Assembly: GCA_040882465.1 (NCBI GenBank)
Contig: JBBEBG010000008.1
Coordinates: 1-48,837, forward strand
From: Gemmatimonadota bacterium
Lineage (GTDB): Bacteria; Gemmatimonadota; Gemmatimonadetes; Longimicrobiales; Gaopeijiaceae
Direction of reading: 5' to 3'
DNA length: 48,837 nt
Shown: positions 1-48,837 of the stretch, in pieces
Layout: every line of letters begins with the position of its first letter
Position numbering within the stretch: position 1 is the stretch's first letter
The notes under the pieces: model-generated
What the model was told of the DNA's origin: nothing
Database searches by the model: none
The model's input: only the letters and a program-made list of their open reading frames with translations
Translations under genes and position numbers: made by a program

Positions 1-1
1 G

Positions 2-133
2 CAACGGATAGGCCGGACCTACCACCACGGCGCTCCGGCTCGACTCTACCGCAACAGCAAACCGAATGCGAGTAGCGGGGCGATCTTAGACAAGGGCAAA
101 CGAGTCAGTACGGAACGCGGTCCCGACCTGTAA
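2..133 (+). CDS. Possible 3' end of a gene cut by the window edge
   Basis: An open frame enters from the left edge and runs 43 codons to a TAA at 131-133. The peptide includes a stretch reading ARLYRN. 'LYRN' occurs in FG-GAP/VCBS-type repeat proteins, but one short match is weak. The frame ends 33 bp before the left end of the insertion sequence, so if real the gene was not cut by that insertion. No domain can be assigned, and 43 open codons at this GC content could be chance. Confidence 0.2.
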   Translation, partial: QRIGRTYHHGAPARLYRNSKPNASSGAILDKGKRVSTERGPDL

Positions 134-166
134 GCTTGCGGCAGTATGGGGACTACGGGGTTCGTA

Positions 167-183
167 CCTAATCTGAGCGATTC
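167..183 (+). repeat. Left terminal inverted repeat of the IS
   Basis: The 17 bases match the reverse complement of 1913-1929 at 16 positions, differing only at the sixth base (T against C). Starting with CC is usual for this IS family. Confidence 0.85.
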
Positions 184-389
184 TTTACGCGGCTGGAGCG
201 AGGAGCAAGAATCGACGCCGATCCACGCTGGCGATAGGCGCCGGTCGGGGGAACCGGACCCGTGAAGGGTGGCCGCGAGGGGGCGGAGAGTGGGACGGGT
301 GGCCGAAGTGAGGCGGCGGGGCGGACCGAGGCGACCGCTCCGTGGGCGGAGCGTGCGGAAAGGGAAGTGCAGGCCGTTCGGCGGAGCGG

Positions 390-1807
390 CTACGCCCAAG
401 CGAAGGGGGGTGGCTGGGCCGCGCGTTCCCAGAGGTCGGAGATGTGGAGCCGCCGCCATACGGCTCCGGTGACTTTGAGGACCGTCTGTCCGCCGTGACG
501 CACGAGCTTGGCGGCGAAGTCGATGGCCTCGCGACGTAGGCGGGTGGGTTGAGCGACTACGGGCACGACCTCGGCGGTGACGTCCCTCTTGAAGGTCTCG
601 AAGAGGAAGAAAGCGAGGAGGGTGGTGTAGAAGAAGGCGGCGTTGGACTGGAAGCGGCGAAAGGGGAGTTGTTCGCGGCGGAACTCCTTGAGGGCGCGGT
701 GCACGAGTTCGTCGCGTCCACGGCCGTGGTAAAGTTCGAGGATCCGCTCGGGGTGAATGAGGTCGGCGCGTCCCGCGTCCCGGAGCAGGGTGTCGATCGG
801 CTCGCGTTCGCCGAGGTTGGTGTAGATCACGGTGTCGGGGCGGGCGACTCCAGGAGCCGCTGGGCATCCTCGTAGGCGGGGCAGGTGTAGAGGGCGCGGC
901 GCCACTCCCCCCGCCTCCAGCTCTCGCGGCGGTCGTGAAACTCGAAGTACTCCCAGAGCTGATGCCCATTGTCGTGGATGAACCATTCCTCGGGCTTCAT
1001 CCCTTGGGCCGCATCCACGATGTCGGCCTGGAGGCGGCCGCCGCAAACGTAGCCGATCTCGAGTTCCTCGAAGCGCCGGAAGAGCTTCTTATCGAAGAAG
1101 CCGGCGTCGAGGCGAAGGAGGATCGCCGCGTCCCTCCGGTAGTGCCGGCGCAGGAAGGCGACGCTGTCGCGCACCAGGTTCGCCGCCGCCTCCCCGGCGT
1201 TGCCGTTCTTCTTCCCGCCCCGAAAGAGGCCGTCCACCACGAAGGGTCCCCAGGTGAGCTGGAGCGGTTGGAACCCCTTCACCTTCCGGTAGGTGGGCTG
1301 GCATCCCTCCCGGAGCTCGGCCTCGTCGTTGTCCATCACCATCGTGTCCAGCCCCAGCACGATCACCTCCGGCTTCTCCAGCCTCAGCCGCCACAACCAG
1401 AGCTGGCGCAGCACCCGCCGAAAGGTCCAGATCCGTCCCCACCCGAAGGCGCCGAAGAAGCGCTTCACAGCATGCGACGAGGCCATCGCCTCCGGCTCCG
1501 TCTCGATCCCTCGCGCGTGCCCCTCGTCCCCCTTCAACCGGTCGAAGTGGACGAGGTGGCGGCTCGTGCCGTCCAGAAGAAAGCAGAAGATCTGATGGAA
1601 GAGCCCGCCCACCGGCCGGCCCTTCCCGCTTCGCCGGAGCGCACCGAAGCGCTCCTCCAGAACCTCGAGGATCCCGATGTGCCGAAGGTGCCGGGAGAAG
1701 AGCGCCAGCCCACCACGCCCCGTCAGCGTGTCCTCGGTGACCTCGACCCTCGAAATGACCGCGGCGGGAAACCCCCGAAGGTTGCCTCCGACCTTCTCCC
1801 TCCCCAT
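390..1807 (-). pseudogene. IS1380-family DDE transposase, frameshifted
   Basis: The transposase cuts and joins the ends of the insertion sequence. The ATG at 1807 has GGAGG (plus-strand 1814-1818) six bases upstream. The first frame runs to a stop at 827 and carries the first two acidic residues in VLGLDTMVMDND and LLRLDAGFF. The protein then continues in another frame from about 850 to the stop at 390, which holds the third motif, YHGRGRDELVHRALKEF, with the catalytic Glu. Joined, the product is about 470 residues, normal for the family. The switch lies around 835-852 in a C/G-rich stretch. Programmed frameshifting is not a known habit of this family, so a decayed gene or an assembly indel is more likely. 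Confidence 0.85.
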
Positions 1808-1813
1808 CTTGAA

Positions 1814-1895
1814 CCTCCACCCGTTGGGTTGAGGACGGCGCGAGCCGTCACTGGTCGTATTTGCTGATACACCAGTAACTTAGCCCAACGGGTGG
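1814..1895 (-). promoter_or_regulatory. Foldable leader of the transposase overlapping its RBS
   Basis: Three nested inverted repeats lie between the transposase start and the right IS end. A perfect 12-bp outer pair is 1817-1828 with 1884-1895. Inside it are GACGGC/GCCGTC (1834-1839 with 1844-1849) and ACTGGT-GTAT/ATAC-ACCAGT (1850-1860 with 1867-1876, one bulged base). Together they would form a three-way junction in minus-strand RNA. The 3' arm of the outer stem contains the first two bases of the GGAGG ribosome binding site. By analogy with IS10 and IS50, such a fold would block translation of transcripts reading in from outside the element; this role is inferred. Confidence 0.6.
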
Positions 1896-1912
1896 CTTCT
1901 TTCTATAGTCCG

Positions 1913-1929
1913 GAATCGCTCAGGTTAGG
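1913..1929 (-). repeat. Right terminal inverted repeat of the IS
   Basis: Its reverse complement matches 167-183 at 16 of 17 bases. It marks the right boundary of the insertion sequence, 64 bp before the start of the DUF1326 gene. Confidence 0.85.
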
Positions 1930-1993
1930 TTCGAGCATCGATAGACCCGGATATTCCGGTCCGAGCGGCAGGCAAACCTCACGATGGAGAGAG

Positions 1994-2629
1994 ATGAAGA
2001 TGAAGCGCAGAGACTTCACCAGGATGCTTGGTGCACTGGCGGTCGTGCCGGTTGTGGGAGGAGGAACGAGAACCATCGGGATTCGGCGCCGCTGGTCTCT
2101 CACGGCTGATGTCGCAGAATGCTGCAGTTGCGCCATTCCTTGTTCGTGCAACTTCGGGAGGCCCGAGGCCGGAACCTGCCACGGCACGCGGCTGATTCAG
2201 ATCCGCGACGGAGACCTCGACGGTGTGAGCCTGGCCGGGGCCACCTTCGTGGTCAGCTTCCACATGGGCAGCTGGACGCGGATCTATCTCGATGAGGGGT
2301 TGGGAGATGTCCGGGGCGCAGCCCTCGAGCGACTGCTCCCGCTCGCTTTCGCGGGATTCGATCGCATCGCGCGGGTGAAAACGAGGGTGCCGGTCAGCGT
2401 CACGGCCGGCTCTGATACGTTTCGCTTCAGCGTGCCCGAGTCCACGGTGGAGATGAGCCTCCTTCCCGGGCTGAACGGGGCGCCGATCCGGATCGAGGGT
2501 CTCCCTTCGGTCGCTTACCAGGAATACGTGCAGTACGAGTCGGTCGTACACACACATCGGAGCGATGAGACGGAATGGTCGTATTCGGGGACGAATGGCT
2601 TCCGGTCAGTGATGCGCGCCGCCGGATGA
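1994..2629 (+). CDS. DUF1326 protein with Tat-type signal
   Basis: The product is 211 residues. The start at 1994 is chosen over an upstream ATG at 1892, which lies in the IS, because GGAG lies just before it and it gives a twin-arginine signal: RRDF at residues 5-8 followed by a hydrophobic stretch to about residue 22. The cysteine-rich motif CCSCAIPCSCNFG (Cys43, 44, 46, 50, 52) is the hallmark of DUF1326, whose function is unknown. The cysteines suggest metal or redox chemistry, and Tat export would suit a protein folded with a cofactor before transport. The IS lies directly upstream and could affect its expression. Confidence 0.75.
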   Translation: MKMKRRDFTRMLGALAVVPVVGGGTRTIGIRRRWSLTADVAECCSCAIPCSCNFGRPEAGTCHGTRLIQIRDGDLDGVSLAGATFVVSFHMGSWTRIYLDEGLGDVRGAALERLLPLAFAGFDRIARVKTRVPVSVTAGSDTFRFSVPESTVEMSLLPGLNGAPIRIEGLPSVAYQEYVQYESVVHTHRSDETEWSYSGTNGFRSVMRAAG

Positions 2630-2790
2630 GAGTTCCAGCCACCCAGATCGGAGCCCCCCGGGTCCGGGAGGGCGCGGCGCTCGAGGGGCGGACTGTCCCG
2701 AAAGTAGTTGATTCGGCGCCCGCTTCCCGCGCAACTTGTGTCCTCACATCCCCGATGGGCGGAAAATTCCATTCTCCGAGGAGGAATCTC

Positions 2791-3489
2791 ATGGGCGCGT
2801 TTCCTCGTTCGATAATGCTGGCTGCGGCATCTCTCGTCGTCCCAGGTCTTGCGACGGCCCAACTTTGCCTTGGCGTGCCTGCGGCTAACGGAGCTGTCGC
2901 CCTCGCCGCCCGCGCGGGGATCGCCTGGGACGAGACGACGTACGACGGGGGCGCGACGGTGAACCTTCCGGGCCCCCTCTCCGCTAGCGGAGCGTATTCG
3001 CACGGAATGCTTTATCCGCTCCACCGTCCGGCGAACGGGGTGTCAGGGGGTCTCGCGTACGAAGTGTCGCGCTGGGGGATGTCGGTCTGTCCGGTGGCCA
3101 ACGCCCAATACGAACGCCTTTCAATCAGCGGGTACGATGCGTCGCACACTTACAGCTGGACCACGCTTTCCCTGGGCGTGACTCTCGGGCGTACACTGGC
3201 CAGTTGGCGGGAGGCTTATCTGGTCGCCCACGGGGGGCCCCGCCTCATTTACTTCCGCAGCGTGTACCGGGACGAAGTTCCCCAGCCGTCGGCGGATGGG
3301 CCGGAGGGGAACCCTTCGCTACGGCCGCGCGAAATCGGGGAGTTCCACGAGTTTGGGGGGCACGCCGGCCTGACGTTGGGTCGAGGACGGCTATATCTCG
3401 ACGCAGTCGTGGACGGCACTTCACACGGCCGCTGGGAGCCCGCCTATACATTTTCGTTGGGAATCGTGCTCGGGAGTGAGGACTCGTGA
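2791..3489 (+). CDS. Predicted outer-membrane beta-barrel protein
   Basis: The ATG at 2791 follows GAGGAGG by about seven bases and opens a signal peptide (residues 1-24, ending ATAQ). The mature protein of about 208 residues shows alternating hydrophobic/polar strands with Gly and aromatic residues, such as YSWTTLSLGVTLG and YTFSLGIVLG, typical of small outer-membrane barrels. No named family is recognised. Its end overlaps the region before the YbjQ gene by less than 65 bp of spacing, so the two may be cotranscribed. Function is unknown. Confidence 0.6.
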   Translation: MGAFPRSIMLAAASLVVPGLATAQLCLGVPAANGAVALAARAGIAWDETTYDGGATVNLPGPLSASGAYSHGMLYPLHRPANGVSGGLAYEVSRWGMSVCPVANAQYERLSISGYDASHTYSWTTLSLGVTLGRTLASWREAYLVAHGGPRLIYFRSVYRDEVPQPSADGPEGNPSLRPREIGEFHEFGGHAGLTLGRGRLYLDAVVDGTSHGRWEPAYTFSLGIVLGSEDS

Positions 3490-3550
3490 CGGGGCGCAAG
3501 GGTCCGGAGCACGCGCGCGAATTCCAGGGGACGCCGGAAGGAGGATGGGG

Positions 3551-3886
3551 ATGAGCATTCCGGTAACGACCACCTTCACCATCGAGGGTTACCGGATCAC
3601 GGCATACCTGGGAATCGCGCGCGGAATCATCGTAAGGGCGCCGACGATTCCCCAAGGGATCGTCGGCGGTCTCAAGAACCTGGTTGGCGGGAGGATCGGT
3701 GCGTACACGGAGATGTGCGAGCAAGCACGGCGCCAAGCATTCGAGCTCCTGATTGAACACGCGCGGGAAATGGGAGCCAACGCCATCGTCGGGCTCCGCT
3801 ACGATGCCTCCGAAGTCGTAAGCAAGGGATCTGCTACCGAGGTCCTCTGCTACGGTACGGCGGTGGTGATCGAGCCGGCAGGCTGA
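3551..3886 (+). CDS. YbjQ/UPF0145 (DUF74) family protein
   Basis: The product is 111 residues, close to the usual 105-110 of this family. The start at 3551 is preceded by AAGGAGG with six bases of spacing. The core shows the family pattern: GYRITAYLGIARGIIVRA near the N-terminus, then a helix with Gln/Ala/Arg, then GANAIVGLRYDASEV. These proteins form a small alpha/beta fold, sometimes described as a heavy-metal-binding domain, with no firmly established function. It probably acts in the cytoplasm, since there is no signal peptide. Confidence 0.8.
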   Translation: MSIPVTTTFTIEGYRITAYLGIARGIIVRAPTIPQGIVGGLKNLVGGRIGAYTEMCEQARRQAFELLIEHAREMGANAIVGLRYDASEVVSKGSATEVLCYGTAVVIEPAG

Positions 3887-3996
3887 GCGCGGCCGCCACC
3901 CGCGCGTTTCTCGGTCCGCGTGGGACGGTGGGTCGCTCTCACGATTCCTCTGCTTACAAACTCCCAGCAAGACGAATGTGAACAGGAGGCAGTGGC

Positions 3997-4485
3997 ATGG
4001 CGAGAGTCGCGATTCCCCTGGAAGAGTTCACACACGAGATGGCCACGACCCGTCGCCTTCTCGAGCGCGTCCCGACCGAAAAGGGAAGGTGGAAACCTCA
4101 TCCCAAGTCGTTCGCGCTGGGCCACCTGGCCCGGCTCGTCGCCTGGATGCCGGGATGGATAAACACGACGCTTCGGGAATCCGAGCTCGACTTGGCAGGA
4201 GGGGCGAACTACAACTTCGAGTCGACCGAGGCGCTCCTGGCGCTCTTCGACAAGAATGTGGAGGAGGCCGCGGCCGCGCTCGCCGAGGTCGTAGACGGCG
4301 AACTGGACGAGTCCTGGTCCCTCAAACAGGGGGAACACGTCCTCTTCACGATGCCAAGGGGTGACGTCACGCGGCAGAACCTCAATCACCTCATCCACCA
4401 CCGCGGCCAGCTAACCGTCTATCTTCGGCTCCTCGACGTCCCGATTCCTTCGATCTATGGACCGACGGCGGACGAAAAATGGTGA
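3997..4485 (+). CDS. DinB-family four-helix metalloprotein
   Basis: The product is 162 residues with an AGGAGG site 15 bases before the ATG. Conserved histidines are in LGHLARL (His43) and NHLIHHRGQ (His131, 134, 135), the metal-binding triad of the DinB/YfiT superfamily of four-helix bundles. Many members are thiol-dependent transferases (mycothiol or bacillithiol) or hydrolases, while others are only damage-induced proteins. The substrate cannot be predicted. It lies in a run of short unrelated plus-strand genes. Confidence 0.8.
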   Translation: MARVAIPLEEFTHEMATTRRLLERVPTEKGRWKPHPKSFALGHLARLVAWMPGWINTTLRESELDLAGGANYNFESTEALLALFDKNVEEAAAALAEVVDGELDESWSLKQGEHVLFTMPRGDVTRQNLNHLIHHRGQLTVYLRLLDVPIPSIYGPTADEKW

Positions 4486-4634
4486 CCGATCTGGTCCCAG
4501 GCGCAGCGAGCAGATTCAACGTTCAGGAGACCTCCAGATGGCTCGCTACGTGCTGTGGGTGCGGACCGTACGGGCGCGGCGCCCGCGCATGGACTAGATT
4601 GAATGCCTAAGCCCGTGACAGAGGTGACAGTTTG

Positions 4635-5090
4635 ATGACTGAGAGTTGTAGGCAGTCCCGGTATTTCCTTCTCTTTCTCGCCCTGGCGCTTTTACCCGCG
4701 TCGTCTCTGGCTCAGACGCCGGCGGCTTCTTCAGCGGAACCGACGATCGGAGAAAGTGTCCCCGTTTCCGGCGGGGCCTATTGGAACATCTCGGTCCCGG
4801 AGCTCCAGGCCTTGCTCTCCGAGAAGGACTTTCAGCTCGTGAACGTGCACGTCCCCTTCCAGGGAGACCTTCCCAATACCGAGCTCTCGATTCCCTTCGA
4901 TCAAATCGGTGATCGCCTCGACCAGCTTCCAGCGGACCGAAACGCCATGGTCGTCCTGTATTGCCGCTCCGGAACAATGAGCGTTCGGGCGGCGACCACC
5001 CTCGCCGAAAAAGGCTATACACAGATTTACAATCTGGTCGGGGGCTTCCGGGCGTGGAGCGAAGCGGGTCTTCCGATGGCGAATCCGTGA
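4635..5090 (+). CDS. Exported rhodanese-like protein
   Basis: The 151-residue product starts with a signal peptide (about residues 1-27, ending SSLAQ). A TTG three bases earlier is in frame, but the ATG at 4635 is preferred, with GAGGTGA about seven bases upstream. A single rhodanese domain follows. The active-site loop is CRSGTMS with Cys110, and the C-terminal helix GGFRAWSEAGLP is typical. Single-domain periplasmic rhodaneses transfer sulfur or act as thiol carriers; the partner is unknown. The sequence before the domain is short and disordered. Confidence 0.8.
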   Translation: MTESCRQSRYFLLFLALALLPASSLAQTPAASSAEPTIGESVPVSGGAYWNISVPELQALLSEKDFQLVNVHVPFQGDLPNTELSIPFDQIGDRLDQLPADRNAMVVLYCRSGTMSVRAATTLAEKGYTQIYNLVGGFRAWSEAGLPMANP

Positions 5091-5150
5091 GCCCGTGATC
5101 GCGGCACCGAATACCATCCGGCCCCCCGCTCGCCTAAGCGTGGCCGTCCA

Positions 5151-5168
5151 ACCCTGAAGGTTCAGGGT
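5151..5168. repeat. Perfect 18-bp palindrome after the rhodanese gene
   Basis: ACCCTGAA and TTCAGGGT flank a two-base centre. It lies 61 bp after the rhodanese stop and 64 bp before the next start. There is no following T-run, so it is not a clear intrinsic terminator; it could be an operator or a weak RNA hairpin. Confidence 0.4.
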
Positions 5169-5231
5169 CGTCTGCTTCGGATTCGTGCGTGAAGGGGGAG
5201 AGCAGGTCTTTCCACACAAATAGGGGTTGTT

Positions 5232-5852
5232 ATGTCCGATGTGCGTTCCTTCCTGGCTCTGGTTGCGATTTCCTGCAGTGCGGCCTGCACATCTCAGGCT
5301 CCGCCCGCTGAGAGTGAGAGCGACGCGATGCCCGAGATGACGCCTACCGCGGATCCGGCACCCGCGGCCGGGCCCGCTCTGACCGATCGAGTACCCCTTG
5401 CGATGAGCGCGGCTCCGGAGGTGATCGGTTCGGGCGCCACGATCATGGACTTCGATTCGACCGGTGCGCTCGTCGAGCTTCGCGCGGGGACGAACGGTTG
5501 GATGTGCCTCCCTGACAGCAACCCGGGAGCACCGCGGAACACCCCGATTTGCGTGGACGGGCCCTGGCAGGTGTGGTTCGATGCGTATATGGCCGGGGAA
5601 GCTCCGTCGATCACGGCGATGGGGGTGTCCTATATGTTCCAGGGCGATGTGGTCGCCAGCAACACCGACCCTCTGGCTACGGCGCCACCGGCGGGCCAGC
5701 CCTGGATCGAGGACGGTCCGCATATCATGGTGATCGTGCCCGACCCGGCGATGCTCGCCGGTTTTTCGACCAATCACCTGAGCGGCGGCCCTTACGTGAT
5801 GTGGACCGGAACGCCTTACGCGCACCTCATGGTCCCCGTCACACCGAACTGA
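5232..5852 (+). CDS. Lipoprotein of unknown function
   Basis: The 206-residue product has a short N-terminal hydrophobic stretch ending in possible lipobox cysteines (Cys15 in AISC or Cys19 in SAAC), so it is probably lipid-anchored after export. A Pro/Ala-rich linker follows to about residue 55. The remaining globular part has a pair of cysteines (about residues 95 and 109) and aromatic motifs such as GPYVMWTGTPYAHLM. I do not recognise a named family. Confidence 0.6.
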   Translation: MSDVRSFLALVAISCSAACTSQAPPAESESDAMPEMTPTADPAPAAGPALTDRVPLAMSAAPEVIGSGATIMDFDSTGALVELRAGTNGWMCLPDSNPGAPRNTPICVDGPWQVWFDAYMAGEAPSITAMGVSYMFQGDVVASNTDPLATAPPAGQPWIEDGPHIMVIVPDPAMLAGFSTNHLSGGPYVMWTGTPYAHLMVPVTPN

Positions 5853-5989
5853 GCTGGGGGCAGTGAGCCACTGTGCCGGAGGAGAGTTCAAGGTCATGCC
5901 TCTCTCACTGGTGAAGTTGAAGAGGGTGACCGACCGTGTCGCCATTCCCGCGAACTTGCGCGACTTCCCTTCGTGCGAAGGGTGAGCGT

Positions 5990-6242
5990 ATGTGGGGGCT
6001 CCAGGTCGCGGTAGGACTCGGGCCTGCTCGGGCTGGGAATCTGGGCGCGGAGAACGGGGCGCCACGACGCTGAGGCATCGCTCTGGTGGATCCCCGTCCT
6101 GTTGGGCCTCGCGTGCTTGAGCGTTTCCGTCGTACAGCGCCTGCGCCGCGAATGGGAGGGGGAGGCGCTCGCCGCCGCCTTTGTTGCGATCGGACTTCTC
6201 CTGGTCTGCATGGGTGCACGGAGCTGGAAGAGGAGAGCGTAG
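5990..6242 (+). pseudogene. Small two-segment membrane protein, frameshifted
   Basis: An ATG at 5990 opens MWGLQVAVG and then leaves a coding-like frame. From about 6015 the next frame reads 75 codons to a TAG at 6240-6242, with two clear hydrophobic segments: WWIPVLLGLACLSVSVV and AAAFVAIGLLLVCMGA, a charged RLRREWEGE loop between them, and a basic end. Together they would make a protein of about 84 residues. This is the only coding-like content in the 443 bp between 5853 and 6295. An indel near 6010-6016 is the simplest explanation; a chance open frame remains possible. Confidence 0.35.
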
Positions 6243-6295
6243 GGGCTCATCTTCGGAGTCATCGAAAATCTCCCCTTTCGGCCGGAGGACGTGCC

Positions 6296-6697
6296 GTGAC
6301 CGATCACCTTCCGACGTTCGACCGCGTCATTCCCCTCATCGTGTATCGGGATATCGAAGCGGCGCATCAATTCCTCGTCGAGGTCTTTGGCGTCCGACCC
6401 GGCCTCCTCCACCGGGATGGGGAGGAAACGGTCGTCCATGGCGAAGTCGACCTGGGCGGGACCGCGATCTGGATGCACCGCGTTACCCCGGAATTCGACC
6501 TGACGTCCCCGGAAGGCCTCCCAGGCGCGAGCGGGGGTCTCGTGGTCTTCGTGGACGACGTGGATGCGCACTACGAGCATGCTTGTGCCCGGGGCGCGTG
6601 CATCGAGGGTGCGCCGCGCGATCAGCCCTACGGTCAGCGCGAATACGGCGCACTCGATTCCGAGGGGCACCGCTGGTGGTTCGCGACACCCACCTGA
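6296..6697 (+). CDS. VOC (glyoxalase/bleomycin-resistance fold) protein
   Basis: The 133-residue product begins at a GTG at 6296 with GGAGG about eight bases upstream; the longer in-frame extension to 6086 runs through the preceding small frame and is not supported. It has the paired beta-alpha-beta modules of the vicinal oxygen chelate superfamily: IPLIVYRDIEAAHQFLVEVFG at the start, GGLVVFVDDVDAHYEHA in the middle and a final Y-G-A-L-D-SEGHRWWF strand with the usual Asp/Glu/His ligands. The substrate cannot be read from the sequence. The acetyltransferase gene follows within 20 bp. Confidence 0.75.
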   Translation: MTDHLPTFDRVIPLIVYRDIEAAHQFLVEVFGVRPGLLHRDGEETVVHGEVDLGGTAIWMHRVTPEFDLTSPEGLPGASGGLVVFVDDVDAHYEHACARGACIEGAPRDQPYGQREYGALDSEGHRWWFATPT

Positions 6698-6714
6698 CGA
6701 AGTCGGCGACGCGC

Positions 6715-7269
6715 GTGCCTTCGTGGGAGATCGTCGAGCTCGATCCCGAGGACGGCGAGGGCCGGCGAAGTGCCGCCCGCCTTCTCTTCGACGGATTTCG
6801 GGAGTTTTGGCCGGCGGCCTGGCCCACGATCGAGGAAGCCGAAGCCGAAGTCGAAGACACCCTCGCCCCCGGGAAACTCGCATTCGTGGCGCGCCGCGAT
6901 CCGGGCGGAGCGGTTCTCGGCTGGATCGGCGGCCAACCCATGTACGACGGACACGTTTGGGAGCTGCACCCCCTTGTAGTCGCGGAAGGGGAACGAGGGA
7001 AGGGGATCGGACGGGCCCTCGTCGCTCGATTGGAGGAGGAAATCCACACGCTTGGAGGGCTCACCCTCTGGGTGGGGACGGACGACGAGGCAAACCTCAC
7101 GAGCATCGGCGGCATGGACCTCTACCCTAACGTCCTGGCGAAGCTGGCGAGGATCGAAAACCGGCACGGGCACCCCTTCGCATTTTATCGAACACTCGGA
7201 TTCGAGTTCGCCGGCGTGGTCCCCGACGCGAACGGGTTCGGGAAACCCGACATCCTGATGACGAAATGA
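6715..7269 (+). CDS. GNAT acetyltransferase of the AAC(6') type
   Basis: The product is 184 residues from a GTG at 6715; another GTG at 6676 overlaps the VOC gene. It shows the acetyl-CoA loop with Q/RxxGxG pattern (GERGKGIGRALV) after VWELHPLVV, then GTDDE...TSIGGMDLY, HPFAFYRTLGFEFAGVVPDANG and a terminal GKPDILMTK. These are signature blocks of the chromosomal aminoglycoside 6'-N-acetyltransferase group (AAC(6')-Ii/Ih-like). Similar enzymes can acetylate aminoglycosides, but many environmental homologues have unknown natural substrates, so resistance should not be assumed. Confidence 0.75.
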   Translation: MPSWEIVELDPEDGEGRRSAARLLFDGFREFWPAAWPTIEEAEAEVEDTLAPGKLAFVARRDPGGAVLGWIGGQPMYDGHVWELHPLVVAEGERGKGIGRALVARLEEEIHTLGGLTLWVGTDDEANLTSIGGMDLYPNVLAKLARIENRHGHPFAFYRTLGFEFAGVVPDANGFGKPDILMTK

Positions 7270-7319
7270 CGAAACGAGTGCGGCGGCGTCCCGGACGGGC
7301 GTCCCAGCTGGAGTTCTGC

Positions 7320-8026
7320 ATGACCGCAAAAGAAATCGTCGAGAGACTCCGCCCCTCGGCTCCGAGAGTTACGCAAGGATCCTCAAGAGCCACGGGGCCA
7401 AAGGACCGGTCTTCGGAGTGAAGATCGAGGAGCTGAAAAAGGTGCAGAAGGTCGTGAAGACGGACTACCAACTCGCCCTCGACCTGTTCGACACGGGAAT
7501 CTACGACGCGATGTACCTCGCCGGCCTGATTGCCGACGACGCGCGGATGACCAGGAAGGATCCAAATGGCTGGGTGAAGAAGGCGTATTGCTCTACTCTC
7601 GGCGAATACACCGTCGCCTGGGTCGCCGCGGGGAGCCGCTTCGGTTACGAGCTTGCGCTCGGGTGGATCGAGTCGAAGGACGAGCGCGTCGCAGCCACCG
7701 GGTGGTCCACGCTCGGGGGGCTCCTCGCCATCACCCCCGACGAGGATCTCGAACTGGAGGAGCTCTCCGCCCTTTTCGACCGGATTCGGACGACGATTCA
7801 CGATGCGCCGAACCGCGTCCGGTACACGATGAACGCATTCGCGATTGCGCTGGGGATCTACGTCGAGCCGCTCTCCGGCAGGGTGAAGAAAGCCATGAAG
7901 GAAATCGGGCCCGTGACCGCGGACATGGGTGGAACCGCGTGCAAGACTCCTCTCGCCCCGGACTACATCGCGAAGGCGGAGAAGCGGGGTGTGATTGGTA
8001 GGAAACGGAAGACCGTGAAGTGTTGA
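7320..8026 (+). CDS. AlkD-like DNA alkylation repair protein, 5' frameshift
   Basis: The intact frame from 7418 encodes 202 residues: KIEELKKVQK, DTGIYDAMYLAGLIADDARM, KAYCSTLGEYTVAWVAA and the end GRKRKTVKC, matching the HEAT-like AlkD DNA glycosylase family that removes alkylated bases. The true N-terminus lies upstream. The ATG at 7320 gives MTAKEIVERLRP, and after a one-base shift near 7352-7356 (a CCCC run) the frame continues LGSESYARILKSHGAKGPVFGV into the intact part. The family's usual length, about 235, matches the joined product. Either the gene is a recent pseudogene or the sequence has a homopolymer error. Confidence 0.8.
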
Positions 8027-8126
8027 GGCGCGTTCAGGCCACCTCCGATTCGTACCCGATGCGCGGGGCGTTGGCACTCCGCTCGGCCCTGAGCGAGGGG
8101 GCCTCCAGGACGGAAGTACAACGGGA

Positions 8127-8687
8127 ATGACTCACCCGGGTAAGAGGATCGTGTACCTCGCGCTACTTCGAGGTGTGAACGTCGGCGGGAACCGCTCCCT
8201 TCCCATGAAGGAACTCGCCCGCCTCTGCTCGGATCTCGGGTGCGGAGACGTCCAGACGGTCATTCAGAGCGGAAACCTCGTTTTCACGGCTGGAAAGGAC
8301 TTCGGGGGGAGCTTCGCGGCGCGCCTCGCGACGGAACTCGGCAGCCGCTTCGGGATGGAGGTGCCCGTTGTGGTGCGGACGCTCCCGGAGTGGGAGAAAG
8401 TGGCGCTGGGAAACGCCTTCCTCGAACGTGGCGCCGATCCCGCGACTCTTCACGTGGCCTTCCTCGCGGATCGTCCTTCGAAGCGTCGGGTCGACGCTCT
8501 CGATTCCGGCCGGTCTCCGCCCGACGAGTTCGAGGTTCGGGGGAGGGAGATCTATCTCCGCTGCCCGAACGGGCTCGCGCGAACAAAACTCGACACGCGT
8601 TACTTCGACGGAGCCCTCGCAACCACGAGCACCTTCAGGAACTGGCGGACGGTCTTGCGGCTTCATGAGATTGCCAAGGGAGCCTGA
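8127..8687 (+). CDS. DUF1697 family protein
   Basis: The product is 186 residues, the normal family length. The N-terminal block YLALLRGVNVGGNRSLPMKEL, followed by VQTVIQSGNLVF, is diagnostic of DUF1697. The C-terminal half has IYLRCPNGLARTKLDTRYFDG and ends with TTSTFRNWRTVLRLHE, also conserved. The biochemical role is unknown. No signal peptide is present, so it is cytoplasmic. Confidence 0.85.
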   Translation: MTHPGKRIVYLALLRGVNVGGNRSLPMKELARLCSDLGCGDVQTVIQSGNLVFTAGKDFGGSFAARLATELGSRFGMEVPVVVRTLPEWEKVALGNAFLERGADPATLHVAFLADRPSKRRVDALDSGRSPPDEFEVRGREIYLRCPNGLARTKLDTRYFDGALATTSTFRNWRTVLRLHEIAKGA

Positions 8688-8778
8688 GGGAGGAGTGGCC
8701 GGCGCGGCAGCGAAGGCTCCTCTTGGAAGAACCGTGCGTTTGCCTGCGTGTCGAGGAGAGAGGAGAACGGAAGCGATA

Positions 8779-9240
8779 ATGAAGGGGGGCGAGGAGATGA
8801 AGACGGGAAGGGTGGAAGCGATCTGGATCAAGCGGGCCCATCGAGGACCGATGGACCCAGCGACGTCCGCCGAGCTCACCCAGGGGGGCGGGCTTGCGGG
8901 AAGCGCCGATCAGGGGCGCAGCCGCCAGGTGACGGTCATCACCGCTGAGAATTGGCGGGCGATGATGGAGGAGTTGGGCGCTTCGATTTCCCCGTCCGCG
9001 CGGCGGGCGAATCTCCTGGTGAGCGGCATCAATCTCGAGGGGACGCATGGTCGGACCCTTCTTATCGCCGGTGCCGCAATCGAGATCCGGGGCGAGACGC
9101 GCCCCTGCGAGCAGATGGACGAGGCGTACCAGGGGCTGCGGGCTGCGATGGACCCGCACTGGCGGGGCGGTGTGTACGGCGTCGTGCTCGAGGGGGGGAA
9201 GATCGCGGTTGGGGACGAGGTCGTCCTCTCGGAGGACTGA
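8779..9240 (+). CDS. MOSC domain protein
   Basis: The product is 153 residues from the ATG at 8779; a second ATG at 8797 (MKTGRVEAIW) is equally plausible and fits the usual family start. MOSC domains bind the molybdenum cofactor or transfer its sulfur. Seen here are the N-terminal strand GRVEAIWIKRA, a middle ARRANLLVSGINLE and the conserved cysteine in GETRPCEQMDEAYQGLR, followed by RGGVYGVVLEGGKIAVGDEVVL. It is a stand-alone MOSC protein with no YiiM or MOSC_N extension. It ends a plus-strand run and faces the alcohol dehydrogenase. Confidence 0.8.
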   Translation: MKGGEEMKTGRVEAIWIKRAHRGPMDPATSAELTQGGGLAGSADQGRSRQVTVITAENWRAMMEELGASISPSARRANLLVSGINLEGTHGRTLLIAGAAIEIRGETRPCEQMDEAYQGLRAAMDPHWRGGVYGVVLEGGKIAVGDEVVLSED

Positions 9241-9317
9241 GCGTCGGCACTGGCACGACGCTGGGCCTCCCACGTCCGGGGGGCAGACCGGTCCGCGCGG
9301 TGCGACGGCGCACCCCC

Positions 9318-10301
9318 TCAGGGCACGAGGACGAGCGCACCCTTCGCGTCGCCCGAGCGGATCCGTCCCAACGCTTCATTCGCGAGCTCCAGCGGGAGGG
9401 TCTCAGTCTCGGCCCGCACCGGGACGTCGGGCGCGATCTCCAGAAATTCCTCGGCGTCTCTCCGTGTGAGGTTTGCGACCGACCGCAACACCCTTTCCTT
9501 CCAGAGAATCTCATAGGGGAAGCTGGGAACGTCGCTCATGTGGATGCCGGCGCAGACCACGGTCCCGCCGGGGGCCACTGCGCGAAGGGCGGTGGGAACG
9601 AGCGCGCCCACGGGTGCGAAGAGGATGGCCGAGTCCAGGGGCTCGGGCGGAGTTGCGTCGGAGCCCCCCGCCCATGCCGCGCCCAGCGAACGCGCGAATT
9701 CCTGCCCCTGGGTATCGCCGGGGCGGGTAAAGGCAAAAACTTTCTTCCCTTCGTAGTTGGCCAATTGGACCAGGAGGTGGGCCGCCGCCCCGAATCCGTA
9801 GAGCCCGATTCTCGTGCCCGCCCGGGCCTCCCGGTAGGCGCGATATCCAATCAGCCCCGCGCAGAGGAGAGGCGCGGCCTCCACGTCTCCATAAGGCTCC
9901 GGAATGGGGAAGGCGTACCGATGGTCGGCCAAGGTGAGCTCGGCGTACCCACCGTTCCGCGTGTACCCCGTGAACTCCGCCCGCTCGCACAAATTTTCAC
10001 GCCCGGAGCGGCAATAGCCACATTCCCCGCAGCTCCACGCGAGCCAGGGTATTCCCACACGGTCGCCCACGCGAAGGCCGCCGACTCCGTGGCCGACTTC
10101 CTCGACGACTCCGACGATTTCGTGCCCGGGAACGAGGGGGAGCTTCGGATGGGGAAGCTCGCCATCCACGATGTGGAGGTCGGTCCGGCAGACGGCGCAG
10201 GCGCGAACGCGCACAAGCACTTCGCCGTAAGAAGGGCTCGGAGGGGAGAGCTCGCGGAGCCGGAGTGGGGCCCCCGCCTCGGAAAAGACCATCGCCTTCA
10301 T
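9318..10301 (-). CDS. Zinc-dependent alcohol dehydrogenase
   Basis: The 327-residue product is a medium-chain zinc alcohol dehydrogenase that oxidises alcohols or reduces aldehydes with NAD(P). Catalytic zinc ligands are Cys38 (CRTD), His60-Glu61 (GHE) and Cys147 (LLCAG). Structural zinc ligands are Cys91, 94, 97 and 105 in CGECGYCRSGRENLC. The nucleotide-binding turn is GLYGFGAAAH, with Ala where a third Gly is usual. The start MKAMVFSEAG at 10301 is the family start, although no strong ribosome binding site precedes it. Chain length and motif order resemble the AdhP/AdhA-type 'zinc-binding alcohol dehydrogenase' group. Confidence 0.88.
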   Translation of the reverse strand: MKAMVFSEAGAPLRLRELSPPSPSYGEVLVRVRACAVCRTDLHIVDGELPHPKLPLVPGHEIVGVVEEVGHGVGGLRVGDRVGIPWLAWSCGECGYCRSGRENLCERAEFTGYTRNGGYAELTLADHRYAFPIPEPYGDVEAAPLLCAGLIGYRAYREARAGTRIGLYGFGAAAHLLVQLANYEGKKVFAFTRPGDTQGQEFARSLGAAWAGGSDATPPEPLDSAILFAPVGALVPTALRAVAPGGTVVCAGIHMSDVPSFPYEILWKERVLRSVANLTRRDAEEFLEIAPDVPVRAETETLPLELANEALGRIRSGDAKGALVLVP

Positions 10302-10455
10302 GGGGAGAGAACGTCGGGCGCGGGTTTCCGGTCGGCAAGCGCTGGCCGGATCGCCGGGCCCCGGACCGTGTACAGAATGGACCATGCTCCGGTCCGGCGA
10401 GGCCCGATCTTTCTGGACCGCCCGGACGGTCCCCTCCACTCTCTACGAACGAGCG

Positions 10456-12315
10456 ATGCGACTTTCGCACGGTTCGATCCCTGTCATCGCGGCGCTCGCG
10501 CTCGTGGCTCCCGGGCCCTCGCATGCCCAGTCGACGGCCGATGCTCCCCCCGCTTCGGCGCAGATCGTGGAGGAAGTCCGGGAGCTCCAGGTCGCGTTCG
10601 AGCAGTACCGCGAGAGCCGAATCCCGCTCTCACCCTTCGAGCGGACGGGCGGGTGCGACGAGCAGATCGGACGGATCTGCATCTGGTTCGGGGGCACCAA
10701 CGAAACGGACTTTCCCGCCGAGCCGGTCGAGTCAGGGCTCGCCCGGCGGGACCTCATCGCCGCCCTCTACGAGGCGAACGACCAGGTGCGGGATCCCTGG
10801 GTCGTGGGCCACCTCGTGCATTACACGGCGGAGGATGGGAGCCTCCGCGAGGCCGAATCGGTCGCCCGCCAGTGCGACCTGGTTGAGGGATGGTGGTGCT
10901 TCGCCCTTCTCGGATATGTGCTCCACCTCGAGGGCGAATTCGTGGAAGCCGAGGCCGCCTTTACCGCGGCCGTAGACGCGATCCCGGAAGGGGACGAGGA
11001 CCTGCTCGAGCGCTGGACACTTCCGGGATCCATCGTCGGAGGCGATGGGAGGGAGATCTTCGAGGACGCGGGGCCGGAGGAGAGGGCCCGCCTCTGGGAT
11101 CTCTTCTGGCGCCTCTCGGACCCCCTCTACCTCACGGACGGAAACGACCGGCTGACCGAGCATTTTGCGCGCCTGGTCGAAGCGAGGAATCAGGAGGAGG
11201 CGGAGAATCCGCAGGGGATCCCATGGGGCGAAGATCTGACCGAGACCCTGGTGCGATACGGAAGGAACACCGGTTATTCCCGAGTCCGGCCGCCGCAGTC
11301 CGGGCTCAGCCTTTCCCTCGAGGACAGGCGGACGGTTGTCGGGCACCACGATCCGGCGAGCCGCGGTTATCTCTTCCCGGACAACTTCCTTCCTTCTCCC
11401 TCGGACGTTCCACCGGAGAGCTGGATCACGGCGCCGCGTGCCGCCCGGACCTGGTATGCGCCGCCCTATGCTCCCGACTTCCGCGCCTTGGAGACGCAAG
11501 TCGCGCGCTTCCGGCGAGGGGATGAGATGCTCGTCGTGGGCGCGTACCGGCCGGCTCCCCCGTCGCGCGACCTCTTCGCCGACCTCGCGCCCACCGCGCG
11601 GAACGAGCGCCCGGATCCCTTCGCGTCGCGGCAGCCTGCTCAACCGCCACCCGAGAGGGACGCACTCTCGGCACTGGTGGATCCCCTGGATGGGGGGCCC
11701 GTGGAGACCGCGCTTTTCCTCGTGCCATTGGACGGGGGCGAGGCGCATTCCGTGACGGGGACCGAGCGGGAGGGTGTCCTGACAATGGTCGCGCCGCCAG
11801 GGCGCTACGTGAGCAGCCTCGAGGTCTTCGGCGAGGGGGCGAAGCGGGCCTGGCGCGCCCGGCAGGGCGTGGCTCAGGGTGCGCTCGTAAGGGGGCTCGT
11901 GGCGGTCTCGGATCTGCTGATCCTCAGCCCCGACGCCGGGCTTCCCGAAACCCTCGACGACGCCGTACCGCTGGCGCGGCCGGGCATCCGGATCGCGCCC
12001 GGCGAGCGCTTCACCGTCGTATGGGAGGTGTACGGCCTCCAGGTCCAGGAAGAGGTGCAGGTGACGCTCGGGTTCACGAGTGGTCGCCCCGGCTTCCTCG
12101 CTCGCGTGGGCGAGTTCCTGGGCATCCTCGAGCCGGATCGCCCGGTGGAGGTCACCTTCGCGGATGCGGGACCGGACGTCGTGCAGACGGTCTTCCGGTC
12201 TGTCCAGCTGAACCTTCCGCAGCTCGATCCAGGCGACTACACTCTCCATCTCCGACTGGAGCTCCCGGGGCGCGAGCCCGCCCTCGCGAGCCGCCCCATC
12301 ATCGTCGAACCCTGA
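10456..12315 (+). CDS. Large secreted protein of unknown function
   Basis: The 619-residue product begins with a signal peptide (MRLSHGSIP to SHAQS, about 25 residues), which sets the start at 10456. Residues 30-200 are helical with repeat-like segments, including WWCFALLGYVLHLEGEFVEAEAAF, resembling a TPR pair. Residues 270-400 are rich in Pro and aromatic residues, and the C-terminal 250 residues are beta-rich (PGRYVSSLEVFG, YTLHLRLELPG), like an immunoglobulin-type module. I do not recognise a named family. The architecture resembles secreted GWxTD-type proteins of environmental bacteria, but no GWxTD motif is present. The FKBP gene follows after 8 bp. Confidence 0.6.
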   Translation: MRLSHGSIPVIAALALVAPGPSHAQSTADAPPASAQIVEEVRELQVAFEQYRESRIPLSPFERTGGCDEQIGRICIWFGGTNETDFPAEPVESGLARRDLIAALYEANDQVRDPWVVGHLVHYTAEDGSLREAESVARQCDLVEGWWCFALLGYVLHLEGEFVEAEAAFTAAVDAIPEGDEDLLERWTLPGSIVGGDGREIFEDAGPEERARLWDLFWRLSDPLYLTDGNDRLTEHFARLVEARNQEEAENPQGIPWGEDLTETLVRYGRNTGYSRVRPPQSGLSLSLEDRRTVVGHHDPASRGYLFPDNFLPSPSDVPPESWITAPRAARTWYAPPYAPDFRALETQVARFRRGDEMLVVGAYRPAPPSRDLFADLAPTARNERPDPFASRQPAQPPPERDALSALVDPLDGGPVETALFLVPLDGGEAHSVTGTEREGVLTMVAPPGRYVSSLEVFGEGAKRAWRARQGVAQGALVRGLVAVSDLLILSPDAGLPETLDDAVPLARPGIRIAPGERFTVVWEVYGLQVQEEVQVTLGFTSGRPGFLARVGEFLGILEPDRPVEVTFADAGPDVVQTVFRSVQLNLPQLDPGDYTLHLRLELPGREPALASRPIIVEP

Positions 12316-12323
12316 TCCGAACC

Positions 12324-12833
12324 ATGACCCCTAATTCGCCCCGACGTACAAGCCTTCTCGTCTCATTCTTCGCTTTCGTTCTTGCCGCGGGTTGCGGCAA
12401 CGGGGATGCCCCCGCCGCCGGTGCCGAAGCGCCGGGTGGAGGAGAGGTGGCCTTCGCGAACGAGCTGAACGTGGATCTCTCGGAAATGACGCGCACCGAG
12501 ACGGGGCTCTATATCCAGGACGAGGCCGAGGGAGAAGGGGAGCCGGTTCGACCCGGGAACGCAGTTCTGGTGCACTACACCGGCTGGCTACCGAACGGGA
12601 TGAAATTCGACTCGAGCTTGGACCGGAATGAACCCTTCGTGGTCTCCCCGGTCGGGACCGCCCAGGTCATCGCCGGCTGGAACGAAGGGCTCCAGGGAAT
12701 GCGACCTGGGGGACGGAGGCTCCTCGTTCTCCCGCCGAACCTCGCGTATGGGGAGACGGGCACACTCGGTGGTCCGATTCCACCGAACGCCACCCTGGTT
12801 TTCCGGGTCGAGCTCCTGCAGATCCTTCCCTGA
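12324..12833 (+). CDS. FKBP-type peptidyl-prolyl isomerase lipoprotein
   Basis: The 169-residue product has a lipoprotein signal with lipobox LAAGC (Cys24), so it is anchored to a membrane outside the cytoplasm. After a 50-residue linker the FKBP domain occupies about residues 75-169: VLVHYTGWLPNGMKFDSS, then VIAGWNEGLQGMRPGGRR, then LPPNLAYGE and a final PPNATLVFRVELL strand. These hold the usual Tyr, Asp, Phe and Trp pocket residues. It should catalyse proline isomerisation of exported proteins. It starts 8 bp after the preceding secreted protein, suggesting one transcript. Confidence 0.88.
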   Translation: MTPNSPRRTSLLVSFFAFVLAAGCGNGDAPAAGAEAPGGGEVAFANELNVDLSEMTRTETGLYIQDEAEGEGEPVRPGNAVLVHYTGWLPNGMKFDSSLDRNEPFVVSPVGTAQVIAGWNEGLQGMRPGGRRLLVLPPNLAYGETGTLGGPIPPNATLVFRVELLQILP

Positions 12834-12844
12834 CGCCAGTCAGG
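12829..12844. other. Short hairpin holding both convergent stop codons
   Basis: CCTGAC-GCCA-GTCAGG forms a 6-bp stem with a 4-base loop. The FKBP stop TGA (12831-12833) is in one arm and the D-lactate dehydrogenase stop (12840-12842, read on the minus strand) is in the other. No T-run follows on either side, so termination is only a possibility. Confidence 0.4.
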
Positions 12845-13856
12845 CGGCCCCCGCGGTCACTCCCTCGGCGGTCACCCGCTCGAGCGTCCCGCTTCCCGTT
12901 TCGAAGGCCGTGACGTTCCCAAGCGTGGTCTCGGCGATGTTCGCGAGCGCCTCCCGGGTGAAAAACCCCTGGTGGCCCGTGACGAGGACGTTCGGGAAGG
13001 TGAGGAGACGGGCGAAGACGTCGTCCTGGATCACCGTGTTCGAAAGGTCCTCGAAAAAGAGATCCGCCTCCTCCTCGTAGACGTCGAGCCCCAGGGATCT
13101 GAGCTTCCCCGACTTCAGGGCCGCGATCACCGCGCGAGTGTCCACGATCGCCCCCCGGCTGGTGTTCACAAGCATGACGCCATCCTTCATCCGGTCGAGC
13201 GCACGGGTGTCAATGAGATGCCGTGTTTGCGGCGTAAGGGGAAGATGGAGGGCGATGATGTCGGATTCTTGGAGCGCTTCGTCGAGCGCCACGTAGCGGA
13301 CACCCAGCTCCCTCGCCTCCTCTTGAGGAAAGGGATCCACGCCGAGGAGCCGGCATCCGAACCCTCCCATGATCCTGGCAAAGATCGTCCCGATCCGCCC
13401 CGTCCCGATGATTCCGACGGTCCGGCCGTGAAGGTCGAATCCCAGGAGGCCGTCAAGGGCAAAGTTTCCCTCGCGCACACGGGCGTATGCCCGATGGAAG
13501 TGCCGGTTGAGCGTCAGGATCAAGCCGACGGCGTGTTCCGCGACTGCGTATGGCGAATAAGCGGGTACGCGTGCGACCGTGATTCCCAGTTCCGCCGCCG
13601 CCTTCAGGTCCACATGGTTAAATCCGGCGGAGCGGAGCGCGACGAGGCGTAGGCCCCCCGAGGCCAGGGTCGAAAGAACTTCCCGCGACAGGTTGTCGTT
13701 CACGAAGGGGCAGATCGCCGGAAAACCGGCCGCGAGGGACGCCGTTTCGGGGAGGAGTCGGGGCTCGAAGAAGGCCAGCTCGTGCCCGTGTCCGACGTTC
13801 GCCGCCTCGAGGGCGGTACGATCGTAACGCTTCGTGCTGAATACGGCGATTCTCAC
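12840..13856 (-). CDS. ldhA: D-lactate dehydrogenase (2-hydroxyacid dehydrogenase)
   Basis: The 338-residue product reduces pyruvate to D-lactate with NADH. The LdhA group start [13 protein letters not shown] is present, and length matches E. coli LdhA closely. The NAD-binding turn is GTGRIG (151-156). The substrate-binding and catalytic residues are Arg234 ([10 protein letters not shown]), a Glu in DVYEEE (259-264) and His295 (GHQGFF). The segment [24 protein letters not shown] is characteristic of LdhA against other 2-hydroxyacid dehydrogenases. The gene lies convergent to FKBP and divergent from the PPC-repeat protein. Function could be fermentation or redox balance. Confidence 0.9.
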
Positions 13857-13896
13857 CCCCGAATCATCCCGAGGCCCGTCGTTCCGTTCGTCACCA

Positions 13897-13926
13897 TTGC
13901 TCTCCGGCGCGCGCGCGTCTTATCCT
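13897..13926 (+). promoter_or_regulatory. Possible promoter of the PPC-repeat protein gene
   Basis: In the divergent gap between ldhA and the PPC protein, TTGCTC (13897-13902) lies 18 bp before TATCCT (13921-13926). Both boxes are imperfect sigma-70 matches. The predicted leader to the ATG at 13977 is about 45 bases. Confidence 0.3.
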
Positions 13927-13976
13927 GATTCACCGCCCCGTTCCGCCCGAACCCAGTCCACACCCAGGGCACGACC

Positions 13977-16955
13977 ATGTTCCATTCGCGAGGCGTCCTG
14001 CTGGTCGCCGCAGTCCTCTATTTCCTCCCGCTCCACGCTACGTCCCAGACGGTGACGATCCGTGTGGGACAAACGATTACCGACCGGCTCACCCCTGCGG
14101 ATCGGACGCTCTCCGACGGATCGTATTTTCACCAGCATGTCTACGCCGGCTCGATGGGGGACGAGATCGTCATCACCCTCACGTCTCCGGAATTCGACGC
14201 CTTCCTGATGTGGGGGCTTCTTGCGGACGGACAGTTCGAGTCCGCGACTTCGGACGATGACGGCGGCGGCGGGACGAATTCTCAGATCCGGACGACGGTG
14301 GGGGCCGGGACTTTCGCGATCCGGGTGAACAGCTTCGGGGCGGCGGAGGCTGGTGCGTACACGCTCACGGTAGAGAGGGCTGGGGGAGTGGCCCTGAGCG
14401 GGGACGCGGCGGCGTGGATGATTGGACCCGGCGAGACGGTGACGGGGCGTCTCGGTCCGGACGACTCGCTCTTCGACGGGGATCAGTACTACGAATGGTT
14501 CGATTACGAGGGTGCCGCAAGCGAGGAGGTCGTCATCACGCTCCGGTCCCCGGACTTCGACACCTATCTGACGCTGATGGAGTGGGTCGCTGATTCGCTG
14601 GAGGTCGTCGCGTCGGACGACGACGGGGGCGGCGGGACCGACTCGCAGCTTCGTACGGTGATCGGGCCCGGGATCTACACGGTGGATGTATCGTCTTACG
14701 GCACGGAGGAGATCGGCGCGTATTCCCTGACTGTCGAGCGCGCGGGCGGCGTCGTGGCTGGAGGGGGAGGCGGCCAGGTGGCCCCCGGGGAACTTCCCTC
14801 GATCTTCGCCGGCCAGCCGGTGAATGCACGGCTCGAATCGTCCGATCCGACCTTGGACGATGGGTCGCACTTCAAGATCTACCTGTACCGTGGACGTCCG
14901 GGCGAGCAAATCGTCGTGACGATGCGGTCGAGCGACTTCGATGCCTTTCTCACGGGCGGCAACTGGGACGGGAGCCAGCTGGCCTCGTCCGAGACCGACG
15001 ACGATGGCGGCGGCGGGACGGACGCGCGCCTCGCTGCCACGATCGGTGGAAACGGCACGTACGCGATCACAGCGAATTCCTACGGCGCAGGGGCGACCGG
15101 CGCCTTCACCCTCACGGTCCAGCCCAGCCTTCCGCCGAGCCAGACCATCGGTGCGAGTGGGCGCACGATCGCGCCGGGGCAGACGGTCACCGGGCGGCTT
15201 GCCGCCGGCGATCCACAGTTGACGGACCAGTCGTATTACCACGCGTACAACTTCAATGGACGCGCGGGGGACCGGGTCCTCGTTACCCTGACCTCTCCGG
15301 ACTTCGATTCCTATCTTGTCTGGGGACGGCGCCTGGGGGGCGAATTCGAGCGCCTCGACTTCGACGATGACGGGGGGGGCGGAACGAATTCTCAGCTCGA
15401 GGTGAGCCTCGCCGAGTCTCGCACTTACGAGATCTGGGTGAACTCCTACGGCGCCGCGGAGACAGGCGCATACACCCTTTCCGTCGAGGGGTCGGGCGGG
15501 ACATCCGGACTCCCGCTCGTCGCGCTGGGCCAAACGCTCACCGATCGTCTTACGTCGAGCGATCCTACTCTGAACGACAATTCGCACTTCAAGGTCTTCC
15601 TCTACCGCGGGACTCCCGGGGAGCAGCTGCTCGTCACAATGCGCTCGAACGACTTCGACGCATACCTCTCGGGCGGGCGGGTCGTCAGTGAACGCTTCGA
15701 GCCCGAGGTGAGCGACGACGACAGCGGAGGGGGGCGGGACGCCCAGATCCTCGCGACCGTTGGGACGGGCGGGACGTACGCGATTCGCGCGAACTCCTGG
15801 TCCGAGGCCGAAACAGGCCAGTTCACTCTGACGGTGGAGCCGATCGGCGGTGCGCGCCCGAATACGCCGACGATTCCCGCCGGGCAGCCGGCTGTCGCTC
15901 CCGGAGACCGCGTCAACGGCGCGCTCCGCGCCAGCGACCCCATGCTCGGGGACAGCTCCTTCTACAATCAGTACACGTACCGCGGGAATCCGGGAGACCG
16001 CCTCCGCATCACCCTCATTTCGACCGAGTTCGACGCGTACCTCCGGTGGGGGCTGGTCGAGGACGGTCGGGTCCAGGCCGAGGCCTACGACGACGACAGT
16101 GGAGGGGGGACGAACGCGCAGCTCGAGGTGACCGTCGGCGGGACCGGAACTTACGCGGTCCAGGCAAACTCGTTCAGCGCTGGGCAGACCGGCGCATACA
16201 CGCTCACGGTCGAGCGGCTGGCGACGGGAATGGTCGTCGTGGCGCCGGAGTCGCCGGCGGGGTTCTCAGGGAAGTGGATGCACGCATACGTGGATTCCAT
16301 GGACCCAGCGTTCCGGAGCCTCGCCCAGCGCGTCAAGCAGTGGCGTCCCCTCGAAGACATGACCGACGACCTCAACCGGACGTATCCCCTTCCGCGAAAC
16401 GTCCACGTCGCCATGGACGAGTGCGGGGTCATCAATGCCTACTATAGCCCGCGCGACGCCGAGATCGTCTTCTGCTACGAGCTGATCGAGTATCTTGCGG
16501 ACCAGTTCGCGCCTTCGGACACCTGGACGGTGGACGAGCAGGAGGCGGTGCTGGGAGCGATCCACTTCATCCTCCTGCATGAAGTGGGTCACGCGCTCGT
16601 AGACCAGCTCGACATCCCGATCACCGGACGGGAGGAAGACGCGGTGGATCAACTCGCGACCGTGACCCTCGTCGCTCTGGGGGAGAAGGGCGCAGTGGCG
16701 GCGCTTCGTGGCGTCGAAGCGCTTCAGCCCGATGGGAACAACTTCGACGATTCGGACTTTGCGGACGAGCATTCCCTCGGGCCCGTTCGCCTCTACAACG
16801 TGGCCTGCTGGGTCTACGGCTCGAACCCGCAGCGGTATTCCAATCTCGTCACTGGCGGATTCCTCCCTCAGGAGCGCGCCGCCCGGTGCACCTCGGAGTG
16901 GGAGCAGATGCAGAAGTCCTGGGAGCGCCTTCTGGCCCCCTACACGCAGCAATGA
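13977..16955 (+). CDS. Secreted zincin (DUF4344) with six PPC repeats
   Basis: The 992-residue product has a signal peptide (about residues 1-24). Six tandem domains of about 120 residues follow, each with GQ-x-(V/L)-x-x-RL, a central F/Y-D-(A/T/S)-(F/Y)-L strand, a DDDGGGGT-type loop and a final GAYTLTVE strand. The DDD loops start at residues 93, 214, 341, 463, 580 and 705. They match bacterial pre-peptidase C-terminal (PPC) domains. The last 230 residues are a peptidase of the DUF4344 type: HEVGH at 868-872, then DIPITGREEDAVDQLA, whose Glu or Asp would be a third zinc ligand. It is probably an extracellular or periplasmic protease. Its stop overlaps the aguB start (ATGA). Confidence 0.82.
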   Translation: MFHSRGVLLVAAVLYFLPLHATSQTVTIRVGQTITDRLTPADRTLSDGSYFHQHVYAGSMGDEIVITLTSPEFDAFLMWGLLADGQFESATSDDDGGGGTNSQIRTTVGAGTFAIRVNSFGAAEAGAYTLTVERAGGVALSGDAAAWMIGPGETVTGRLGPDDSLFDGDQYYEWFDYEGAASEEVVITLRSPDFDTYLTLMEWVADSLEVVASDDDGGGGTDSQLRTVIGPGIYTVDVSSYGTEEIGAYSLTVERAGGVVAGGGGGQVAPGELPSIFAGQPVNARLESSDPTLDDGSHFKIYLYRGRPGEQIVVTMRSSDFDAFLTGGNWDGSQLASSETDDDGGGGTDARLAATIGGNGTYAITANSYGAGATGAFTLTVQPSLPPSQTIGASGRTIAPGQTVTGRLAAGDPQLTDQSYYHAYNFNGRAGDRVLVTLTSPDFDSYLVWGRRLGGEFERLDFDDDGGGGTNSQLEVSLAESRTYEIWVNSYGAAETGAYTLSVEGSGGTSGLPLVALGQTLTDRLTSSDPTLNDNSHFKVFLYRGTPGEQLLVTMRSNDFDAYLSGGRVVSERFEPEVSDDDSGGGRDAQILATVGTGGTYAIRANSWSEAETGQFTLTVEPIGGARPNTPTIPAGQPAVAPGDRVNGALRASDPMLGDSSFYNQYTYRGNPGDRLRITLISTEFDAYLRWGLVEDGRVQAEAYDDDSGGGTNAQLEVTVGGTGTYAVQANSFSAGQTGAYTLTVERLATGMVVVAPESPAGFSGKWMHAYVDSMDPAFRSLAQRVKQWRPLEDMTDDLNRTYPLPRNVHVAMDECGVINAYYSPRDAEIVFCYELIEYLADQFAPSDTWTVDEQEAVLGAIHFILLHEVGHALVDQLDIPITGREEDAVDQLATVTLVALGEKGAVAALRGVEALQPDGNNFDDSDFADEHSLGPVRLYNVACWVYGSNPQRYSNLVTGGFLPQERAARCTSEWEQMQKSWERLLAPYTQQ

Positions 16956-17893
16956 CGGAGGTCGCAGGCGGCCCGAATGGGGGCGAGGGACCGTTCGGGA
17001 TCGGGGTGATCCAGCTCGCGGTCGGGGCGGACCGGGAAGCGACCATCGCGGCCCACGAAGAGGCGATCCGGGCGGCGGCGGCCAAGGGCGCGCAGGTGAT
17101 CTGCCTCCAGGAGCTTTTCGACGCCCCCTATTTCTGCAAGGTGGCGGACGCGGAGCGCTTCGACCTCGCGGAGCCCATCCCCGGACCGACGGTGGCGCGC
17201 ATGCAGGCGTTGGCGCGCGAGTTGGAAGTCGCGCTCATCGTCCCGATTTTCGAAAGGCGAGACGCAGGGGTCTATCACAACTCCGCGGCGGTCGTGGACG
17301 CCGACGGATCCCTCCTCGGAGTGTATCGCAAGATGCACATCCCCGACGATCCCCTCTATCACGAGAAGTATTACTTCGCTCCCGGGGACATCTACCATCA
17401 TGGGGCGGCCCCCGGCGCGGCCGCGGGCTTCCGCGCCTTCGACACCCGGTTCGGGCGCATCGGAGTCCTGATCTGCTGGGACCAGTGGTACCCGGAGGCG
17501 GCCCGCATTACGGCTCTGATGGGAGCCAGGGTCCTCTTCTATCCGACCGCGATCGGTTGGCATCCCTCCGAAAAAGAGGAATGGGGCGCCGCCCAGGCCG
17601 ATGCCTGGCGCACCATCCAGCGGAGTCACGCCATCGCCAATGGCGTTTACGTGGCTGCGGCGAACCGGATCGGGCACGAGCCGGAGCCGGGGACCGACGG
17701 GATCGAGTTTTTCGGGCACTCCTTCATCGCCGACCCCTTCGGGCGGATAATCGCCGAGGCGGGGACGGAGCCGGCCATCCTGGTCGCCGAGTGTGATCCC
17801 GCGCGAATCGAATACACCCGCCGGAACTGGCCTTTTTTCCGCGACCGCCGGATTGACGCCTACGGCCCGATCCTGAGCCGGTCTCTCTCCTGA
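16952..17893 (+). CDS. aguB: N-carbamoylputrescine amidase
   Basis: This 313-residue nitrilase-superfamily enzyme hydrolyses N-carbamoylputrescine to putrescine, CO2 and ammonia. The catalytic triad is Glu54 (LQELFDAPYF), Lys127 (YRKMHIPDDP) and Cys175 (LICWDQWYPE). Family-specific blocks include YHEKYYFAPGD and the C-terminal RNWPFFRDRRIDAYGP. The first 14 residues are an extension before GIGVIQLAVG, so a start a little further in cannot be excluded. The ATG overlaps the previous stop by 4 bp, and aguA begins 17 bp downstream. Confidence 0.92.
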   Translation: MTEVAGGPNGGEGPFGIGVIQLAVGADREATIAAHEEAIRAAAAKGAQVICLQELFDAPYFCKVADAERFDLAEPIPGPTVARMQALARELEVALIVPIFERRDAGVYHNSAAVVDADGSLLGVYRKMHIPDDPLYHEKYYFAPGDIYHHGAAPGAAAGFRAFDTRFGRIGVLICWDQWYPEAARITALMGARVLFYPTAIGWHPSEKEEWGAAQADAWRTIQRSHAIANGVYVAAANRIGHEPEPGTDGIEFFGHSFIADPFGRIIAEAGTEPAILVAECDPARIEYTRRNWPFFRDRRIDAYGPILSRSLS

Positions 17894-17910
17894 GCCAGGA
17901 AGAAGAGGCA

Positions 17911-18957
17911 ATGGACGGAAGGCGATGGCCGGCGGAGTGGGAGCCGCACGCCGCGACCTGGATCGCATGGCCGCACCAGGAGGCGGATTGGCCGGGAAAG
18001 TTCGAGGCCATCCCCTGGGTCTACGCGGAAATCGTCCGCATCCTCCATCGCTTCGAACCGGTCCACATCCTCGGCGAAAATGAGGCCGGGATCGCGGACG
18101 CGAAGCGGATGCTACTCGCGCACGGCGTGGCACTCGAGCGTTGCCGGTTCCACGCCCTTCCCACAGACCGGTGCTGGCTGCGTGACTCGGCGCCGACCGG
18201 GGTCTTCGGCGCGCGGGGGTTCGAATGGATCCGGTGGAGCTTCAACGCCTGGGCGAAATACGACAACTACCGTGCCGACGCGAAGGTCGCTCCGCGCATG
18301 GCGGAGCTGACTCGACTCCCCCTCGTGGAGGCGAGCCGTCCCGACGGGAGCGGCCCCCTCGTCCTCGAGGGAGGCGGGATCGAAACTGACGGGCGTGGCT
18401 CACTCCTCGTCACGGAGGAGTGGCTCCTCACCGACACGCAGGTGAGGAATCCCGGAATGGGCCGAGAAGAATACGAAGCGGCCTTCCGAGAGTACCTCGG
18501 GATCGGACGGACGATCTGGCTGGGGGAAGGTGCCGTCGGGGACGACACCCACGGTCATGTGGACGACATCGCGCGGTTCCTGGACCCACGAACCGTGGTT
18601 CTCACGGTGGAGCGCGACCCCTCCGATGAAAACCACCGCCGGATGGAGGATAACCGGCGGCGGCTCGAGCTCGCCTCGCGAACCCATCCGGGCGGCTTTC
18701 GAATCGTGGAGCTTCCTTTTCCGGACCCGATCGTGATGGAGGGCGAACGGCTTCCCGCGAGTTACGCGAATTTCTTTCTGGCAAACGGCGTCGCGATCGT
18801 TCCAACTTTTAATGACCCGATGGACCGCGTCGCGCTCGCGACCCTGGCCGAGCACCTTCCTGCGCGCGAAGTGGTGGGGATCCACGCCGTGGATCTCGTG
18901 TGGGGACTCGGGACCTTGCACTGCCTCACTCAACAGGAGCCCGCCGCACCTGTGTGA
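17911..18957 (+). CDS. aguA: Agmatine deiminase
   Basis: The 348-residue product converts agmatine to N-carbamoylputrescine and ammonia, feeding the adjacent AguB. It opens with MDGRRWPAEWEPHAATWIAWPH, the usual start of this family in the guanidino-group-modifying superfamily. Active-site elements are DRCWLRDSAPTG, the LEGGGIETDGRG block, GHVDDIARF with the catalytic His and Asp, and the nucleophile Cys338 in GTLHCLTQQEP. No arginine decarboxylase lies in the window, so agmatine must come from a gene elsewhere or from outside. Confidence 0.93.
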   Translation: MDGRRWPAEWEPHAATWIAWPHQEADWPGKFEAIPWVYAEIVRILHRFEPVHILGENEAGIADAKRMLLAHGVALERCRFHALPTDRCWLRDSAPTGVFGARGFEWIRWSFNAWAKYDNYRADAKVAPRMAELTRLPLVEASRPDGSGPLVLEGGGIETDGRGSLLVTEEWLLTDTQVRNPGMGREEYEAAFREYLGIGRTIWLGEGAVGDDTHGHVDDIARFLDPRTVVLTVERDPSDENHRRMEDNRRRLELASRTHPGGFRIVELPFPDPIVMEGERLPASYANFFLANGVAIVPTFNDPMDRVALATLAEHLPAREVVGIHAVDLVWGLGTLHCLTQQEPAAPV

Positions 18958-19040
18958 GGGGAGGGCCCGCGTCCTCATTCCTCGACGCACGAGGGCGCTC
19001 TCGGGGCGCTTCCGGTCGAGACCGGGTTAACTTTCGAACT

Positions 19041-19601
19041 ATGGCGCGACTTGCCACCTTATTCGTCCTCGTCCCGCTCCTCGAGCTCATTCTACTCATT
19101 CGGTTGGGAGAGTGGATCGGGTTCCTGCCGACTGTCCTACTCGTCGTCGGCACCGGGCTCCTAGGGGCCTTCCTGATCCGGAGAGAGGGGTTGCGGGCGT
19201 TGCTCGCCATCCAGTTGGAGCTCGCGCGAGGACGCCTCCCCACTCGGGTCATACTCGACGGCGCCGCCGTCCTGGTGGCCGGAGTGCTCCTCATGACTCC
19301 CGGAGCCCTGACGGATCTCGCCGGTTTTTTCCTCCTCCTCCCACCCACGCGGACCCTCGTCGCCGGGTGGGTGCAGGCCCGTCTCGCGGTCGCGGTCGCG
19401 CGTGGCACCGTCCGGTTCGCGACCTGGGGGGCTTCCGCGAGGCGCGGCACGGCGACGCCCCGCCCCGGGGGTGCCGGCCAATGGGAAGGATCTCCGAGGT
19501 CCGACGCGGGTTCTCCGGTAGGTTTGGGAGGCGCCGGCGCCCCTCGCGATACGGAAGCCGGACCTCGACCGCCGCGGCCGGGCGAGATCATCCAGGAATA
19601 G
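19041..19601 (+). CDS. fxsA: FxsA-family membrane protein
   Basis: The 186-residue product has the FxsA start MARLATLFVLVPLLELILLI, with the conserved P-x-x-E, followed by further hydrophobic segments and the block GVLLMTPGALTDLAGFFLLLPPTR. FxsA is an inner-membrane protein with three or four segments; overproduction of the E. coli form counteracts phage T7 exclusion by the F plasmid, but its natural role is not known. The last 60 residues are a Gly/Pro/Ala-rich tail longer than usual. The next gene begins 84 bp downstream. Confidence 0.88.
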   Translation: MARLATLFVLVPLLELILLIRLGEWIGFLPTVLLVVGTGLLGAFLIRREGLRALLAIQLELARGRLPTRVILDGAAVLVAGVLLMTPGALTDLAGFFLLLPPTRTLVAGWVQARLAVAVARGTVRFATWGASARRGTATPRPGGAGQWEGSPRSDAGSPVGLGGAGAPRDTEAGPRPPRPGEIIQE

Positions 19602-19685
19602 CCGGCGCTGCAGCGGGACCGCCGAATCCTGCCGAAAACCGTGACCGCGGGGGCTGCTGCCCCCGGAATCAAGGAGAGGGAAGCG

Positions 19686-20756
19686 ATGGGGAAGCGAGTG
19701 GACTTTCTCGAGAGGCTCCTGGAGGAGCCCGGCCCGTCGGGCTTCGAGTCCCGCCCCGCACGTGTCTGGCGTGCCGAAGCCGGCACCTTCGCCGACCGCG
19801 TTTGGGCCGACGTCCACGGGAACTCCTTCGCCGAGCTCGGGGCCGAAAAGCGACCTCGCGTCATGCTTGCCGGGCATGTGGACGAAATCGGCCTCCAGAT
19901 CACGCACGTGGATGAAAAGGGCTTCATTTACGTAGACGGGATCGGCGGTTGGGACTCGCAGGTTCTCGTTGGGCAGCGGGTGAAGATCCTCGGGAAGGGC
20001 GGCGACGTCCCGGGCGTAATCGGCAAGAAGCCCATTCACCTGATGAAGGCCGAAGAGCGGAAGAAGGCCTCCGAAATCGAGGACCTCTGGGTGGACGTGG
20101 GGGCGTCGAGCGCCGAAGAAGTGGCCGGGCTGGACGTTCGTGTCGGGGATCCCCTCGTCCTTGCCGCATCCTTCCAGCGACTCGCCGGGGACCGGATCGC
20201 CTCGCGCGCCATTGATAACCGGGTTGGCGCGTACGTCGTACTCGAGGCGCTCCGCCTCCTCGCGAAGGATCCGGCTCCCCACGCCGCCGTCGTGGCAGTC
20301 GCGACCGTGCAGGAGGAGATCGGCTACTCCGGGGGCGGCGCACGGAATTCCGCCTTCGCCCTCGATCCGGATGTGGCCGTGGCCGTGGACGTCACTTTTT
20401 CCACGGATGTCCCGGACGCCAATAAGAAAGAGCTCGGGGACCACACGATTGGAGGAGGCCCGGTCCTGAGCCGAGGTTCTTCGATGCACCCCGCCGTGGT
20501 GGACCGGCTCGTCGCCGCGGCCGAGGCGGAGAAGATCCCCTTCACTCTTCAGGCGGCCCCCCGGTCGAGCCGGACCGACGCGGACGCGATTTTCCTCGTG
20601 CGGGCCGGCGTTCCAACCGGCCTCGTTTCAATTCCGAACCGCTACATGCACTCGCCGAACGAGATCGTCTCGACGGAGGACCTCCTCAGGGCAGCGCGGC
20701 TCCTGGCCGGGTTCGTGCGGAGCCTGGAGGCGGACGCGAGCTTTCTTCAGGAGTAG
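19686..20756 (+). CDS. M42-family metallo-aminopeptidase
   Basis: The 356-residue product belongs to peptidase family M42 (tetrahedral aminopeptidases, often also annotated as glucanases). The start at 19686 (MGKRVDFLERLL) follows AAGGAGAGG. Metal-site blocks are GHVDEIG (His64), RAIDNRVGAY (bridging Asp), TVQEEIGYSGG (general base and ligand Glu), VAVDVTFSTD and RYMHSPNE with the last His. It should cleave N-terminal residues from short peptides in the cytoplasm, as a dodecameric complex by family precedent. Its last 71 bp lie antisense to the 3' end of ctaA. Confidence 0.9.
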   Translation: MGKRVDFLERLLEEPGPSGFESRPARVWRAEAGTFADRVWADVHGNSFAELGAEKRPRVMLAGHVDEIGLQITHVDEKGFIYVDGIGGWDSQVLVGQRVKILGKGGDVPGVIGKKPIHLMKAEERKKASEIEDLWVDVGASSAEEVAGLDVRVGDPLVLAASFQRLAGDRIASRAIDNRVGAYVVLEALRLLAKDPAPHAAVVAVATVQEEIGYSGGGARNSAFALDPDVAVAVDVTFSTDVPDANKKELGDHTIGGGPVLSRGSSMHPAVVDRLVAAAEAEKIPFTLQAAPRSSRTDADAIFLVRAGVPTGLVSIPNRYMHSPNEIVSTEDLLRAARLLAGFVRSLEADASFLQE

Positions 20757-21654
20757 CGGTCAGGACTTCGGAGGCGAGGAGAACGAGCGAAATCCAGAGG
20801 AGGTCCGCCGCCGCGAGGTGCACGAGGCGGAGCGCGGTGGGATAAAGGAGGACGATCGTCAGCGGGCCGAGCACCAACTGAATGATCCCCAGGGCACAGG
20901 CGGCGAGGGCGAGGCGCCGCGTCGCGGGGGGAGAGGAGGAGCGCGTGAGTGAGATCGCCATCCGTCCCACCAGGGCGATCACCACCAGCGCGATGACCGG
21001 GTGGGTCACCCGGAGATAGATCAGGAGGTGCTCCGGATTGAGGTATTGGCCGATCCCCTCGGCCAGTGTCGCCACCGGGAACGCCGTCCCCGCAAGCCCG
21101 GTCCATGATCCCGTGGCTGCGATCAGGAGCAGCCCGGCGAGCGCCAGGAGGAGCCCCCGGCCCCTCGGATGCTTCCACGAGGGAATCGTCGCGACCCCCC
21201 GCTGAGCCCACCACGCCGTCAGGGCGAGCGCCGCCATCAGCGAGAAGGTGTTGGCGACATGGAAAGGCCGGATTGCGATGCGGGCGGCCGAAACGTCCTC
21301 CGCGACGAGTCCGAAGGCCACCAGGGCGGCGCCGAATAACGATTCCGTGACCGTCAGGAGGAGCGACGCCCCCGCTGCGGCGCGAACGGCGTGGCCCCGT
21401 GCGAATCCGCGCCGGGCCCAGACTGCCATTCCCAGGACGAGAAGGAGAACGACCCCGGACGAGACGCGGTGGATGTATTCGACCCAGGTCGGGAAACCCG
21501 CCGCCTCCGGGACCACGGAGCCCAGACAGAGGGGCCAATCGGTCCCGCACCCGTCGCCCGACTCGGAAACCCTGAGGAAATACCCCCAGAGAATGACCAC
21601 CAGGGAGTAGCCGAAGACCACCCAGACGAGAGTGCGAAAGCGCTTTTCAGCCAT
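20686..21654 (-). CDS. ctaA: Heme A synthase
   Basis: The 322-residue product has about eight transmembrane segments in two similar four-helix halves. Conserved haem and catalytic histidines are in YIHRVSSG, IRPFHVANTF, THPVIALVV and LRLVHLAAADL. The early SGDGCGTDWPLCLGS loop holds the paired cysteines usual in one CtaA class. CtaA converts heme O to heme A for cytochrome c oxidase. The oxidase operon is about 22 kb downstream, so this gene is detached from it. The C-terminal 23 residues, rich in Pro, Ser and Arg, are antisense to the M42 gene. Confidence 0.9.
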   Translation of the reverse strand: MAEKRFRTLVWVVFGYSLVVILWGYFLRVSESGDGCGTDWPLCLGSVVPEAAGFPTWVEYIHRVSSGVVLLLVLGMAVWARRGFARGHAVRAAAGASLLLTVTESLFGAALVAFGLVAEDVSAARIAIRPFHVANTFSLMAALALTAWWAQRGVATIPSWKHPRGRGLLLALAGLLLIAATGSWTGLAGTAFPVATLAEGIGQYLNPEHLLIYLRVTHPVIALVVIALVGRMAISLTRSSSPPATRRLALAACALGIIQLVLGPLTIVLLYPTALRLVHLAAADLLWISLVLLASEVLTATPEESSRPPPGSARTRPGAALP

Positions 21655-21711
21655 CCAGGACCTTCTCCCGGGAGTGGGGGCCGCTCCGCCGCCCGGAAGG
21701 GCGGACCTGCG

Positions 21712-21740
21712 TTGACGCGACCTGGGGGCAAGGGTAAACT
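21712..21740 (+). promoter_or_regulatory. Sigma-70 promoter ahead of the GAF-to-aminoacylase gene run
   Basis: TTGACG (21712-21717) is separated by exactly 17 bp from TAAACT (21735-21740), in the gap between divergent ctaA and the GAF gene. The predicted leader to the ATG at 21782 is about 35 bases. This is the best promoter match in the window and could drive the nine-gene run that ends at 32590. Confidence 0.6.
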
Positions 21741-21781
21741 ATCGCTCCGCTCAACCTCTCCACAGGGGAAAGAAGCACTCC

Positions 21782-22252
21782 ATGCTGAACCCGACAGATC
21801 TCGTGCACGGCTTACAGGACATGAGGGATCAGGGGTATCTCTCCGATGCCCTCCTCCGCCACGCCGTAAGGACGATCGCGGGTTCCGACGACCGATTCGA
21901 CTGGGTCGGAGCTTTCCTGCTGAGGGAGGATGGGGTGACCCTCTGGCTCCACGACTACGTCGGGGCGCCGGCCGAATACGCCGAAGTTCCGGTCGGAGTC
22001 GGAGTGGCGGGGGCCGCGGTTTCGGCGAAGGAAAACCGGACCGTGGGAGACGTGACCAAAGTGGACGACTATCACCCCTGCAGCCCCGAGATCCAGTCGG
22101 AGCTGGTCGTCCTGATTCGCGCCGGAGACCAGGTCTTCGGCGGGCTCGATCTCGGGAGCGAACAGCCCTCCGTCTTCACCGCGGCGGACGAGTCGGCGGT
22201 GGAAGCCATCGCCGAGAAGCTCGCGGAGCAGCTGGTCGCCGAGCGTCGCTGA
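21782..22252 (+). CDS. GAF-domain protein related to free methionine sulfoxide reductase
   Basis: The 156-residue product is a single GAF domain. Its layout, GVGVAGAAVSAKENRTVGDVTKV then HPCSPEIQSELVV and GGLDLGSE, resembles the free methionine-(R)-sulfoxide reductase (fRMsr) type. The family's first catalytic-region cysteine (G-V-C-G) is replaced by Gly-Val-Ala, and only the Cys in HPCSPE is retained. Reductase activity is therefore doubtful; a ligand- or redox-sensing role is possible. It heads the plus-strand run and has a good promoter 35 bases upstream. Confidence 0.7.
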   Translation: MLNPTDLVHGLQDMRDQGYLSDALLRHAVRTIAGSDDRFDWVGAFLLREDGVTLWLHDYVGAPAEYAEVPVGVGVAGAAVSAKENRTVGDVTKVDDYHPCSPEIQSELVVLIRAGDQVFGGLDLGSEQPSVFTAADESAVEAIAEKLAEQLVAERR

Positions 22253-22295
22253 CCTCAATCGGGGTCGGCGGCACCCTCCTTCCAAAAGGTCGGGC

Positions 22296-23135
22296 TTGAT
22301 CGAGCCCCGCATGGTGCGTGCGGAGAACGCGGGTCCCTTCACCCTGGACGGCACCCGCACCTTCATCGTGGGCCGCGACCGCGTCGTGATCGTGGACCCG
22401 GGCCCGGACGACCCACGACATCTCGAACGGGTCGCCGGGGAGGCGCGGGGCGCCGAAAGCGGTTGGATCATCCTGACCCACGGGCACCCGGACCACGCCG
22501 CGGGGACCCGAACGCTGGCTCGAATGACCGGGTTTCCGGTAGGGGCGCCCCTCGGCGGGGTGGACCGGCGTCTCGAGGGCGGGGACGAAGTGCCGGCGGA
22601 CGGCGGTGCCCTGATTGCGGTCGCGACTCCCGGGCATGCGCGCCACCATCTCGCCTTCCACTGTCCCCGTGATGGGGGCGAAACCGGTGGCGACCTCTTC
22701 GTCGGCGATCTCCTTCTCGGCGTGGGGAGGACGACCTGGGTTGGGGAGTATCCGGGGTGCGTCGCCGATTACCTGGCCTCGCTCGACCGGGTGGAGCGCC
22801 TCGTCCCGGATCGGATCCTCCCGTCGCACGGCCCGGTCCTCGATCGCCCCCTCGAAGTCGTGGCGGCGTTTCGTGACCACCGGCGAGCCCGCATCGAGGC
22901 GGTCGAAGGAGCACTGGCCGACCTCGGGCACCGGGCGACCCTCGGCAAGGACGAGGAAGTGTGGCCACTCGTGGAGACACTCGTGAAACGTGTCTACGGA
23001 GATCGGCTCGAGGGCCGGCCGCTGGTGGGGGCCCGATGGAGCGTTCGAGCCATCCTGGAGTATCTGGGCGTTGCCCCCTTTCCTCCGGAAGGGGCCCCGA
23101 GCGAGGGAGGTGGCCGCCTCGCTCCCGGATCCTAG
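22296..23135 (+). CDS. Metallo-beta-lactamase-fold hydrolase
   Basis: The 279-residue product has the zinc motif THGHPDHAAG (His62, His64, Asp66, His67), further ligands in ATPGHARHHLAF, FVGDLLLGV (Asp) and ILPSHGPV (His). The N-terminal block ENAGPFTLDGTRTFIVG and the C-terminal helical extension (about residues 205-265) resemble the LACTB2/RNase-like or hydroxyacylglutathione-hydrolase-like subgroup. The substrate is not evident. The start is a TTG at 22296 with AAAGGT upstream; an ATG at 22311 is an alternative. The glcD gene follows after 35 bp. Confidence 0.82.
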   Translation: MIEPRMVRAENAGPFTLDGTRTFIVGRDRVVIVDPGPDDPRHLERVAGEARGAESGWIILTHGHPDHAAGTRTLARMTGFPVGAPLGGVDRRLEGGDEVPADGGALIAVATPGHARHHLAFHCPRDGGETGGDLFVGDLLLGVGRTTWVGEYPGCVADYLASLDRVERLVPDRILPSHGPVLDRPLEVVAAFRDHRRARIEAVEGALADLGHRATLGKDEEVWPLVETLVKRVYGDRLEGRPLVGARWSVRAILEYLGVAPFPPEGAPSEGGGRLAPGS

Positions 23136-23170
23136 TCCAAGTCAAGGCCGAAACCCTTTCGCCTCCGCCG

Positions 23171-24586
23171 ATGCCCCTGGATCCCACACTCGCGCGTCAA
23201 CTCACACAAGTCGTGGGAGAGGAAGGAATCCTCGCCGACGAGGACCGCCTCATCGTCTATGAGTCGGATGCCCTCACGCAGTATCGCCATCGCCCATCGG
23301 CGGTCGTCCTCCCACGTACGACGGAAGAGGTGAGCTCGGTCATCCGCATCCTGCACGCGGCCGGTCATCCCTTCGTCCCGAGGGGGAGCGGAACGGGGCT
23401 CAGCGGGGGCGCGCTCGCCGTCGGGGGCGCGGTCGCGGTCGGGACGAACCGGATGAACAAGATTCTCGAGCTCGACGCTGCGAACCGGAGGGCGCGAGTG
23501 CAACCGGGCGTGATCAACTCCGATCTGACCCGCGCCTCCCTGGTCCATGGGCTGATCTACGCCCCCGATCCCTCCTCCCAAGCGGCCTGCACCCTCGGCG
23601 GGAACGTCGCCGAGAACTCCGGAGGACCGCACTGCCTCAAGTACGGCGTCACGACACGTTACGTGACAGGACTGACCGTCGTCCTGTCGGACGGCGAGAT
23701 CGTGGAGCTCGGGGGAATGGACCACGGGGACGACGGGCTCGACCTCGTCGGGGTCTTCGTGGGATCCGAGGGGTGTTTCGGACTCGCGACCGAGATTGAG
23801 ATCGCTCTCATTCCCCAGGCCGAGGGGGTTCGCACCCTCCTGGGGATCTTCGCCTTGATGGAGGATGCGGGGCGCGCGGTCACGGACATCATGGCTCGGG
23901 GGATGCTTCCCGCCGCCCTCGAGATCATCGATTCCGAGACGATCCGGGCGGTCGAGGCCTCGATCTTCGCCGCAGGTTATCCGAAGGATGCCGGAGCGGC
24001 GCTCGTGGTCGAGTTCGACGGAATGGACGCGGCACTCGACGAAGAGGTGCGAGCGGCGGTGGAGTGTTGCGAGCGAGCGGGCGCCCGCGAGATCCGGACG
24101 GCTTCCAACGAGGAGGAGCGGCTCGCTCTCTGGCGGGGGCGGAAAAAGGCCTTCGGGGCGATGGGGCGGCTCGCCCCGGACCTTCTCGTACAGGACGCCA
24201 CCGTTCCCCGCACGCGGCTCCCGGAGGTGCTCGTGAAGATAGGTGAGATCGGCCGCCGGTACCGGATCCAGGTGGCGAACGTCTTTCACGCCGGGGACGG
24301 AAACCTCCATCCGAATCTCCTCTTCGACCGCCGCGACAAAGACGAGGTGCGCCGGGTCGAAGCGGCCTCGAAGGAGATCATGGAGGCCTGCATCCAGGCG
24401 GGCGGGACCATCACCGGGGAACATGGCGTGGGCCTCGACAAACGGAACTACATGCCCCTGGTGTGCTCGCACGAAGTCCTGGAGGCGATGGCCCGCGTAA
24501 GGGATGTCTTCGATCCGGCCGGGCTCTCGAATCCGGGGAAGGTTCTCCCCGATGGGTACGCCGCAGTGCCGGCCGGGGCCGCATGA
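23171..24586 (+). CDS. glcD: Glycolate oxidase FAD subunit GlcD
   Basis: The 471-residue product oxidises a 2-hydroxy acid such as glycolate or D-lactate. Residues about 38-217 form the PCMH-type FAD domain, with PRGSGTGLSGGALAVGG and CTLGGNVAENSGGPHCLKYG as FAD-binding loops. The C-terminal FAD-oxidase domain has NVFHAGDGNLHPNLLFD and GTITGEHGVGLDKR, the metal/substrate site. It ends in SNPGKVLPDG, usual for GlcD. Its stop overlaps the glcE start by 4 bp (ATGA), and glcF follows, giving the three-subunit GlcDEF enzyme at the membrane. Confidence 0.92.
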   Translation: MPLDPTLARQLTQVVGEEGILADEDRLIVYESDALTQYRHRPSAVVLPRTTEEVSSVIRILHAAGHPFVPRGSGTGLSGGALAVGGAVAVGTNRMNKILELDAANRRARVQPGVINSDLTRASLVHGLIYAPDPSSQAACTLGGNVAENSGGPHCLKYGVTTRYVTGLTVVLSDGEIVELGGMDHGDDGLDLVGVFVGSEGCFGLATEIEIALIPQAEGVRTLLGIFALMEDAGRAVTDIMARGMLPAALEIIDSETIRAVEASIFAAGYPKDAGAALVVEFDGMDAALDEEVRAAVECCERAGAREIRTASNEEERLALWRGRKKAFGAMGRLAPDLLVQDATVPRTRLPEVLVKIGEIGRRYRIQVANVFHAGDGNLHPNLLFDRRDKDEVRRVEAASKEIMEACIQAGGTITGEHGVGLDKRNYMPLVCSHEVLEAMARVRDVFDPAGLSNPGKVLPDGYAAVPAGAA

Positions 24587-25878
24587 CTCCGGCGACGACA
24601 ATGACCGATCCGGCTGCCATCCGGGCCCGCGTCCGGAAGCTCCTCGACTCCGATGGGGCGCCTCAGGATGGGAGGGCACCGGTGGCCGCGCCCTCGACCG
24701 CCGAGGAGGCGGCCGCCCTCCTCCGCGTAGCCCGCGAGGAGGGTTGGAAGGTCCTGCCCGCGGGGAACGGGGTGGGCGCCGGGATCCGGCCTGCACACGC
24801 CCCACTCTCCGCCTCGGGGGCGCACGAGGGCGCGGCGGAACCGGACCTCACGATTTCCACCTCTCGCATGGCCGTGCTCATCGAGCATGAGCCGGCGGAT
24901 CTAACGATGCACGCGGGAGCGGGGCTCACCCTAGGGGCGCTCCAAAAGGGGGTGGCGAACGCGGGTCAGTGGCTGGCGCTCGACCCTCCCGGTGGGGAGG
25001 GGATCACCCTCGGCGGGATCGTGGCAACGGGGACGGGCGGCCCGCTCCGCGTCTCGCACGGCCGGCCGCGCGACCAGCTCCTCGGCCTGACGATGGTGGA
25101 CGGTGCGGGCCGGATCCTCTCGCTCGGGGGGCGCGTCGTGAAGAACGTCGCGGGATTCGACCTCGTGCGGCTCGCCACGGGAAGCCTCGGGGCCCTCGGC
25201 CTGATCACCCAGGTCATCTTTCGGCTCTATCCCCTTCCGGAGGATGACCGAACGCTGGTCTGGTCGCGTGGCCGGGCGGATGAGGCGTGGGAGCTCGGGC
25301 GGTCTCTCGCGACCCTTCCCCTTCCGGTCGCGGCCGCCGAGCTCCTCGCCGGCGAAAAAGAAGCCCCCCTCGACGACTCGGGAGTGCGGGTCCTCTTACG
25401 CCTCATGGGTTCGAAGCGCGCCGTGGCCCGGATGCGGGAGGTCCTCCTGGAAAAGGTGGGACTTCCCGTTCGCGAACTCGAGGGGCCCGACTCGGCGGCC
25501 GCGGCCCGCATCCTCGCCCGTGACGACGGCGCGGGGGCGGTCACCTTCCGGGCGCACGCGCTCCCCGATCGCGGGGGAGCGATCGCTGCGGCCCTTGAGG
25601 GCGTGCCCCTCAGGCATCTGGCGATGCATCTCCTCGAGGGCACCTTCCGGGGGACTCTCCTTCCTGACGCGACAGTCGAGGCGCTTGCCGGGGTCGGCAA
25701 AGCTGCCCGCTCCGTGGGAGGTTCGCTCCGTGTCCTCCGAGCCCAGGGGGCGATCCCCGTGGAGATCGAGGGGGGAGGCGAGCCGTCCGCGGCCGTGGCC
25801 CGCCTCCACGCGGGGATCACCCGTGGGTTCGATCCGGGGGGGATCCTCCCAGGAGCCTGGAGGGAGGGGTGGAAGTGA
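24583..25878 (+). CDS. glcE: Glycolate oxidase FAD-binding subunit GlcE
   Basis: The 431-residue product is a shorter, divergent FAD-domain relative of GlcD. It shows TAEEAAALLRVAREEGWKV, the pyrophosphate loop LPAGNGVGAG, then DLTISTSRM, LTMHAGAGLTLGALQ and GITLGGIVATGTGGP, and the segment RGRVVKNVAGFDLVRLATG-like block (GGRVVKNVAGFDLVRLATG). These match GlcE. The C-terminal half is poorly conserved, as usual. It probably works only together with GlcD and GlcF. The 4-bp overlaps on both sides indicate translational coupling. Confidence 0.9.
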   Translation: MTPATTMTDPAAIRARVRKLLDSDGAPQDGRAPVAAPSTAEEAAALLRVAREEGWKVLPAGNGVGAGIRPAHAPLSASGAHEGAAEPDLTISTSRMAVLIEHEPADLTMHAGAGLTLGALQKGVANAGQWLALDPPGGEGITLGGIVATGTGGPLRVSHGRPRDQLLGLTMVDGAGRILSLGGRVVKNVAGFDLVRLATGSLGALGLITQVIFRLYPLPEDDRTLVWSRGRADEAWELGRSLATLPLPVAAAELLAGEKEAPLDDSGVRVLLRLMGSKRAVARMREVLLEKVGLPVRELEGPDSAAAARILARDDGAGAVTFRAHALPDRGGAIAAALEGVPLRHLAMHLLEGTFRGTLLPDATVEALAGVGKAARSVGGSLRVLRAQGAIPVEIEGGGEPSAAVARLHAGITRGFDPGGILPGAWREGWK

Positions 25879-27287
25879 GAGACGCGGGAGTGGAGCGGAG
25901 ATCGGTTCGCCCGCCGGCGGACTCTGAAAGAGCGCTCGGGGGAGCGCTCGCCGCGCAGGACGACCGACTTTCCAACTGCGTGCACTGCGGGTTCTGCCTC
26001 CCGGTGTGCCCCACCTATGTCCGGCTCTACGACGAGGCGGACTCGCCGAGAGGACGGCTCCACCTGATGCGCGCGGTCGTGGAGGGGCGGCTCGATGCAG
26101 GCTCGGACGCCTTCCAGCGCCACATCGATCGGTGTTTGGGGTGCCGGGCGTGCGAGACAGTGTGCCCCTCGGGGGTGGAGTACGGCTTCCTTCTTGAGCG
26201 CGCTCGGGAGGTGGCGGGGGATGCGCGCCCGCTGTCGGGGGCCTCAGCCCTTCTTCTGACAGCGATCCGAACCCCATCCCTCTTCCGGGTCTGGATGGGG
26301 GCGAGCCGTCTCCTCCGTTGGAGCCGGATCTCATCGGTCCTGGCGCGCCTCCTCCCCGGGTGGGGGCCGCTGAAGGTGCCCCGTTTGGGAATGGCGATGC
26401 TCGCGGCCTCGCTTCCCTGGCGGGTCCCGCGCGGAACCATCTCGGCTGAGGTCGCCAGGAGGGCGGAGACCGGGGGGTCCCCATCCGGAGCGACGCGACG
26501 GGACACCTCTCGCTCGGAGCGGCCCAAACGGAAGGGGCGGGTCGCCTTTCTGACCGGATGCGTGCAGGACCACCTCTTCCGCAGGGTCAACGAAGCCACC
26601 GCGCGAGTGCTGGCGGCGAACGGATGGGAGGTCGTGGATGTCCCCGGCCAGGGGTGCTGCGGTGCCCTTCACGCTCACGGCGGTCAGCTCGCGGTGGCCC
26701 GTGACCTCGCGAGAGTCAATCTCGCGGCCTTCCACGCCGCGGGGGTGGACTGGATCATTACGAACGCCGCCGGGTGCGGAGCGACGATGCGCGAGTACGA
26801 TCACCTGATGGAGGAGGGAAGTCCCGAAGACCGGGAAGCGGGCGCCTGGTTTTCCCAGCGAGTGCGTGATATTTCCGAGATCCTCGCGGGGGAAGGGCGA
26901 AAGCCGCTGCAGGGTGGCGCCCTTCCGATGCGGGTGGCGTACGACCCTCCCTGCCATCTCCTGCATGGACAGCGGGTCCGGAATCCGCCCCTGGACCTCC
27001 TTCGCTCCATTCCGGGGCTTGAACTCGTGCCTGTCCCTAACGGGGACGAGTGCTGCGGGGGAGCGGGAATCTACGGGATCACCCACCCGGATCTGGGCGG
27101 AAGGGTGGGAGGTGACAAGGTCATCGCGGTGAGGAGCACAGGTGCCGCGGTTCTCGCCACGGGGAATCCGGGGTGCGCGATGCAGATCGGAGGCGGCCTC
27201 CGCATCCAGGGATCGCACATCCAGGTGGCCCACCCCGTCGAGCTTCTCGACGAGAGCTACCGGAGGGGGGGTGTCTACGCCCGGTGA
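25869..27287 (+). CDS. glcF: Glycolate oxidase iron-sulfur subunit GlcF
   Basis: The 472-residue product carries electrons from the GlcDE flavins toward the quinone pool. Two 4Fe-4S motifs are intact: CVHCGFCLPVCP (Cys37, 40, 43, 47) and CLGCRACETVCP (Cys89, 92, 95, 99). Two cysteine-rich CCG domains follow, with GQGCCGALHAHGG and DECCGGAGIYG. A Ser/Arg-rich insert at about residues 200-225 separates the two halves. The GTG start at 25869 overlaps the glcE end; a GTG six bases on is also possible. The peptidase gene begins inside its last 17 bases. Confidence 0.92.
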   Translation: MEVRDAGVERRSVRPPADSERALGGALAAQDDRLSNCVHCGFCLPVCPTYVRLYDEADSPRGRLHLMRAVVEGRLDAGSDAFQRHIDRCLGCRACETVCPSGVEYGFLLERAREVAGDARPLSGASALLLTAIRTPSLFRVWMGASRLLRWSRISSVLARLLPGWGPLKVPRLGMAMLAASLPWRVPRGTISAEVARRAETGGSPSGATRRDTSRSERPKRKGRVAFLTGCVQDHLFRRVNEATARVLAANGWEVVDVPGQGCCGALHAHGGQLAVARDLARVNLAAFHAAGVDWIITNAAGCGATMREYDHLMEEGSPEDREAGAWFSQRVRDISEILAGEGRKPLQGGALPMRVAYDPPCHLLHGQRVRNPPLDLLRSIPGLELVPVPNGDECCGGAGIYGITHPDLGGRVGGDKVIAVRSTGAAVLATGNPGCAMQIGGGLRIQGSHIQVAHPVELLDESYRRGGVYAR

Positions 27288-28449
27288 TCACACCCTCGTA
27301 AGGCTCCGGGATCTCGCACGGGCGAAGGAGGAGGCGTGGGTCTCGCTCGTGGAGGAGCTCGTCGGGATCGAGTCTCCCTCTTCGGTTCCCGCCGCCCAAG
27401 CCCGCGTGCAAGAGGTGATGGCTCGGAACCTCGAGGGGCTGGGTTACCAAATCCGCCGGATTGGCGGGAAGGCCACCGGCGACGTCCTGCTCGCCCTTCC
27501 CCGCAAGGATGTCCGCCGGAGTCCGCAGCTCCTCCTCGGACACACGGACACGGTCTGGCCAGTGGGGACCCTGGGAGTGATGCCCGTTCGCCGCGAGGGG
27601 GACCGGCTTTTTGGTCCCGGAGTCTTCGACATGAAGGCCGGACTCGCGCAGATTGTCCTCGCTCTCCAGCTTCTTCTCGAAGTAGGGCTGTCACCCGAGG
27701 TGCCGCCGGTGGTCCTCCTCAATTCCGACGAGGAGCTCGGAAGCCCGGAATCCACTCCATCCATCCGGCGTTGGGCCGCGAAGTCCTGCAGAGTCTTCGT
27801 GCTCGAGCCGGCGCTCGGTGCGGAGGGAAGGCTCAAGACCTCGCGGAAGGCGTCCGGGACCTTTCGCCTGCGGGTGATCGGGAGAAGCGCGCACGCCGGC
27901 CTCGATCCCGATCGTGGGGCGAGCGCGATCGAGGAGCTGGCCGGCGACATCCTCGCGCTTTGCGGGCTTTCCGATCCTCCGCGGGGGATCCGGGTGAACG
28001 TAGGGAAGATCCGTGGCGGCGAGACTTCCAACACGGTGGCCGCGGAGGCGGAGGCGGAGGTGGATGTCCGCGTGACGCATCGCGAGGACGCCGCCCGGAT
28101 CGAGGCCGCGATCCGGGGATTGGAGCCCCGCCTGGAGGGGTGCCGGCTCGAAGTCCATGGGGGATTCGTTCGGCCGCCATTCGAGCGGACCGCCGGCACG
28201 GCCGCCCTCTGGGAGGAGGCGAGGGGATTGGCCCTACGGATGGGGATCGAGTTGCGGGAGGGGATGGCAGGGGGAAGCTCCGACGGGAACACGACCGCCC
28301 CGATCGCCCCGACCCTGGACGGCCTTGGTGCGGTCGGAGACGGCGCACATGCCGCGCACGAGCATGTGGAAGTCGGACGGTCCCTCGATCGCGGCGCCCT
28401 CCTCGCGGCTCTCCTGCTCGCGCCCGCCCCGATGAGGCCGCATCGTTAG
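27271..28449 (+). CDS. M20-family metallopeptidase (carboxypeptidase G2-like)
   Basis: The 392-residue product starts at a GTG at 27271 after a CGGAGGGGGG stretch, overlapping the glcF end. The dinuclear zinc ligands are seen in LLGHTDTVWP (His91, Asp93), GVFDMKAG (Asp120), NSDEELGSPES (Glu154 base, Glu155 ligand) and AHAAHEHVEV near the end. The dimerisation domain begins at SGTFRLRVIGRSAHAG. This arrangement matches glutamate carboxypeptidase/CPG2-like hydrolases that release an N-acyl group or C-terminal residue. With the racemase and D-aminoacylase downstream, an N-acyl-L-amino-acid hydrolase is a reasonable guess. Confidence 0.87.
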   Translation: MSTPGDHTLVRLRDLARAKEEAWVSLVEELVGIESPSSVPAAQARVQEVMARNLEGLGYQIRRIGGKATGDVLLALPRKDVRRSPQLLLGHTDTVWPVGTLGVMPVRREGDRLFGPGVFDMKAGLAQIVLALQLLLEVGLSPEVPPVVLLNSDEELGSPESTPSIRRWAAKSCRVFVLEPALGAEGRLKTSRKASGTFRLRVIGRSAHAGLDPDRGASAIEELAGDILALCGLSDPPRGIRVNVGKIRGGETSNTVAAEAEAEVDVRVTHREDAARIEAAIRGLEPRLEGCRLEVHGGFVRPPFERTAGTAALWEEARGLALRMGIELREGMAGGSSDGNTTAPIAPTLDGLGAVGDGAHAAHEHVEVGRSLDRGALLAALLLAPAPMRPHR

Positions 28450-28551
28450 CGGGTCGCCCTCGCGGCAAGGGCTTCGAGGAACCTGGAGCGGAGTTGGCCG
28501 GTTCAGGGGATGGGCGAGGGAAGGGCCGCCACAGCTACGAAAGGGACCCAC

Positions 28552-29778
28552 ATGGTATCCGATCACGATCGTAAACGAACCCGTCGGCTCGCCGTTCTCG
28601 GATCCGGTCCGGTGGGGCTCGACGCCGCCCTGGCCGCGCTCGACGCCGGCTACGACGTCGCCGTTTACGAGGCTTCGGGGCGCCCGGCAGCAAATGTGCG
28701 GGACTGGGGGCACGTGCGACTCTTTTCCCCCTGGGGGATGAACGTGTCGCCGCGGATGGAGCGTCACCTCGCCGCGATCGGCGCCCCGCTCGAGGTGGAC
28801 CGGGAGGTCACCTCCACCGGGTGGGAGCTCGCCGACCGGGTGCTCGATCCCTTGTGGGCCGAGACCCCGCTCTCCTCCGTCCTCCGGCTCGGGACCCGCG
28901 TCGTGGCGGTCGGGAGGGAGGGCACGCTCAAACACGAGGAGATCGCGACCCCCGAACGGGCGAGCCGCCCCTTCCGGATCCTCCTCCAGGACGAGTCGGG
29001 ACGCGAGTGGGTGGAGCGGGCGGACGTCGTTCTGGACTGCACCGGGAAATACGGAAACCCGAACACGCTCGGGGACGGCGGGATTCCCGCTCCCGGTGAA
29101 CGTGGTCTGGGGGATCGGATCCAGTCACGCATCCCGGACCTCGACGGGGGGACCGAGGAGTGGGCGGGGAGGACCGTCCTCCTGGCCGGCTCGGGCCACT
29201 CCGCACAGACGGTGGCCCGGGACTTCGCCGCGCTCGGCGCCGAGCGTCCGAATACCCGGGTGATCTGGGTCCTCCGGAAGACGCATCCCGACTGGGGCGC
29301 AGTCGCGGGAGATCCTCTCCCGCAGCGGAGGGAGCTCACCGACGCGGCCGAGTCGCTCGCGGCCGGGGCTTCCCCCGTCGTGCGGCCCCGGCCGGGATCG
29401 GTCGTGGAATCGATTTCGCGTGAAAACGGGGGGATCCGGGTCCGATTGCGACAGGGGGGCGGAAGCGAGGAAGAATTTCATGTAGACCGCATCGTTTCGC
29501 TGACGGGCGGGGTCGGGGACGACACCATTTATCGCCAGCTCCAGGTCCATGAGTGTTATGCCTTCAGCGCGCCCATGAAGCTGTCGGCCGCCCTCCTCGG
29601 CGCAGCGGGCGGGGATTGCACGCAGCAGGAGAGCCACGGAGTGGACGCACTCAAGAATCCGGAACCGAACTTCTTCATCCTCGGCGACAAGTCGTATGGG
29701 CGGAACAGCACCTTTCTTCTCCGGGTGGGTTGGCAACAGGTGGACGAGGTCTTCGAGGAGCTGGAACGGGCCTTGTGA
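28552..29778 (+). CDS. FMO-like FAD/NAD(P)-binding oxidoreductase
   Basis: The 408-residue product has an N-terminal FAD Rossmann motif, LAVLGSGPVGLDAALAALD, and a second nucleotide-binding motif LLAGSGHSAQTVARDF in the middle, the two-Rossmann layout of flavin monooxygenases and CzcO/YpdA-type reductases. DCTGKYGNPNTLG resembles their linker. The FMO fingerprint FxGxxxHxxx(Y/F) is not evident. The end FFILGDKSYGRNSTFLLRVGWQQVDEVF is distinctive. The substrate is unknown. The start at 28552 follows AAAGGGA. Its stop overlaps the GTG of the racemase gene by 4 bp, so the two are probably coupled in translation. Confidence 0.75.
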   Translation: MVSDHDRKRTRRLAVLGSGPVGLDAALAALDAGYDVAVYEASGRPAANVRDWGHVRLFSPWGMNVSPRMERHLAAIGAPLEVDREVTSTGWELADRVLDPLWAETPLSSVLRLGTRVVAVGREGTLKHEEIATPERASRPFRILLQDESGREWVERADVVLDCTGKYGNPNTLGDGGIPAPGERGLGDRIQSRIPDLDGGTEEWAGRTVLLAGSGHSAQTVARDFAALGAERPNTRVIWVLRKTHPDWGAVAGDPLPQRRELTDAAESLAAGASPVVRPRPGSVVESISRENGGIRVRLRQGGGSEEEFHVDRIVSLTGGVGDDTIYRQLQVHECYAFSAPMKLSAALLGAAGGDCTQQESHGVDALKNPEPNFFILGDKSYGRNSTFLLRVGWQQVDEVFEELERAL

Positions 29779-30890
29779 GAGTCACGGGCGCCGAGTTACT
29801 CGAAGTCCGACTGACACTTATGGAGCCGTTCGCCTCGAGCGCGGGCCCCCGGTCGGAACGGCGGATCCTCCTCCTGCGAGTGCGGGGAGAGGAGGGGTTG
29901 GAGGGGTGGGGGGAGTGTGTGGCGGGCGAGACGCCGGCCTATTCTCCCGAGACTACGGAGACCGCCTGGCTCGTCCTCACCGAGTTCATCCTCCCTTCGG
30001 TGGTGGGGCGAGAAATCTTGGGGCCCGAGGAAATCCTGGCGCCCGTGTCGTGGGTCCAGGGACATTCCATGGCGAAGGCGGCCGTCGAGATGGCTTACTG
30101 GGACCTTCAGGGGCAGGAGAGCGGGGTCCCCCTCTGGGAGCTCCTCGGGGGTTCGGGCGACGCGGTTCCGGTCGCCTGCGCGGTGGGGCTCCAGCCGAGC
30201 CGCGAAGCGCTCCTCGAGCGGATTGAGGCGGCGCTCGAACGTGGTTATTCCGCGGTGAAGCTGAAGATCGAGCCCGGCCGGGAGGCGGAAATCGCCGGCG
30301 CCGCCAGAGACCGATTCCCCGACGCTTCGCTCGCCGTGGACGCGAACGGGGCATACGCGGGGCGGGACGGGAGCCGGCTGGAGGCCCTGGACCGGCTCGG
30401 GCTTCTCTGGATCGAGCAACCCCTCGGCCGTATGGACTTCTTGGGGCACGCCCGACTCCAGAAGAAGCTTCGCACGCCGATCTGCTTGGACGAATCGATC
30501 GGATCTCCCGAGGAACTCCGCCTCGCCCTCGAGCTGGGCTCCTGTGGAGCAGTCAGCGTCAAACCGGGGTTGTTGGGGGGCCACCGCGTGGCGCGGGAGT
30601 TGCACGACATCTGCCGTGACAGAGGGATCCCGGTCCGGTGCGGGGGAATGCTGGAGTCGGGGATTGGCCGTGCACACAACCTCGCCCTCACGACCCTCCC
30701 GGGGTTCACGCTTCCGGGGGACATCTCGGAGTCGCGGCGGTACTGGATTCGGGACATCGTGACACCGGAATTCGAGCTCCGGGACGGAAGGATGAGGCCC
30801 CCCTCCGCGGCCGGGATCGGGGTGGCGCCAGACCTCGCCTACATCCGGGAACACGCCGTCCGGCGCGCAGAATTCGGGGTGAACGAATGA
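29775..30890 (+). CDS. N-acylamino-acid racemase / o-succinylbenzoate synthase family
   Basis: The 371-residue product is an enolase-superfamily enzyme of the NAAAR/OSBS branch. The active site is complete: Lys162 and Lys164 (VKLKIEPG), metal ligands Asp189 (VDANGAY), Glu214 (WIEQPL) and Asp239 (CLDESIGS), and Lys263 (SVKPG). These positions nearly coincide with Amycolatopsis NAAAR/OSBS. The block RCGGMLESGIGRAHN is diagnostic of this branch. Enzymes here either make o-succinylbenzoate for menaquinone or racemise N-acylamino acids. No men gene lies nearby, and the next gene is a D-aminoacylase relative, so the racemase role is favoured. Confidence 0.87.
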   Translation: MRVTGAELLEVRLTLMEPFASSAGPRSERRILLLRVRGEEGLEGWGECVAGETPAYSPETTETAWLVLTEFILPSVVGREILGPEEILAPVSWVQGHSMAKAAVEMAYWDLQGQESGVPLWELLGGSGDAVPVACAVGLQPSREALLERIEAALERGYSAVKLKIEPGREAEIAGAARDRFPDASLAVDANGAYAGRDGSRLEALDRLGLLWIEQPLGRMDFLGHARLQKKLRTPICLDESIGSPEELRLALELGSCGAVSVKPGLLGGHRVARELHDICRDRGIPVRCGGMLESGIGRAHNLALTTLPGFTLPGDISESRRYWIRDIVTPEFELRDGRMRPPSAAGIGVAPDLAYIREHAVRRAEFGVNE

Positions 30891-32590
30891 GAATCATGCT
30901 TTTGGTTCTGTATACTATCTTGGGGGCCGTAGGGGCGGCCGCGCAGGTGGCTTCCGCCGAGGATCCCTGGGACGTCCTCCTCGTCGGCGGCCGCCTCGTG
31001 GACGGGACGGGGAACCCCTGGCGATTCGCGGACGTGGCGCTCCGGGGGGACCGCATCGCGGCCATTGCGCCCCCCGGGCTCCTGTCGCGGGAAAACGCCC
31101 GGGAGGTCGTGGACGTCCGTGGCCTCGTCGTGGCCCCGGGGTTCATAGACCTGAACGGTCAGTCGGACGAGCGGTACCTCGAGGATGGGTCCGCCCTCTC
31201 GAAAACCTTCCAGGGTGTCACGACGGAGATCATGGGGGAGTCCAACACCCCGGCCCCCGTCAACGGACGAACCCTCGGCTGGGTGAACCCGGCCGATCCC
31301 GTCGCCGTCCGGCGCTCCAGCGAGTGGAGGCGCTTCGGCGCCTGGCTGGAAGAGATGGAGGCGGGCGCGGTCGCGGTGAACGTGGGGTCGTTCTTGGGGG
31401 GGACGACCGTCCGGCGTTACGCCATGGGCGCGGCGCTCGGAGCCCCGAGCACGGCCGAACTGGACACGATGCGGGCGGTCACGGCGCGGGCGATGGAGGA
31501 CGGCGCATTCGGGGTAGCCACTGCCCTGATTTACCCGCCGGGCGCCTACGCCGGCACTGAGGAGCTGGTCGAAATCGCTCGGGTCGTCGCGCAGTACGGG
31601 GGGGTCTACATCACCCACCTTCGGAGCGAGTCCAACCGGATCCTCCAGGCGATCGACGAGGCCGCCGACATTGGCGAGCGGGCGGGAGTTCCCGTCGAGA
31701 TCTACCACCTGAAGGCGGCCGGAGTCGAGAACTGGGGCCTCACGGAGGAGATCGTCGCGCGCATCGAAAGCGCCCGCGCTCGGGGAGTGGACGTGGGAGC
31801 GGCGATGTACCCGTACACGGCGGCCTCCACCAGCCTCACCGCCTGCTTCCCTCCCTGGAGTCAGGCTGATGACCGCCTCTTCCCGAACCTCCGGGACCCG
31901 GACGCGCGGGCGCGGATGCGCGAGGAGATGCTGGGGCCACCCTCTGACTGGGAAAACTGGTGCCGGCTCGCCACGCCGGAGGGGAGCATCGTCTCGACCG
32001 TGTCGCGGCCGGAGCACCTTCCCCTCATCGGCCGGACCCTGGAGGAAGTGGCGCTCACTCTGGGGTCGGCGGACTGGGTGGAAGCGGCGATGGACCTCGT
32101 TCTCCGGGACGGCTCCAATGTCGGGATGATCTACTTCGCGATGTCGGAGGACGCCGTTCGGCGGAATCTCACCCTACCCTGGATCAAGTTCGGGACCGAC
32201 GGCGCCGGCTGGAATCCAACGGGGGGAGGAGGGCAGCCGCACCCCCGCGCCTACGGCACCTATCCCCGCATCCTCGGCCACTATGTGCGCGACGAGGGCG
32301 TCCTCCGCCTCGAGGACGCGATCCGTAAGGCGTCGTCCGCGGTGGCGGACCGGATCGGGCTCCGCGAGCGGGGCACCGTGCGTCCCGGATACTTCGCGGA
32401 TCTCGTCGTCCTGGACCTCGGCGCGGTGGAGGAGCGGGCGACCTACGAGCGTCCGCACCAACTCGCCGAGGGAGTCGTGCACCTCTTCGTGAATGGCCGG
32501 GCGGTCATTCGTGACGGCGTGGCCACCGAAGCCCGTCCCGGCCGTTTCCTCCGGGGACCCGGGGCGACTTCGCTCACCCCTCCCAACTGA
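30887..32590 (+). CDS. Exported D-aminoacylase-type amidohydrolase
   Basis: The 567-residue product belongs to the N-acyl-D-amino-acid deacylase branch of the amidohydrolase superfamily. A signal peptide covers about residues 1-24. The TIM-barrel metal histidines are present in ITHLRSES (His244) and IYHLKAAG (His274), as is the Asp in GTDGAGW (Asp438). The usual HxH after PGFID is replaced by LNGQSD, and the cysteine of the GNCG loop is Glu (EIMGES). I recall a subgroup with PGFID-x-x-GQS and E in that loop, so these look like subgroup features rather than decay. Export separates it from the cytoplasmic racemase to which it is joined by a 4-bp overlap. Confidence 0.85.
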   Translation: MRIMLLVLYTILGAVGAAAQVASAEDPWDVLLVGGRLVDGTGNPWRFADVALRGDRIAAIAPPGLLSRENAREVVDVRGLVVAPGFIDLNGQSDERYLEDGSALSKTFQGVTTEIMGESNTPAPVNGRTLGWVNPADPVAVRRSSEWRRFGAWLEEMEAGAVAVNVGSFLGGTTVRRYAMGAALGAPSTAELDTMRAVTARAMEDGAFGVATALIYPPGAYAGTEELVEIARVVAQYGGVYITHLRSESNRILQAIDEAADIGERAGVPVEIYHLKAAGVENWGLTEEIVARIESARARGVDVGAAMYPYTAASTSLTACFPPWSQADDRLFPNLRDPDARARMREEMLGPPSDWENWCRLATPEGSIVSTVSRPEHLPLIGRTLEEVALTLGSADWVEAAMDLVLRDGSNVGMIYFAMSEDAVRRNLTLPWIKFGTDGAGWNPTGGGGQPHPRAYGTYPRILGHYVRDEGVLRLEDAIRKASSAVADRIGLRERGTVRPGYFADLVVLDLGAVEERATYERPHQLAEGVVHLFVNGRAVIRDGVATEARPGRFLRGPGATSLTPPN

Positions 32591-33215
32591 ATCGGGGAGT
32601 CCGCGCCTCGAGCTGCCGTGAAGGGAGGTCGAGAAGGCGGACCAGGACACGGCTCAACCCGCGCCCGAGCGCGCTGCCGAGCCCGGAGTCGCCGCCACTC
32701 GCGGGGGCCGGGAGATTGCGGAGCCACCTTCGGAGCTCCTCGAGATCGGTGAGCGAGAGGGTCTCCATCTCGAGCCGGCCGAGGTAGTAATACCGCCCGG
32801 GCGAGGGTGGTGTGAGGGGAACGCGCAGCTCTCGCTCGAGAATTGCGGAGGCCTCCCCGGGGGTGTCCGCCTGGAGCACGATGCCGTCGGTCGTCTCCAC
32901 AGTGAACCAGCCGCCCAGCTGATCGTAGCGGACCGTGGCGCGCCACTCGTGTCGGCCTCGCTGCGAGTCGAACCATCCGTCTCTCCAGAGCTCGGTCACG
33001 ACCGTGAAGCGGACGTGGAGACCGGCCTCCATCGAGCTCCGGATTCCCGGCTCGGAAAGGAGGTCGTCCACAAAGACCGTGACTCCGCCATCCGCCTCCC
33101 GCAGCTGCATGCGGTAAGGCGGGACCTCCTGAGCCCAAACGGGCCCGGAGAGCGACAGCGTGAGGATCAGCGCGGCCGCCGACCCTCGGACGCTCGAACG
33201 GATTGCGCCTGGCAC
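32574..33215 (-). CDS. DUF4390 family protein
   Basis: The product is 213 residues from a GTG at 33215, which opens a signal peptide (SSVRGSAAALILTLSLSGPVWAQ) and lies 14 bases after the stop of the upstream barrel gene; the longer in-frame extension to 33473 overlaps that gene. The globular part has the DUF4390 pattern: DGGVTVFVDDLLS, VRFTVVTELWRDGWFD, HEWRATVRYDQLGGWFTV and GRYYYLGRLEMETLSLTDLEELRRWL. DUF4390 genes are often beside ntrY/ntrX in proteobacteria, which supports this call. Function is unknown; it is probably periplasmic. Its 3' end overlaps the aminoacylase gene by 17 bp on the opposite strand. Confidence 0.75.
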   Translation of the reverse strand: MPGAIRSSVRGSAAALILTLSLSGPVWAQEVPPYRMQLREADGGVTVFVDDLLSEPGIRSSMEAGLHVRFTVVTELWRDGWFDSQRGRHEWRATVRYDQLGGWFTVETTDGIVLQADTPGEASAILERELRVPLTPPSPGRYYYLGRLEMETLSLTDLEELRRWLRNLPAPASGGDSGLGSALGRGLSRVLVRLLDLPSRQLEARTPRFSWEG

Positions 33216-33229
33216 GGGAGCCCGAGTGA

Positions 33230-34972
33230 TCAGAAGCGGCGCTGGAGCCGAACGAAGAAGTTCAGCTCCTGATCGCGCCGATTGAGCGGATAGGACCAAT
33301 AGAGCCCGAAGGGCCCAAAAAAGATGCCCGCGCCGACATCGGCGCGGGTCGGGCTGTCGTTCCGGGCCACCTCCTCGGCGAGGTCCCCGCGGACCCAACC
33401 CCGGCCCGCGTTGAAGAAGATTTCCCAGGCCGGCCGCAGCTCGAAGAGCGAGGAGAGTTCCGCATCCTCCCATTCGTCCGGAACCGGATTCCAGGAAATC
33501 GGGAGGAATCCCTGGAACTCCGCCTGGAAGAGGAGGGTGCGGTCGCAGCCGTAAAGGGGAAATACTGGCTGGATCTGCTCTGCCGCCTCATCGGCGCCCG
33601 TGCTTGCCTGATAAACGGTCGAGCGGGCTCCACACGACACGGAGAATCGCGGGTGGCCGGGGAGGGTGCCTTCTCCCCCGAGCGCCGACTGGAGCTGCGG
33701 AGGGAGGGGGGACGAGGTGAGCGTCCCCGCGCCCGCGACTCGGAGGTTGAGGCGAGAGGTCGGCGAGACGCGGGCATACCTGCGGAGGTCGAAGGCCCCC
33801 CGAGTAAAGGTCGGCAGCTCGGGGCCCCAGTCTCCGGAATCTCCTTCGAGTGCAGAAGGATCGAGGGAGAATTGGGGAAGCCTAAGGGCCCCACCGACCT
33901 GCCGCGAGAATCGGAGGTCGAGCGACCACCCGTCGGACGGGTCTAGCGCGTTGTCGGTCTGGTCCCAATGGAGGTCGGCCTCGACACTTCGGACGGTTCC
34001 TTCGCCCGCGAGCGAGAGGGGGCGCCACGCGTGATCCGAGCTGCGCAGCGTCCAGGGGTCATGCACCGCGGGGGTCCTGTTCTCCTCCTCGCGATAGGCG
34101 ACCGTGAGGTTGAGTGGGATGCGCGCCGGCCGCAGGTCGAGAAAGGCGGTCCACCCTTCACGCTCGTAAAAGTCGCGGAGGTCGCGACGCAGGAAGAATG
34201 TCGAAAGAGAACTTTCGAGGTCTCCCATCCCGCGGTTCTCGATCGCCGCGACCTCACGGAACGCGGTGGCCCCGATCGAGGCCGTTCCCCTGCCACCGAG
34301 TCCCTGGTCCAGGAGGAACGCGTAGCCCAGGCGGTCCGACTCAAGGTTCAACCCCGATACGGAGCGCCAGATCGCGAGTGCCTCCATGGAGAGGGGATTC
34401 GACCCCACCGTCTGGATGACGGGGCCGATCCGGACCGGAAGCCCCTCGACCCGGTTGTAAGTTGGTCCCGCGCGAATCGTCACGCGAGCCTGTCCGAATC
34501 CCAGGTCCGACGCGAGAAAGCCCGGTGCGAAGTCCCCGTCGGGGATCGCCTCGACGACGCCGGCGCGGGTTCGATACCGGAAGGGATAGGCGAAGATGCG
34601 CGAGACTCCCGTGATTGTCGCGCCCGGGTCCATTTGGAGGGCGCCGCCGACCACGAGCACGTCTCCTCCGACACGGGCGCCCGTGCGCATCCGAAGGTCG
34701 CCATTGGCGACGAGGAGATTGCCCGTGACCTCGCCCTGGAGCTCCACCTCGCCCCCGAGGACGGCGACCGACCCCTCGACACGCGTTCCCTCCGGAATCC
34801 GGGCACCGCCGGGGAGCCGGAGGACCTCTGCCGAATTAAGAGTTTCGATGACCTCCTGGATCACCGAGGAAGGGGGGGGGCCGGCAGCAGCCTCCGGGAG
34901 TTGTGCCCCGAGGGGATAGGAGACCGGCGCGAGGATCGCGAGAAGGGGGAGGAGGAATCTTCGGACGGACAC
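33230..34972 (-). CDS. Outer-membrane barrel protein with bactofilin-like N-terminus
   Basis: The 580-residue product starts at a GTG at 34972 with GGAGG six bases upstream and opens a signal peptide (VSVRRFLLPLLAILAPVS to GAQ). Residues about 45-125 contain hydrophobic turns like VEGSVAVLGGEVELQGEV and VGGDVLVVGGALQMDPGA, a beta-helical pattern seen in polymer-forming (bactofilin/DUF583) domains. The rest is strand-rich and ends LNFFVRLQRRF, with the terminal Phe typical of outer-membrane barrels inserted by BAM; it is about the length of a BamA/surface-antigen barrel but lacks POTRA domains. It sits between ntrX and the DUF4390 gene. Confidence 0.7.
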   Translation of the reverse strand: MSVRRFLLPLLAILAPVSYPLGAQLPEAAAGPPPSSVIQEVIETLNSAEVLRLPGGARIPEGTRVEGSVAVLGGEVELQGEVTGNLLVANGDLRMRTGARVGGDVLVVGGALQMDPGATITGVSRIFAYPFRYRTRAGVVEAIPDGDFAPGFLASDLGFGQARVTIRAGPTYNRVEGLPVRIGPVIQTVGSNPLSMEALAIWRSVSGLNLESDRLGYAFLLDQGLGGRGTASIGATAFREVAAIENRGMGDLESSLSTFFLRRDLRDFYEREGWTAFLDLRPARIPLNLTVAYREEENRTPAVHDPWTLRSSDHAWRPLSLAGEGTVRSVEADLHWDQTDNALDPSDGWSLDLRFSRQVGGALRLPQFSLDPSALEGDSGDWGPELPTFTRGAFDLRRYARVSPTSRLNLRVAGAGTLTSSPLPPQLQSALGGEGTLPGHPRFSVSCGARSTVYQASTGADEAAEQIQPVFPLYGCDRTLLFQAEFQGFLPISWNPVPDEWEDAELSSLFELRPAWEIFFNAGRGWVRGDLAEEVARNDSPTRADVGAGIFFGPFGLYWSYPLNRRDQELNFFVRLQRRF

Positions 34973-35122
34973 GGCGGGCCTCCAGGGGTCGTGGACTGCC
35001 ACCCCAGGACCTGGAGCGGTCCGGTCAGTCTATCCCATGGTGTGGAGCGCTGGAAGGGTGCGGGCCGGGGGGGGCGGCGCATGGGATTGCGCCTGGAAGG
35101 GGCGTGGACACGCGCCGCCGCC

Positions 35123-36487
35123 TCAGTCGTCCTGCCGGAGACCGAGCCGGCGCATTCGGCGGTAGAGATTGGCCCGGTCGGTCCGAAGCCTTCGAGCCGC
35201 CTCGGCCACATTTCCCTGAGCGGTCCCCAGGGCATCCGTGATCAACTCCCGCTCGAAGGCGTCGAGGCGCTCGGCCAGAGGGATTCCCTCGCTCTCGGAA
35301 GGATCGGGTGCCCGCCGCGGAGCGCCGCCCAGGGGGTTGAGATTCGAGCGCACGGTCTCCTCTCCGGCCGGTCTGCCGGGGTGCAGGATCGCGAGGCGCT
35401 CGAGAAAGTTGATGAGCTCGCGAACGTTTCCGGGCCAGCCGTGCCGATGGAGCGCCGCGATCCCCGCGTCGGTAATCGGCGGCACCTGAAGGCCCTGCCG
35501 CCTCCGCAGACGCTCGCAAATGTGCTCCACCAGGGGCTGTAGGTCGTCGAGCCGGTCGCGCAGCGGAGGGATGTGAAGCGGGACGACCTCGAGCCGGAAG
35601 AGGAGATCTTCCCGAAATCGCCCACCTCGAACTTTGGCATGGAGATCGTGGTTCGTCGCCGCGAGCACGCGGACGTCCACCGTGACGGGGTCACCGCTCC
35701 CGATTCGCTGGATGGTTCCACTTTCGAGGGCACGGAGGAGTTTCGCCTGCGCTTCTTCGCCCAGGTCTCCGACCTCGTCGAGAAAGAGGGTCCCCGTGTG
35801 AGCAAGCTCGAAGCGCCCCCGCGCCCGCTCGGTGGCTCCCGTGAATGCTCCGCGCTCGTGCCCGAACATCTCGCTTTCGACGAGCTCACGGGGGATGGCT
35901 GCGCTGTTCACGCGCACGAAGGGTCGGTCGCGCCGAGAAGAGAGTGCATGGATCGCGGTGGCCGCGAGCTCCTTTCCGGTGCCGCTTTCACCGAAGATCA
36001 AGACCCGCGCCTCCGTGGGCCCGACCTTCCGGATCGCGGCCCGAACTTCTTCGATGGCCCTACTCTCCCCGACGAGGAGCGCCCCGGGGTCGAGTTCTTC
36101 CTGGAGCGCGCGTGCCAGCCCACGGGCCCGCGCGACTTCGATCGCGGCCCGCACCGTGGCGAGGACCGCCTCGGCGGAGAGCGGCTTCTCGAGGAAGTGG
36201 AAGGCGCCTTCGCGGGTTGCGCGGGCCGCGTCCGAGAGCGTTGCCTCCCCGCTCATCATGATCACGGGGACGTCTGGAAGCGCTTTCCTCAGCCCCGGAA
36301 GAGTCTCGAGCCCCGTAGCCCCCGGAAGGACGAGGTCGAGAAGGATCGTGTCCGGGCGGTGATCTTCCAGGCGGGCGAGGGCAGCCTCGGCGCTCTCCGC
36401 CTCGAGAATGACGTGCCCTTCCTGCTCCAACAGCGCGCGAAGCATGCGCCGAAGGTTCGCTTCGTCGTCCACGATGAGGATCCTCAC
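35123..36487 (-). CDS. NtrC/NtrX-type sigma-54 response regulator
   Basis: The 454-residue product has three domains. The receiver has Asp7, Asp8 and the phosphoacceptor Asp51 (LLDLVLPG). The AAA+ domain has Walker A GESGTGKE, the sigma-54 contact loop GAFTGA (in GHERGAFTGATERARG), Walker B TLFLDEVGDL and the RFREDLLFRL sensor. The C-terminal Fis-type helix-turn-helix is NVAEAARRLRTDRANLYRRMRRLGL. It should activate sigma-54 promoters when phosphorylated by the adjacent kinase. The start overlaps the kinase stop by 4 bp. The DALGTAQGNVAEAARRL ending resembles NtrX. Confidence 0.9.
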   Translation of the reverse strand: MRILIVDDEANLRRMLRALLEQEGHVILEAESAEAALARLEDHRPDTILLDLVLPGATGLETLPGLRKALPDVPVIMMSGEATLSDAARATREGAFHFLEKPLSAEAVLATVRAAIEVARARGLARALQEELDPGALLVGESRAIEEVRAAIRKVGPTEARVLIFGESGTGKELAATAIHALSSRRDRPFVRVNSAAIPRELVESEMFGHERGAFTGATERARGRFELAHTGTLFLDEVGDLGEEAQAKLLRALESGTIQRIGSGDPVTVDVRVLAATNHDLHAKVRGGRFREDLLFRLEVVPLHIPPLRDRLDDLQPLVEHICERLRRRQGLQVPPITDAGIAALHRHGWPGNVRELINFLERLAILHPGRPAGEETVRSNLNPLGGAPRRAPDPSESEGIPLAERLDAFERELITDALGTAQGNVAEAARRLRTDRANLYRRMRRLGLRQDD

Positions 36488-37827
36488 CCGCGCCCCTCCC
36501 CACGGGCGACGGCGGTGCCGCCATCGGAGGCCGGTCTCGCGGTGCCCGCGGAGTCCGATTCGGAGGCGGACCGCGGGAGGGGAGTCGAGGCCTGGGGAGC
36601 GGTCGAGAGGCCCAGGGGAAGCCAGACCCTGAACTCGGCGCCCCCGCCCTCCCGATTCTCCGCGAACACCTCCCCACCGTGTGCGCGGATGGCCTGGCGG
36701 ACCAGCGCGAGCCCGAGTCCCGTTCCGCGGCGTTTCGTGGTGAACTCCGGCTCCCAGATTCGTTCGAGGATTTCCGGTGGTACGCCGGGTCCGCGGTCCA
36801 GGACCCGGATCTCGGCGCCTCCGGCGGCCCGCCGGAGGCGCACCTCGATCGGAGCGTTCACCCCGTTCACCCCGCCCCCCCCGGCGGTGGCTTCCAGGGC
36901 GTTGGCCACGAGGTTTCTCGCCACCCTCTCGAGGGCGTCGAGGTGGCCCGTGACCTCCACGGGATTGGGAGGCAAGTCGAGTCGGATCGGCGCCCCCTCC
37001 GAAGAAAGCCGCCGAGCGATGGAGGAGAGGAGCTCGCCGAGATCCACGCGCGAGGGAGGCCCCTCCACCGGGCGGCCAAATTGTGCGAAAGCGCGGGCCA
37101 TCTGGTCCAGCCGATGGATCTCCTCGCGGAGGACTTCGCCCGCCGTCGCGATACTGGGCGTGTCGGAAGCTGCGACCGTGTCCGCGGCGAGCGCCATCGG
37201 GGTGAGGGGATTTTTGAGCTCGTGCGCGATCCGCCGAGCCATCTCAGCCCAGCTCTGCGTGCGGATCCTCTCGGCCTCGCGGGTCCGGGCTTCGGCGAGG
37301 GACCGCTCCGTCCTGCGCAGCGCGTCGCGAAGGGTGAGAAACTCGCGCATCTCGCCCGCCGCGCCCGGGGGATGGGGAGGGAGCGCGGCTCCCGCCCCGA
37401 GCCGCTCCGTCCAGCCGACGAGCTCTTCGACTGGTTTCGAGAAGCTGCGGGCGAGCCAGTTCGCGGAGGCGAGCGCGACGATGCCCGCCAAGAGAAAGAC
37501 GAAGAGGGCGAAGGCGGGGAGGAGCACGAGAACCCTCTCGCCCAAAAGCGAATAGAGCCGGGAAAATCGAACCGATTCGGTCAGGCCGTCGCGGTGGACA
37601 TCGGCCGCGGCGACGAGCTCCGGCGAAGGTGCGGACACTTCACCGACTTGTTCGAGGAGGACCCGCCCCGACTCGGCGACCTGATCCCATGCCCCTGCGG
37701 TTCCGGTCGTGACCACGAATTCGCGGAGGATGAGCGCGCCCGCGAGGAGCACCAGGGTGACGGGAACCAGCGCCACGCCCACGAGGACCCAAAAGAGGCG
37801 GCCGCGAACGGTCCGGAAGGAGATCAT
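36484..37827 (-). CDS. NtrY-like sensor histidine kinase
   Basis: The 447-residue product has a transmembrane segment at about residues 12-35, a short extracytoplasmic stretch of about 60 residues, a second segment at about 96-118 and a HAMP-like region. HisKA follows with phosphoacceptor His202 in RIAHELKNPLTPM. The ATPase domain has N box RNLVANALEAT, G1 DRGPGVPP, F box FTTKRRGTGLGLALV and a G2 motif. The LKNPLTPM box is typical of NtrY. No PAS domain is obvious, so the protein is shorter than classical NtrY. It should phosphorylate the overlapping response regulator. Confidence 0.88.
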   Translation of the reverse strand: MISFRTVRGRLFWVLVGVALVPVTLVLLAGALILREFVVTTGTAGAWDQVAESGRVLLEQVGEVSAPSPELVAAADVHRDGLTESVRFSRLYSLLGERVLVLLPAFALFVFLLAGIVALASANWLARSFSKPVEELVGWTERLGAGAALPPHPPGAAGEMREFLTLRDALRRTERSLAEARTREAERIRTQSWAEMARRIAHELKNPLTPMALAADTVAASDTPSIATAGEVLREEIHRLDQMARAFAQFGRPVEGPPSRVDLGELLSSIARRLSSEGAPIRLDLPPNPVEVTGHLDALERVARNLVANALEATAGGGGVNGVNAPIEVRLRRAAGGAEIRVLDRGPGVPPEILERIWEPEFTTKRRGTGLGLALVRQAIRAHGGEVFAENREGGGAEFRVWLPLGLSTAPQASTPLPRSASESDSAGTARPASDGGTAVARGEGRG

Positions 37828-38058
37828 CCGGTGGCCGCGCCGCCGGGGGATTCGCCGGTCCCCCCGGTCAGGCCTCGAACCCGGGAACGCGAGCTGGACA
37901 TGGAGCGCCGGACGGAACCGGAGGGAAGAGGAGAGGGAGCCGGGGGCCCGCGGGATGGGCCCCGGGGGAATAGGTGGGAAGGTAGGGCGCGGGAAGAAGG
38001 CGCGGCAAGGATTCCCGGCGCTCGGCCAACTCTTCCTCGGAGATTGACCCCTCTCGGA

Positions 38059-39858
38059 TCAGAGGGCCGGCACCACTTTTCGCAGACAATCAGGGCAATA
38101 ACGCCACCCCTTCCGAAGCGACCGGCCGCAGGCACAGGCCTGGATCCGACAAAAGCCACAGAAGGGACAGCCGCGGCCATCGGGAGGGAGGCCCCCTCCA
38201 CACCTCATGCACGGAAGAGCCTCGCCCGGGTCCTCGCGAAGGACGCGGGCGACTTCGTGGGGCGTCGTCACTCCCTCGGTGACCTTGCGGCGGGCGTCCT
38301 CCGCCATCGTTCCCATCCCCCCCTCCTCGGCCCGGCGGCGGAGCTCCCCTGCATCCGCCCCGCGGGCGACCATCTCGCGGAGCGTTTCCGTGACCGTCAG
38401 GAGTTGAAAGACCCCCGTTCGCCCTCGGTATCCCTCGTGGCATGCGGGGCATCCCTTCGCTCGACCTCGGCACGCGAGACAACACCGGCGCACGAGGCGC
38501 TGCGCGACGATCCCGGCGAGTCCTCCCGCCACGAGATGCGCCGGTACGCCCATCTGGATGAGGCGGGTGATCCCCGAGGGGGCGTCGATCGTGTGAATGG
38601 TCGAGAGGACGAGGTGGCCGGTGATCGCGGCCGACATCGCGATCTCCGCGGTCTCCCGGTCCCGAATCTCTCCTACCATGATGATGTCCGGGTCCTGCCG
38701 CAGGACGGCGCGCAGCGCCGCGGGAAAAGTGAGCCCCGACTTGGGGTTTACCTGGACCTGATTCACTCCCTCGACCCGATATTCGATGGGGTCCTCGAGG
38801 GTCACCACATTCGACTCGTCGCGGTTCAGCTCCCCGAGTGCCCCGAAGAGCGTGGAGCTCTTCCCGCTCCCGGTAGGTCCCGCGGCGAGGACCACACCCC
38901 GCCCTCCCCGTAGGAGGGCGCGCAGGCGGCCGAGATCTTCGGCGGAAAAACCGAGCGCCTCGAGGTTTGCGGGAGCGGAGCGAGGATCGAGGAAGCGGAG
39001 GACCGCCTTCTCCCCGGCCTCGACCGGAAGGGTCGAGACCCGCACGCTCAATGTCCGGCCCTCGTGCTGGAGCGGGAATCCGCCGTCCTGGGGCCGGCGC
39101 TTCACCGAGATGTCCATTCCTGCCAAGATCTTGATGCGCGAAAGGAGCGCGGCCCGAGCCGAAGGCGCGACGGCCGTCACCCGTCGCAAGACACCATCGA
39201 TGCGCTCCCGTACCAGGAGATCGCGGGCTCCCTGCTCGACGTGGAGATCGCTTGCGCCGGCCTCGACGGATCGGCGGATGAGGAGGTCCACCAGGCGGAC
39301 GATGGGCGGCGCCGTGGCCTCCTCGGATTCGGGAGGCGCCTCGGCACGGGGGTCGAGAGCTTCGCCGTCCCCTCCGGAGGTCGGCCGAATCGGCGCGGGG
39401 GAGTGGAACGCGGCGGTGAGCGCCTCGCTCAGCGCCGATGGGGTTGTGACGATCGGTTCGACTCGCCGACCGCTCTGGAACTGCAGGTCGTCGAGCGTGG
39501 CGAGGTCGAGTGGATCCCTCACGGCGACCTGGAGGAACCGACCCCTGAGCCGGAGGGGGAGGACTCCACGTCCGCGGGCGAAGGCTCCCCGGACGAGCCG
39601 AAGCGCCTCCGCGTCCGGAGTGAGCGGGCCGACCTCGAAAGGGAGGCCGAGCTGGCCAGCGAGCGCTCGCGCGACGGACTCTTCCGGCACACATCCCAAC
39701 CGCACCATCGCCTCGCCCAGTCGCTCTCCGGTCTTTCGCTGCGCCTCGAGGGCTCGGTCCAACTCGGCCGGGCGGATGGCGCCCGAGTCGAGGAGAAGGG
39801 CCCCGAGAATGCGTCGTGGCCCCGGATCTGCGCGGGAGTGGGTCGCGAGCTCGGGCAC
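38059..39858 (-). CDS. PilB/GspE-type secretion ATPase with C-terminal zinc ribbons
   Basis: The 599-residue product powers assembly of type IV pili or type II pseudopili. An N-terminal MshEN domain (about residues 15-75 and on to 150) precedes the ATPase. Walker A is AGPTGSGKSST (about 326-336), the Asp box is NVVTLEDPIEYRVEG, Walker B is DPDIIMVGEIRDRET and the His box is LVLSTIHT. The normal C4 zinc motif is CCLACRGRAKGCPAC. An unusual C-terminal 50 residues hold eight more cysteines in pairs (CMRC, CPFC, CAC, CPDC), like a double zinc ribbon. The GTG start at 39858 has no strong ribosome site. No pilin or PilC/PilT gene is in the window. Confidence 0.88.
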   Translation of the reverse strand: MPELATHSRADPGPRRILGALLLDSGAIRPAELDRALEAQRKTGERLGEAMVRLGCVPEESVARALAGQLGLPFEVGPLTPDAEALRLVRGAFARGRGVLPLRLRGRFLQVAVRDPLDLATLDDLQFQSGRRVEPIVTTPSALSEALTAAFHSPAPIRPTSGGDGEALDPRAEAPPESEEATAPPIVRLVDLLIRRSVEAGASDLHVEQGARDLLVRERIDGVLRRVTAVAPSARAALLSRIKILAGMDISVKRRPQDGGFPLQHEGRTLSVRVSTLPVEAGEKAVLRFLDPRSAPANLEALGFSAEDLGRLRALLRGGRGVVLAAGPTGSGKSSTLFGALGELNRDESNVVTLEDPIEYRVEGVNQVQVNPKSGLTFPAALRAVLRQDPDIIMVGEIRDRETAEIAMSAAITGHLVLSTIHTIDAPSGITRLIQMGVPAHLVAGGLAGIVAQRLVRRCCLACRGRAKGCPACHEGYRGRTGVFQLLTVTETLREMVARGADAGELRRRAEEGGMGTMAEDARRKVTEGVTTPHEVARVLREDPGEALPCMRCGGGLPPDGRGCPFCGFCRIQACACGRSLRKGWRYCPDCLRKVVPAL

Positions 39859-40065
39859 CCCGGAAAGTTGTCGGCCGTTGCGGGGCGTGGGGATGGGGGG
39901 AGGGGACCGAACCGCGGAGTGGCCCCCGGCGACTCCGAGCGATGCGCTCTCGCAAATCCGGTACCGGGCAACCGGGCCCTAGGAAAACCGCCGACGGGGC
40001 AACCGTCACGGGTGGGGTGGCCGCGCTGGAGTGGCCGTCCCGGGAGCGCCTCGGCCGGGTAGCCG

Positions 40066-41094
40066 TCAGCCGCCGCCCATGGCCCCTACACGCGCCTCGA
40101 CCTGCGCGAGCACGAATTCAGCGAGACCGAGAATCGAGTGCAGCGGTGGAACGGTGGCGGCATGCGGTCCGAGGGCGAGCCCCAGCGCGGGATTTCGGGT
40201 GTGTCCGCCGCGGATGTCCTCGAGATTTCCGTGGTCGCTCGAGACCAGGACCAGGAGATCGGAAGGAAGGTGAGCGAGGAGGCCGCCGAGGAACCGGTCC
40301 ACGCGTTCGAGAGCCGCAATGGCCCCGTCCATTCCTCCCCGATGTCCCGCGAGGTCCGTCTGGTAGTGCGCGAAGAAAGTGAGGTCGGCACCACCGGCCA
40401 GCTTCGCCAGATTGGCTCCGGCCTCCTCGGGGGTCACGCGCGGAATTTCGGCATGCCCAAGGAACTCGATCCATCCGTCGTTCACGATCTCCGAGGCGAC
40501 CGCCCGCCCCTCGGCGAGGGCGCGGTGCTCGCGCTCGAGGACTCCCGCCGCCCGCGCCGCGATCGGTGGTGCGGCGACCCGGCGTGCCGGGCGGTCCCCC
40601 GGATACCCCTCGGGATACGCGTTCGCGAAGGCGACGTCGCCCCCGAGCTGTACCGCGCGACGGAGGAAGTTCTCTTCCTCGAGGAGCGGACGAAGTCGAA
40701 CGGGAGGCCAGGGACCGAAGTGGCGACCCAGGATCTCCGCGGCGTTTCTTCCCGTGAGAAGAGCCACCTGCCCGGTCCCGCTCTGCGGCGTCCCCGGGAC
40801 GCCGAGGCAGGCGTCGAGGGGAAGGGTTCTTCCGGCGAGGCCGAAGGGAGCGAGGTCTGCGAGCGTGGGGAGGAGTCCGCCCAAGGCTCCCGAGAGGACG
40901 GGGAGTTCGGCTCGGAAGAATGGGTTGATCTCGGGATCCGGCTCGCCGATCCCGACGCCGTCGAAAAAAACGACGAGGACCCGCGGAACCGTAGCTTTCC
41001 CCGGAATGGCGGTTGGGAGGGGATCGGTCAGGGGCGGAGCGTCACCCTGCGGCGCGGAGGTCGAGCGTGACACGCACCGAGACGTGGCCGACAT
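40066..41094 (-). CDS. Alkaline-phosphatase-superfamily metalloenzyme
   Basis: The product of about 330-342 residues has the metal-binding start VPRVLVVFFDGVGIGEPD, a catalytic Ser/Thr region in TPQSGTGQVALLTGRNAAE, and metal ligands in FFAHYQTDLAGHRG and SSDHGNLED, ending GGHTRNPALGLALGP. This is the pattern of phosphoglycerate mutase/phosphopentomutase/alkaline phosphatase-superfamily enzymes. The exact substrate is unclear. The true start is uncertain: ATG codons at 41094 and 41115 lie inside the preceding gene, and a CTG or ATT start near 41010-41030 would fit better with the family's beginning at VPRVL. Confidence 0.75.
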   Translation of the reverse strand: MSATSRCVSRSTSAPQGDAPPLTDPLPTAIPGKATVPRVLVVFFDGVGIGEPDPEINPFFRAELPVLSGALGGLLPTLADLAPFGLAGRTLPLDACLGVPGTPQSGTGQVALLTGRNAAEILGRHFGPWPPVRLRPLLEEENFLRRAVQLGGDVAFANAYPEGYPGDRPARRVAAPPIAARAAGVLEREHRALAEGRAVASEIVNDGWIEFLGHAEIPRVTPEEAGANLAKLAGGADLTFFAHYQTDLAGHRGGMDGAIAALERVDRFLGGLLAHLPSDLLVLVSSDHGNLEDIRGGHTRNPALGLALGPHAATVPPLHSILGLAEFVLAQVEARVGAMGGG

Positions 41095-41599
41095 CGGCCC
41101 TCTCCCGCACGGCATCGCGCAGTCGGGGTTCCATTTTCCTGTAGGCTCCCACGACGCCGGTGCGCAGATCTTCCCGGAGGATCCGAAGGGCGTTGGCGTC
41201 GGGGCGGTTCGTGCGCGTGACCTTCCGCGCCTCTTCGACCCTCAGGGGGAGGATCTCGAAGGGGCTCAGCCCCACGTCGTCCGGGCGGTCGTGATCGAGG
41301 TAGGAGACAGTCACGCTGACATCCCCTCTCGCGTGATGCCCGGAGATGTCCCCCACCGTCTGGAAGCGCTGGGCCAACCGTCGGATCTCCGGTCCGGAGG
41401 CGGCGGCCACGTAGGCCTTCTCGACGAGCGCGAAGATGCGGCGGACCCGCTCGGCGGGTGTGGCGTCGGGACTCGGGACCTCCGTTCCCAACTCGCGCGC
41501 GGAGGCATCGCGCACGAACTCGTCTCGCCGTTCATCCTCGCGGCTTCGCTCCCGATCTATGTGGTCGAGGATCCGATCCGGATTCGTCCGAAAACTCAT
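41042..41599 (-). CDS. Conserved-looking protein of unknown function
   Basis: The 185-residue product is acidic/basic and mostly helical at the N-terminus, with segments ILDHIDRERSREDERRDEF and VRRIFALVEKAYVAAASGPE. The second half is beta-like: DISGHHARGDVSVTVSYLD, then DVGHVSVRVTLDLRAAG. No signal peptide or membrane segment is seen. I do not recognise a family. It lies upstream of the phosphatase-superfamily gene on the same strand, and its end may overlap that gene's start, consistent with one operon. Confidence 0.55.
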   Translation of the reverse strand: MSFRTNPDRILDHIDRERSREDERRDEFVRDASARELGTEVPSPDATPAERVRRIFALVEKAYVAAASGPEIRRLAQRFQTVGDISGHHARGDVSVTVSYLDHDRPDDVGLSPFEILPLRVEEARKVTRTNRPDANALRILREDLRTGVVGAYRKMEPRLRDAVRERADVGHVSVRVTLDLRAAG

Positions 41600-41790
41600 G
41601 CGAAACGCTCACTTTCACTGCGAGGGGCGGCATGGATGCACACGAGCAGGATAACGCGGGAGAAGGGTGGGAGCCAAGAGGACGGCGCGGGGTTGCGCGT
41701 GACTGGGTAGGGCGGCACGATAGGGCGGCCCGCAGGCTCGAATGGGTGCCTGGGACGGGTGGACGGGACCGCTTTCAGGGGACGCACGCC

Positions 41791-42504
41791 ATGTCCGACA
41801 CAGAGGATCCGATCGAAGAGACGGACGCTCCGAGGCTCGCGCCACTCCCGACGAGGGTGGTGCAGGTGTTCGTCTCTCCCGTCCGGCTCTTCCAGGCGCT
41901 TCGAGAACGCCCGGTCGCGTGGGGGGCGATTCTCCTCGGCGCAGTGCTGGCGGCGGCCTCCAACCTCGTGATCCCCGCGGAGCTCTTCGAGGACATGATA
42001 CGGAACCAGATCGCGCAGGCGGGGGGTGAGGCTCCCGCCGATCTCGGAATGATGGTGACGATCGGACGGATCGGCGGTTCGGTGGGCGCGTTTATCTTCT
42101 TTCCGATCACGATAGCCCTCACCGCCGGTCTCTTCAGCTTCCTCTTCCGCTTCGGATTCGGATTCGAGGGACGTTTCAAGCAGTATTTCGCGGTGGCGGC
42201 GCACGCGTCTCTGATTCTCTCGGTTGCCGGCGCCCTCCTCACCCCTCTCCGAATCCTCTCCGGAGACATTCAGTTCAACCTCACTTTGGGCGGGCTCTTC
42301 CCCTTCCTCGGGGATGGGTTGGCGGGCCGTTTTCTCGGCCTCCTCGACCTCTTCGCCTTATGGGCCATCGCGCTCGTCGGCGTAGGCGCGGCCGTGATCG
42401 ACGGAAAAAAGGGAGCGGGGGCGGCGGCAGCCGTATCGGTGGGAACCCTCCTTCTCATCCTCCTCGTCGTGGCGAGCTTCGGATTCGGGGGCGGGCCGGG
42501 GTGA
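41791..42504 (+). CDS. YIP1-family membrane protein
   Basis: The 237-residue product starts at 41791 after a CAGGGGACG stretch; upstream in-frame codons lack support. The first 40 residues are cytoplasmic, with RVVQVFVSPVRLFQALRERP, the typical YIP1 lead-in. Five hydrophobic segments follow, including WGAILLGAVLAAASNLVI, GAFIFFPITIALTAGLFSF, YFAVAAHASLILSVAGALL and a C-terminal LLLILLVVASFGFG. The family is of unknown bacterial function. The next gene faces it on the minus strand with only 7 bp between. Confidence 0.8.
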   Translation: MSDTEDPIEETDAPRLAPLPTRVVQVFVSPVRLFQALRERPVAWGAILLGAVLAAASNLVIPAELFEDMIRNQIAQAGGEAPADLGMMVTIGRIGGSVGAFIFFPITIALTAGLFSFLFRFGFGFEGRFKQYFAVAAHASLILSVAGALLTPLRILSGDIQFNLTLGGLFPFLGDGLAGRFLGLLDLFALWAIALVGVGAAVIDGKKGAGAAAAVSVGTLLLILLVVASFGFGGGPG

Positions 42505-42511
42505 GCCTGCG

Positions 42512-42985
42512 TCAGTTCGGGCCGTAGATGACCTGAGCGCGGCTCCCAACCGCGACTCCGTGGTCCGCGAACCAACCCTGCTCGACTTCGAGGGCGAACA
42601 TGGCGGGGGCCGCGGAGGTGTGCATGATCTCCGTCCGGGGCTCCATCTGTTGGATGTCCACAACCTCGTAAAGACGGTTCAGGAAGGCGATGTCGAGGGG
42701 GATGTCCGTGTCTTTCATCCAAAAGGAGCGTATCGTCTCATTCTGGAAGACGAAGAACATACCGCCGTCTTCGGGAAGGTCCGTCCGCCCCATGAGGCCC
42801 TGGGAGTGTTCGTCCGAAGTGTCCGCCACTTCGGTGGTGACCGTGTCGTTCCCGAAGATGACGAAGGCGTGATCCGCTGGAGGAATTGGGAGGTTCCCCC
42901 CCGGGTGGACGCCGGCATCCACCCCCTCGCAGGCGGCGAGAGCGAGGGCGCTGAGGATCCCGAAAGCCAGGCGGGGCGTCTTCAT
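42512..42985 (-). CDS. DUF192 family lipoprotein
   Basis: The 157-residue product has a lipobox signal, LALAAC (about Cys19). The DUF192 fold is clear: TTEVADTSDEHSQGLMGRTDLPEDGGMFFVF, then FWMKDTDIPLDIAFL and a later AMFALEVEQGWF with the conserved Gly-hydrophobic pair. DUF192 proteins are small beta-sheet exported proteins of unconfirmed function. It is divergent from the Trm112 gene; the 185-bp gap between them holds no further open frame of note. Confidence 0.85.
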   Translation of the reverse strand: MKTPRLAFGILSALALAACEGVDAGVHPGGNLPIPPADHAFVIFGNDTVTTEVADTSDEHSQGLMGRTDLPEDGGMFFVFQNETIRSFWMKDTDIPLDIAFLNRLYEVVDIQQMEPRTEIMHTSAAPAMFALEVEQGWFADHGVAVGSRAQVIYGPN

Positions 42986-43170
42986 GGTGTGGTGTCGCGG
43001 CGCGGGACTCGGGGCGATTGCGGGGGCCCATGCGGGGCCGTCTCTCCGTCGCCCCCAACCTTCCTGCGTGCTAAGTTACCCAACCTCGGTTCGAAGCGCA
43101 TTCCTTTCCGTGGGCGCCGGGACCTCGCCGGAACCCCTCGGCACGGTTGACACCGACGCGGAGTTGTTCG

Positions 43171-43428
43171 ATGGTGGATCCTGAATTGCTGGAAATTTTG
43201 GTGTGTCCGGAGACGAAGGCGTCGGTTCACCTGGCCGAGAAGTCCCTACTCGACCGCGTGAACCTTGAAATAGCCGAAGGGCGCTTGACCACGCGTGGCG
43301 GTAAGGCGGTCGCGGAAGAGTTGGAGGCCGGACTGGTCCGAGAGGACGGCCGGCTCCTCTACCCGATCCGGGATGGGATCCCGGTCATGCTCATCGACGA
43401 GGCGATTCCTCTCGACGAATTGTCTTGA
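43171..43428 (+). CDS. Trm112/YcaR-family small protein
   Basis: The 85-residue product starts MVDPELLEILVCPETKASV and ends LLYPIRDGIPVMLIDEAIPL. Both are hallmarks of the Trm112-like family, which serve as small partners of methyltransferases in other organisms. Bacterial forms often have a Cys pair in the first zinc-knuckle; here one Cys (Cys12) is visible and the second is absent, so zinc binding is doubtful. The start at 43171 is preferred over the upstream in-frame ATG at 43147. It precedes the oxidase operon by 82 bp. Confidence 0.85.
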   Translation: MVDPELLEILVCPETKASVHLAEKSLLDRVNLEIAEGRLTTRGGKAVAEELEAGLVREDGRLLYPIRDGIPVMLIDEAIPLDELS

Positions 43429-43467
43429 GGGATCCGCCGGTGAGCGCCGGCCCTTCCCCGTCTCCGA

Positions 43468-43473
43468 TATAAT
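43468..43473 (+). promoter_or_regulatory. Perfect -10 element (TATAAT) before ctaC
   Basis: TATAAT lies 37 bp before the ctaC ATG at 43511, in the 82-bp gap after the Trm112 gene. No good -35 box lies 16-18 bp upstream (the bases are GC-rich), so this would need an activator or is a weak match. It is the most AT-rich point of the gap. Confidence 0.4.
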
Positions 43474-43510
43474 CTCGGTTCAGGCCGGCTCGAGTGGGTC
43501 GGCTCGTTGG

Positions 43511-44788
43511 ATGCCGGGTCAGCCCGTACGCGCGATGCTCAGACAACCTCGTCCCTCACGAGAAATCGGTTCGAAGCGCCCCTCGGGGGCGGCCGGCTGG
43601 TGCGCGGCCCTCCTCGGCGTCCTGCTCGTCGCGGCATGCGGCGGGGAGGCGGCGTATCCGCAGTCCACGATCCATCCCCAGTCCGACTTCGCCGAAGCGA
43701 TCCACTCGCTGTACGTGAGCATCTTCTGGTGGACGATGCTCATCCTGGCCGTGGTGTGGACCGTGCTCGCATACGTCCTCGTGAAGTTCCGGGGGAAGGA
43801 GGGCGATCCAAAGCCGAGGCAGATCCGCGGCCACATGGGTCTCGAGATCGGATGGACGATCGGGCCCGCGCTGATCGTCATGGCCATCGTGGTTCCGACG
43901 ATTCAGGCAGTCTTCGCCACCCAGCGGCCGCTCTCCGACGATGCGCTCATCGTGCATGTGACGGGACACCGGTTTTGGTGGCAATTCGAATATCCCGAAC
44001 AGGGTGTCTCCACGGCGAACGAGCTTCGGCTCCCCCTGGGCCGACCGGTGAGCCTCCGGCTCGAGGCGCGGGACGTCGTGCACTCCTTCTGGATTCCCGC
44101 ACTCGGCGGGAAGCGTGACCTCGCACCCGAGCCCGCGTTGCGGGAAGGGGAGGGGGAGCCGGGCTATACGTGGATCCACTTCACCCCGACCGTAGCGGGG
44201 ACATACCTCGGGCAGTGTGCGGAGTTCTGCGGGGAGTCACACGCCTTCATGGGGCTGCGAGCCGTCGTCGCGGCCGAAGCCGATTTCCAGGCGTGGCTCG
44301 AGCGGTGGTTGGCGGGTGCCGTGACGGCCTCCGATGCGGAGACTCCCGCGCCGCCCGACTCCGCGGGGCTGGCCGTCACCCAAGTCGCCCCACAGGCTCC
44401 GGCCCCACCTCCCGCACAGCCACCCCTCCCCGTGGCCGCGCAGGAAGACCCACTCGTCGCCGCCGGCCGAACCGCCTTCCTGACGCAAAGCACCTGCGTG
44501 GCTTGCCACGCGATCAACGGGACGACGGCCCAGGGGCGTGTCGGTCCGAATCTCACTCTTTTCGGGGCTCGCGGAAGCATTGGCGCGGGACGCCTACCGA
44601 ATACTCCGGAGAACCTCGCCCGCTGGATCCGCGACCCCCAGAGTGTGAAGCCCGGGGCGGAGATGCCCGGAACGCAGGCAATGATGCAAATTCCCCGCGG
44701 GCGCGACCAGATGTACTCCTGGCCCGCCACGGGTCTCAGCGAGGAGCAGGTGACCGCCGTGGCGGCCTTCCTCTCCAGTCTCAGGTAA
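43511..44788 (+). CDS. ctaC: Cytochrome c oxidase subunit II with fused cytochrome c
   Basis: The 425-residue product is the caa3-type subunit II. An N-terminal lipoprotein signal ends LVAAC. Two transmembrane helices follow, then the cupredoxin domain with CuA ligands His191 (DVVHSFWIP), Cys236 and Cys240 (QCAEFCGESHAFM), His244 and Met247. A Pro/Ala linker at about residues 275-315 joins a C-terminal cytochrome c with haem site CVACH (Cys329, Cys332, His333). Its axial Met may be in PGTQAMM or GAEMPG. The fusion lets the enzyme receive electrons without a separate donor. An ATG at 43535 is an alternative start. Confidence 0.92.
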   Translation: MPGQPVRAMLRQPRPSREIGSKRPSGAAGWCAALLGVLLVAACGGEAAYPQSTIHPQSDFAEAIHSLYVSIFWWTMLILAVVWTVLAYVLVKFRGKEGDPKPRQIRGHMGLEIGWTIGPALIVMAIVVPTIQAVFATQRPLSDDALIVHVTGHRFWWQFEYPEQGVSTANELRLPLGRPVSLRLEARDVVHSFWIPALGGKRDLAPEPALREGEGEPGYTWIHFTPTVAGTYLGQCAEFCGESHAFMGLRAVVAAEADFQAWLERWLAGAVTASDAETPAPPDSAGLAVTQVAPQAPAPPPAQPPLPVAAQEDPLVAAGRTAFLTQSTCVACHAINGTTAQGRVGPNLTLFGARGSIGAGRLPNTPENLARWIRDPQSVKPGAEMPGTQAMMQIPRGRDQMYSWPATGLSEEQVTAVAAFLSSLR

Positions 44789-44825
44789 CCGGTCGGACGA
44801 CGCCGCCAGAGAGGAAGACGAGATC

Positions 44826-46652
44826 ATGTCGTCGGTAGCGACTACACCTTCCGTCGTGCGCCACGAGGCCACCGGCCTCTGGAGCTGGATTACGACGGTG
44901 GATCACAAGCGGATTGCGATTATGTATTTCGTAACCGCCTCCGTCTTCTTCCTCGTGGGCGGGTTCGAAGCGCTCTTGATGCGTATCCAGCTGGCCCGCG
45001 CCGACAACGACTTCGTTTCGGCGGAGGTCTTCAACCAGCTTTTCACGATGCACGGCACCACGATGGTCTTCCTCGTGGCGATGCCGATGGCCGTGGCCTT
45101 CTTCAACTTCGTCGTCCCCCTCCAGATCGGTGCGAGAGATGTCGCCTTCCCGCGGCTGAACGCGTTCTCATACTGGATCTTCCTCTTTGGGGGACTCTAC
45201 ATGAACTCGTCGTTCCTCTTCGGAGCGGCGCCGAACGCGAGTTGGGTTGGATATGCGACACTGACTTCGACTACGTATTCGCCCGGGCGAAACGTGGACT
45301 TCTGGTTCATCGGGCTTTCGATCATCGGAATCGCGTCGATCGCCGGGGGCGTGAACTTCATCACGACGATCCTGAACCTGCGCGCGCCCGGGATGAAGCT
45401 GATGCGGATGCCGCTTTTCACCTGGATGACCTTGGTGACGAGCTTCATCCTCATCACCGCGATCCCCGTGATCGCGGTGGCCCTCGCTCTTCTGGGCTTC
45501 GACCGGGTCTTTTCGACGAACTTCTTCAACCCGGCCGCCGGCGGCGACCCGATCCTCTGGCAGCACCTCTTTTGGATCTTCGGGCACCCCGAGGTCTACA
45601 TCCTGGTTCTCCCCTCGTTCGGGGTGATCTCGGATGTCATCCCGACTTTCTCCAAGAAGCCGCTCTTCGGATACCCGATCGTCGTCTACGCCGGAATCCT
45701 GATCGGATTCATCGGTTGGGGAGTGTGGAGCCACCACATGTTCACGGTGGGGCTCGGGCCGATCGCCGACTCCTTCTTCGTCGCCGCCACGATGATCATC
45801 GCCATCCCGACGGGGGTGAAGATCTTCAACTGGTTGGGGACGATGTGGGGAGGGTCGCTCCGATTCACGACTGCGATGCTCTTCTCCGTCGGACTCGTTG
45901 CGGTCTTCACCGTCGGCGGGCTTTCAGGGATCATGCACGCGTCGGCGCCGGTGGACCTTCAGCAGCACGATTCGTACTTCGTGGTCGCGCACTTCCATTA
46001 CGTGATCGTGGGGGGCGCGATGATGGGGCTCTGGGCCGGGCTTTACTACTGGTTCCCGAAGGCGACCGGACGATTTCTGAACGAGACGCTCGGGAAGTGG
46101 CATTTCTGGACCACGATGATCGGGTTCAACCTGACCTTCTTCCCAATGCATTTTGCGGGTCTTTTCGGGCTTCCCCGGAGAGTCTTCACCTATCCGGCGG
46201 AGCTGAACGTCGAGTCTTTCAACCTGCTTTCGACGGTGGGGGCGTTCATCTTCGGGTTCTCTGCGCTCATCATGATGTGGAATCTTCTGGTGAGCGCCCG
46301 CAAAGGGGAGCGCGCGGGCCCCAACCCCTGGGGGGCGCCGCACTTGGAATGGTCGATCCCGTCACCCCCGCATCACTACAATTTCGTTGGGATTCCGACC
46401 GTGAAGAGCCGAGAGCCGCTCTGGAACGAGGAGGAACGGAGGGAGATCGAGGCGGTCACCATGAAGGAAGGCGGCCCGGAGCCGGTGATGCCGAGCCCCT
46501 CATTCTGGCCCCTTCTCCTCGCGGCCGCGGTGACGCTCGCGTGGGGGCTCGTCATGACGGGGACCTGGTGGATCATCGTCCTGGGGGTTCTGCCGGTGGC
46601 GTTCTGCCTCTTCATGTGGGCCTTCGAGCCGGCCTTTCCCGATGGGCACTGA
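44826..46652 (+). CDS. ctaD: Cytochrome c oxidase subunit I
   Basis: The 608-residue product has the twelve helices of heme-copper oxidase subunit I. Low-spin and high-spin ligands are seen in TMHGTTMVF, GHPEVYI (His254, with Tyr258 cross-link), SHHMF and DSYFVVAHFHYV. The Glu in the GHPEVY motif marks the A1 class of oxidases. Extra C-terminal residues (about 530-608) with two more hydrophobic stretches are present, as in many bacterial CtaD proteins. It reduces O2 to water and pumps protons. The gene starts 37 bp after ctaC. Confidence 0.95.
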   Translation: MSSVATTPSVVRHEATGLWSWITTVDHKRIAIMYFVTASVFFLVGGFEALLMRIQLARADNDFVSAEVFNQLFTMHGTTMVFLVAMPMAVAFFNFVVPLQIGARDVAFPRLNAFSYWIFLFGGLYMNSSFLFGAAPNASWVGYATLTSTTYSPGRNVDFWFIGLSIIGIASIAGGVNFITTILNLRAPGMKLMRMPLFTWMTLVTSFILITAIPVIAVALALLGFDRVFSTNFFNPAAGGDPILWQHLFWIFGHPEVYILVLPSFGVISDVIPTFSKKPLFGYPIVVYAGILIGFIGWGVWSHHMFTVGLGPIADSFFVAATMIIAIPTGVKIFNWLGTMWGGSLRFTTAMLFSVGLVAVFTVGGLSGIMHASAPVDLQQHDSYFVVAHFHYVIVGGAMMGLWAGLYYWFPKATGRFLNETLGKWHFWTTMIGFNLTFFPMHFAGLFGLPRRVFTYPAELNVESFNLLSTVGAFIFGFSALIMMWNLLVSARKGERAGPNPWGAPHLEWSIPSPPHHYNFVGIPTVKSREPLWNEEERREIEAVTMKEGGPEPVMPSPSFWPLLLAAAVTLAWGLVMTGTWWIIVLGVLPVAFCLFMWAFEPAFPDGH

Positions 46653-46664
46653 GGCGGCGGAACC

Positions 46665-47264
46665 ATGAGCCACGTTTCGACGGCGCAGCCTGGCGACCAC
46701 GGATACACGGCCACGGGGGTCTCGAGCTGGAAGCTCGGATTCTGGACCTTCATCGCCTCCGAGTGTCTCTTTTTCGGGACTCTGATCTCGACTTATATGG
46801 TCTACAAGGGGCAGGCGGTGGTCGGCCCCTATCCGGAGGATCTGTTCAACATCCTCCTGACGACCACAAGCACGACGATCCTCCTCTTCAGCTCGCTTGC
46901 GATGGTGCTTGCCCTGGACGCCGTCCAGCGTGCGCTGAACGGCCGGGCGATTTTCTGGCTTGCCATGGTCATGGCGATGGGTCTCGCCTTCATCGGAATC
47001 GAGGCGTGGGAATACACCCACTTCATCCATGAAGGGCTCACGATCACCTCGAGCACCTTCGGGTCGTCGTATTACGTCCTGACCGGGACGCACAAGGTGC
47101 ATGTGGCGGTGGGGGTCATCTGGATGGGGACGCTCGCGATCCAGATCGCGCGCGGGAAGATTCCGCCGGCCAAGGCCGAACAGGTGGAGATCGCGGGGCT
47201 CTACTGGCACTTCGTGGACATCATCTGGATCGTGATCTTCACCCTCGTTTACCTGATCAGCTGA
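46665..47264 (+). CDS. ctaE: Cytochrome c oxidase subunit III
   Basis: The 199-residue product is the short, five-helix form of subunit III. It has the block KLGFWTFIASECLFFGTLISTYM at the N-terminus and TGTHKVHVAVGVIWMG and LYWHFVDIIWIVIFTLVYL at the end, which match this family. It stabilises subunit I and helps supply protons to the D channel. The start lies 12 bp after ctaD. Confidence 0.93.
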   Translation: MSHVSTAQPGDHGYTATGVSSWKLGFWTFIASECLFFGTLISTYMVYKGQAVVGPYPEDLFNILLTTTSTTILLFSSLAMVLALDAVQRALNGRAIFWLAMVMAMGLAFIGIEAWEYTHFIHEGLTITSSTFGSSYYVLTGTHKVHVAVGVIWMGTLAIQIARGKIPPAKAEQVEIAGLYWHFVDIIWIVIFTLVYLIS

Positions 47265-47284
47265 TCGGAAGCGGAGCGAGCGAG

Positions 47285-47620
47285 ATGCGCGAAGAGCCGA
47301 TGGGGACCAGCGTGGAACACGGGGACGGGCATAAGAGCCACCCTTCGGTCTCTTTCTACGTCCTGATCGGGGTCATTCTGTCTGTGGTGACCGGGATCGA
47401 GGTGGCGATCTACTACATGCCGGCGTTCGAAACGGCGGCGACCCCCCTCCTGGTGCTCCTCTCCGCCGCGAAGGTCGTCTTGGTGATCATGTTTTTCATG
47501 CATCTGAAGATGGATCACCGCTCGCTCACCTGGATCTTCATTTGCGGGGCGGCGCTGGCGGCCTTCATGGTGAGCGCACTCGTCGTGCTCTACCATTTCC
47601 TCCCGCAACTGCAGAGCTAA
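47285..47620 (+). CDS. ctaF: Cytochrome c oxidase subunit IV (CtaF type)
   Basis: The 111-residue product has an N-terminal polar stretch (HGDGHKSHPSVSFYVLIG) followed by three membrane helices, including the block SAAKVVLVIMFFMHLKMDH, which is highly characteristic of prokaryotic CtaF/CyoD-type subunits. It is a small structural subunit of the caa3 oxidase. The start is 20 bp after the ctaE stop. Confidence 0.9.
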   Translation: MREEPMGTSVEHGDGHKSHPSVSFYVLIGVILSVVTGIEVAIYYMPAFETAATPLLVLLSAAKVVLVIMFFMHLKMDHRSLTWIFICGAALAAFMVSALVVLYHFLPQLQS

Positions 47621-47670
47621 CGGATCGGGGCGAAGCCTTTCGAGGGATTTCCCAGCAGTTCTTCCCGGGA

Positions 47671-47695
47671 CCTCGTGCCGCAGGGCGGCACGGGG
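47671..47695 (+). other. Strong RNA hairpin between ctaF and ctaG
   Basis: CCTCGTGCCGC and GCGGCACGGGG pair over 11 bp (one G-U) around an AGG loop. It lies 21 bases before the ctaG ATG, with no T-run after it, so it is not a classical terminator. It may attenuate transcription or limit ribosome access, so that less CtaG than oxidase is made. Confidence 0.5.
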
Positions 47696-47716
47696 TGACA
47701 GTCCGCCGGTGACTCC

Positions 47717-48517
47717 ATGAGCGTATCCCCCAGCATTCTCATCGGGTGTATGTACCTCCTCGTGGGGTACCTCCTGGCCGTGGGTCCGGCCCGCCGGCGA
47801 TTCGGCTGGAGCTCGGAGTCCGCATCCTCCGCGAGAGTTGCATCGTGGGTCGCCGCCCTTCTCGTGATCTTTTTTTCGCTGAACGGGCCGCTGCACGAGT
47901 GGGCGGACGAGTATCTCTTCTCCGCCCACATGGTGCAGCACCTCCTCCTCATGTTGGTGATGCCCCCCTTCCTCATCTGGGGGCTTCCGCCCTGGCTGAT
48001 CCGGAAGGCACTGGAGTGGCGCCCGGTCTACCTCGCCGGCCGAGTCCTCACGCACCCGGGAGTCGCCTTCGTCGCCTACAACGCGGTTTTCATCTTCTGG
48101 CACCTTCCGCAGAACTACGACCTGGCCCTGATGGATCACGGCATCCACATCGGCCAACACCTGAGCTTCATGGCCGTAGCCGTCATGATGTGGTGGCCCG
48201 TCGTGAATCCAGTGGAAGAGCTGGAGAGGATTCCGACGGGGCCCCTCCTCATGGGGTATGTCTTTCTCTTCGGGATTCCGGGGACGGTGATCTCCGCCTT
48301 CATCACGCTGTCGGACTCGACGCTCTATCGCTGGTACGCGGCGGCTCCCCGCGTCACGGGGCTTTCCGCCCTCGATGACCAGCGTCTGGGGGGCCTCATC
48401 ATGTGGATTCCGGGGATGTTGATCTTCTGGGCTGCCATCACCGCCGTTTTCTTCCGGTGGACGAAGGACGAATATCGGTCCTGGAGGGAGGATCCGGAGG
48501 CGCCGTCTCCGCTCTGA
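47717..48517 (+). CDS. ctaG: Cytochrome c oxidase assembly factor CtaG
   Basis: The 266-residue product is an integral membrane protein with about seven helices and blocks typical of the caa3-type CtaG: HMVQHLLLMLVMPPFLIWGLPPW, FIFWHLPQNYDLAL and HIGQHLSFMAVAVMMWWPVV. CtaG helps insert copper into the oxidase. Histidines at those points could bind copper. No purine-rich ribosome site precedes the ATG, and the upstream hairpin may reduce its translation. Confidence 0.9.
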   Translation: MSVSPSILIGCMYLLVGYLLAVGPARRRFGWSSESASSARVASWVAALLVIFFSLNGPLHEWADEYLFSAHMVQHLLLMLVMPPFLIWGLPPWLIRKALEWRPVYLAGRVLTHPGVAFVAYNAVFIFWHLPQNYDLALMDHGIHIGQHLSFMAVAVMMWWPVVNPVEELERIPTGPLLMGYVFLFGIPGTVISAFITLSDSTLYRWYAAAPRVTGLSALDDQRLGGLIMWIPGMLIFWAAITAVFFRWTKDEYRSWREDPEAPSPL

Positions 48518-48589
48518 CGGGTCGCTGAAACCGCACCAGTGGCGCTACATTTCTTCCCTTCTCAACCGGACAACGCAGCGGAGGCACTG

Positions 48590-48796
48590 ATGTCGCTCAT
48601 TCCCTTCCACCGAGGGCTCATCACCGTCGCGATCTTCTTTTGCTTCGGTTACGGAGCTTGGGAGATCGTCGGATTTGGGCGGACGGGGGCCATCGGATCC
48701 CTCACCATTGGAACGGTGTTTCTGGCCCTCGGTGTGGGACTCGTCCTCTACCTGCGGCGGCTGAACCGATTCCTCGGGTACGACGCCCGCGAGTAA
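48590..48796 (+). CDS. Small two-helix membrane protein
   Basis: The 68-residue product starts at 48590 after GGAGG with six bases of spacing; an upstream in-frame ATG at 48539 lacks such a site. It has two hydrophobic segments, LITVAIFFCFGYGAWEIVGF and GSLTIGTVFLALGVGLVLYL, then a basic RRLNRFLG end. It lies 72 bp after ctaG and is probably part of the oxidase operon. I do not recognise a named family. Confidence 0.55.
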   Translation: MSLIPFHRGLITVAIFFCFGYGAWEIVGFGRTGAIGSLTIGTVFLALGVGLVLYLRRLNRFLGYDARE

Positions 48797-48837
48797 GGCC
48801 GGCGGAAAAAAAGCTCGAAGGGTGGGGGGGGGGGGGG

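Follow-up and report, generated by a model that had tools for sequence, protein, structure and literature searches.

What does a gene that looks like an N-acylamino-acid racemase do in a genome where its usual partner is missing? The question is raised by a nine-gene cluster on a contig of 48,837 nucleotides from a Gemmatimonadota bacterium, analysed here at full length and referred to as the window. A preliminary description, made from the sequence alone, proposed that the racemase, an L-side M20 hydrolase and a D-side deacylase use N-acyl amino acids of either configuration, with GlcDEF perhaps oxidising a D-2-hydroxy acid derived from the products. Our analysis suggests instead that the "racemase" most likely serves as the sole o-succinylbenzoate synthase (OSBS) of the cell, acting in menaquinone (vitamin K2) synthesis.

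Organization of the cluster

An ORF check of the window recovered all nine open reading frames, on the plus strand and in the order first described, spanning 21782–32590 (Table 1). The coordinates also bore out the overlaps of 4–17 bp: 4 bp for GlcD/GlcE (ATGA), 10 bp for GlcE/GlcF and 17 bp for GlcF/M20, with 4 bp for both flavoprotein/MenC (GTGA) and MenC/amidohydrolase (ATGA). The two chained blocks, said to lie about 100 bp apart, were found to be separated by 60 or 102 bp, depending on which flavoprotein start is used. The one good promoter proposed for the run corresponds to a sigma-70-like site that does exist; it is, however, a weak match to consensus, and two sites of that quality occurred in 13 kb against 0.4 expected. 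The site is at most suggestive of a promoter for the run. The top NCBIfam match of the MBL-fold protein was gloB, far under its cut-off.

Elsewhere in the window, a carbon-nitrogen hydrolase gene adjoins a PAD_porph (agmatine-deiminase-type) gene (16886–18957), presumably the usual putrescine pair. At 43295–46652 lies a fusion of cytochrome oxidase subunit II with a cytochrome c domain, and subunit I comes next.

Table 1. Features of the nine-gene cluster and its flanking site, in window coordinates.
Feature	Position	Strand	Basis
Sigma-70-like site, TTGACG-17-TAAACT	21712..21740	+	9/12 consensus positions matched in a scan; spacer of 17 nt
GAF-domain protein	21782..22252	+	PF13185/PF01590 over cut-off; upstream of MBL in relatives too
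MBL-fold metallohydrolase, GloB-like	22296..23135	+	PF00753 over cut-off
GlcD-like FAD subunit of 2-hydroxy-acid oxidase	23171..24586	+	TIGR00387 473.6 bits, cut-off 567.9
GlcE-like FAD subunit	24583..25878	+	NF008439 148.9 bits, cut-off 284
GlcF-like Fe-S subunit (2x4Fe-4S, CCG domains)	25869..27287	+	NF008434 282.1 bits, cut-off 333; PF02754
M20 metallohydrolase, metal ligands intact	27271..28449	+	PF01546/PF07687
Gap; site of GNAT N-acyltransferase in most relatives	28450..28551	+	Comparison with L040, L042, L043, L085 etc.
Two-dinucleotide-fold flavoprotein, ArsO-type relative	28552..29778 (possible earlier start 28510)	+	Pyr_redox_2
Probable MenC (o-succinylbenzoate synthase), NSAR/OSBS subfamily	29775..30890	+	TIGR01928 301.7 bits, cut-off 200.65
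Codons K263-P-G-L266, Leu (ttg) replacing R266	30561..30572	+	Sequence alignment
D-aminoacylase-like amidohydrolase, apparent N-terminal signal peptide	30887..32590	+	Homology to D-aminoacylase 1m7j

The cluster as a probable remnant of a D-to-L amino acid module

The host genome (3.53 Mb, 99.56% complete) was compared with 33 other genomes of the same family; a search of named genomes gave Gemmatimonadota MAGs as the nearest relatives. The order M42-GAF-MBL-GlcD-GlcE-GlcF-M20-...-RAC, where RAC is the racemase gene, was kept at most same-family loci examined. The genes are not scattered in these relatives; scattering was what the preliminary description had named as contrary to its proposal. 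The conservation of the order GAF-MBL-GlcDEF-M20-(GNAT)-(flavoprotein)-RAC indicates that the arrangement is not due to chance. Variation fell between M20 and RAC. A GNAT acyltransferase is found there in most relatives (present in 28/34 same-family genomes, usually at this position), and some add a P-loop gene, a flavoprotein, or both. The complete nine-gene set was rare, the flavoprotein and the amidohydrolase being accessory. A search for GNAT homologues detected none at the locus or anywhere in the host genome, though other N-acyltransferases are possible.

Pairing of GNAT with RAC extends to Acidobacteria, Chloroflexi, KSB1 and Actinobacteria. GNAT was present in 51/80 named loci, 13 of which also carried M20, as M20-GNAT-RAC. 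We take the GNAT-RAC-M20 arrangement to be the N-succinyl D-to-L amino-acid module of the Geobacillus type, in which D-to-L conversion is reportedly achieved by a GNAT N-succinyltransferase, an NSAR and an M20 deacylase. The window M20 retains its ligand motifs (GHTDT, FDMKAG, DEELGS, LEP, GAHAxHEH), is 43–47% identical to the M20 of actinobacterial M20-GNAT-RAC loci, and by homology belongs to the same family as these enzymes. As judged from gene content and homology, the window cluster is a remnant of the described module, minus its first enzyme, GNAT. The preliminary description knew of no described pathway with this full set; the core of the cluster, GNAT apart, is that of the known GNAT-NSAR-M20 module.

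The P-loop gene has weak similarity to DUF1611 (19.3 bits, under cut-off) and lies between M20 and GNAT at nine loci (L040, L041, L055, L056, L085 and L168–L171). A DgcN-like name for it was dropped because the Pfam match is under cut-off. It often accompanies GNAT and may represent a second type of acyltransferase. No such gene occurs at the window locus; a genome-wide PF07755 probe was insensitive, missing the known gene of G023, so this absence applies to the locus only. At three further loci (L060, L061 and L062), a small Lys/Arg/Pro-rich, histone-H1-like protein is encoded between M20 and RAC, and GNAT lies elsewhere in those genomes.

A single MenC candidate in a genome with menaquinone genes

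The "racemase" exceeds the TIGR01928 equivalog cut-off for o-succinylbenzoate synthase by a wide margin, and its MenC/NSAR-family frame is intact at 371 residues. Identity as a dedicated N-acetyl-D-Glu racemase (DgcA) was rejected, at 73 bits against a cut-off of 400. The gene is the only one of OSBS/NSAR type in the host genome, where the other MR_MLE_C match is the glycolytic enolase. Genes menF-menD-menB-menA are clustered on another contig, without menC; the search took in these four genes. For the futalosine route, no PF02621 gene was found in the host genome. Both routes are known from the phylum: a survey assigns the Men route to some Gemmatimonadota and the futalosine route to Gemmatimonadales (PMC9426454).

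The distribution of these genes among families was informative. Most genomes of family f2 have futalosine genes and no menD and keep RAC, mostly with GNAT, and R266 was present in every sequence read; in most of f2, RAC would have a racemase role only. In G036, also a member of f2, men genes are present, neither a futalosine gene nor GNAT was found, and the RAC residues are L266/R263; this pattern points to a MenC role only. Genomes of family f1 mostly combine men genes, GNAT and R266, and there the racemase probably doubles as MenC. The window genome, with its men genes and L266 and without GNAT, likewise points to a MenC role only. In G031 and G032, its nearest kin in the tree, neither menD nor menB was found above cut-off, both genomes being about 92% complete. 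It is plausible that the men cluster is missing there through incomplete assembly; if real, the absence may point to another role for the enzyme in these genomes.

Loss of R266 and other changes at conserved positions

Catalytic promiscuity has a textbook example in the NSAR/OSBS enzymes, and R266 is regarded as the residue that made racemase activity possible. In the Amycolatopsis enzyme, R266Q is said to cut NSAR activity strongly and OSBS activity moderately, through an effect on proton exchange by K263. The Amycolatopsis protein named "N-acylamino acid racemase" was subsequently recognised to be an OSBS (PMC4215206).

In the window protein, the catalytic lysines K164/K263 and the metal ligands D189/E214/D239 are intact. 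Position 266 is Leu. Among the 112 other homologues that are non-redundant and at least 40% identical, 111 have Arg there, as does every one of the 85 rows in which GNAT lies close by. Five further deviations fall in columns at least 97% conserved: G134A, S136A, D170E, N261S and W288R. The median number of such deviations per homologue was 0, and only G031 has more than the window (ten, including A266). Second homologues of about 32% identity in f2 and f3 were set aside; those read have Lys at 266 and a different motif.

One reading of these six deviations at near-invariant columns is that the gene is decaying and nonfunctional, with MenC supplied from sequence missing in the assembly. Against this stand the unbroken frame, the retention of all catalytic residues, the TIGR01928 score and the completeness of the genome, and we consider decay very improbable.

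Departures from R266 were confined to three proteins: Leu in the window, Ala in G031 and Leu in G036 (37% identity), all from genomes without GNAT. The G036 homologue (L076, 9383–10927, minus strand), whose K263 is also replaced by Arg, is encoded in the only member of f2 with men genes. When aligned, E. coli MenC (b2261) has Leu at the same position. Loss of R266 was seen in 3 of the seven GNAT-less genomes with RAC read and in 0 of 29 GNAT-bearing genomes (Fisher p = 0.005, a test that treats genomes as independent and ignores shared descent). The tree places (G032,(window,G031)) as sister to the GNAT-bearing G023/L085. The window + G031 grouping has modest support (97/59), and both are on long branches. 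This tree suggests that R266 was lost in two events, in the window lineage and in G036. R266 is retained in G028, G032 and G033 in spite of their lack of GNAT; losing GNAT is therefore not in itself enough to remove this residue.

Loss of R266 lowers NSAR activity and does not disprove it. The enzyme could still be bifunctional, acting as OSBS and also racemising N-acyl amino acids that are external or made by another acyltransferase, with M20 deacylating the L-form. Such a dual role would fit the preserved lysines and metal ligands, the retention of an M20 of the GNAT-linked type with all its ligands, and the presence of R266 and GNAT in most same-family relatives. It is harder to reconcile with the genome-wide absence of GNAT, with R266L, N261S, W288R and S136A in or close to the active site, and with the effect reported for Amycolatopsis R266Q. 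Overall, we regard continued bifunctionality as unlikely.

G031 raises a different alternative. The enzyme might, in the lineage of the window and G031, have turned with the flavoprotein, M20 and the exported amidohydrolase to a new reaction on an N-acyl or related substrate, OSBS activity being secondary or lost. G031 shares the GNAT-less M20-flavoprotein-RAC order, and its ten conserved-column changes, its undetected men genes, the long branches of both lineages and the persistence of the 4 bp flavoprotein/RAC overlap could all be accommodated in this way. However, a MenC is required in the window genome, where no second candidate was found, the G031 genome stands at no more than 92% completeness, and the changes fit a loss of NSAR constraint; a new reaction seems improbable. 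Little credence is likewise given to the proposal that, in this clade, an NSAR/OSBS enzyme whose active site has been rebuilt works with the ArsO-type flavoprotein and M20 in an undescribed sequence independent of the GNAT pathway. The exported amidohydrolase with its altered metal site would join this sequence in the window only, and independence from menaquinone would apply to G031 only.

We consider it probable that the window gene is a promiscuous NSAR/OSBS that has reverted to a dedicated MenC. The preliminary description had cited OSBS-only activity in a menaquinone pathway as evidence that would count against it, and the TIGR01928 match, the sole MenC candidate, menFDBA and R266L indicate that this is probably the situation here. 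Descent from a racemisation module and an M20 of the GNAT-linked family remain from the proposed racemase/M20/D-deacylase set. The missing GNAT, the loss of R266 together with five near-invariant residues, and the gene's position as the only possible MenC speak against its present operation.

From the gene content and residue changes, which were observed directly, we infer the following activities and order of events. The ancestor would have carried an N-acyl D-to-L module (GNAT, NSAR/OSBS racemase and M20 L-deacylase) behind M42-GAF-MBL-glcDEF, in a host from a classical-Men family of Gemmatimonadota where the racemase probably doubled as MenC. GNAT would then have been lost in the lineage of the window genome, leaving the enzyme with the menaquinone job alone. 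The active site may have drifted thereafter, R266L taking out the side chain on which the tuning of K263 for proton exchange depends, accompanied by N261S, W288R, G134A and S136A. The present enzyme would be a dedicated o-succinylbenzoate synthase, dehydrating SHCHC, which MenD and MenH produce, to the OSB that MenE and MenB use.

Neighbouring enzymes

The amidohydrolase matched D-aminoacylase 1m7j at 301 bits, and an apparent signal peptide was read by eye rather than by a predictor. Its NxQ motif is a feature of a subfamily whose members adjoin RAC or GNAT in G009, G017 and G021 (loci L043, L048 and L080), and which is probably exported. With an apparent signal peptide and no HxH motif, the protein is an unlikely partner for cytosolic enzymes and may not be a D-aminoacylase. 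The suggested D-side deacylase is thus probably in a different compartment from the enzymes it was meant to serve.

The flavoprotein is 37% identical, over 94% of its length, to FAD oxidoreductases encoded between arsR and an MFS gene on plasmids, and its family recurs beside GNAT and/or RAC in Gemmatimonadota. An AlphaFold model from five sequences (pLDDT 54.6) was too poor for structure search.

GlcD, GlcE and GlcF all scored under their curated equivalog cut-offs. GlcDEF is a homologue of glycolate oxidase and a putative 2-hydroxy-acid oxidase. Its tie to the rest of the cluster is family-wide synteny, with nothing specific linking it to products of these enzymes, as its proposed role in oxidising a D-2-hydroxy acid would have it. 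For M20, the flavoprotein, the exported amidohydrolase and glcDEF, the probable relation to the MenC gene is that of co-transcription, each enzyme having substrates of its own.

Comparison with known systems

R266 has apparently been lost twice where the acyltransferase partner is gone and the menaquinone role stays, a reverse run of promiscuity performed by nature. The window and G036 proteins are natural material for testing the R266 hypothesis, and they caution against calling such genes N-acylamino-acid racemase from homology.

The window resembles the D-to-L module of GNAT N-succinyltransferase, NSAR and M20 in having M20 close to RAC, and differs in that GNAT is gone from both locus and genome. 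DA1 (1m7j) positions H220, H250 and D366 are kept in the window amidohydrolase. However, HxH is replaced by NxQ (SHTH aligned to LNGQ), the C96 region GNCG reads GESN, and the window protein has the apparent signal peptide. The flavoprotein shares two GxGxxG/GxGxS motifs with ArsO-type FAD oxidoreductases of ars operons, but has no ars genes nearby and a conserved YRQLQVHECYA motif of its own. With the NSAR/OSBS subfamily (Amycolatopsis 1sja, Deinococcus 1r0m, Thermus 2zc8 and Listeria 1wuf), the window protein shares KxK, the D/E/D ligands, K263 and full-length homology (2.7e-94 to 2zc8). The Thermus, Listeria and Deinococcus enzymes, however, have Arg at 266 where the window has Leu, and N261, W288, G134 and S136 are also altered. 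Like the dedicated MenC of E. coli, the window protein has Leu at this position in a genome with menF, menD, menB and menA; unlike it, the protein falls by sequence in the NSAR/OSBS branch and is encoded outside a men operon.
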